Virus record (IMG/VR): IMGVR_UViG_3300017782_004813
Span: 1-29,913 of that record
Direction: 5' to 3' (one strand)
Source: a virus
DNA: 29,913 bases
The notes beneath the pieces are model-generated. The model saw nothing but the letters and a program-made list of their open reading frames with translations, made no database searches and had not been told where the DNA came from. Every line of letters begins with the position of its first letter. Positions within the stretch are counted from its first letter, which is position 1. This document shows positions 1 to 29,913 of this stretch, piece by piece. The position numbers and the translations under genes were made by a program.

Positions 1-75
1 AAATTTGCATTAAACAATCATCGACCACAACATCGAATAGAATATTTTCTAAAAACAGCCGGGTTGCTAAAATAA
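1..75 (+). CDS. C-terminal end of an upstream CDS (partial)
   Basis: Frame 1 is open from the first base and ends at TAA (73-75), directly abutting the ATG of the next gene. It gives 24 residues with a basic, mixed composition. The TAA-ATG junction fits the tight packing of the following genes, so this is probably the tail of another member of the glycan cassette. Frame 3 is also open here, so the choice of frame rests only on the junction. No function can be assigned. Confidence 0.5.
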   Translation, partial: KFALNNHRPQHRIEYFLKTAGLLK

Positions 76-735
76 ATGGAAAAGTTTTTCATAATTGGTT
101 TTAATAAAACTGCCACCACAACATTGGCACATTTGTTTGGCAAATCCGGTTACAAATCACATCATGGTATAAAATGGCCTGACAATCCTAACTCATGGGA
201 GAGATACGATGTGTTTTCTGATGGCACACACACAGGAGGCAAGTTTAAAAAATATCATGAGAAATACCCAGATGCAAAATTCATTTTAAACACTCGTAGA
301 TTTGATAAATGGATAATCAGCAGATTCAAACACGGATTCGCGACCAAAAAAATGAAATGGAAAAAGGTCAATTACTGGGCATGGCCACCAACAAGAGACA
401 AAGTTGAAAGATGGTACAGAATCAGGATTGATCATTATTTGGACGTGTTTGAATTCTTCAAACATAAACAAGAATTGTTATCAATAGTGAACATAGATGC
501 ACCTGGTTGGGAGGAACATGTGATAGCAAAATTCGAACTGAACATACCAACTGGTACAAACACACATAAGAACAGAAGAGCGTCCAAGAGCAACCCTAAA
601 TTGAAAGAGATTGTTGATACAGCGAATGGTTTCATGGATGACATGGGATTGACAGAACAGAGCAGAATGTTCACACTGTTACCTGAGAACATGATGTCTG
701 AATACGAATTTATAGATAATTTATACTTAAAATGA
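76..735 (+). CDS. Sulfotransferase-like protein (PAPS-dependent type)
   Basis: 219 aa. Seen: an N-terminal P-loop-like 5'-phosphosulfate-binding motif, GFNKTATTTL (residues 8-17), on a short beta strand. A later strand-helix segment, FILNTRRFDKW (69-79), corresponds to the 3'-phosphate-binding region of PAPS sulfotransferases. Known of the family: these enzymes move a sulfuryl group from PAPS to a sugar hydroxyl or amine, or to another acceptor. The length suits a compact catalytic domain without a membrane anchor, so it would act in the cytoplasm. It overlaps the next gene by 4 bp (ATGA), implying translational coupling to a predicted glycosyltransferase. The acceptor is unknown; sulfation of a phage-made or host-surface glycan is inferred from the surrounding genes. 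The ATG follows the upstream stop immediately, with no Shine-Dalgarno sequence. Confidence 0.75.
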   Translation: MEKFFIIGFNKTATTTLAHLFGKSGYKSHHGIKWPDNPNSWERYDVFSDGTHTGGKFKKYHEKYPDAKFILNTRRFDKWIISRFKHGFATKKMKWKKVNYWAWPPTRDKVERWYRIRIDHYLDVFEFFKHKQELLSIVNIDAPGWEEHVIAKFELNIPTGTNTHKNRRASKSNPKLKEIVDTANGFMDDMGLTEQSRMFTLLPENMMSEYEFIDNLYLK

Positions 736-1481
736 AAGGTGCAATTTTACTGTATGGTATAACGAGAGGTAACGGTAAGGTGGTTAGTGAGTCGCTGGAA
801 TCCGCAATATACAGCAAGCTCAAAACCGCGGCTCATGAACTCACAATATATCAACATGTTTTTGAAGTTGATTCGATAGACAATCCGAGATCCAAAGTCG
901 GTGAGCATGGTACTGAGATAGAGGATAAAAAAGACTGGAAACACTTCAATGCTACACAGACCATTTTTGAGAATCAAACAAAATATGATTTAGATACAGA
1001 TTGGGATGATGTGTTGAGTGATTGTAACATACATTTCAAGTGCGGTCATTCGATCAGCAATCTTAAAAACATGTATAGACAAATGCATAGTTTGGAAACA
1101 GTTTATGGTATGATTGAAAATAAATCAGCATACGATTATTACTTTATACTGAGACAGGATCTACTTTACACATTGACAGAAAATGACAAGATGTTAGACT
1201 CGATAAACAACATACAGGGCAACAAAACACCATGCGTGGATGTACCTGGCTGGGGAGCGCCATATGGTGTCAATGACCGTATCGCCATAACTAACAAAAC
1301 TGGTGCAGATGTGTATTGTAACAGATGGAGATACATCAACACATGCCCGGAAGGAGTCAGTTCAGAGGTCTTTCTAGAACACGTTTTGAACAACACCAAT
1401 ACAAAACATAATAAATTCCGGCAAGTTGGTAAAAGATTAAGAGCCAATGGAGAGATTGAAAAATATGACAAGAAGTTATAA
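732..1481 (+). CDS. Predicted glycosyltransferase (unclassified)
   Basis: 249 aa. Seen: an N-terminal hydrophobic beta strand (residues 3-10). A segment YDYYFILRQDLLYT (about 134-147) contains an R-x-D motif like the metal- and nucleotide-sugar-binding acidic motifs of GT-A enzymes. A later NDR motif (181-183) within a VNDRIAIT context is typical of uncharacterised glycosyltransferase-like proteins. No transmembrane segment is apparent. Its ATG overlaps the TGA of the upstream sulfotransferase, and a sulfotransferase follows, so it probably adds a sugar to a glycan that those enzymes decorate. Donor and acceptor cannot be deduced. The glycosyltransferase call is from motif memory and is weaker than for its neighbours. 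Confidence 0.5.
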   Translation: MKGAILLYGITRGNGKVVSESLESAIYSKLKTAAHELTIYQHVFEVDSIDNPRSKVGEHGTEIEDKKDWKHFNATQTIFENQTKYDLDTDWDDVLSDCNIHFKCGHSISNLKNMYRQMHSLETVYGMIENKSAYDYYFILRQDLLYTLTENDKMLDSINNIQGNKTPCVDVPGWGAPYGVNDRIAITNKTGADVYCNRWRYINTCPEGVSSEVFLEHVLNNTNTKHNKFRQVGKRLRANGEIEKYDKKL

Positions 1482-1487
1482 TAAATA
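1480..1487 (+). promoter_or_regulatory. T4-type late promoter-like motif
   Basis: AATAAATA differs from the T4 late consensus TATAAATA only at the first base. It overlaps the stop codon of the preceding gene and ends 5 nt before the ATG at 1493. T4-type late transcription starts roughly 5-6 nt after this box, so transcripts from here would be nearly leaderless. Confidence 0.45.
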
Positions 1488-1492
1488 TATGT

Positions 1493-2089
1493 ATGATCGA
1501 CCACCGGACAAAAACTGTCTTCATACATGTACCCAAATGCGGTGGTACAAGTATAGAATCGAGTTTTAATGTTTCCGCGAGGTCTCGAGATGATGAACGA
1601 GCCACCGGGTGGTCAGGTAAGCGTAAAATGTTTTTACAACATGCAACCGCGAGACAGATACTTAGATGGTATCCTGAGACAACCGAATACACTTTCTTCA
1701 CATTTGTTAGAAACCCATATGACAAGCTTGTCTCGACATATCACTACTTCAAGAGATTGAACATTCTGCGTGTGAGTTCATTTAAAGAATTTGTTTGTAC
1801 AGAGAAGCCTGTGAGAAAATTCAACATAAACAAACCACACTTCATCAGTCAACATGAATACACGCATAGTAAATCTGATGAACAGATAGTTCAACATATC
1901 GGTAGATTTGAACAATTACAACAAGATTTTGACAACATGTGCAAGCATCTGAATATCACCGCACAGATGTTACCACATGAGAATAAAAGCAAGCATCACG
2001 TATACACAAAGTATTATGATGATGAAACAAGGGCAATTGTTTCTGAGAGATTCGCGAAAGATCTAGAGCTCTTCAAATACACGTTTTAA
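1493..2089 (+). CDS. Sulfotransferase family protein (Sulfotransfer_2-like)
   Basis: 198 aa. Seen: HVPKCGGTSIE (residues 12-22), the hallmark 5'-phosphosulfate loop of carbohydrate sulfotransferases. FVRNPYDKLVSTY (71-83) is the classical 3'-phosphate-binding motif with the conserved R-N-P. IGRFEQLQQDF further on matches the conserved RFE-L segment of the family. Known: such enzymes O-sulfate polysaccharide residues using PAPS. It is probably cytoplasmic, since no signal or membrane segment is visible. It lies between two glycosyltransferase-like genes, and the next gene starts 4 bp after its stop. It is only distantly similar to the other three sulfotransferases here, apart from 4344-4928 which shares the same motifs, so the set suggests several acceptor positions. 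Confidence 0.85.
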   Translation: MIDHRTKTVFIHVPKCGGTSIESSFNVSARSRDDERATGWSGKRKMFLQHATARQILRWYPETTEYTFFTFVRNPYDKLVSTYHYFKRLNILRVSSFKEFVCTEKPVRKFNINKPHFISQHEYTHSKSDEQIVQHIGRFEQLQQDFDNMCKHLNITAQMLPHENKSKHHVYTKYYDDETRAIVSERFAKDLELFKYTF

Positions 2090-2093
2090 AGAT

Positions 2094-2792
2094 ATGCATA
2101 AAGTTGGTTTCGCTTTTCTAGTCAAACGTCACTTCCATAACAAAAACTATTTGGAGACGTTCTTCAGCAGTTTGAATTGTGATTATGAAATATGTGTGCA
2201 CTCCAAGAGTGACATGAAATTCGACTTGCCGTTTGATGTTGATTATATACCGAGCATTAAAACACGATGGGCAACACCAAGCCTGGTAGTAGCAACATCG
2301 ATGCTATTTGATCATTTATTTAACAAAGGATGCACGATTGTGTATCTAATGTCTGGAGACATGATACCATTGAGAAAGTGTAAGAAATATGTAGAGCGTA
2401 ACAGAGAGACAACATTTCAAATACAATCAAAACACAATGTGCCTGTGAGTATAAAGCGATACAGAATACAACAATACAATCGAACCACACCGGAATTTAA
2501 ATTGAAGGTATCAAAAAGAAATTTTACCAAGCAAAACATGTTCTTCTGCATGAAGAAAAGCGATTTTTATAAAATCCCGGTCGATGTAGAATTGTTCAAA
2601 GGTGTGCATGCGGTGGATGAATGGTTTTGGGTCAACTCAATGAAGATGTATAACTTAAAGTATAAAAACCACGACAAGTACCTGTATTGCAACACAAGTA
2701 TATTTAAAACTCAAGCACTTGATTACACGAAATTACCAGCACCTGATATAGATGATAATTTTTTGTTTCTCAGAAAAATAAAACTTGAGTAG
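2094..2792 (+). CDS. GT14-like (Core-2/I-branching type) glycosyltransferase
   Basis: 232 aa. Seen: N-terminal KVGFAFLV strand, CVHSKSD (34-40), YLMSGDMIPL (84-93) and DEWFW (175-179). Their order and spacing match GT14 enzymes, which have a 'lSG-d.PL' block and a late 'DE.ff' catalytic-acid block. Known family activity is transfer of GlcNAc or xylose to a branch point; the donor here is unknown. No membrane anchor is present, unlike Golgi homologues. It is a clear paralogue of the gene at 3614-4321, with the same blocks and spacing, and the two flank a GT34-like gene. This suggests duplication followed by divergence in acceptor or linkage. Confidence 0.6.
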   Translation: MHKVGFAFLVKRHFHNKNYLETFFSSLNCDYEICVHSKSDMKFDLPFDVDYIPSIKTRWATPSLVVATSMLFDHLFNKGCTIVYLMSGDMIPLRKCKKYVERNRETTFQIQSKHNVPVSIKRYRIQQYNRTTPEFKLKVSKRNFTKQNMFFCMKKSDFYKIPVDVELFKGVHAVDEWFWVNSMKMYNLKYKNHDKYLYCNTSIFKTQALDYTKLPAPDIDDNFLFLRKIKLE

Positions 2793-2863
2793 ATATTGAA
2801 ACGAAAAAACAAACTACTATATTTAAATAAGATTAAGAACGAGAATAAAAAAAAGAAAAAGAA

Positions 2864-3595
2864 ATGAAATCTAAAGTCATAATTCTACAAGTTGATAATC
2901 GACCAGCATACAACATACTATTGTCCACACAACAGGTCAACAAACACATGTGCAACCATTTTGCTGATTATGACGTGAAATACATGTTTCAAAATTTAAA
3001 TGACATATCAGACGCAAAGTTGATCAACAAACAACCAGGTGACAGAAGAGGATGGAACACGAAGTATAAGAAAATGTTCGCTGTACAGGATCTTCTCCGG
3101 AACAATGAGTTCATATTCATGGTATTTTTAGACTCTGATGCATGGATACAAAACCCAAATCATGTCAATCAACTGCTCAACAGACTTGAAAGTCAACAGA
3201 CAAAAATAGGTGCATTTTCACGTGACCCGTACATTGAATCAAACACTCATATCAATAGCGGTTCTTTCATACTGAAGTGTAATGAAGCTTCTATCAATAT
3301 GTATGATCAGATCATATTCAATTACAAGACCAGGCCCAAATCTCCTAACAAGCATAAAAATCACATAAAATTCCATGATCAGTACTTTGTTTCTGAGTAT
3401 GTTGAGCAAAATAAAAGTCAATTTGATATTTTTGAACCTGATGTGCTGAACACTCCAACTGGTCAGGTTCTTCGGCACTATTGGTTCAACAAGAGAGATT
3501 ACAAAGACTTTAACAGACAAACAACACAGCTCATGAAAACAAGCGAATTTAACAACACAAAATATAATTTTGATGTGCGGTTAGATGATAAATAA
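2864..3595 (+). CDS. GT34-like (GMA12/MNN10 type) glycosyltransferase
   Basis: 243 aa. Seen: an N-terminal strand with a Q-V-D-N-R-P motif. VFLDSDAW (88-94) contains the DxD metal- and donor-binding motif. NSGSFILK (131-138) and FHDQYF (170-175) match the N-T/S-G-S and D-Q core of GT34 and related nucleotide-diphospho-sugar transferases. The family usually transfers galactose, mannose or xylose in an alpha linkage. The gene is preceded by a 71-nt A-rich leader containing TTGAAA and TATATT spaced 16 bp, a possible promoter. The purine run AAAGAAAAAGAA before the ATG is not a good Shine-Dalgarno sequence. The substrate is unknown. Confidence 0.6.
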   Translation: MKSKVIILQVDNRPAYNILLSTQQVNKHMCNHFADYDVKYMFQNLNDISDAKLINKQPGDRRGWNTKYKKMFAVQDLLRNNEFIFMVFLDSDAWIQNPNHVNQLLNRLESQQTKIGAFSRDPYIESNTHINSGSFILKCNEASINMYDQIIFNYKTRPKSPNKHKNHIKFHDQYFVSEYVEQNKSQFDIFEPDVLNTPTGQVLRHYWFNKRDYKDFNRQTTQLMKTSEFNNTKYNFDVRLDDK

Positions 3596-3613
3596 TGGTA
3601 TCATTTGATATCC

Positions 3614-4321
3614 ATGAAAGTAGGTTTCGCGTTTTTAGTCACTAAAGAATTTCACAACAGAGAACATTTAAAAAATTTTTTTGATAGTTTAGGTCTTGAT
3701 ATAAAAATATGTGTTCATTCAAAAAAGAACGCTAGATTCAATTTACCGTTTCCGGTGGACTACATAAAGAGTATCAAAACCGGTTGGGGTCAACCGAGTT
3801 TAGTCAAAGCGAGTATTCTTTTGTTTGAACATCTATTTGACAAAGGATGTGATATTGTGTATCTAATGTCCGGGGACATGATACCGTTGAAACGATGCAA
3901 AAAATTCATTACACGCAATCGAAAAACAACATTCCACACACCACCTCCAATACACAATGACAAACCTCACAATCCAACCATAAAACGTAATCATAATCAA
4001 TACAAAGGTACATCACTACAATTCAAAGATAAAATTACATTTAATAAATTCACAAAACAAAACATGTTCTTCTGTATATCCAGTCACGATTTTAACAACA
4101 TTGAACCAGATTTTAGTCTCTTTCAAAGAACATTCGCGATTGATGAATGGTTCTGGATCAACACGATGATATATCATGGTATGAAGTTTCAGACAAATAT
4201 AAATTACATCTACTGCAACCCTAAATTGCATGAAACACAGGCCTTGTTTTTTGATGAGATACCTGAGAGTGTTAACAATGAATTCTTGTTCATGAGAAAA
4301 ATACATCTGGACGTGAATTGA
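3614..4321 (+). CDS. GT14-like glycosyltransferase, paralogue of 2094-2792
   Basis: 235 aa from the ATG at 3614. I prefer this to the in-frame TTG at 3605 because the protein then begins MKVGFAFLV, aligning with its paralogue. Seen: CVHSKK (33-38), YLMSGDMIPL (83-92, identical to the paralogue) and DEWFW (177-181). An intervening K-Q-N-M-F-F-C block is also shared. A central insert of about ten residues rich in H, N and P (about 109-128) is absent from the paralogue. The role is presumably the same type of branching transfer with a different acceptor. It is cytoplasmic, with no membrane segment. Confidence 0.6.
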   Translation: MKVGFAFLVTKEFHNREHLKNFFDSLGLDIKICVHSKKNARFNLPFPVDYIKSIKTGWGQPSLVKASILLFEHLFDKGCDIVYLMSGDMIPLKRCKKFITRNRKTTFHTPPPIHNDKPHNPTIKRNHNQYKGTSLQFKDKITFNKFTKQNMFFCISSHDFNNIEPDFSLFQRTFAIDEWFWINTMIYHGMKFQTNINYIYCNPKLHETQALFFDEIPESVNNEFLFMRKIHLDVN

Positions 4322-4329
4322 TCATCTAG

Positions 4330-4337
4330 AATAAATA
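4330..4337 (+). promoter_or_regulatory. T4-type late promoter-like motif
   Basis: AATAAATA lies between two genes and ends 6 nt before the ATG at 4344. It has the same sequence and nearly the same spacing as the box at 1480, implying a near-leaderless late transcript. Confidence 0.45.
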
Positions 4338-4343
4338 CTATTG

Positions 4344-4928
4344 ATGGTTAACGATGAATATAAATTTATATTTGTACATGTGAGAAAAACCGGGGGAACG
4401 AGTCTTGAGCAAGTTTTTGATTCTTCCGCCGGTCACGGGAAAGATGAAGTACCGTACAAGCATTACACGGCTGTAGAACTACGAGAAATGTTTCCACACA
4501 AATGGGACAAGTATTACACGTTTAGTTTTGTCAGAAACCCATGGAGCTGGTTGGTGTCACGTTACAAATGGAGCAACGGTGTGCATAATTACATTAAATC
4601 AGCGACATTTGAACAATTTGTAGTAGAATTGTGTCAAGGTAACACAAGCAACATCCCGCAATGGATAGTGAGAGCGTGTGAACCACAAATCAACATGATT
4701 GGAGACAACAACAGAGTAATTGTTGATCATGTGTACAGATTTGAACAACTGCAATCCGGGTTCGATCACATATGTGATACGATCAATCACCCAAAAAATA
4801 AACTGCCACACAGCACCAAAACAAAACACAAACACTACACTGAATACTATGATGATACAACACGTGAGCTTGTCACACGTAAATATGCTAGAGATATAGA
4901 AACATTTGGATATATATTCGGAGACTAG
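4344..4928 (+). CDS. Sulfotransferase family protein (Sulfotransfer_2-like)
   Basis: 194 aa from the ATG at 4344; a TTG one codon earlier is less likely. Seen: HVRKTGGTSLE (12-22) as the PAPS 5'-phosphosulfate loop, SFVRNPWSWLVSRY (61-74) as the 3'-phosphate motif, and a VYRFEQL block near residue 131. These are the standard landmarks of bacterial and viral carbohydrate sulfotransferases. It closely parallels 1493-2089 in length and motif order, including the C-terminal YTEYYDD / YTKYYDD block, so the two are paralogues. A DUF616 glycosyltransferase-like gene begins 2 bp after its stop. It is predicted to act on a glycan assembled by the neighbouring enzymes. Confidence 0.85.
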   Translation: MVNDEYKFIFVHVRKTGGTSLEQVFDSSAGHGKDEVPYKHYTAVELREMFPHKWDKYYTFSFVRNPWSWLVSRYKWSNGVHNYIKSATFEQFVVELCQGNTSNIPQWIVRACEPQINMIGDNNRVIVDHVYRFEQLQSGFDHICDTINHPKNKLPHSTKTKHKHYTEYYDDTTRELVTRKYARDIETFGYIFGD

Positions 4929-4929
4929 C

Positions 4930-5754
4930 ATGAAAGTAGCGTACATAACAGCAATAACAGGTGCATATGAAGCAACCTGTAAAAAGTTTCCAAAACAAAC
5001 CGTGGATAGCGATTTTATATGCTTCACGGATTGTGAGAACATAGAGAGTAATGGTTGGGAGATAGACACACGTGAGTACCACTACGAATTTCCATCCGAT
5101 GTTGATAACAACAAATATAAAAACTCTCTATGTAACAACAAACACACATTCAATATAGCCAAATATTACAAGCAACAATTTCACAACATACCTCGACTCA
5201 AATCGTATGATGTTGTTGTGTGGGTTGACGGTACTGTGTCTATAAAAAACAACAACACCAGTAAAGATCTGATCGCGCATATGGACGAAGGTAACTTGTT
5301 GATAACATGTGAGCATCGAAAACATAGACGTTCACTGAAAAAAGAAGCTGAGATGTCAGTCTCCAAAAGACTACGCAAACCGAAGTATGCATCAACACAC
5401 TGGAATGGTCAAGATCAACCGTACCAAGACACCATCGAGCAATATGAACAGTATGTTAAAAATGGATACACGGAGCAATACTGGGTGAATGTTAAACCAA
5501 GAAATAGATACTATGGGGTTTTTGTAACATGCTTCACTGGATGGGACATGAGGAATGAAAAAACTAGGCAATTTTTAGATATGTGGTACAAGCAAACATT
5601 ACAACACACAACACAAGATCAAGTAGGATTTGCTTATGTTGCCCAAAAAATGAACATACACCCATACACGGCCATGTTCAATGGTCAATCCGGTTACTAC
5701 TGGAGCGGTGCTCCGCATAATAATTATTTTGAAAAAATCGCACACGGTCAATAA
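4930..5754 (+). CDS. DUF616/TOD1-MUCI70-like glycosyltransferase
   Basis: 274 aa from the ATG at 4930. An upstream TTG at 4906 would overlap the preceding gene and add residues unlike the family. Seen: an N-terminal VAYITAITGAYE strand, FICFTD (29-34), an N-K block, and VVVWVDGTVSI (95-105), which holds the D-G equivalent of the DxD. A DQ pair lies near residue 240. This order matches the DUF616 (TOD1/MUCI70) domain, related to glycosyltransferases and known mostly from plants and bacteria. The family's biochemistry is poorly known, so the sugar is not predicted. It lies between two sulfotransferases, consistent with glycan assembly. Confidence 0.65.
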   Translation: MKVAYITAITGAYEATCKKFPKQTVDSDFICFTDCENIESNGWEIDTREYHYEFPSDVDNNKYKNSLCNNKHTFNIAKYYKQQFHNIPRLKSYDVVVWVDGTVSIKNNNTSKDLIAHMDEGNLLITCEHRKHRRSLKKEAEMSVSKRLRKPKYASTHWNGQDQPYQDTIEQYEQYVKNGYTEQYWVNVKPRNRYYGVFVTCFTGWDMRNEKTRQFLDMWYKQTLQHTTQDQVGFAYVAQKMNIHPYTAMFNGQSGYYWSGAPHNNYFEKIAHGQ

Positions 5755-5795
5755 ATTAAATTGATTTCCGGTGTCAACAATATTAAAATAATTGT

Positions 5796-6959
5796 ATGAT
5801 AGTTTCGCACAAACATAAGTTTATATTTGTCAAAACACATAAAACCGCAACACAATCATTTTTCAATGTGATCAAACCACATCTCGGTCCAGATGATGTT
5901 GCAGTGGGTGATGAACGTGTAGCTGATGACACATACAATCTAGATAGACCCACAGAAGAGTGGAGATTTGTTGACACGAGTCTCAATCTAGACAAGCAAT
6001 TCCCCACCGGAAAGAGTGCGAGAGACACAAAAGAGTACATGGGTAATCACATACCATGGTTCACAATAAAGGATATTGTTGGAGACGAGATCTGGAATAC
6101 GTACGCGAAATTTTCTATCGAAAGAGATCCATTGGATCGTATTGTATCTCTATTCTATTTTTTAGAGAAAAGATTTGTACACCCACTTGGTGGGGTGCGT
6201 GTCAATCCAGACAGCAAATGGTTAGAGGGTATCAATTTCGCAATAAATGAGAAGCATGATGATATAGTTGCAGTTGGAGCTGGTAATCCTAAAAAACCTA
6301 GAGACCCGAAATTTTTCGTAATGAAAGACAAAGAACAATCCCCTGTTGATCTGGACCCGGAGGGTGTTAGAGAATATTTCGAAGATTGGGTGTTGTGTCA
6401 ATTGTTGTGTGATGAATTGTCATTAACAGACATCAAAACATACGGTGTTGAGGCAGTAGAGCCAGAAAGAAAGATTTACAAGCAAGCGTGTGACAAACAC
6501 AAGTTGGTCGCAATGTTTATGGAGGATGAATCTCGCGTGAAACTCAGTGTCAACAATCGGCAGTGGATGACATGTCCATCATTGAAGCAAGACATACTAG
6601 TATCTGATAGAGATTATTACAACCCGAACACAAAAAATGCATACAAGCGATTTTTATCACTTGAGGGTCAATGTAGATTTTTAAACTATGGTTACTATCA
6701 TGATGGTAAAGAGATGCAAATTGACCATCTTGTAAAATTCTCAAAAGACCTGCCAAGAGAGTTTAATAAATTCTTCGATAAACATGATATAAACATCAAA
6801 CTATCACCAGATGATTTCAAAAAACGTTCACTGAATATCAATCATCGCAAAACATTAAACAAGGTGAAAACAGTTGATTGGTGGTTTAGTGGGAAAAGAG
6901 GTGAAAAAATTAAAAATTTAATACACAAAAGGTTCGATAACATAGTCAAGTTCAAATAA
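5796..6959 (+). CDS. Large sulfotransferase-like protein
   Basis: 387 aa, about twice the length of the other sulfotransferases here. Seen: KTHKTATQSF (13-22) as a degenerate PAPS 5' loop, with T-A-T-Q in place of G-G-T-S. FSIERDPLDRIVSLFYF (106-122) is the 3'-phosphate-binding strand-helix with R-D-P for the usual R-N-P. After the core comes an insert rich in charged residues (about 130-230) and a basic C-terminal tail (about 330-387). The core motifs make a sulfotransferase fold likely. The altered loop means the donor should be regarded as probable rather than certain. It is followed 8 bp later by a glycosyltransferase-like gene. Confidence 0.65.
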   Translation: MIVSHKHKFIFVKTHKTATQSFFNVIKPHLGPDDVAVGDERVADDTYNLDRPTEEWRFVDTSLNLDKQFPTGKSARDTKEYMGNHIPWFTIKDIVGDEIWNTYAKFSIERDPLDRIVSLFYFLEKRFVHPLGGVRVNPDSKWLEGINFAINEKHDDIVAVGAGNPKKPRDPKFFVMKDKEQSPVDLDPEGVREYFEDWVLCQLLCDELSLTDIKTYGVEAVEPERKIYKQACDKHKLVAMFMEDESRVKLSVNNRQWMTCPSLKQDILVSDRDYYNPNTKNAYKRFLSLEGQCRFLNYGYYHDGKEMQIDHLVKFSKDLPREFNKFFDKHDINIKLSPDDFKKRSLNINHRKTLNKVKTVDWWFSGKRGEKIKNLIHKRFDNIVKFK

Positions 6960-6967
6960 GTATAGTC

Positions 6968-8791
6968 ATGTCGTCAGAATACGTCTCGCATCTATGTACC
7001 TTCATGGGAAGGGAAGCCAATTTAAAGATACTTTTACCATATATCGAAACCTGTTTGCGTGTTGAAGCCATTGATAATTACTGGTTCATTGACATGACTC
7101 GTAAGAGATCAGATCACGAGTATATAAAGCAAGTAAGTCAGGAGATGAATGAGAAATTCCCTGGTCGTGTTCATTTGTACAACAGTGATGAGAGGTCAGC
7201 AATTATCGATGACCCAGAAGTCATCAAGACAGTTTCAAATGATTGGAGTGTGTTTTACAAGTTTTTGAGGAAGTTTAATGATAATGATATCATTGCTAAA
7301 TGTGATGACGACACATACTACATTGATGTTGAAACACTCAAGGGTGCTTTTGATTACAGATGGAACAACAAACGTCCATACATCATGCACGCTAATGCTA
7401 TAAACAATGGTGTAGCTGCATTTCATCAGAGCAAGAAAAAGATATGGGATGGTGATGAAGAGAAACTTTATCCGATTGGTGGTCTGACTGGTCCCCTTTT
7501 CTCACACCCGGAGATTGCATGTAAACATCATGACGCGTTCGCGACCGATATGTTACAAGACAGAAGCAATATCAACAAGTACAAGCTTGGTAAAAACATA
7601 CATTTTACTAACAGAGTGTCAATCAACTTCTTTTTCATGTTGGGTAGTGATCGCAACAGTTTATCAAAAATCACACGACAAGATGAATATGACACGAGCT
7701 GCAAGTACCCTCAAGTCGAAGATAGGCCCAACATGTTGATTGGTGATTTCACGATGGCGCATCACACGTATGGTGTTCAAGAGCCGGTGATGGAAAGACT
7801 CGAGACTGATATCAAATATAGAGAGCTTTCTGAAAAATTAAACAGTGAAGATGTTGTGTATGAACACAAGCCAATAACAGACAAATACGCACCCACGTCT
7901 ACAATAAAATCTGGTGACGAGTATGTGGCGAGAGCATGGGTGGAAAAAAATTCGTACTGCTTGAGAGATCCCAAGACACAGTTATACATATCAACACAAA
8001 ATGTAGTGGCGAACAATCCCAATGGTGATTTTCTCAAAACAAGGTGGGATTCCACATCTGATCTGAAGCAGGCGTGTGTGTTCAATATAGATGTTAATGA
8101 TGAAAATTGCATGTGGATCAACAACAGCATACAAATAATCAGACACCCGGACAAGGATAAAGATCAAGAAGCAGCAGGGATGGGGTACACATTCTTTCAA
8201 GGACTGTACACCAGAAGCAAAATGACCACCACAAGAGACAATGACAAGATTGTGATCAGTCCATCTGGTAAGAGTGATTACACACTCGCTCCGGCGATTT
8301 TAAACGACAACGTACCGGTGGATGACAAACGTAGATCATTGTTGTTCTGGACAAGGAAGGCGAAATTTGAATGGGATCTCGTGCCAGTAAATCAATACAA
8401 CAATCGTGTTGTATCAATGAACATCATCCGCCCGGATAAATGGATGCAATACACCAATGATGAAACGAGAGGTGAATCAAAGATTGATGATTTACCTAAC
8501 AACAACGCGCCACGTGATTACATCTGGATGATCAAAGATTATATCTGGGAATTCAATAAAGTTGATGACAACAAATATCAGATAAAACTAGTGGCGGATG
8601 ACAAGGAAGATTTGTTTCTTGGGAAGCTCGGTAAAACTAACAATGTCGGTACAATCAAAAAACCTGAAAAATGGATCATCGATGGTGAAAAGCTCAGACA
8701 TGGTCCGTCTGGTAAAGAGCTGCATGTTAACGACGTTGGTGAGATTAAATTAGAAGAAACCGGTTCGAGTTTAGATATCAACATACAGTGA
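6968..8791 (+). CDS. GT-A glycosyltransferase with beta-rich C-terminal half
   Basis: 607 aa, the largest protein in the cassette. Seen: the N-terminal half (about 1-300) has alternating strand-helix character and a CDDDTYYID motif (112-120). This D-D-D is the metal/nucleotide-sugar motif of GT-A enzymes such as the GT31 and hydroxylysine-transferase groups. The C-terminal half (about 320-607) is rich in aromatic and polar residues. It has recurring short W-containing segments that resemble a beta-trefoil or other carbohydrate-binding fold, but I cannot assign a family. No signal or membrane segment is visible. Its TGA overlaps the GTG start of the next gene. Role inferred: processive or acceptor-anchored sugar transfer. 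Confidence 0.5.
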   Translation: MSSEYVSHLCTFMGREANLKILLPYIETCLRVEAIDNYWFIDMTRKRSDHEYIKQVSQEMNEKFPGRVHLYNSDERSAIIDDPEVIKTVSNDWSVFYKFLRKFNDNDIIAKCDDDTYYIDVETLKGAFDYRWNNKRPYIMHANAINNGVAAFHQSKKKIWDGDEEKLYPIGGLTGPLFSHPEIACKHHDAFATDMLQDRSNINKYKLGKNIHFTNRVSINFFFMLGSDRNSLSKITRQDEYDTSCKYPQVEDRPNMLIGDFTMAHHTYGVQEPVMERLETDIKYRELSEKLNSEDVVYEHKPITDKYAPTSTIKSGDEYVARAWVEKNSYCLRDPKTQLYISTQNVVANNPNGDFLKTRWDSTSDLKQACVFNIDVNDENCMWINNSIQIIRHPDKDKDQEAAGMGYTFFQGLYTRSKMTTTRDNDKIVISPSGKSDYTLAPAILNDNVPVDDKRRSLLFWTRKAKFEWDLVPVNQYNNRVVSMNIIRPDKWMQYTNDETRGESKIDDLPNNNAPRDYIWMIKDYIWEFNKVDDNKYQIKLVADDKEDLFLGKLGKTNNVGTIKKPEKWIIDGEKLRHGPSGKELHVNDVGEIKLEETGSSLDINIQ

Positions 8792-9714
8792 AAATACTAA
8801 TCACAGGCGCCACAGGACTTGTAGGTGCAAGCATGGTCAAACAAGCGCGTGATTTGTTTAAACATGAAGTCATATCAGTATCAAGTAAAGATTGTGATTT
8901 ATTAGATGCGAGAGCAACTGAGAATTACATAGTGGGTCACAAACCTGATGTTGTGATACATCTAGCAGCCAACGTTGGTGGGTTGTTCAAAAACATGAAC
9001 AACAAAGTTGAGATGTTTGAACATAACATTCGCATGAATTCAAATGTTATCAGTGCATGTCACAAAGCTGGAGTTGAGAGATTCATAGGAACGTTGTCTA
9101 CATGTATATTTCCAGATAAAACTACATACCCTATTGATGAGAGCATGCTGCAACTGGGACCACCACATACATCCAATGATGCGTACGCTTATGCCAAGAG
9201 AATGTTGATGGTGCAATGTGATGCATATAACGAACAGCACGGTACAAACTACTCATGCATCATACCCACAAATGTGTATGGTGATAATGACAATTACAAT
9301 CTACAGGACGCTCATGTGATCCCGGCACTCATACACAAATGCTATCTAGCCAAGAAAGAATCTAAAAGTTTCGTCGTCGCGGGTTCTGGTAAACCTTTGA
9401 GGCAATTCATACATGCAGATGATCTGGCCAATATAACACTACAGCTGATTGATAAAATCGACAGAGAGAGTGTCATCATATCACCAGAGCAAGAAATCAG
9501 CATAGGTGATGTAGCTAAACATATCGCTGATGCATTTGATTACAGCAAGATGATGAGATTTAATCTCGAGTTACCTGATGGTCAATACAAAAAGACTGCT
9601 GACAACACAAAGATGTTGAAACTAATATCCGATTATGAATTTATCGATTTGAAACAAGGTATATATAGAACTGTCGACCACTTCATAAATAACTTCGATC
9701 AAATTAGAAAATAG
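8788..9714 (+). CDS. fcl: GDP-L-fucose synthase
   Basis: 308 aa, close to the usual ~310-320. Start is GTG, overlapping the upstream TGA by 3 bp. Seen: Rossmann GATGLVGA (7-14) for [12 protein letters not shown] (58-65), STCIFP (104-109) with the family Ser/Cys, and YAYAK (133-137) giving the catalytic Tyr-x3-Lys. This is a short-chain dehydrogenase/reductase epimerase-reductase. It converts GDP-4-keto-6-deoxy-D-mannose to GDP-L-fucose by 3,5-epimerisation and NADPH reduction. The next gene encodes the preceding pathway enzyme (Gmd), so the pair makes GDP-L-fucose from GDP-mannose in the infected cell. The dimerisation and C-terminal substrate-binding region appears complete. Confidence 0.92.
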
Positions 9715-9718
9715 ACAA

Positions 9719-10735
9719 ATGAAAAAACTTGCATTAATAACAGGCATAACAGGGCAGGATGGATCATATTTAACGGAATTATTACTGGATGAAGGGTATG
9801 AAGTGCATGGTATAGTGCGCAGAAGCTCTTCTATCAACACCGGGAGAATCGACCATCTATACGACAAGATAACGCTACACTACGGCGATTTAACGGACAG
9901 TACAAACATAACACGTTTAGTTGCATTGCTAAAACCAGATGAAATTTACAATTTAGGGGCCATGAGCCATGTCAAAGTGAGCTTTGAGGTACCTGAATAC
10001 GTTGCAGATGTTGATGCTATCGGTACATTGCGCATTTTAGAAGCTGTGAGATTGAATGGTCTTATAGATAAAACCAAAGTGTATCAAGCATCAACAAGTG
10101 AATTGTACGGGCTTGTGCAAGAAGTACCACAGCGTGAAACAACACCATTTTATCCTAGATCACCGTACGGTTGCGCAAAGCTTTACGGGTATTGGATTAC
10201 TAAAAATTACAGAGAATCGTATGACATGTTTGCCTGTACCGGTGTGTTGTTCAATCATGAATCCCCAAGAAGGGGAGAAACATTTGTGACAAGGAAAATA
10301 ACCAGGGCGTTGAATAGTATATTGAAGGGTGATCAAGACAGATTAACGCTGGGTAATCTAGATGCAAAGAGAGATTGGGGGCATGCCCGGGATTATGTAC
10401 GTGGTATGTGGTTGATGTTGCAGCAAGACAAGCCTGATGATTATGTGTTATCCACAAATGAGTTTCACAGTGTCCGAGAATTTGTTGAAATGAGCTTCAA
10501 GTTGAAAGGATTTGATATCAAATGGAAAGGTGTAGGGGTAAGTGAGATTGGTTATGATGAATCAACTGGTCGCGAATTGGTGTTTGTGTCAGAGAATTAT
10601 TTCCGACCCGCGGAAGTCGAACAGTTACTTGGTGATTCTACAAAAGCTAGACAAGAGCTAAAATGGGTACCAGAGGTCAGTTTTGAGCAGTTAGTTCAAG
10701 AGATGGTCGAACATGATTGTGGGGCTGACGAGTGA
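9719..10735 (+). CDS. gmd: GDP-mannose 4,6-dehydratase
   Basis: 338 aa, typical of bacterial and phage Gmd. Seen: TGITGQDG (8-15), the NADP(H)-binding loop in its Gmd-specific form. [16 protein letters not shown] (33-48) carries the family R-R-S-S-x-x-N signature. STSELYG (125-131) holds the catalytic Thr/Glu. Tyr150-x3-Lys154 and a NHESPRRGE-type segment near residue 180 complete the active site. It converts GDP-D-mannose to GDP-4-keto-6-deoxy-D-mannose, the substrate of the adjacent fcl product. It starts 4 bp after fcl and its TGA overlaps the GTG of the next gene. GDP-mannose must come from the host or from genes outside the window. Confidence 0.95.
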
Positions 10736-11562
10736 AAATTGGAGTTGTAGGTAATGGATTTGTTGGCAGAGCCATGACTCTGTTACGACCAGGTGTCGAT
10801 GTTCTGGTTTGGGACATCGATCCAAATAAATGTGAACCGTTCAATCTGACATTCGAACGGTTTGTTAATGATGTAGAATTGATCTTTGTCGCGGTACCGA
10901 CACCAATGAACCCAGATGGTACATGCCATCTCAACATTGTGAGATCTGTTGTCAATAAAATAAAGGAGCTTAATTATGAGAAACACATCGTATTGAGATC
11001 AACTATACCACCTGGTACATGTGACAGCATGGATGTTAGTTTCATGCCGGAATTCTTGACCGAGAAAAATTGGGCACATGATTTCAAAAACTGCGAACAA
11101 TGGATAATTGGTACTGACAACACATTAATTTACAACAAAATAAAAACAATATTCTCACAAGCCAAATCGAGTGAATCTGTTGTTAATGACAACATAATAC
11201 AAACAACACCTGCAGAGGCAGAGATGATCAAGTATGTAAAAAATTGTTACCTCGCAACAAAAGTTAGCTTCTTTAACGAGATATACAACACATGTCAAGC
11301 AGCAAATATCAATTTCGAAAATGTACGAAGTGTGGCCTGTGAGGATTCTAGAATAGGTATAGGGCACTCAACGGTACCGGGACATGATGGTAGGACGGGG
11401 TACGGTGGAACGTGTTTTCCGAAGGACATGAATGCTTTGACTAAATTCATGGAGCAACACAACGTCGTGTCACATGTACTATCGGGTGCTGTGATCAGAA
11501 ATGAAACGATCGATCGTGTTGAAAAAGATTGGTTGAGTGACACTGGCCGAGCAGCAATCTAA
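10732..11562 (+). CDS. Short UDP-glucose/nucleotide-sugar 6-dehydrogenase
   Basis: 276 aa, starting at GTG overlapping the gmd stop. Seen: GNGFVG (7-12) NAD loop, VAVPTPMN (53-60), RSTIPPGT (89-96) and MPEFL (105-109). [15 protein letters not shown] (161-175) supplies the catalytic Glu and Lys/Asn. GGTCFPKD (225-232) contains catalytic Cys228. The family oxidises the C6 hydroxyl of UDP-glucose (or a related sugar) twice to give a uronate. The protein ends shortly after the central dimerisation helix. The C-terminal Rossmann-like UDP-binding domain of the usual ~390-450 aa enzymes is absent, with no frameshift visible. It may be a compact phage version; activity and substrate are therefore uncertain. 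Confidence 0.8.
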
Positions 11563-11577
11563 GCATATATAATACAT

Positions 11578-12582
11578 ATGAAAGTAAATATATACGGGTG
11601 TGGAATGAGCGGCACGGTCGCTGCAATTTTATTGAAAGAGCAGGGTCATGATGTCGAGATTTTCGAGGTCAGAGATCATATTGCCGGTAATTGCTATGAT
11701 CATAAAAATGATGATGGGTGTACAGTACATGAATATGGATCACATATCTTTCATACAAATGATGAATCTGTTTGGAATTTTCTGAACAAATACACAAAAT
11801 TTAATGACTATGAACACCGGGTGCGTGCCAACACAAGTGTAGGTTTAATCAGCATACCTTTCAGCAAGAAGACGGAAGAGCAACTCGGTCGAGATTTATC
11901 ACCAACTGAGATACAAGAGCTGTTGTTCCGTGAGTATTCGGAACGTCACTGGGGCATACCTTGGGAGCAATTACCCAAGAGCATCAGCGGTCGTGTGCCT
12001 AACAAACGTGACAATCATGATGACAGATATTTCACAGACAAATACCAAGGTATCCCGGAACACGGTTATACCAAAATGTTTGAAAACATGCTAGATGGTA
12101 TCAAAGTTAATCTAGGTGTAGAACATGGTTTGCACAAGCGTCTCAAAGCAGATCTTGTTGTTTGGACAGGAAAGGTATCTGAGTATTTTGATTTGAAATT
12201 AGGTCATCTCCCTTATCGTTCATTACGTTTTGAACATGAGCGTGTAAAGAAGGATCCACTGTATACATGGGAGCAAGGCGCCGTTATAAACGAATGTAAT
12301 ACCAAGCCTTTCAATCGTACCATGGATAGTAGTGTGTATTTGAATGAACAAGTTGAACACACCATACACACACGTGATTTTCCAGAAGAGTATGAGCCCG
12401 GTAAGAATGCGCCTATATATCCGAAAACGTTCGGTGAAGGACCAGAAGTGTACAAAAAATATCAGCAAATGGCCAACAGTGACCCCAACACAATATTTTT
12501 AGGTAGACTAGCAACATATAGATATCTAGACATGTGGATGGCAGTGAAACAGGTTATGGGCAAGCTGAAAAAAATTAGCTAA
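11578..12582 (+). CDS. glf: UDP-galactopyranose mutase
   Basis: 334 aa, slightly shorter than the common ~365-390. Seen: FAD-binding GCGMSGTVAA (7-16) with Glu30 at the end of the second strand. AGNCYD (36-41) and EYGSHIFHT (52-60) are signature blocks of UGM. A central substrate lid follows, and near the C-terminus FLGRLATYRYLDM gives the conserved G-R-x-x-T-Y-R-Y-x-D-M. The flavoenzyme interconverts UDP-galactopyranose and UDP-galactofuranose. This points to galactofuranose in the glycan made by the cassette. It is the last gene of the carbohydrate run; a TATAAT box lies 4 nt before the ATG. Confidence 0.93.
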   Translation: MKVNIYGCGMSGTVAAILLKEQGHDVEIFEVRDHIAGNCYDHKNDDGCTVHEYGSHIFHTNDESVWNFLNKYTKFNDYEHRVRANTSVGLISIPFSKKTEEQLGRDLSPTEIQELLFREYSERHWGIPWEQLPKSISGRVPNKRDNHDDRYFTDKYQGIPEHGYTKMFENMLDGIKVNLGVEHGLHKRLKADLVVWTGKVSEYFDLKLGHLPYRSLRFEHERVKKDPLYTWEQGAVINECNTKPFNRTMDSSVYLNEQVEHTIHTRDFPEEYEPGKNAPIYPKTFGEGPEVYKKYQQMANSDPNTIFLGRLATYRYLDMWMAVKQVMGKLKKIS

Positions 12583-12604
12583 ACACAACAAACGAGTGTT
12601 TTGC

Positions 12605-12612
12605 AATAAATA
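12605..12612 (+). promoter_or_regulatory. T4-type late promoter-like motif before the head genes
   Basis: AATAAATA lies 7 nt before the ATG at 12620, in the 37-nt gap between the carbohydrate and head modules. It is well placed to start late transcription of the head genes with almost no leader. Confidence 0.5.
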
Positions 12613-12619
12613 TTAGTAT

Positions 12620-13615
12620 ATGAGTTGCGAAACACAGGTAAGGCCACTGAGTTCATTTTACAGTACAAATCTGAACCCGATTGTAAACACATATGAGAAG
12701 CTCGCGACAAGAATTGCATATACATTAGGTTACCCACAAATAAATATCGAAGCACATCAAAATCAGGTGTATGATAACATCAGCATTGCTATTGAGATGT
12801 TCAGTAAATATGCAGGATACACGGAAGAATTTTTAACATTCAACTCACGACTATACACACCAGGTCGTGGTATACGCATGGACGTGTTGTTCACAGCAAC
12901 TGATCAATTGAGTCAACTCGGTACATATGTTGATCCGACATCTAGTGAGAAGGTGGAGCTTGATCTTGATCTATACACAACCACAGTTGATCAATTGAAA
13001 CATCAAACCAATAGCACAGTGGTACAAGATGTGTCTGGAACTCCAGGATGGGATGTTTCAACTGATAGTTATCGTAGGGTCATAGATGTGTTTGCGTTTG
13101 AAGAGGGTAGCTCGTCTGGTGTCAACACACTTTTCACATTGGAGCAGACATTAGCACAACAGACATATTTTAGTTATGCGATGGGTAAATATGGTTTCGA
13201 TTTGGTGAGTTGGTACACGATGAAAGAATGGTTAGAGACGAGACGTAAATTGCTTTCACAAGATTACTATTACCGCTTTGATGACAGATCACAGACATTG
13301 AGACTCACACCAGAGCCTAATCTGAACACAAGAAGAATGGAATTTTTCGGAGTTGTCGGAGCTTATGTTGAACGCCCGGTGCATCAACTAGTCAGTGAAC
13401 CATGGGTGTATCAATACGCGTTAGCGTTGACCAAAATCAACATAGGCCGTATACGCGGCAAATATAGCGGTACAAATCTGTTTGGTGGTGGTGCTCCCAA
13501 TTATAGTGAGCTGTTGAGTGAAGGTAACACCGAGAAGGACAAACTGGAGACAAAACTATACGAAGGAGTACCTGGTTTCGGCGATGGACAACCGCCATTG
13601 TTCTTTGTAGGTTGA
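12620..13615 (+). CDS. T4 gp13-like neck protein
   Basis: 331 aa (T4 gp13 is 309). Seen: an N-terminal helical segment with LGYPQINIEAHQNQVYDNI (about 37-55). This resembles the gp13 block in which a short strand containing 'N-I-E' precedes a helix of 'Y-D-x-I' type. Later come a WLETRRKLL helix and a YYYRFDDRSQTLRL strand. SEPWVYQYALALTKINIGRI (about 260-279) resembles the terminal helix block of gp13, followed by a glycine-rich loop. Known role: gp13 and gp14 form the neck that seals the DNA-filled head below the portal and receives the tail. The identification is by remembered block order, so a related structural protein is possible. Neighbouring head genes support it. Confidence 0.6.
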   Translation: MSCETQVRPLSSFYSTNLNPIVNTYEKLATRIAYTLGYPQINIEAHQNQVYDNISIAIEMFSKYAGYTEEFLTFNSRLYTPGRGIRMDVLFTATDQLSQLGTYVDPTSSEKVELDLDLYTTTVDQLKHQTNSTVVQDVSGTPGWDVSTDSYRRVIDVFAFEEGSSSGVNTLFTLEQTLAQQTYFSYAMGKYGFDLVSWYTMKEWLETRRKLLSQDYYYRFDDRSQTLRLTPEPNLNTRRMEFFGVVGAYVERPVHQLVSEPWVYQYALALTKINIGRIRGKYSGTNLFGGGAPNYSELLSEGNTEKDKLETKLYEGVPGFGDGQPPLFFVG

Positions 13616-13959
13616 TGTTATATCTATACAAAATATTTGTCTCCCGTGTTATTGATGGTGATACCATCGATGCGGAAATAGATCTTGGATTTGACATACG
13701 TATCAAGAAACGTATAAGATTACACGGAATTGACACACCTGAAGTCAGGACACGAGACAAAGATGAAAAAATACGAGGTATAGCTGCTAAGGAGAGATTA
13801 CAACAAATGATAGACTGTTGTGACGGTACAATCTACATGAGATCTGTCGACAGAGGCAAATATGGTAGATGCATAGGCATATTATATGAAGCTAACATAG
13901 AGAGTGAGAGCATAAATGACAAACTGATAAATGAAGGTCATGCTGCACCATACAAATGA
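13615..13959 (+). CDS. Staphylococcal nuclease-like (SNase/thermonuclease) protein
   Basis: 114 aa from the ATG at 13615, which shares one base with the upstream TGA. Seen: VIDGDTID (12-19) with metal-binding Asp, RLHGIDTPE (35-43) with the catalytic Arg35, Asp40 and Glu43, and DRGKYGRCIG (79-88) with the second catalytic Arg. These match the active site of micrococcal nuclease, a Ca2+-dependent endonuclease of single- and double-stranded nucleic acid. It has no signal peptide, so it acts in the cytoplasm or virion. It sits between the neck and head-completion genes with 4-bp overlaps. A role in DNA processing at packaging or in host DNA breakdown is inferred. Confidence 0.85.
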   Translation: MLYLYKIFVSRVIDGDTIDAEIDLGFDIRIKKRIRLHGIDTPEVRTRDKDEKIRGIAAKERLQQMIDCCDGTIYMRSVDRGKYGRCIGILYEANIESESINDKLINEGHAAPYK

Positions 13960-14423
13960 AAAAGAAACCATATAAGAAATACAAACAATTCCGGCAGGGT
14001 ATATACAAGCCTGTAAATCCACACAAATATGACGGCGCCACATTTCCAAGATATTTGAGCAGTTGGGAGTTAAAATTTTTCAAGTGGTGTGACAGAAACC
14101 CTAACGTGATCAAATGGTCAAGCGAGAATGTATGTATACCCTACATCTCACCTGTAGACGGTAAGATGCACAGATACTATGTTGATAATGTGGTACATAT
14201 AAAGGACGGTGAAAGCATGATCAAATATTTGATTGAGATCAAACCACACAAACAAACACAACCACCCAAATTGCATGGTAACAAGAAGCGTACAACTGTT
14301 GTGTATGAACAAGCAACCTGGAGTATCAATCAAGCGAAATGGGCAGCCGCTAAGACTTGGGCCGATAAAAACAAGTACATTTTTCAAATAGTAACTGAAA
14401 AAGATTTCAATCTATTCAAGTGA
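13956..14423 (+). CDS. Head-completion nuclease, T4 gp4-like
   Basis: 155 aa (T4 gp4 is ~150). Seen: a basic N-terminus with FRQGIYKPVNPHKYDG (12-27), the opening signature of this family. YLSSWELKFFKWCD (33-46), an I-P-Y block and DGKMHRYYVDNV (68-79) follow, then YLIEIKP (91-97). Glu38, Asp77 and Glu94-x-Lys96 form a PD-(D/E)xK nuclease arrangement. T4 gp4 is needed to complete packaged heads and is thought to trim DNA ends at the portal. The ATG overlaps the upstream TGA (ATGA). No late box lies directly before it, so it is probably co-transcribed with gp13. Confidence 0.8.
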   Translation: MKKKPYKKYKQFRQGIYKPVNPHKYDGATFPRYLSSWELKFFKWCDRNPNVIKWSSENVCIPYISPVDGKMHRYYVDNVVHIKDGESMIKYLIEIKPHKQTQPPKLHGNKKRTTVVYEQATWSINQAKWAAAKTWADKNKYIFQIVTEKDFNLFK

Positions 14424-14447
14424 TACAGTAGAAATCCCACGCTTTTA

Positions 14448-14455
14448 GATAAATA
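14448..14455 (+). promoter_or_regulatory. T4-type late promoter-like motif before gp21
   Basis: GATAAATA ends 10 nt before the ATG at 14466. An ATG-TAA pair lies in between (14458-14463), so the transcript would have a leader of only about 5 nt or a two-codon mini-reading frame. Confidence 0.45.
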
Positions 14456-14465
14456 GTATGTAACA

Positions 14466-15149
14466 ATGCATGCTAAACTATTAATAGAAACATCTGATCC
14501 TCAATCGTTTGAGTATATTATCGAGGAAAAAAATAGCAAAGAGGATCCATCAATCTACATCAAAGGACCATATGCGATGGCAGATGATGTGAACAAAAAC
14601 AAAAGATCCTATTGCCCTAAAGAGATGGAAACAGAGGTTAAAAGATACACTGAACAAATGATCGACACCAAACGAGCATTAGGTGAATTGAACCACCCTA
14701 CAAGTGCAGATGTCGATCTTGAACGTGCATGCCATCTAGTCACAGAACTTGTACCTAGTTCAGACAATTCAAACATCTATATAGGTAAATCAAAAGTGTT
14801 ATCCACACCTAGCGGTTTGATCGTACAGTCACTGATCAAAGACGGTTGTAGTGTTGGTATGAGCACCAGATCCTTAGGTAAATTAGTACCAATGGAGGGT
14901 AGTGATGATGTGAGCCGAGTGAAGGACATGAGATTAGTAGCCATTGATTGTGTTGCGGATCCAAGTTTCGGTGAAGCATTTGTTAATGGTATACTTGAGA
15001 GTAAACAATATGTACTCAACAGATACGGTGACTATGTGGAAGCGTATGAAAATTTAGAGAAAGGTTTGAGCAATCTACCAAAAAGTGATGTTGAAGAATA
15101 CATCAAAGAGAATGTTTTAAGCTTCTTGCAAGCGATGAGAAGTAAATAA
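14466..15149 (+). CDS. Prohead core protease, T4 gp21-like
   Basis: 227 aa (T4 gp21 is ~212). Seen: KGPYAMADDVNKNKRSY (about 33-49), GELNHPTSADV (73-83) with the catalytic His77, and GMSTRSLGKL (131-140) with the nucleophile Ser133. DCVADPSF (161-168) is the conserved D-x-V-x-D-P-S-F block. These are the landmarks of the S80/gp21 prohead protease fold. Known role: gp21 sits in the prohead core and cleaves scaffold and capsid proteins after (L/I)-x-E, removing the core before DNA packaging. The C-terminal ~30 residues (helical, charged) may be removed by self-cleavage. It lies directly upstream of its substrates. Confidence 0.9.
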   Translation: MHAKLLIETSDPQSFEYIIEEKNSKEDPSIYIKGPYAMADDVNKNKRSYCPKEMETEVKRYTEQMIDTKRALGELNHPTSADVDLERACHLVTELVPSSDNSNIYIGKSKVLSTPSGLIVQSLIKDGCSVGMSTRSLGKLVPMEGSDDVSRVKDMRLVAIDCVADPSFGEAFVNGILESKQYVLNRYGDYVEAYENLEKGLSNLPKSDVEEYIKENVLSFLQAMRSK

Positions 15150-15153
15150 TTTT

Positions 15154-15315
15154 ATGAAAAACGAAAACCATTCAAAATATATCGCCGGTTTTATTCGCAG
15201 TTTAGGTGAAAAAAACTATGCTGTGGCCAATAAAATGTTACAGAAAACTATAGAAAGTAAGTTAATTAATCGTTTAAATCGTCACAAAAACATAAATATA
15301 TTTAAAAATGAGTGA
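15154..15315 (+). CDS. Small conserved-type head protein (possible prohead core component)
   Basis: 53 aa. It starts 4 bp after gp21 and overlaps the scaffold gene by 8 bp. Seen: a basic, helical protein with YIAGFIRSLGEKNYAVANK (9-27) followed by a basic helix with L-x-x-x-I-x-x-K repeats. The 'F-I-x-S-L-x-E-K-N-Y-A-x-A-N-K' pattern resembles short proteins found between gp21 and gp22 in other T4-like phages. T4 itself places its core proteins gp67 and gp68 near here. The function is not proven; a core or assembly role is inferred from position and tight coupling. Confidence 0.65.
   Translation: MKNENHSKYIAGFIRSLGEKNYAVANKMLQKTIESKLINRLNRHKNINIFKNE
15291..15298 (+). promoter_or_regulatory. 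T4-type late promoter-like motif before the scaffold gene
   Basis: CATAAATA ends 9 nt before the ATG at 15308 and lies inside the 3' end of the small upstream gene. It would allow separate, strong late transcription of the scaffold. Confidence 0.45.
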
Positions 15316-16237
15316 AAACACAGTATCAGAACAACTTAAAAAAGTAGCTGCAGACGTCTTATCTGAAGAAACATTAGGTGAGATCGAGCAAGCATTCAAT
15401 GAATCAGTTGCTAGCAAAGCAGATGAATTAGCTCAGTTGAGAGTTGAAAAAGCCTTGATTGAACAGGATGAAGAGCATGCGGTCAAGCTTGAGAAGCTAT
15501 TAGAAGCAATTGACACAGACCACACCAACAAGCTCAAGCGTGTTGTTGAATCGATCGACAAGAGTCATGCTGAGAAGCTCAAAACGGTCATAGAGCGTTT
15601 TCGTGGAGAGATCGACCAAGACGCCAAAGTGTTCAAGGAAGGTCTTGTTACCAACATCAGTGATTATCTGGATTTATATGTTGAGAAACACATCCCAACT
15701 CATGACATTCAAGAAGCTGTGAAGAATCGTCATGCATTAAGCTTGTTAGAAAACTTACGCAAAGCGTTGAGTGTTGACAGCGCGATCACAAACGAACATG
15801 TACGTGAAGCGGTCATTGATGGCAAGAAGCAACTCGATGAAGCTAGCGCACGAGTCTCACACCTAAAGCAAGAGAACGAAACACTCAGAGAGAATTTAAA
15901 TATCAAAGAAGCAAGTTTAACATTGGACAAGTTAACACAAGATCTACCAGCAAATAAAAAACGTCATTTACACAAGATGTTTGATGGTAAGAGTGTTGAG
16001 TTTATCAATGAGAACTTCGAATACACATTACAGATGTTTGAGAAATCAGAAGCGGACAAAGTTGACGCTCTTAAAGAACAAGCAACTGTATCTAAGAAAA
16101 TTTCAGACCGTCCAGTCGGTGACAGCAAACGCGTTGTCAAAGAAAGTGTAGAGCAACAAATCGAACAAGTCGAGCCTGACAACAAGCAAGACAGAGGTTT
16201 GTTTGACAATTACATGGGAGAGCTAGGACGCTGGTAA
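15308..16237 (+). CDS. Prohead core scaffold protein, T4 gp22-like
   Basis: 309 aa (T4 gp22 is ~269). Seen: almost entirely helical, highly charged sequence. Long heptad-type runs occupy about 20-115 (Q-L-R-V-E-K-A-L-type repeats, and near-duplicate DHTNKLKRV and SHAEKLKTV segments at about 73-95) and about 175-215. There are no cysteines and little aromatic content. The length, coiled-coil character and position between gp21 and gp23 identify the scaffold core. Known role: it fills the prohead, sets its size and is degraded by gp21. Several L/I-x-E sites are present. The acidic C-terminus ends in a short G-x-W segment that may contact the shell. Confidence 0.8.
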   Translation: MSENTVSEQLKKVAADVLSEETLGEIEQAFNESVASKADELAQLRVEKALIEQDEEHAVKLEKLLEAIDTDHTNKLKRVVESIDKSHAEKLKTVIERFRGEIDQDAKVFKEGLVTNISDYLDLYVEKHIPTHDIQEAVKNRHALSLLENLRKALSVDSAITNEHVREAVIDGKKQLDEASARVSHLKQENETLRENLNIKEASLTLDKLTQDLPANKKRHLHKMFDGKSVEFINENFEYTLQMFEKSEADKVDALKEQATVSKKISDRPVGDSKRVVKESVEQQIEQVEPDNKQDRGLFDNYMGELGRW

Positions 16238-16249
16238 TGAATTTTGTTG

Positions 16250-16276
16250 AGGCATTATATGCCTGAGTTTAAAGGA
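16250..16276 (+). promoter_or_regulatory. Hairpin plus Shine-Dalgarno ahead of the capsid gene
   Basis: An inverted repeat AGGCAT-TAT-ATGCCT (16250-16264) is followed by AAAGGA (16271-16276), 11 nt before the ATG at 16288. This is the clearest Shine-Dalgarno-like element in the window, where most genes have none. The hairpin could stabilise or expose the leader of the most highly expressed late mRNA. Confidence 0.4.
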
Positions 16277-16287
16277 ACATTAGAAAT

Positions 16288-17721
16288 ATGTCACAGGTAA
16301 AACCATCACAATCATACATCGATCAAGAGCGCGCCAGCGTGCTTCTTGAGAAATGGGCTCCGGTTTTGGACTACAGTTCCGAGAACGTTAAAGCCATCAC
16401 TGATGACCATTCTCGTTTGAACACCGCTATCCTCTTGGAAAACCAAGAGACGTGGTGCTTGAAAGAGAATTCATACGGTGGAGGAGCTCTCGGAAGTGCT
16501 GCTAGCTTTGGTGCACCTACCGCTCCAGGAGGACCTGGAGATGCGTACGCAACAGGCGACAGCCGTCTTCCCAAAATCTTGATCCCAATGATTCGTCGTA
16601 CATTCCCTGAACTTATCACTAATGAGATCGTAGGCGTTCAACCCATGAGCGGTCCAGTAGGACTCGCTTTTGCTATGCGTTACAAGTACGAAACCGATAG
16701 CCTTGGTTCCACTGGAATCGACGGACACACTAGCGGTTCAACCACTACTGGTAACGACGGACAACCTCGTCAAAATGACGGTCTTGAAGCTGGATATCAA
16801 ACACTTGACACCCGTTTCACCGGAGCTAGCTCCGCTGATTTAAACGGTGACTCAGGTCTCGGTATCGACTTCATTGACAATGACGCAGGTGTTGCAAAAG
16901 CACTCGCTGATTACGAACTTACCGGCAACATTCCACAGATGGTCGTTTCATTTGAAAAGACCGCTGTTGAAGCTGGAACTCGTAGATTAGCTGCTCGTTG
17001 GAGTGTGGAACTTGAGCAAGACCTCAAGAACATGAACGGTATTGATATCGACACTGAATTGACAAACGCTATGTCGTATGAAATTCAGGCTGAAATCGAC
17101 CGTGAAATGCTCATGAGAATGGTTCAAGTTGCTGCCAACGCAGGCGCAGGCAAAGGTGTAAGTACCTGGAGCCCTGCAAGTGCTGACGGACGTTGGATGG
17201 CCGAGCGTAATCGTGACCTTTATGCCAAGATCATTGTTGAAGCGAATCGTATCGCTATCCGCAACCGTCGTGGTGCTGCTAACTTCTTAGTTGCTACACC
17301 TCGCGTATGCGCGATTCTTGAAATGCTCCCTGAGTTTCAGTGGATGCAAGTTCAAGGCAACGTGAATACCCAACCAGTGGGCATCGCTCGCGTGGGTAAT
17401 CTCGGCGGAAGGTTCAACGTTTACCGCGACACACGTACAGAAGCTCAATACGAAAATGGTGATCGTACCAATCGTATGGAGTATATCCTCTTAGGCTATA
17501 AAGGTCCTGAGTTTTACGACACAGGTATCATTTACTGCCCATACATCCCAGTGATGGTACAGAGGACTGTTGGTCCTAATGATTTTGCTCCACGCGTTGG
17601 TCTTTTGACCCGTTATGGTGTTGTTGACAACATCTTTGGTGCAGATCTTTACTACCATGTTATCGTTGTGAAGAATCTCGGTGAGTCGTTCGCACCCGGC
17701 ACTCAGTCGGTGTACTTCTAA
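16288..17721 (+). CDS. Major capsid protein, T4 gp23-like
   Basis: 477 aa (T4 gp23 is 521 before cleavage). Seen: an N-terminal delta region with L/I-x-E sites (LLE at 49-51, LKE at 58-60) suited to gp21 cleavage, followed by a Gly/Ala-rich stretch. IRRTFPELITNEIVGVQPM (about 102-120) and WSVELEQDLKNMNGIDIDTE (about 238-257) are classic gp23 blocks. A central D-R-E-M-L-M-R-M helix follows. The C-terminal YYHVIVVKNLGESF block is the characteristic end of the HK97-type fold. It forms the hexamers of the shell. Codon choice differs from its neighbours (more CGT, AAC, GGA, TCC; higher GC), as expected for a very highly expressed gene. It ends 64 bp before an intrinsic terminator. Confidence 0.95.
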   Translation: MSQVKPSQSYIDQERASVLLEKWAPVLDYSSENVKAITDDHSRLNTAILLENQETWCLKENSYGGGALGSAASFGAPTAPGGPGDAYATGDSRLPKILIPMIRRTFPELITNEIVGVQPMSGPVGLAFAMRYKYETDSLGSTGIDGHTSGSTTTGNDGQPRQNDGLEAGYQTLDTRFTGASSADLNGDSGLGIDFIDNDAGVAKALADYELTGNIPQMVVSFEKTAVEAGTRRLAARWSVELEQDLKNMNGIDIDTELTNAMSYEIQAEIDREMLMRMVQVAANAGAGKGVSTWSPASADGRWMAERNRDLYAKIIVEANRIAIRNRRGAANFLVATPRVCAILEMLPEFQWMQVQGNVNTQPVGIARVGNLGGRFNVYRDTRTEAQYENGDRTNRMEYILLGYKGPEFYDTGIIYCPYIPVMVQRTVGPNDFAPRVGLLTRYGVVDNIFGADLYYHVIVVKNLGESFAPGTQSVYF

Positions 17722-17785
17722 TCATTAGATAGATAGTCTCAATAGAGCCGTTGAAATGATATATACGGCGATAAAATATTTTTTT

Positions 17786-17821
17786 CGACTCTTACAGGTG
17801 ATGCTGAAGAGTCGTTTTTTT
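17786..17821 (+). terminator. Rho-independent terminator after the capsid gene
   Basis: A perfect 8-bp stem, CGACTCTT (17786-17793) and AAGAGTCG (17807-17814), has a 13-nt loop and is followed by seven T residues on the + strand. On the - strand the stem is followed by A residues, so it works only for the + strand head operon. It also separates this operon from the convergent - strand operon that ends at 17824. Confidence 0.85.
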
Positions 17822-17823
17822 GT

Positions 17824-18201
17824 CTATATTGCAGATAGATTGTCGTGAATTCTGAACGAATCCTCATCACGATGATATGTACTCGCCTCAATCAGCGTCA
17901 CAGGACCATCATGTGCAATCAACATGTGCGGTTGACCTTGCTCTATTTCATATGTATCACCCACATTTAAATACACTGTACTACCTTCTCCAGTAGATGT
18001 GTCAATTAGCTCAAGACGTAGTCTACCTATTATGATGTAGAACACCTCATGCTTGACTAGATGATAATGCATCGATGTGTGTTTATCTTTGTCAATAAAC
18101 AATTCTTTACCACAATAATTCTCACGCTCGTTGTTCGCGAACCACTTTTCATGTCCCCATCTCTTCTCAACAAGCTTGGATGTTTTCTTGCTCTTGATCA
18201 T
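17824..18201 (-). CDS. Cupin protein, mannose-6-phosphate isomerase type II-like
   Basis: 125 aa. Seen: WGHEKWFANNE (15-25), a signature of the phosphomannose isomerase type II (ManC C-terminal) cupins. Metal ligands HYH (45-47) and Glu52 form cupin motif 1, and PHML (91-94) with His92 forms motif 2. A single small beta barrel fits the length. The family isomerises fructose-6-P and mannose-6-P. If so, it could feed the GDP-mannose/fucose branch encoded at 8788-10735, though stand-alone cupins of this type are often uncharacterised. The ATG overlaps the queF TGA, so it is the last gene of the kinase-queF-cupin operon. Confidence 0.7.
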   Translation of the reverse strand: MIKSKKTSKLVEKRWGHEKWFANNERENYCGKELFIDKDKHTSMHYHLVKHEVFYIIIGRLRLELIDTSTGEGSTVYLNVGDTYEIEQGQPHMLIAHDGPVTLIEASTYHRDEDSFRIHDNLSAI

Positions 18202-19154
18202 TGTTTAGCAGTCTTCACATGCATTGCATTTGGATTGATCAGATCACTACACTCTTGTTGAATCACATAATGATTTGATGCTCTGACCGGGTTGATATCG
18301 ATTCCACCACGTCTAGCATACAAACATGTCACGCACAATTGTGTTGGTGATAATACGTCATGAATACGTTTGTAGATGGTCTCGCATATCTCTTCATGGA
18401 AATGACATTCATCGCGAAACGACACGATGTACTTCAACAAGCTCTCCGGAGTAATTTGATTATGACCTTGATACATGATATAAACATCACCCCAATCCGG
18501 TTGACTTGTTACACGACAATTGCTTTTGAGCAACGCACTATGCCATCTACACGTTCTACTCTTGTCCCACATGCTGTAATCACAACCACCACACCCGGTG
18601 TCTTCTATTTCTAGTAACTCTGGTGATTCGCTGTATATGTCCAGCTTCATCTCAGTAAGATATTCCGGTTCGAATGTAGATTCTAATGTAGTATATTTGC
18701 CCCGATCTAACACACTGTCTCCCGTGGCTATTAGATCTGCAGGATATGTCTTGACAACTACGTCAGTCTCTAACAATTCACTCAAATCCTTTGATGATGT
18801 CTGATCAACATGATCAAGCACTTGTTGTGGTGTGTCGCCACACTTGTACATGTTGAACGAGTTGAAGTACAATTTGATACTCTTGCTCTCAACAATGTAT
18901 TTGCTGTTACATGGATAAATGACTTTGGCTACACCTGCAACAGGTAGACCGTTATTGGTCAACGCACTCACTTCGTATGCATTCCATGTATCATATCCAA
19001 CAAATGGTAAAGACTCATCTTTGATGTCAAGATGTCTACGATTGTTTATCCTAGGTTCATTCACTAGTAGTTTTGGATCATATTGATCCTTGTACTCTGA
19101 CGTTTGACCTAAATGTTTACTAATTCTACTGTTGTCTAATGTTTTATTGCTCAT
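18198..19154 (-). CDS. queF: NADPH-dependent 7-cyano-7-deazaguanine reductase (QueF)
   Basis: 318 aa, the long two-domain QueF type (E. coli ~282). Seen: VESKSIKLYFNSFN (88-101), the QueF family motif with the substrate-binding Glu. SNCRVTSQPDWG (211-222) contains the Cys213 that forms the thioimide with preQ0 and the catalytic Asp220. CHFHEEICE (250-258) and RRGGIDINP (281-289) form the remaining substrate and NADPH site. It reduces preQ0 to preQ1 with two NADPH. In bacteria preQ1 goes to tRNA queuosine, but in several phages it feeds 7-deazaguanine DNA modification. The TGT-like gene at 21402-22220 makes the latter likely here. No preQ0 synthesis genes (folE, queD, queE, queC) lie in the window. 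It overlaps the kinase gene by 11 bp. Confidence 0.93.
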   Translation of the reverse strand: MSNKTLDNSRISKHLGQTSEYKDQYDPKLLVNEPRINNRRHLDIKDESLPFVGYDTWNAYEVSALTNNGLPVAGVAKVIYPCNSKYIVESKSIKLYFNSFNMYKCGDTPQQVLDHVDQTSSKDLSELLETDVVVKTYPADLIATGDSVLDRGKYTTLESTFEPEYLTEMKLDIYSESPELLEIEDTGCGGCDYSMWDKSRTCRWHSALLKSNCRVTSQPDWGDVYIMYQGHNQITPESLLKYIVSFRDECHFHEEICETIYKRIHDVLSPTQLCVTCLYARRGGIDINPVRASNHYVIQQECSDLINPNAMHVKTAKQ

Positions 19155-19710
19155 TGTTTATTAAAGTTTTTATTTGATACATTCGTTGTTCAGGCGTGCC
19201 GGACAGTTTAACTACCTTGTGTCTCCATGTGTTTTTACCAGGTACAAACATCGTGCTGTTGAACAATTTATCGTATATGCCAATTATTTCATCTCTGAAT
19301 TGTTTGTTGATGCTACGACCACCATCATCCTCCATTGGAATGTGATCCGGACAGGTGTACAATATATGATTCAAACGCTCTCCTAACATTGAGAGCAAAC
19401 AGCTAGCATGATTCAACACCCATCCACTGACCCTGCCTTGTTCGAATAACCATCTTGTATACACATATCCATCAAGTATGCATCTGTCTAAAATCCAATT
19501 CTCGTCATCAGGTATAACATGATTGACAAGATGTTCTTTCAGAATGAAGAGCTGTGTCAAATCATCACCTTGTTCGTTTATCACACGACCCATTCTCCCC
19601 ACTTTACGAGTGACTTCATCAACAAAATTGTAATTGCTGAACGTATTTTTACACATGTTCAGCATTGTTGTTTTACCTGTGCATTGTGCACCTGTGAATC
19701 CAATCAACAT
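19144..19710 (-). CDS. NadR-like P-loop ATPase/kinase (AAA_28 type)
   Basis: 188 aa. Seen: GAQCTGKTT (7-15), a Walker A loop directly after the first strand. A D-E-V-T-R-K segment near residue 33 and ILDRCILDGYVYTRWLFEQG near residues 70-90 (long Walker-B/lid-type helix) match NadR-like AAA_28 kinases. Such proteins phosphorylate small nucleosides such as nicotinamide riboside, or related compounds. No second domain is present. It is first in the operon with queF and the cupin, directly behind a perfect promoter, so it is probably expressed early. Whether it acts on a deazaguanine nucleoside, NAD precursors (QueF needs NADPH) or something else is open. Confidence 0.65.
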   Translation of the reverse strand: MLIGFTGAQCTGKTTMLNMCKNTFSNYNFVDEVTRKVGRMGRVINEQGDDLTQLFILKEHLVNHVIPDDENWILDRCILDGYVYTRWLFEQGRVSGWVLNHASCLLSMLGERLNHILYTCPDHIPMEDDGGRSINKQFRDEIIGIYDKLFNSTMFVPGKNTWRHKVVKLSGTPEQRMYQIKTLINNEQ

Positions 19711-19717
19711 AATCTAC

Positions 19718-19746
19718 ATTATATCCTATTCAAGACAGATTGTCAA
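19718..19746 (-). promoter_or_regulatory. Perfect sigma70-type promoter of the kinase-queF-cupin operon
   Basis: On the - strand, TTGACA (19746-19741), a 17-bp spacer and TATAAT (19723-19718) match the consensus exactly. The ATG of the kinase gene follows 7 nt after the -10, so the expected start site falls at or next to the A of the ATG and the mRNA would be leaderless. The -35 begins one base after the stop codon of the upstream gene. Confidence 0.85.
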
Positions 19747-20115
19747 CTAATCTTTTGGAAATTTGATACGATCATCCATTTGACGCTCGAGAGGGAATGC
19801 ATCCACATCATGTGCCTTCCTCTCCGCGTGCATAGCACACAACATGTTCCACACAACTGCAGCAGCATGATCTTCTGTATCATCACCTCGCCACCATGCT
19901 TCCAAGTGTCTGTGCATGCAATCGAAGTACGCGCTCAATGGCATCCCTTTCATCCAGTTGTTTTCTCCATATTTTTCTACACCATCAAGGTATCTCTTCA
20001 TCACACGCTTCAACTCTTGTTGAGGCATGAGGCTCATTCGTAGTTTACCTTCAGCGGTGTCGCGCTGTGCTCCGGTGGAGAATTTTCGATTATTATCGTT
20101 TTCTTTCTGACTCAT
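19747..20115 (-). CDS. DUF5664-type (dATP/dGTP diphosphohydrolase N-terminal-like) protein
   Basis: 122 aa from the ATG at 20115; a TTG at 20124 is possible. Seen: STGAQRD (13-19), EKYGENNW (47-54), RHLEAWW (69-75) and DDTEDHAAAVVWN (78-90). These four blocks define the small helical family named after phage dATP/dGTP diphosphohydrolases. The D-x-x-E-D-H block resembles the metal-binding acidic cluster of all-alpha NTP pyrophosphatases. Possible role: hydrolysing a deoxynucleotide to adjust pools, which would fit DNA modification or host-DNA salvage. Many proteins with this domain have no tested activity. It is the last gene of the operon starting at dpdA. Confidence 0.65.
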   Translation of the reverse strand: MSQKENDNNRKFSTGAQRDTAEGKLRMSLMPQQELKRVMKRYLDGVEKYGENNWMKGMPLSAYFDCMHRHLEAWWRGDDTEDHAAAVVWNMLCAMHAERKAHDVDAFPLERQMDDRIKFPKD

Positions 20116-20302
20116 TTTGTTCAAATGTGTATTTCCGATATTTTGTTAAATATGTAGATAAACTGCAAAATATGGCCATCGTGACAGAAAAGATAGCGAA
20201 GTATGAGCCATCAAAAGCCAAACTTATGGCGCATAACATGTTAATCACACAACCAACATATAATAATCGTCCCCCTAGATTGAGATCCATCCATGATTTC
20301 AT
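20093..20302 (-). CDS. Small membrane protein, two transmembrane segments
   Basis: 69 aa. Seen: a short polar N-terminus, then hydrophobic helices at about 13-30 and 34-52, then a basic/acidic cytoplasmic tail rich in K, R and E. The ATG overlaps the TGA of the upstream gene (ATGA) and its 3' end overlaps the next gene by 23 bp, supporting translational coupling. No family recognised. A membrane hairpin of this size could be a holin/antiholin-like or host-membrane-modifying protein. Its position inside the deazaguanine operon is unexplained. Confidence 0.6.
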   Translation of the reverse strand: MKSWMDLNLGGRLLYVGCVINMLCAISLAFDGSYFAIFSVTMAIFCSLSTYLTKYRKYTFEQNESERKR

Positions 20303-20835
20303 TTAGCTACAATCTTCGGACCAAATTTATGCCAAAGATCCACTTCACATAATGTTAATCTTTTGTTTGTTGAGACAAACCGCTTGAGACCACCAGTTAG
20401 ATTACGTTTTCTCTCAAGACCACGTTTGTGTATTTCCACACAATCAATCATGTCAGTACCATTGTAGCCATTTTCATATGAGGTTGATGACAATCCATCC
20501 GGGTGATGAAAACCTATGATCACACCATATTTTTTTACTCCAGTGCTCTTTTGCATCACCACATCACCAATAGTGAAATCATCATATGATTTGAATTTAA
20601 AATTCTCATCTACGAGCTTACATGCTGACAAATTTATCTTTCTGATTCGAAAACCACCTTGACCACGCATCAACGGTCGGAGTCTTTTATCATACATTAT
20701 AACCTCGACTTTGTCACCATCTGACAATATGCTGTAAACTTCACCTACATATTGTTTACGATCGATCTTGTATTTAACTACGCTCCCCACGGTAATTTCA
20801 CCGTCTCTATCTAATTTGAGTAATCTTATATTCAT
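20299..20835 (-). CDS. Unknown protein with beta-barrel (SH3-like) character
   Basis: 178 aa. I do not recognise the family. Seen: two segments that each read 'I-x-V/D-G-x-V-V-x-(K)' followed by alternating beta strands: ITVGSVVKYKI (about 14-24) and FTIGDVVMQK (about 87-96). They suggest a tandem pair of small SH3/KOW-like barrels, the kind of fold that binds nucleic acid or peptides. Basic residues dominate the C-terminal third. It lies 12 bp after the formyltransferase gene and overlaps the next gene by 4 bp, so it is co-expressed with the predicted DNA-modification enzymes and may assist them. Confidence 0.6.
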   Translation of the reverse strand: MNIRLLKLDRDGEITVGSVVKYKIDRKQYVGEVYSILSDGDKVEVIMYDKRLRPLMRGQGGFRIRKINLSACKLVDENFKFKSYDDFTIGDVVMQKSTGVKKYGVIIGFHHPDGLSSTSYENGYNGTDMIDCVEIHKRGLERKRNLTGGLKRFVSTNKRLTLCEVDLWHKFGPKIVAK

Positions 20836-20847
20836 GTTTATATCGTT

Positions 20848-21405
20848 TTATGTTAGAAATTGTTCCCATAAATCTAACGCCATCGATGATAAACTGCAAC
20901 TTAATTGTTTCTCGCTATGAAAATCGTTGAATGTTGACACTTGAGCAAGAACTTTACCTTCATCAACACCAGGAGACACCTCGTGTATCACACAACCAAT
21001 CTCGCGATATGTCTTTTGCTGTTCATTGAATGCACGTGTCTGTGGATCAGCACCCTTTAGTTCCGGATACTTGGTGATCAACCCGGGATGTAAATTGTAC
21101 AGTTTGAAACTATCACATATGGTGGCCGGTACAATTCTCATCCATCCATGCAATGTCACAACACTGTCCGGATCTTTTATCAGACGATCGTAGTCTTGCT
21201 CATCTGGTGTGCTCTTGGTATACACAATATCAATGCTGTTATTATCCACCATGCGCATCAGATCCTCGCTTATTGTTTTATCTCCTGGAGGTTTGTTGAC
21301 CACCACTCGATCCGGTACACGATTCACTCTGCAGCTCAAGTTGTAAATCTCTGCTCCCGTGTGACTGAAAAACGTCACCCATCTTTTGTCCTTGTCTAGA
21401 ATCAT
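20848..21405 (-). CDS. Formyltransferase, predicted dPreQ1 formyltransferase (DpdN-like)
   Basis: 185 aa, a compact formyltransferase domain. Seen: TLHGWMRIVP (84-93), the counterpart of the PurN 'LAGFMRIL' block. NLHPGLITKYP (104-114) carries the catalytic Asn104 and His106, and SPGVDEGKVLAQ (144-155) carries Asp148. These reproduce the Asn-His-Asp triad of 10-formyl-THF-dependent formyltransferases such as PurN and Fmt. No Fmt C-terminal tRNA domain is present. A phage formyltransferase named DpdN has been proposed to formylate preQ1 in DNA to give fdPreQ1. Direct coupling here to a TGT-like gene (4-bp overlap) and a nearby queF makes that role the best explanation. Alternative: a phage GAR transformylase, though no other purine gene is nearby. 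Confidence 0.75.
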   Translation of the reverse strand: MILDKDKRWVTFFSHTGAEIYNLSCRVNRVPDRVVVNKPPGDKTISEDLMRMVDNNSIDIVYTKSTPDEQDYDRLIKDPDSVVTLHGWMRIVPATICDSFKLYNLHPGLITKYPELKGADPQTRAFNEQQKTYREIGCVIHEVSPGVDEGKVLAQVSTFNDFHSEKQLSCSLSSMALDLWEQFLT

Positions 21406-22220
21406 CTTCTCAGTATTTTTTTAAACATTGTTGTGTTGTGTTGTAATATTTCAAATTGTTTGTCTGTGAACTCATGGTCTATTAGATCAGCCAGCATGGT
21501 TTTAGGTTTGTATTGCAAGCCTTGATCATCAATATATCTACTGTCATGAATAGCGGCAACTATCGGGTTACTGGTGTCAACACTCTTGATGTTGTATATG
21601 TTGTTGTCAACATAGTATCTAAACTCTTTGGCTAGACTACACCCTAACAAATGATGTGGCTTGTCCCAGCACCAGTAACCTTCATCGATCAGATGTCTGA
21701 TGAAGCGTTTCCGGCCAGAGCACCATTTTTGTAGTGTCGGATCCGCTACATCGTTGTCAACCAACCCGGTTGCAAGATAGTAGCTATAATCAAAACTGAT
21801 CGCGATAATATCAGCATTGTCTTTGATATAATTGTAACAGCGCACCAGCTCATTCCAGCTCTTTCCCTGAACCACACCAATTCTCAAAGCGTTCGAATCA
21901 ACATCATGTTCTCTTGTCCATGTCTTCCATTTGTCTATTGTACCAGCTGCATCTTCCAACACATCAGGTACAATATAGTAATCCGGATCCAATTTGTCAA
22001 TCCATTGCGCATATTTGTCACCATCAAAGCTTTTGCCTAGTTCAAAGATGCTGTTGTCCAACAACACAGGACATCTGTTTGTATCAGTTAAATTTTTGTA
22101 AAAATTATAATATTTGGTGTTCGTCTCGAACAGATGCACCAGAGCATATGCATAATCATTGTATTCTAAACTCTCATTCAAAATGGAAACCGGACTTTCG
22201 TGTGACACTTCAATTAACAT
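21402..22220 (-). CDS. dpdA: TGT-like guanine transglycosylase (DpdA-like)
   Basis: 272 aa from the ATG at 22220; longer in-frame starts run into the promoter and the divergent gene. Seen: VLLDNSIFELG (52-62), VPDVLED (84-90), RIGVVQGKSW (113-122), ISFDYS (141-146), HHLLGCS (189-195) and IKSVDTSNP (211-219). This set follows the TIM-barrel order of tRNA-guanine transglycosylase relatives: substrate-pocket Asp, 'VQG' strand, central FD, and terminal S-x-D-T-S-x-P strand. No CxCxxC zinc cluster of tRNA-type TGT is visible. Phage members (DpdA) swap guanine in DNA for a 7-deazaguanine base after replication. With queF and the formyltransferase, the inserted base is predicted to be preQ1 or its formyl derivative. 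A tRNA substrate cannot be excluded. Confidence 0.75.
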   Translation of the reverse strand: MLIEVSHESPVSILNESLEYNDYAYALVHLFETNTKYYNFYKNLTDTNRCPVLLDNSIFELGKSFDGDKYAQWIDKLDPDYYIVPDVLEDAAGTIDKWKTWTREHDVDSNALRIGVVQGKSWNELVRCYNYIKDNADIIAISFDYSYYLATGLVDNDVADPTLQKWCSGRKRFIRHLIDEGYWCWDKPHHLLGCSLAKEFRYYVDNNIYNIKSVDTSNPIVAAIHDSRYIDDQGLQYKPKTMLADLIDHEFTDKQFEILQHNTTMFKKILRR

Positions 22221-22226
22221 ACCATT

Positions 22227-22255
22227 ATTATAAATACAAATGTTGCAAATGTCAA
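22227..22255 (-). promoter_or_regulatory. Perfect sigma70-type promoter of the dpdA operon
   Basis: On the - strand, TTGACA (22255-22250), a 17-bp spacer and TATAAT (22232-22227) are an exact consensus match. The dpdA ATG lies 6 nt after the -10, so the transcript should be leaderless. The same geometry is seen at 19718-19746. An inverted repeat AATGTC-AAC-GACATT (22248-22262) covers the -35 and could be a repressor site. Confidence 0.85.
22229..22236 (+). promoter_or_regulatory. Exact T4 late promoter consensus
   Basis: TATAAATA on the + strand is an exact match to the T4 late box and shares four bases with the -10 of the divergent dpdA promoter. It lies about 45 nt upstream of the Clp gene and points towards it. 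Use of this box by late RNA polymerase would physically conflict with the - strand promoter. Confidence 0.55.
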
Positions 22256-22268
22256 CGACATTGTTTAA

Positions 22269-22276
22269 CATAAATA
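22269..22276 (+). promoter_or_regulatory. Second late promoter-like motif before the Clp gene
   Basis: CATAAATA ends 3 nt before the ATG at 22280 and 6 nt before the second ATG at 22283. The 6-nt spacing matches the other genes here and favours 22283 as the true start if this box is used. Confidence 0.45.
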
Positions 22277-22279
22277 TAT

Positions 22280-24763
22280 ATGATGAGTCAACAACAAGAA
22301 TTATCACCAGCTTCACGACAAGTGATGAGCCGAGCGAAAGCTCTAGCGCGTCACTACATGCATGAGTTCATAACAACCGAACATGTGTTGCTCAGCATAC
22401 TGGAATGCGACAAGCCATGCAGAGGTATCGAGATAATACAGGATCTGGAAGTGGACATCAAGGAGTTCTCTAGTTTTGTGATGAGTAATCTGAGCAAATA
22501 CAAAGGTGATAAGAAACCAGAGCTGAAAGACATCGAACCATCAGCTAGAGTGTTGAAAGTGATAACATACGCAGGTGCAATTGCTGATGAGATGGAAGCG
22601 GACATGATTCTGGTGGATCATCTGTTGTTGAGCATCCTTGTGAGTGACGCAGGTTCAGGTAACAACTTGTTTAGATTGAAGAATATCGATGTCAACTTGT
22701 TGTATGAGATGATATACATTGAGATATTACCCAAGAAACGCAAACGTAAACAAAACAACACACCGGAAGAAGCTGACATCGCTGAGCGTGAATCACCTGC
22801 AGGCATGTACCTGTCCGGAGATCAACCAGAAGAAGAACCCACCATACTCGACAAAGTAGCAGTGAACATGACACATCGCGCATTGACTGGTGAGTTGGAT
22901 CCTGTGATTGGTAGAGACTTTGAAACTGAGAACGTGATTCAGATATTGTCACGTAGAACAAAGAACAATCCTGTGCTGATAGGCGAGCCAGGTGTCGGTA
23001 AAACAGCTGTTGTCGAATGTTTAGCACAACGAGTCGCACAAAATGATGTGCCAATGAAATTGAGAAACAAGCAAATATACTCTCTTGATGTGGCTCAACT
23101 CGTAGCAGGAACCATGTATCGCGGACAATTTGAAGAACGATTGAAAGAGGTGATCAATCATGTGCAATCACGTGACGATGTGATCATATTCATCGATGAG
23201 ATACACATGATTGTCGGTGCCGGGGCAGGAACCAGCACCATGGATGTGAGCAACATACTCAAACCAGCGTTGGCGCGTGGTGAGTTCAGTTGCATTGGTG
23301 CAACAACTCTGCAAGAATACAAAGAGAGCATCGAATCAGATGGAGCTCTTGACAGAAGATTTCAAACCGTGTATGTGGATGAACCAGATGACACTGAGAC
23401 AATGAACATTCTCAAGGGTATCAAACACAAATATGAACAGTATCACAATGTCAAGTACAACGCTCAAGTGTTGGACGAGATAATAAGATGTTGTTCACGT
23501 TACATGCATGACAAAAAATTTCCAGACAAAGCCATTGATGTGCTAGATGAACTAGGAGCACGCGTGAGTGTCAAACAATATCACTCGGACAGCAGCTTCA
23601 GAGACACCATCAAACATGTGCAAAGCGTGATTGGTCGCAAGGAACGTGCAGTGGAAACACAGCAATTTGACCTGGCGTTGTCACATAGAGAAACAGAACA
23701 TGAACTCATATCACAACTCGAGTACATGATTGACGAGAGAAACAGACTGGAACAACAACACATGAAACCCTCGAGAATCACTTGTGACCAGGTACGTGAG
23801 TTGGTATCCGATAAAACCGGCATCCCTGTTATTAGCATAGGAGACGATGAAGCAACACGTGTTAGCAGCTTGGAGAGACGGGTGAACAAACTGGTGTTAG
23901 GTCAAGATTCCGGTGTGAACAAGATTTGCGGAGCCATCAAACGCAGCAGAGCCGGTGTGAGTGACCCGGACAAACCCATATGTTCGTTGTTGTTTCTTGG
24001 ACCAACCGGTGTGGGTAAAACACATCTGGCCAGAACACTTGCGGATGAGATGTTCGATGGTGACAATTTCAAACAATTCGACATGAGCGAGTACAGTGAG
24101 AGTCACAGCATCAGCAAATTGATCGGAAGTCCTCCTGGTTATGTGGGTTATGGAGAAGGTGGCAGACTCACGGAATTTGTGAGGCACAACCCATATTGCG
24201 TGTTGTTGTTTGACGAGATAGAAAAAGCTCATTCAGACGTGTTACAAGTGTTTCTGCAATTGTTAGAGTATGGTCACGTGACAGACAGTGACGGTATAGA
24301 AGTGAATTTCAAAAACACAATCGTGATCATGACCAGCAACATTGGTGCTCATCGATTCGGTAAAAAGCCCACCGTGGGATTTCAACAAACCTCAGTGGAA
24401 GATCCTGTGATCGAGGAGCTGAAAAAACAATACGCACCAGAATTTATCAACAGAATAGATGAACTGGTGGTGTTTGACAAACTGACCAAGCAACACATGT
24501 TACATGTGACCAAACACATGCTCAACACTTTGAAAACAAACATTCGTAAGAATGCGAAAAAACGTTTGATCATAACTAATCAAGTGTCAGAACTACTGGC
24601 CAGTCGATTGACCGACATGGATCTTGGTGCTCGACCCATGAGACGCATGATAACCGACATGATCGAAACACCATTAGCAGACAAGATAATAGACAATCAC
24701 GATCACAAACAATATACCATCGATGTGCGTGATGATCAAGTGATCATTCTACCAACCTCTTGA
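22280..24763 (+). CDS. Clp/Hsp100 AAA+ unfoldase, ClpC/ClpA-like
   Basis: 827 aa (826 from the second ATG at 22283). Seen: an N-terminal double Clp_N repeat (about 10-75 and 85-150). AAA module 1 has Walker A GEPGVGKT (235-242) and Walker [10 protein letters not shown] (301-309). A short charged middle coil (about 440-495) is ClpC/UvrB-like rather than the long ClpB arm. AAA module 2 has GPTGVGKT (about 574-581) and [10 protein letters not shown] near 641. A KKPTVGFQ loop (about 695-702) corresponds to the ClpP-docking (I/V)G(F/L) loop of ClpC/ClpA. It therefore looks able to feed proteins to host ClpP. No adaptor or ClpP gene is nearby. It could degrade host regulators or act as a chaperone in assembly. 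Confidence 0.92.
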
Positions 24764-25031
24764 TCTCCTGAGCACATTCCCACGACACCAGGCTCACCAG
24801 CCGGTCCAGACCATCCAGTGTCAACGTGTCATGATTCACACCTGATTGGTAAAACTCTTTGATTGTCAAGTACAGTCGTTGCTCTTTGTAACAATCCACC
24901 ATGTGTTCCATGTCTGTTGTTTGAGAATTGATCATCACTTGTTCATAACACACTGGACAGTGCATCTGCTCTTGTTGCATGTTGTGTAAATATTGATCAA
25001 CATAATCTTTGAACGTCAAAGTGAATTGCAT
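24744..25031 (-). CDS. Small zinc-finger-like protein
   Basis: 95 aa on the opposite strand, overlapping the last 20 bp of the Clp gene tail to tail. Seen: an N-terminal QFTLTFKDYVDQYL helix, then CPVC (25-28) and later HMVDC (43-47). This gives a C-x2-C-x(14-16)-H-x3-C pattern able to bind one zinc ion. The C-terminal half is helical and acidic. No family recognised. It has its own late-like box (TATAAGTA, 8 nt before the ATG), shared palindromically with the divergent gene at 25047. Possible roles are a DNA-binding regulator or an adaptor. Confidence 0.6.
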   Translation of the reverse strand: MQFTLTFKDYVDQYLHNMQQEQMHCPVCYEQVMINSQTTDMEHMVDCYKEQRLYLTIKEFYQSGVNHDTLTLDGLDRLVSLVSWECAQEIKRLVE

Positions 25032-25034
25032 CGC

Positions 25035-25047
25035 CTAAGTACTTATA
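25035..25047. promoter_or_regulatory. Shared palindromic late-like promoter between divergent genes
   Basis: The palindrome TAAGTACTTA (25036-25045) gives CTAAGTA on the + strand, 5 nt before the ATG at 25047. On the - strand it gives TATAAGTA, 8 nt before the ATG at 25031. Both are one-base variants of the T4 late box (G for A), so one element may serve both genes. Confidence 0.45.
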
Positions 25048-25481
25048 TGGGACCCATACTAAACACAATAATAGGTGCCGGGATCAAGATCGGCGTGAAC
25101 TGGATAAATGCTTGGATCGAGCAAAAAAGAATGGATCAGATGATGCTCGCGGCACGTGATGACAAGATGATGGACGCGTTGCTTGCCAATCAACAAGCAC
25201 AAGCCAAAGACCCGTTCGTGAAGGCCACAAGACGTGTGTTGTTCATGAGCATCACGTTCACGTTGTGTTTTCTGATGATCTATTACGCGCTCAACCCGGG
25301 GATCACATATGACGTGATCGTGCCCAAGGGTGACAACGCCAGATGGGGTCTGTTCACCTGGGTGTTCGGTGGCAAGGATTGGGAGCTGGTTCAGATGACC
25401 GGCGGATTGTTGCTCACCAGTTTTTTCGATCTATGTTTCATGGTCGTTGGATTTTACGCCGTGCCTAGCAAAAGAAGATGA
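25047..25481 (+). CDS. Membrane protein, candidate holin
   Basis: 144 aa from the ATG at 25047; the longer frame from 24993 would read back through the divergent gene and its promoter. Seen: an amphipathic/hydrophobic N-terminal segment (3-24), a Met/Ala-rich helix (28-52), and transmembrane segments at about 64-82 and 117-138. The tail ends in SKRR. Two or three membrane passes, small size and overlap (ATGA) with a lipoprotein gene are consistent with a holin in a lysis pair. I do not recognise a specific holin family, and a virion membrane-contacting protein is also possible. GC content is higher than in the glycan genes. Confidence 0.6.
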   Translation: MGPILNTIIGAGIKIGVNWINAWIEQKRMDQMMLAARDDKMMDALLANQQAQAKDPFVKATRRVLFMSITFTLCFLMIYYALNPGITYDVIVPKGDNARWGLFTWVFGGKDWELVQMTGGLLLTSFFDLCFMVVGFYAVPSKRR

Positions 25482-26107
25482 CAACCAAACGAGTCAAACA
25501 GATATGCTGGAGTTGTGCGTTTTTCGTCACACTGGGAGTGTTTGTGTTGTGGTTGCTCACGAGTTGCATCAACACCGACATGAAAGACATGAAAAACATA
25601 CCACCTGTGGAATACACCACACCCGAGCCACACAAACACAATTTGACCAGAAGTGACATAGGTTATCACTTTTCCAAACAACGTGGCAAGAACAGTGTGA
25701 GAATACTGGTGCCTGAAGACGTACAAGTGCTCATGTTGGACTCAAACTTCAAAGAGGTTGATTATTTCTGGTATCGAAAGTTCAACAACTGGTTCGCCAA
25801 ATTGAAACACGACAACGGCATCATGCCCTCCAACAATCAGAACATGGATTGTGACAATTTTGCCATGTTGTACAAATCGTTGGCCGGTGTGGCAAGCTAC
25901 AAGGCTGGTGTGGATCATGAACCAGCGGTTGCCGTGATGCTAGTGTATCAACAACATGAGTTCGGTGGTGTGTCTGGTGGATCATTGCACATGGTGAATC
26001 TGGTGTTCACCAGTCAAGGATGGTACGTGTTCGAACCACAGTCTGGTGAGGCTTGCTTGTTGGAGCACTATCCCAATCAAGAGTACGTGCGATTGTTAAT
26101 TTTCTGA
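25478..26107 (+). CDS. Lipoprotein with transglutaminase/papain-like Cys-His signature
   Basis: 209 aa. Seen: basic n-region, hydrophobic helix (about 11-27) and lipobox LLTSC (26-30), predicting lipidation at Cys30 and export. The mature part contains MDCDNFAMLY (123-132), SLHMVNLVF (169-177) and GWYVFEPQSG (181-190). Together they form a Cys125-His171-Glu186 order like the catalytic triad of transglutaminase-like cysteine peptidases, whose typical core is D-C-x-D/N-F-A, H-x-V, and Y-V-x-(E/D). If active it could cut or crosslink periplasmic or cell-wall peptides. Coupling to the upstream membrane protein suggests lysis or superinfection exclusion. Activity is not established. Confidence 0.6.
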   Translation: MTTKRVKQICWSCAFFVTLGVFVLWLLTSCINTDMKDMKNIPPVEYTTPEPHKHNLTRSDIGYHFSKQRGKNSVRILVPEDVQVLMLDSNFKEVDYFWYRKFNNWFAKLKHDNGIMPSNNQNMDCDNFAMLYKSLAGVASYKAGVDHEPAVAVMLVYQQHEFGGVSGGSLHMVNLVFTSQGWYVFEPQSGEACLLEHYPNQEYVRLLIF

Positions 26108-26155
26108 TCAACAAAAGATCACGATCAACAACACCAACAACAAACGTGACATGTG

Positions 26156-26704
26156 TTACTTCTCTTTGGTGGCTCCAAACACCACCACAAGCTTGGCGAT
26201 CACCGCTTCCCCGTCTCCTAGATCCACCGGTGGTTTGACCGGCATGGTGATGTTGTTAGCGTCATCAAACACGTCATCATCACCGTACCCGTAATCTCCA
26301 TAGATGTCATCACCAGTGGCATCCGCGTCAATCACCAGATCGTCTGACACCTCAGGTTCAGGTGGTGGTGTCCAGTCATCGGCTTCCACCTTGTAAATGT
26401 CGCTGAAGATCACGTACAGCAATTGTTTGGTGGCTTGTTGTGATTTGGTACGTGCCACAAAATCGATTATGTCCGCTTTGGTGAACTTGCCATGCAACGT
26501 GCCCACCGGATTCTTGATGCTCGAGTAACACTTGTGAGGTATGTACTCGTTTGCCAATGTGGCACAGTCACGAATCACATAATAAGCGGATTTCTTGCGT
26601 ATGTCCACTCCGGTGTCCGGTTTGACCATGGCCACGCTGCTGGGTTTCAACAGGTTGCGTTCAGGTATCTTGCTGGTCTCTAGTATCTTCTTCTCGAAAT
26701 TCAT
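26156..26704 (-). CDS. Unknown protein with very acidic central region
   Basis: 182 aa. Not recognised. Seen: a basic N-terminal third with a potential helix (1-30) and a mixed central part with N-P-V-G-T-L-H-G-K-F near 66-75. A strongly acidic, Gly/Tyr/Asp-rich linker (about 110-150) follows, then a short hydrophobic strand and a basic end. The acidic linker resembles disordered segments of DNA-mimic or structural phage proteins. It starts 6 nt after a CTAAATA late-type box and ends 48 bp from the convergent lipoprotein gene, suggesting late expression. Confidence 0.55.
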   Translation of the reverse strand: MNFEKKILETSKIPERNLLKPSSVAMVKPDTGVDIRKKSAYYVIRDCATLANEYIPHKCYSSIKNPVGTLHGKFTKADIIDFVARTKSQQATKQLLYVIFSDIYKVEADDWTPPPEPEVSDDLVIDADATGDDIYGDYGYGDDDVFDDANNITMPVKPPVDLGDGEAVIAKLVVVFGATKEK

Positions 26705-26709
26705 CGTGA

Positions 26710-26976
26710 TTATTTAGTCTTGGTGCTCTTGGAGGCACGTCTGGTGGTGGTTTTCTTGCTGGTGTCACACGTGCATCGTTCCACCAGCTCCACGAGCTGT
26801 TGCAACACTTGATCCTGTTGATCCAGCCGCTCCACAACAGCCGACAAAGCGCCGGATCGCTCCTGCAACCTGAGCATCATCTGCTGATTCTGGTCCTGTA
26901 GCTCATCACGTTCGCGTTTAAGTCGGTCAATTTCTGAGTACATAGCATTGACTTTTCTGATCTCCCAATCTTTCAT
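26710..26976 (-). CDS. Short coiled-coil protein
   Basis: 88 aa from the ATG at 26976; an in-frame TTG two codons earlier lies too close to the promoter box. Seen: heptad-like charged and hydrophobic repeats from about residue 5 to 63 (I-D-R-L, L-Q-E-R, V-E-R-L, V-L-Q-Q-L-V-E-L). A C-T-C pair and a basic Thr/Ser/Lys-rich tail (70-88) follow. It is probably an oligomeric helical bundle with a tail able to contact nucleic acid. No family assigned. It directly follows an exact T4 late box. Confidence 0.55.
   Translation of the reverse strand: MKDWEIRKVNAMYSEIDRLKRERDELQDQNQQMMLRLQERSGALSAVVERLDQQDQVLQQLVELVERCTCDTSKKTTTRRASKSTKTK
26711..26717 (-). promoter_or_regulatory. Late promoter-like motif CTAAATA
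   Basis: CTAAATA on the - strand ends 6 nt before the ATG at 26704 and overlaps the stop codon region of the upstream gene. This variant is one base from ATAAATA, and the spacing again implies a leaderless late mRNA. Confidence 0.5.
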
Positions 26977-26983
26977 ATACAAT

Positions 26984-26991
26984 TATTTATA
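26984..26991 (-). promoter_or_regulatory. Exact T4 late promoter consensus
   Basis: TATAAATA on the - strand ends 7 nt before the ATG at 26976. It sits directly downstream of a terminator-like hairpin pair, as expected for the start of a new late transcription unit. Confidence 0.6.
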
Positions 26992-27012
26992 CCAAGTAGC
27001 GCCGAAGGCGCT

Positions 27013-27035
27013 AAAAAAATTTGAGCCGCAGGCTC
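27013..27035 (-). terminator. Rho-independent terminator for the gene at 27087-27572
   Basis: On the - strand the stem GAGCC-TGC-GGCTC (27035-27023) is followed by AAA and then seven T residues (27019-27013). It lies 51 bp after the stop of the upstream gene. A second hairpin, TAGCGCC-TTC-GGCGCTA (27013-26997), follows the T run and may reinforce the boundary before the late box. Confidence 0.65.
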
Positions 27036-27086
27036 CCGCCTCCGCCGTTGCCGTGCAGAACCGTTGAGAGCCGTGTGCAAACCGTG

Positions 27087-27572
27087 TCACCGATCAGGCC
27101 ATTGGCCAGAGTCTAGCCAGTGGTCAGCATCCGGATCACGTTGCACGCCCAGAAAATCCTGTTCCACATCAAGCCAGTCATCTGTGGCTGATGCGCTCAC
27201 CGGTGGTGTTTGCGAGTCACTCACAGGTGGTGAATCAGGTGTGGTTTCACGTCGTCTGCTGATCAACCAACATGTCACGAACGTCACGATCATCACCAGC
27301 ATCACTGCCGTGAATGCCCAGGTGGCACGAGTGACTGGTGTGTGTATCATGGTGAGCTCCTGAGAGTCTAGATGTCCGTCCTGATTCTGGTCTATCTGAT
27401 CTATAGAGATTGGGGAGCGTGTGGGTGTGTTGACAGGTGTGGGATTTTTTTGCTGCTGCGCAGGGCCAGTATGATTCCGTGCACAACTGCAACACATGCA
27501 AACACACATGATCAGACCCAGTACCAAAGTCCAATGCTTGGCCCGTGTCATGTTGTGTGATGTTTGGTTCAT
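27087..27572 (-). CDS. Lipoprotein/membrane protein with an EF-hand loop
   Basis: 161 aa from the ATG at 27572; earlier in-frame starts read through the promoter. Seen: N-terminal hydrophobic, Cys-rich segment (about 14-29) ending at Cys30 like a lipoprotein signal. A Pro/Thr-rich linker comes next. A 12-residue loop DQNQDGHLDSQE (61-72) has the canonical EF-hand residues Asp1, Asn3, Asp5, Gly6, Asp9 and Glu12. A transmembrane helix (about 85-104) precedes a basic stop-transfer R-R-R and an acidic Pro/Ser-rich tail. Topology: both ends may be membrane-linked with the calcium loop between. Function is unknown; a surface or periplasmic calcium-sensing or exclusion protein is possible. Confidence 0.55.
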   Translation of the reverse strand: MNQTSHNMTRAKHWTLVLGLIMCVCMCCSCARNHTGPAQQQKNPTPVNTPTRSPISIDQIDQNQDGHLDSQELTMIHTPVTRATWAFTAVMLVMIVTFVTCWLISRRRETTPDSPPVSDSQTPPVSASATDDWLDVEQDFLGVQRDPDADHWLDSGQWPDR

Positions 27573-27580
27573 GTTGATGT

Positions 27581-27608
27581 TATTTACTCGAGTGTCACTC
27601 GATGTCAA
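27581..27608 (-). promoter_or_regulatory. Promoter with palindromic operator-like spacer
   Basis: On the - strand, TTGACA (27608-27603) and TAAATA (27586-27581) are spaced 16 bp, 8 nt before the ATG at 27572. The spacer contains a perfect palindrome with 7-bp arms, TCGAGTG-A-CACTCGA (27602-27588). GTAAATA also resembles the late box. A dimeric regulator could bind between the two promoter elements. Confidence 0.55.
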
Positions 27609-27958
27609 CCGCATGTGGTCCACATGTGCAACACTCGGGAGATTGTGTAACTCAACACACACCACCAGCACAGTTCCAACATGGCCAACGCTTGTTCAAT
27701 AATTTTGTTCCACATGTGTTTATATAGTCTGAACACACCCCATATTGGCAAACGGCACGGGATTTTGCGAAAAAATTTGGAGCATGGGTTCTCCCGTTAA
27801 CGTGTGTTTCACACTCCATATATCGTTTCTCGCACGCCTGGGTTCTAGATCCCCCGGGGGTGCTGAGACCACCACTCCGTCTCTGAGACCACCACACATG
27901 AAGAGACAGGGGCGGTGAAAAACACACCCCTGTCTCGGATCAGTTATGGAATGGAAAG
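27609..27958. other. Gene-free, palindrome-rich stretch
   Basis: No convincing gene. Overlapping open frames on the - strand exist but lack start context and recognisable protein character. Structures seen: GTGTG-TTT-CACAC (27802-27814), CCCCCGGGGG (27851-27860), and a 13-bp direct repeat CTGAGACCACCAC at 27863 and 27883. There is also GTCTCTGAGAC (27879-27889) and a large hairpin with 10-bp arms GAGACAGGGG / CCCCTGTCTC (27903-27936) around a 14-nt loop. This could encode a structured RNA or be a replication or packaging site. Confidence 0.45.
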
Positions 27959-28315
27959 TTATTCGGCGTCTGGAAAGCAAACAACTCCTGATTCAGCCTC
28001 TGCCAGCTCGCCTCGCAGATTGCTCAGTTGTACTGACAGCTTTTGAACGCGTTGAGTCAAGTATGCCACTCTACGTGCATCACGACCAGGAGCAGCCTCT
28101 CTACTAACATATGTGGTTCTGAATGTGTCGATGTTGCCGTTGTATTTACGATTGATAAGATTGAACAGATACTTGTGATAGAAGCTTTTGAGTTTGCCAG
28201 TCTTGACACATTGCACCTTGTAATTGTTCAGATCTATTTGTACATCTCGACCTGCGGCGTTTTCGAGAGTGTAGAATTGTTTTGCTCGGCGAGTTTTTTT
28301 CAATTGTTTTTCCAT
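27959..28315 (-). CDS. Unknown small basic protein
   Basis: 118 aa. Not recognised. Seen: a strongly basic N-terminus (K-K-T-R-R-A-K) and a beta-type segment DVQIDLNNYKVQCVKTGK (24-41). An aromatic-basic helix, FYHKYLFNLINRKY (about 45-58), and a helical C-terminal third with leucine heptads (V-Q-K-L-S-V-Q-L) follow. It looks like a small nucleic-acid- or protein-binding factor of the early region. It is preceded by an AGTTGCGC-type promoter with a ~36-nt leader, the one case in the set with an untranslated leader. A long stem-loop (27903-27936) lies 22 bp after the stop. Confidence 0.55.
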   Translation of the reverse strand: MEKQLKKTRRAKQFYTLENAAGRDVQIDLNNYKVQCVKTGKLKSFYHKYLFNLINRKYNGNIDTFRTTYVSREAAPGRDARRVAYLTQRVQKLSVQLSNLRGELAEAESGVVCFPDAE

Positions 28316-28357
28316 AACTTTGATTGTGTGTTTGTTGTTACTAATGATTAAAATGTT

Positions 28358-28386
28358 ATTGTATGCTCCTTTTGAGAAACGCGCAA
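28358..28386 (-). promoter_or_regulatory. AGTTGCGC-class promoter (with leader)
   Basis: On the - strand, TTGCGC (28386-28381), a 17-bp spacer and TACAAT (28363-28358). The -35 is preceded by AAG as in the other copies. The next ATG is 42 nt after the -10, unlike the leaderless copies. Confidence 0.6.
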
Positions 28387-28390
28387 CTTG

Positions 28391-28843
28391 TCAACTCATG
28401 AGAAGTTCACCGTGCTGCGGCATGCGGCGGATGGTGTATGGACTGTGTTGCGTGGCTCGATCCAATCCGCTCTCTAGATTCTGAACGAATCTGATGGCTG
28501 TTTGCATATCCTGCGCGTTGATGACAAGGGTTCCGTTGTTCAATATTTGATACATGTGTTGATTGTATGATGTTTTGTTTGAAAGCGCAACTAAGCAACC
28601 AGCGTCATTTTGAGTGTGGCAGCGTCTGTTCTGCTGCTGATCCACTCCAGCGCCAGGTTCCAGCTTGGTGTGCGGTGAATTGTGATGTTGTTTTTCTTGA
28701 TATGATACATGTGATTGATTGTGATTGTGATTGTGATTGATTGTTTCAGAACGTGCCACTTTGACACCCAGCATGAATCCCATGAGCAGCCACACCAGTT
28801 TCATGCCGATTCGGCACGTGAGTCGCAACATGCACCAGATCAT
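28391..28843 (-). CDS. Small membrane-anchored protein with His/Asn repeat linker
   Basis: 150 aa from the ATG at 28843, which overlaps the TGA of the upstream gene (ATGA); an in-frame ATG at 28903 would overlap it by 64 bp. Seen: an N-terminal hydrophobic anchor (about 1-31), then a repeated Asn-His linker (35-41) from a hexamer-repeat DNA tract. A polar Q/H/N-rich stretch leads to a helical C-terminal domain (about 97-150). The C-terminal domain has its own promoter and ATG at 28555, which could give a separate soluble 54-aa product. Function unknown; not recognised. Confidence 0.5.
   Translation of the reverse strand: MIWCMLRLTCRIGMKLVWLLMGFMLGVKVARSETINHNHNHNQSHVSYQEKQHHNSPHTKLEPGAGVDQQQNRRCHTQNDAGCLVALSNKTSYNQHMYQILNNGTLVINAQDMQTAIRFVQNLESGLDRATQHSPYTIRRMPQHGELLMS
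28562..28590 (-). promoter_or_regulatory. AGTTGCGC-class promoter inside a reading frame
   Basis: On the - strand, TTGCGC (28590-28585), a 17-bp spacer and TACAAT (28567-28562), with an in-frame ATG 6 nt later at 28555. The geometry is identical to the promoters of 29019 and 29223, so a leaderless short isoform (28391-28555, 54 aa) is predicted. Confidence 0.6.
28711..28744. repeat. GATTGT-type hexamer tandem repeat
   Basis: About 34 bp of imperfect tandem GATTGT/GATTGA units within the 150-aa membrane protein gene, encoding its Asn-His linker. It is prone to slippage in steps of 6 bp, which would lengthen or shorten the linker without frameshift. Confidence 0.6.
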
Positions 28844-29019
28844 CCGTGCTGCTGTTCGAAACGTTGCTGACGTTCCGGTGTGTCCGGCGGGCACATGCCG
28901 CAATCTTCAGCTTGTTCCTTCAGATCTAAAAATGCATCCATCATCTTGAGTCCGTACGTTCCCAGATTGTCATGCATGTGCGTTTCCAGTTGTTCCCATA
29001 TGTTGTTGTCTTGATCCAT
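28840..29019 (-). CDS. Small acidic protein with CxxC
   Basis: 59 aa. Not recognised. Seen: helical, Glu/Asp/Gln-rich sequence starting MDQDNNIWEQL, with an H-x-H-D pattern near 14-17. CGMCPP (40-45) could bind metal or form a disulfide, and the tail is Gln-rich. It overlaps the next gene by 4 bp. An AGTTGCGC-class promoter lies directly before it, with the -10 6 nt from the ATG. Small size, acidity and early-type promoter resemble T4-like early host-takeover proteins, but no target can be named. Confidence 0.6.
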   Translation of the reverse strand: MDQDNNIWEQLETHMHDNLGTYGLKMMDAFLDLKEQAEDCGMCPPDTPERQQRFEQQHG

Positions 29020-29025
29020 ATTATG

Positions 29026-29054
29026 ATAGTAGTGGTTTCCGGGCTGATGCGCAA
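29026..29054 (-). promoter_or_regulatory. AGTTGCGC-class promoter
   Basis: On the - strand, TTGCGC (29054-29049), a 17-bp spacer and TACTAT (29031-29026), with the ATG 6 nt later at 29019. The -35 begins right after the TAA of the upstream gene. Confidence 0.65.
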
Positions 29055-29055
29055 C

Positions 29056-29223
29056 TTATTTGTACAGAATGTCTGAGAACAGATGATTCAAACTGTCTCG
29101 CAGATCCTCATGAACAGCAATTCTTATGCCTTCCTCACCATACTCCTCAAGATCTCCTGATCTCTTCAGATCCTCTCTCATTTCATCTTCCATTCGCTTG
29201 ATCAATTCTTTTAACTTATCCAT
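29056..29223 (-). CDS. Small charged helical protein
   Basis: 55 aa. Not recognised. Seen: a highly charged amphipathic helix from the start (MDKLKELIKRMEDEM...), an acidic E-E-Y-G-E-E turn near residue 28, and a second helix ending in HLFSDILYK. No cysteine and no membrane segment. It is supported as a gene by an AGTTGC-class promoter 6 nt upstream of the ATG and by the immediate TAA/-35 junction with the next promoter. Probably an early regulatory peptide; target unknown. Confidence 0.6.
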   Translation of the reverse strand: MDKLKELIKRMEDEMREDLKRSGDLEEYGEEGIRIAVHEDLRDSLNHLFSDILYK

Positions 29224-29229
29224 AACATC

Positions 29230-29258
29230 AGTATATGCTCTTGATTCAGAATGAGCAA
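29230..29258 (-). promoter_or_regulatory. AGTTGC-class promoter
   Basis: On the - strand, TTGCTC (29258-29253), a 17-bp spacer and TATACT (29235-29230), with the ATG 6 nt later at 29223. The bases TAAG before TTGCTC repeat those at 29054. Confidence 0.65.
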
Positions 29259-29285
29259 CTTAATTTTCAACCGTGTGCATTCTGC

Positions 29286-29314
29286 AACACGTGTGCATGC
29301 ACACGTGTTTTTTT
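29286..29314 (+). terminator. 24-nt perfect palindrome followed by a T run
   Basis: Arms of 12 bp (AACACGTGTGCA and its complement, 29286-29309) are followed by T residues to 29314 on the + strand. It has intrinsic-terminator form for + strand transcription, yet all genes around it are on the - strand. It may instead be a protein-binding palindrome or a block to antisense transcription. Confidence 0.4.
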
Positions 29315-29424
29315 AGTTGCTGTTTCTGTAGCACATGCGAATCATCAACTGACCCGGGTCCACTCCCGGCATCATCCTCCTCGTGCTGCAGTGGATCTGA
29401 TAATCAGCTGGAGCTCCGTCACCA

Positions 29425-29775
29425 CTACAATTGCGTCAACGGTGCACCACCAGGTTCGTCCGGTCCCACGATGTGTATGTCATCCACCTCACCATCATGA
29501 TCATGCCGCACCATCAGAGTCACACAAGCCACACCATGGTTCATGTAGTTCACGTCATGGGTCTCGAACAGACACTCGATCAACGTGTTGTGTGTGGCAT
29601 CAGGCAGCCGCAACTCATGCATTCGATCACGTAGTCGTAGGTATGGCTCGAAACCCACATACTCGCCCAGTCGCAAGCTGTCCGCGTCCCAACACCACGC
29701 GTGATTCGCAGGAGTGAGCCACTCGCCACCGGCATCATCCGGATCAGGCCAGGGATCTTTGTCATCATTGATCAT
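29425..29775 (-). CDS. Unknown acidic protein
   Basis: 116 aa. Not recognised. Seen: a very acidic, Trp/Pro-rich N-terminus (D-D-K-D-P-W-P-D-P-D-D), several Trp within the first 30 residues, and a helical middle (LRLRDRMHELRL, 47-58). A beta-type segment with HGVACVTLMVRHDHDGEVDD (about 80-99) could bind metal through its His/Asp cluster. The acidic composition recalls DNA-mimic and host-takeover proteins of T4-like phages, but that is only inference. It starts 7 nt after an AGTTGC-class -10 and overlaps the upstream frame by 4 bp. Confidence 0.55.
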   Translation of the reverse strand: MINDDKDPWPDPDDAGGEWLTPANHAWCWDADSLRLGEYVGFEPYLRLRDRMHELRLPDATHNTLIECLFETHDVNYMNHGVACVTLMVRHDHDGEVDDIHIVGPDEPGGAPLTQL

Positions 29776-29912
29776 ATGTTACATGGTAGTTGCTTCACAC
29801 CAAACAGGCAACTTTGCTTCAGGTCTGCCAGGGCATGCCAAGGGAGAACAACTGGGTTACCGGATATACTAGTATTCACGTAGTTTCTATTGCTCTCAAA
29901 GGCTCCCAAGGT
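29772..29912 (-). CDS. C-terminal end of an upstream CDS (partial)
   Basis: An open frame enters from the right edge and ends at a TGA that overlaps the ATG at 29775 (ATGA). It gives 46 residues with a normal mixed composition, including NPVVLPWHALADL near the middle. The ATGA junction matches gene spacing elsewhere on this strand. The N-terminal part lies outside the window and no function can be assigned. Confidence 0.45.
   Translation of the reverse strand, partial: TLGAFESNRNYVNTSISGNPVVLPWHALADLKQSCLFGVKQLPCNI
29783..29811 (-). promoter_or_regulatory. AGTTGC-class promoter
   Basis: On the - strand, TTGCCT (29811-29806), a 17-bp spacer and TACCAT (29788-29783), with the ATG 7 nt later at 29775. 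It lies inside the coding end of the upstream partial gene. Confidence 0.55.
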
Positions 29913-29913
29913 T

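Follow-up and report, generated by a model that had tools for sequence, protein, structure and literature searches.

A predicted fdPreQ1 DNA-modification cassette with a kinase partner in a marine T4-like phage

Guanine replacement in phages and the layout of the marine cassette

Systems of the DpdA1 type, such as those of phages 9g and CAjan, replace guanine partially. Cui and colleagues reportedly linked the DpdA3 subfamily to complete replacement in 2023, and the same work is said to have proposed that a formyltransferase, DpdN, formylates dPreQ1 to give fdPreQ1. The route to fdPreQ1 via DpdN was already known in 2023 and the predicted cassette described here is a further example. The new element is a near-universal kinase partner of DpdA; we know of no kinase or nucleotide-hydrolase partners described in that work. 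In the Campylobacter phages CP220 and CPt10, 100% of dG is replaced by dADG, as stated in a passage of PMC8306585 that cites Crippen et al. 2019.

The window, i.e. the whole stretch of DNA analysed, comprises 29,913 nt of a marine T4-like phage (IMGVR_UViG_3300017782_004813), and the cassette lies on its minus strand. No close DNA match to the window was found in the phage records searched, and an Rfam search of the window gave no match. The first operon encodes a TGT-fold guanine transglycosylase of 272 aa (DpdA; 21402..22220; phrog_19058, DpdA3-like) and a DpdN-like formyltransferase (20848..21405; PF00551, E=4e-12), which overlap by 4 bp (21402-21405). An earlier note on this DNA had placed these two genes and QueF (18198..19154) correctly, and the overlap that it reported is real. 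Next come a conserved cassette protein, p178 (20299..20835), which is found between the formyltransferase and the kinase in 9/63 clusters of DpdA sequences and for which family searches gave nothing above the cut-off; a small, probably membrane protein, p69 (20093..20302; 17/63 clusters), with hydrophobic segments seen in the sequence; and a DUF5664 / dGTP_diPhyd_N protein, i.e. of the dATP/dGTP diphosphohydrolase N-terminal type (19747..20124; PF18909, E=1.2e-20; 19/63 clusters). The second operon consists of a P-loop (deoxy)nucleoside/nucleotide kinase (19144..19710; AAA_28, PF13521, E=2e-10; phrog_2107), QueF and a cupin (17824..18201; PF07883) that overlaps QueF by 4 bp and whose family occurs near DpdA in 6/63 clusters.

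Both operons are preceded by the same type of predicted sigma-70 promoter, as had been claimed: TTGACA-N17-TATAAT, a 12/12 consensus match, at 22255-22227 for DpdA and the formyltransferase and at 19746-19718 for the kinase, QueF and the cupin, the kinase ATG being at 19710. The former is kept in nine loci together with a GTTG..CAAC palindrome, and both probably give leaderless transcripts. A T4 late promoter (TATAAATA) was also considered; its sole exact copy nearby lies on the plus strand, at 22229, and the sigma-70 consensus fits the cassette far better. QueF does belong to the next operon but it is the second gene there, because the kinase, omitted by the earlier note, sits between the promoter and QueF. 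The DUF5664 nucleotide-hydrolase-like gene was likewise missed.

The order DpdA, formyltransferase, kinase, QueF is present in about 50 of the 63 DpdA sequence clusters, which come mostly from IMG/VR and include the Flavobacterium phage vB_FspM_immuto (MW353176; immuto below). As this order is conserved over many independent contigs, chance is ruled out. Among the clusters with an untruncated locus, the formyltransferase and kinase were scored without QueF in only two, one of which (L038) has QueF on the same contig; QueF without the formyltransferase occurs too. The suggestion that finding the three activities in a T4-type phage with a gp23 capsid is notable was overstated, because the cassette is common beside gp23 in metagenomic T4-like contigs.

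The predicted base-modifying enzymes

The AF2 model of DpdA (pLDDT 94.6) was compared with the PDB using Foldseek. The top 41 matches are all TGT (E=8e-8) and the 42nd is the DpdA structure 7ui4 (E=5e-5). The residues D55 (LDNS) and D215 (SxDTSNP) are invariant in 57 homologues; from the motifs and general knowledge of TGT we take them to be the TGT catalytic aspartates. The protein is 42-44% identical to the DpdA of CP220, CPt10 and immuto, with E about 1e-45 for the 42-43% matches to the two Campylobacter phages. Profile comparisons gave weak matches: E=0.06 at low probability with DpdA1 of the 9g type in hhalign, although the motifs were aligned, and only E=0.7 with 7ui4. For this reason membership in DpdA rests on the structure, on the motifs and on pairwise similarity to the proteins of the Campylobacter and Flavobacterium phages. 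Taken together, sequence and model predict a DNA guanine transglycosylase of the DpdA3-like type. The charge of the protein is uninformative as a sign of DNA binding, 9g DpdA being equally acidic.

Since the QueF product is a precursor of tRNA queuosine, the cassette might instead raise queuosine in host tRNA and modify no DNA. We find this very improbable. The tRNA-type zinc cluster is missing from DpdA, as had been noticed earlier (no CXC or CX2C motif), and the proposed check against tRNA TGT by family profiles gave no TGT placement, none of the TGT family models matching at E 0.1. Moreover, CP220 and CPt10 are relatives with fully replaced dG, and the route to queuosine does not pass through formylated preQ1.

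The formyltransferase has the intact Asn-His-Asp triad that had been reported (N104, H106, D148), which is invariant in 49 homologues. A single-sequence scan for close relatives found none; an alignment query did retrieve relatives. It is conceivable that the enzyme is PurN or a sugar N-formyltransferase unrelated to the base, so that the DNA would carry plain preQ1: its best PDB matches are PurN, and, judged by the translations, the 12 kb at the left end of the window appear rich in sugar-nucleotide and glycosyltransferase genes. However, the PurN model TIGR00639 scores 45 bits, i.e. one third of the cut-off of 150, and the GSN phosphate loop of PurN is replaced in this family by TGxE (here SHTGAE). 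In the tree the family forms its own clade (support 100/100) apart from PurN, PurU, Fmt and ArnA, which together with the score and the loop answers the suggested check against PurN. The gene is also fixed in the DpdA operon (52/63 clusters). We thus consider a sugar or PurN function quite unlikely; the sequence comparisons predict a DpdN-like enzyme that formylates preQ1 or dPreQ1.

QueF is full length, as had been stated, with the QueF_N and QueF domains (PF14819, 3e-33; PF14489, 8e-23) above the cut-off. It has the NADPH-type motif ESKSIKLY and the SNCRVTSQPDWG cysteine; ESKSIKLY and SNCRVT(S/N)QPDWG are conserved in six sequences. The score against the equivalog model TIGR03138 is 249 bits, below the cut-off of 293, and immuto QueF is likewise under it with 263 bits; the protein shares 45-47% identity with phage QueFs that carry a reductase annotation. 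The protein is predicted to be the nitrile reductase that converts preQ0 to preQ1. The genes folE, queC, queD and queE are absent from the 30-kb window, which is a fragment of the genome. A supply of preQ0 by the host or by genes beyond the window, as the earlier note proposed, is plausible: queC, folE, queD and a QueE-like gene are present in most of the large relatives, but none of the four was seen in L013, a close relative of 147 kb.

Extent of replacement and the role of the kinase

The best reading of the locus, and in our opinion the probable one, is an fdPreQ1 pathway for phage DNA. QueF would reduce preQ0, made by genes elsewhere in the genome or by the host, to preQ1; the DpdA3-type transglycosylase would swap guanine for the 7-deazaguanine; and the formyltransferase, acting on the free base, the nucleotide or DNA, would cap the aminomethyl group using 10-formyl-THF to give 7-(formylamino)methyl-7-deazaguanine (fdPreQ1). 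The kinase and the nucleotide-hydrolase-like protein would be part of the same pathway. This pathway had been put forward in the earlier note for the three enzymes alone, and the protein families, structure, tree and synteny agree with it; the end base is a prediction from sequence and models. The accompanying view that guanine is replaced partly is probably wrong: because all dG is replaced in the nearest chemically characterised relatives, CP220 and CPt10, complete replacement is by analogy the better guess, and the exchange would probably occur at most or all G. We infer a protective role for the modification. With the cassette, a DNA-protection chemistry that is already known would reach a large group of T4-like phages, most of them uncultured.

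It is conspicuous that the kinase adjoins DpdA in 126 of the 128 untruncated loci. In the two exceptions a different P-loop kinase, with no phmmer match to the first, overlaps DpdA, and none of the seven control records with 9g-type DpdA has a kinase of this type. The AF2 model (pLDDT 92) matches deoxynucleoside kinases, dTMP kinases and NadR in Foldseek. A NadR-like role as NADPH supplier for QueF was rejected because the kinase occurs where QueF is absent; it is found in lineages without QueF or the formyltransferase. Lineage-specific nucleotide-hydrolase-like genes occur in 44/63 clusters (DUF5664, DUF1599-like, PRA-PH and HD, the DUF1599-like matches scoring under the Pfam cut-off), and GMP reductase in 6/63. 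The DpdA-kinase pairing suggests either synthesis at the nucleotide level or recycling of guanine, and it bears on why some phages replace all guanine and others only part.

At the nucleotide level, hydrolysis of dGTP would provide dGMP or deoxyguanosine, on which DpdA would exchange the base for preQ1 or another 7-deazaguanine, the kinase would rephosphorylate the 7-deazaguanine deoxynucleotide and the polymerase would incorporate it, leading to complete replacement. This is compatible with fdPreQ1 as the end product. The distribution and the deoxynucleoside/dTMP kinase-like fold of the kinase, its absence beside 9g-type DpdA, the hydrolase-like genes and GMP reductase all speak for such a route. 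On the other hand, TGT-family enzymes work on polymers, part of the hydrolase count consists of the sub-threshold DUF1599-like matches, and FolE requires GTP, a pool that GMP reductase would deplete. Insertion was, moreover, reportedly concluded by Cui and colleagues in 2023 to be post-replicative. We regard the route as possible but rather doubtful. If true, the phage genome would be copied without guanine, this DpdA clade would work on the nucleotide pool and not on DNA, and complete guanine replacement would be explained by the kinase as an obligatory partner that has gone unnoticed so far.

Alternatively, DpdA acts on DNA and the abundant freed guanine is salvaged by a phosphoribosyltransferase and the kinase to GTP, which feeds FolE and yields more preQ0. 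An XGPRT-like phosphoribosyltransferase lies near DpdA in 8/63 clusters, and one locus (L189) has the order QueD-QueE-phosphoribosyltransferase-like-kinase, the third gene being judged by its translation alone. Yet the kinase is also present where no phosphoribosyltransferase was seen nearby, and the fold search favours deoxynucleoside and dTMP kinases over guanylate kinase; recycling is a tentative idea that we hold to be somewhat unlikely.

Comparison with known systems

The Z-genome (2-aminoadenine) pathway, in which a dedicated dNTP hydrolase accompanies the base-making enzyme, follows a nucleotide-level logic and serves here as an analogy only: it concerns adenine instead of guanine and uses PurZ instead of a transglycosylase, and to our knowledge no kinase of the cassette's type belongs to its definition. 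The DpdA1 systems of 9g and CAjan also use a TGT-related DNA transglycosylase, with the common motif order LDS / HGFG / S(C)DSS. They differ in belonging to phrog_887, and their DpdA genes are not flanked by a kinase, QueF or formyltransferase of the cassette's families. In CP220 and CPt10 a kinase of the cassette's type comes immediately after the DpdA gene. Their locus has no QueF or formyltransferase, and their base is of the amido type, whereas an aminomethyl or formylaminomethyl base is predicted here.

Immuto differs in carrying folE, queD, queE and queC, with genes for a phosphoribosyltransferase and for a PRA-PH pyrophosphohydrolase close by, and in having no DUF5664, p69 or p178 in its locus. 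It shares the order of the four genes, with identities of 42% for DpdA, 39% for the formyltransferase, 34% for the kinase and 45% for QueF.

Organization of the cassette

On this linear, 29.9-kb virus fragment from IMG/VR the cassette lies on the minus strand. On one side it is flanked by the gene for a T4-like gp23 capsid protein (16288-17721), which matches cyanophage gp23 at about 35%, and on the other by a ClpB-like gene. The order of the genes is DpdA (21402-22220), the formyltransferase FT (20848-21405), the proteins p178 (20299-20835) and p69 (20093-20302), a DUF5664 protein (19747-20124), a P-loop kinase of the phrog_2107 family (19144-19710), QueF (18198-19154) and a cupin, with overlaps of 4 bp (DpdA/FT), 11 bp (kinase/QueF) and 4 bp (QueF/cupin). 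Two perfect sigma-70 promoters (12/12 match) precede DpdA and the kinase, respectively, and as both end about 7 nt upstream of the ATG, their transcripts would probably be leaderless. The DpdA promoter is kept in nine related loci. A GTTG..CAAC palindrome (22242-22256), also kept in nine loci, overlaps its -35 box and is a possible operator.

The cupin (17824-18201) may be part of the modification pathway, since a cupin of the same family adjoins DpdA elsewhere too, in lineages L027, L122, L127, L130 and L136. The long run at 1-12582 is, judging from translations, apparently rich in sulfotransferase-like, glycosyltransferase-like and nucleotide-sugar genes, which may decorate the virion or change the host surface.

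The DpdA, FT and QueF proteins

The DpdA sequence was not matched by the TGT family models, and a PDB search with a profile of 57 homologues gave a single, weak match, DpdA 7ui4 (E=0.7). In a structure search with the AF2 model (pLDDT 94.6), places 1-41 were taken by tRNA-guanine transglycosylases, followed by DpdA 7ui4. A zinc-type cysteine cluster was looked for in the protein and is absent. Four motifs, LDNS, VVQG, HLLG and SxDTSNP, vary little or not at all among the homologues and come in the same order as the motifs of 9g-type DpdA, while the profile comparison between the two groups is weak. Closest in the databases are a protein of Flavobacterium phage immuto that carries the annotation DNA guanine transglycosylase (42%) and those of Campylobacter phages CP220, CPt10 and CP20 (42-43%).

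FT matches the PF00551 domain (4e-12) and scores 45 bits with the PurN model (cut-off 150). It keeps N104, H106, D148 and the folate-side HGWxRI, and has TGxE at the position of the PurN phosphate loop GSN. The cassette FTs (n=49) form a single group with a support of 100/100 in a tree that included E. coli PurN, Fmt, ArnA and PurU as well as several other PurN and phage homologues, some outgroup rows being long-branched.

In QueF both domains are found, and the NADPH-type motif and the cysteine are invariant. Its score is below the TIGR03138 cut-off (249 vs 293), as is that of the immuto QueF (263 vs 293), so reductase function is likely but is not certified by this model.

Partner genes in related loci

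Alignment-based scans found 150 distinct loci, of which 148 have DpdA; at 80% identity there are 63 clusters. As the loci were sampled by similarity to the window proteins, the frequencies of FT (52/63 clusters), QueF (56/63) and the kinase (60/63), like those that follow, hold for this clade only. The kinase lies within 6 kb of DpdA in 126 of the 128 loci that extend 3.5 kb or more downstream of DpdA; the two exceptions are Bacillus phages, in which a different P-loop kinase overlaps DpdA. FT is missing from some lineages, which have DpdA-kinase-QueF, and both QueF and FT from the Campylobacter phages, which have DpdA-kinase. In the isolate collection every record carrying this DpdA (15 Campylobacter, 4 Flavobacterium) also gave a kinase match; beyond these, the kinase matched two more Campylobacter IBB_35 contigs and, weakly, Streptomyces phages. 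With the same profiles, eight loci with 9g-type DpdA gave no cassette-type DpdA, FT, kinase, QueF or hydrolase-like genes, and the seven searched as whole virus records had no phrog_2107 kinases.

A lineage-specific nucleotide-hydrolase-like gene is found inside the cassette in 44/63 clusters (DUF5664 in 19, DUF1599-like, under the Pfam cut-off, in 15, PRA-PH in 9, HD in 1). An XGPRT-like phosphoribosyltransferase occurs near DpdA in 8/63 and GMP reductase in 6/63, where it sits between FT and the kinase (e.g. L079:11378-12334). Single cassettes contain a LOG-family (nucleoside 5'-monophosphate phosphoribohydrolase-like) gene (L117:5355-6092) and, inserted between DpdA and FT, a tryptophan-halogenase-like gene (L046:10810-12390). 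In several relatives a second phrog_2107 kinase lies beside or near QueE (e.g. L187:7974-8711 and L189:2808-3479), the order in L189 being QueD-QueE-phosphoribosyltransferase-like-kinase.

Larger relative contigs have queC (15/21) and folE (16/21), and among the relatives examined queD occurs in 8/12 and a QueE-like protein, under the TIGR03365 cut-off, in 9/12. In the near relative L013 (147 kb) all four are absent, so its preQ0 possibly comes from the host, or the contig is possibly incomplete.

The kinase and the final base

The kinase is a constant partner of this DpdA clade, whatever the final base, i.e. dADG in CP220, and dPreQ1 or fdPreQ1 as predicted elsewhere. Its likely role is therefore in insertion or in the supply of substrate for insertion, and not in formylation. 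Its structure model is similar to deoxynucleoside kinases, dTMP kinases and NadR. Two schemes fit the link: in one, bases are exchanged on nucleotides, which are then phosphorylated; in the other, the released guanine is recycled. Plain exchange at the DNA level, with the kinase as an accessory, is also possible. No paper on the DpdA-kinase link was found in the literature searched, which excluded the key papers.

The best reading of the cassette is still the fdPreQ1 pathway proposed in the earlier note, of the kind that uses DpdA, QueF and DpdN. The earlier note expected guanine to be replaced in part; high or complete replacement is more probable. Cui et al. 2023 reportedly linked complete replacement to a subfamily that they called DpdA3. 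In CP220 and CPt10, according to a statement in PMC8306585 that cites Crippen et al. 2019, dADG replaces 100% of dG.

Follow-up and report, generated by a model that had tools for sequence, protein, structure and literature searches.

Which promoters serve two divergent phage genes separated by only 59 bp, and can the early and late programmes of the phage meet in so short an interval? The question is raised by the region between a dpdA-like gene and a clp gene (ATGs 22220 and 22280), for which the preliminary description proposed that a late promoter of clp overlaps the dpdA -10 box and could thereby switch off DNA modification. The window, meaning the whole 29.9-kb record analysed here, is a fragment of a T4-superfamily phage. 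It encodes a neck protein besides gp21-, gp22- and gp23-like proteins, and its capsid protein shares about 35% identity with cyanophage gp23. No phage record matched the window in a nucleotide search. Ahead of the capsid genes (76-12582) there are ORFs whose translations read as sulfotransferase-, glycosyltransferase- and nucleotide-sugar-enzyme-like.

The dpdA-like gene lies in a minus-strand operon with formyltransferase, dATP/dGTP diphosphohydrolase-like, kinase and QueF-like reductase genes, a content consistent with 7-deazaguanine DNA modification. The window thus resembles the phage systems with DpdA and QueF (PMC6884629) in having a dpdA-like gene and a QueF-like reductase gene in one operon. 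It differs from them in that its DpdA-like protein matched nothing in Pfam or NCBIfam, the dpdA label resting on 42% identity to a phage protein annotated as a DNA guanine transglycosylase. No dpdA relatives were confirmed in the bacterial genomes scanned for a clue to the host. The features discussed below are collected in Table 1.

Table 1. Genes, promoter boxes and late-type motifs of the window (positions in the window).
Feature	Position	Strand	Remark
dpdA-like gene (phrog_19058)	21402..22220	-	predicted leaderless; first in the modification operon
clp gene (two-domain ClpA/B-like AAA+ ATPase)	22280..24763	+	alternative ATG 22283
-10 box TATAAT of dpdA promoter	22227..22232	-	invariant in the 11-sequence alignment
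-35 box TTGACA of dpdA promoter	22250..22255	-	6/6 consensus, 17 nt from the -10 box
Distal TATAAATA	22229..22236	+	exact 8-mer, probably fortuitous
Conserved 15-mer GTTGCAAATGTCAAC	22242..22256	+	read as adjacent back-to-back -35 boxes
-35-like TTGCAA toward clp	22243..22248	+	4/6 match to TTGACA; TTGCA[AT] in 11/11
-10-like TAACAT toward clp	22266..22271	+	17 nt from TTGCAA, 4/6 match
Proximal T4-type late box CATAAATA	22269..22276	+	start predicted near 22282 (second clp ATG)
Second 12/12 sigma70 promoter	19718..19746	-	-10 box ends 7 nt before ATG 19710 of the kinase-like gene
Late-type AATAAATA	1480..1487	+	5 nt before ATG 1493
Late-type AATAAATA	4330..4337	+	6 nt before ATG 4344
Late-type AATAAATA	12605..12612	+	7 nt before ATG 12620 (neck gp13-like gene)
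Late-type GATAAATA	14448..14455	+	10 nt before ATG 14466 (gp21-like protease)
Late-type CATAAATA	15291..15298	+	9 nt before ATG 15308 (gp22-like scaffold)
Late-type TATAAATA	26984..26991	-	7 nt before ATG 26976

A sigma70-type early promoter for dpdA is supported by a complete match to the consensus (12/12, TTGACA-17-TATAAT); two such promoters occur in the window, compared with about 0.07 expected from Markov shuffles. The -35 box is retained as TTGACA or TTGATA among relatives in the clp clade, where dpdA adjoins clp. The -10 box ends exactly 6 nt before ATG 22220. Sigma70 -10 boxes occupy positions -12 to -7, and the dpdA transcript is therefore predicted to start at the A of the ATG. This gap measures 6 nt in 59 of 80 sequences, the window included, and 7 nt in another 10, while some outliers of the automatic scoring prove on inspection to have a box 6 nt from the ATG, such as TACAATACCCGTATG in L063. 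The preliminary description had overlooked the -35 box and the 6-nt gap, as well as the second late-type motif, CATAAATA. A sigma70-like GTGACA-18-TATTAT on the plus strand (22202-22231) was set aside, its -35 box lying within the dpdA coding sequence.

The overlap that had drawn attention to the locus is present as described: the minus-strand TATAAT (22232-22227) and the plus-strand TATAAATA (22229-22236) are both exact and have 22229-22232 in common. The 10-mer spanning them, ATTATAAATA, has a single occurrence, compared with an expectation of 0.11 per window, which is mildly unusual window-wide and would be much less so given a -10 box beside an AT-rich spacer. Among ten relatives with the same gene pair, only L005 keeps the distal TATAAATA, and L008 and L013 carry TATAAATG. 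Since a single relative retains the motif at that position, its overlap with the dpdA -10 box is probably a chance match. In the window and its clade, late-type motifs that have an ORF nearby mostly stand 3-12 nt before an ATG; the distal motif is 43-46 nt from the clp ATGs (22280/22283). We also considered a short ORF from ATG 22240, 3 nt past the motif, and rejected it, as it enters clp out of frame and L005, in which the box is kept, lacks an ATG at that place.

An alignment of the window with its ten relatives, taken from viral contigs in which dpdA adjoins clp, retains four blocks: the dpdA -10 box, a 15-mer, a clp-strand box resembling TATAAT, and a late-type [AT]TAA[AG]TA immediately before a clp ATG. 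The last of these is represented in the window by the proximal CATAAATA, which stands 3 nt ahead of the first clp ATG and 6 nt ahead of the second. With AT-rich sequence downstream and agreement with the TATAAATA-type late box at 7 of 8 positions, it qualifies as a T4-type box; T4 late boxes deviate at -13 too, as CATAAATA does (PMC2988020). All 11 clp-clade sequences have [ACGT][AT]TAA[AG]TA 3-10 nt before a clp ATG. Judged by these motifs, it is the proximal CATAAATA, not the distal site, that fits a clp late promoter on all counts.

The 15-mer takes the form GTTGCA[AT]ATGTCAAC in the relatives (with a single-base difference in L010 and an A at one position in some of them) and is found once per clp-clade locus. 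The clp-strand -10 box lies 17-18 nt from its TTGCA and reads TATAAT in seven of the ten relatives, TATTAT in two and TAACAT in one; TANNAT is kept in all 11 clp-clade sequences, and the summed match to the -10 consensus is 60, compared with a mean of 38 and a maximum of 49 in shuffles. Thus, clp probably also has a sigma70-type promoter, placed back-to-back with that of dpdA. The simplest reading of the region would be two back-to-back sigma70-like promoters plus a clp late promoter at 22269-22276. The analysis supports the proposal of the preliminary description that a sigma70-type promoter of the modification operon and a T4-type late promoter of clp share this short divergent region, where two polymerases would hinder each other, but not its placing of the late site at 22229. 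Its idea that late clp expression turns off early dpdA expression is also weakened by the conserved sigma70-like promoter that clp itself possesses.

Two other readings of the region were weighed. According to the earlier model, clp has its late promoter in the TATAAATA at 22229-22236, and a late polymerase bound there would block the dpdA -10 box and shut off the modification genes. In favour of this model, the 8-mer is exact, has 4 bp in common with a perfect -10 box and is seen again in L005. We nevertheless regard it as very improbable: TATAAATA is lost in nine of ten relatives while the -10 box and the proximal late box stay, its distance to the clp ATGs is unlike that of most late boxes of the lineage, its transcript would have a leader with no Shine-Dalgarno (SD) site and with the out-of-frame ATGs 22240 and 22249, and the sigma70-like promoter of clp also argues against it. 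The 15-mer might instead be the operator of a regulator rather than paired -35 boxes, as its 15 nearly invariant base pairs with GTTG/CAAC arms and its invariant TTGCA, which is not a consensus -35 box, would suggest. This seems unlikely, because the TTGACA of the dpdA promoter makes up one half of the block, a TATAAT-like box stands 17-18 nt from the other half in 11 of 11 sequences and the fetched loci have the block nowhere else.

A conserved superposition like the one the preliminary description imagined is seen in a sister clade, at another position and with another gene. In 34 loci among L025-L077, dpdA is paired with a divergent baseplate hub-like gene (Phage_base_V and phrog_430 in the one representative searched), the ATGs being about 36-40 bp apart wherever the divergent start can be placed (e.g. 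L032 7960-8001). In all 34 loci, the spacer of the dpdA promoter contains TAAATA, and its offset does not vary. As a rule the motif reads TGTAAATA and stands 11-15 nt from the ATG, and TGTAAATA was not seen 3-8 nt before other genes; for these reasons, we do not claim it as a late promoter.

Late-type motifs recur across the window, and those within 20 nt of an ATG lie 3-10 nt from it, except for one that is 19 nt from ATG 3614. Unlike its neighbours, the major capsid gene (16288) has no late motif adjoining its ATG; an SD-like AAGGA is present, and a short inverted repeat, AGGCATTATATGCCT, lies upstream (16240-16290). On the minus strand, a terminator-like GC-rich hairpin with a T-run directly precedes the TATAAATA at ATG 26976 (26976-27035). 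Homologues of gp55 were identified in the contigs of 12 of 18 relatives, all outside the clp clade, and none was found in the four clp-clade contigs searched, which are short (20-30 kb). When part of a locus containing gp55 served as query in a distant nucleotide search, no match was returned.

The position of the dpdA and clp boxes relative to their start codons is repeated throughout the lineage. Counted over relatives, which are not phylogenetically independent and thus overstate the number of independent events, distances from TATAAT to the ATG have a sharp maximum at 6 nt (87 distinct sites; no other distance has more than 18), those from ATAAATA have maxima at 5 nt (55 sites) and 7 nt (32 sites), and TTGA-TATAAT-N5-7-ATG occurs at 74 sites in the window and ten relatives, all of which have it, compared with 2 for the reversed-pattern control. 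The latter pattern is absent from eight of nine reference phages and occurs three times in S-PM2. For ATAAATA-N3-7-ATG, the counts against the reversed-pattern control are 43 and 5 in a 217-kb contig of the lineage, and 4 and 7 in T4. With the T4-type late box read as -13 to -6 (PMC2988020), a gap of 5 nt puts the transcription start on the A of the ATG. SD-like sites precede only 9% of window ORFs and 7% of those in relatives (control 0-6%), compared with 57% in T4 and 37% in the Pelagibacter phage HTVC008M.

The 6-nt gap at dpdA, the lineage-wide peaks at 6 nt for the -10 box and 5 nt for the late box, and the near-background level of SD-like sites are the sequence features expected of leaderless transcripts, and the lineage is predicted to make leaderless or nearly leaderless messages generally. 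The late gaps of the window and the clp clade vary between 3 and 10 nt, so that their late messages may have leaders of 0-5 nt rather than none. Clusters of similar leaderless-type early promoters (TTGAC...TATAATAGGNGTATG-like) were noted in contigs G010, G007 and G003, to which L077, L052 and L037 belong (e.g. G010 4004-6689), which suggests an early region of small genes.

A motif 5-10 nt before the ATG in genomes that lack SD sites could also be an A/T-rich translation-initiation element and not a promoter. We consider this quite improbable given that the sequence is the same as the T4 late box and peaks at the exact spacing that places the transcription start on the ATG, that permutations of the same composition are far less enriched, that relatives encode gp55 and that HTVC008M has TATAAATA or GATAAATA exactly 5 nt from the ATG in seven of nine cases. 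A separate matter is whether the dpdA promoter and the proximal clp promoters can be occupied together or whether their polymerases, early and late or two of the sigma70 type, exclude each other without any distal box. In favour of exclusion, 1 bp separates the two -35 boxes and about 60 bp the predicted starts, and a polymerase footprint extends to about -55; the late-type core inside the dpdA promoter spacer in all 34 sister-clade loci points the same way. Tight packing may, however, merely reflect compact genomes, and conserved sigma70-like sites on both sides would suit co-expression equally well, so that mutual exclusion between the divergent promoters is plausible, though we lean somewhat against it.

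The explanation that accounts best for these observations, and that we consider likely, is a compact divergent promoter block whose early and late messages are leaderless or nearly so, the distal TATAAATA being incidental. From motifs, spacing and conservation, we infer the start sites, their timing, leaderless translation and any mutual exclusion of promoters. Early in infection, host-type sigma70 polymerase would use TTGACA-17-TATAAT and start the dpdA/queF operon at the A of the AUG, and the back-to-back sigma70-like promoter, weak in this phage but with a consensus -10 box in most relatives, could start clp. Later, a T4-type (gp55-like) polymerase at CATAAATA (22269-22276) would start clp within a few bases of the AUG. 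Messages of both programmes would be translated without SD pairing, and the TATAAATA at 22229 would be a by-product of a -10 box adjoining an AT-rich spacer. More tentatively, a widespread aquatic branch of the T4 superfamily might run its sigma70 early and gp55 late programmes mainly through leaderless, SD-independent messages, with the divergent block holding one polymerase at a time.

If this holds, the placing of the late box against the start codon and the loss of SD sites would link the position of the promoter directly to the start of translation and would point to hosts that favour leaderless translation. Start codons and promoters would then become callable in many uncultivated phage contigs. 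At this locus, conservation is what separates a striking but probably accidental overlap of motifs from the sites that are retained.

Late transcription in T4 is a textbook system. The likeness to its late promoters (gp55/gp33/gp45; PMC2988020) consists of gp55 homologues in the contigs of relatives and of a TATAAATA-type box that precedes gp21-, gp22- and neck-type genes. The T4 late box, however, lies mainly 24-28 nt before the ATG, with SD signals in the interval, as opposed to mostly 3-10 nt in the window lineage, and T4 has SD-like sites before over half of its ORFs where the window lineage is near background. The late motif of Syn9, 24-39 nt upstream of the ATG, is likewise unlike that of the window lineage. 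HTVC008M (NC_020484) comes closer, with the late-box spacing given above, from which leaderless late messages are predicted; the seven ATGs with the 5-nt spacing are 6280, 7562, 19456, 31132 and 49760, and 18916 and 16007 on the minus strand (locus L090). Unlike the window lineage, it has kept SD-like sites and has no TTGA-TATAAT-N5-7-ATG, and the likeness is one of late-box spacing.

Leaderless initiation is known in phage lambda. Phage transcripts have been described as often leaderless (PMC5312081), and we found no description of leaderless T4-type or pelagiphage late transcripts in the literature, searched largely at the level of titles and abstracts. In leaderless bacterial genes, a TANNNT box lies about 10-12 bp upstream (PMC3160421). 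What the dpdA-clp region has in common with these genes and with lambda is a -10 box directly before the start codon, with an mRNA that would start at or near the AUG; what sets it apart is that the lineage belongs to the T4 superfamily and that both a sigma70-type early box and a T4-type late box are so placed.
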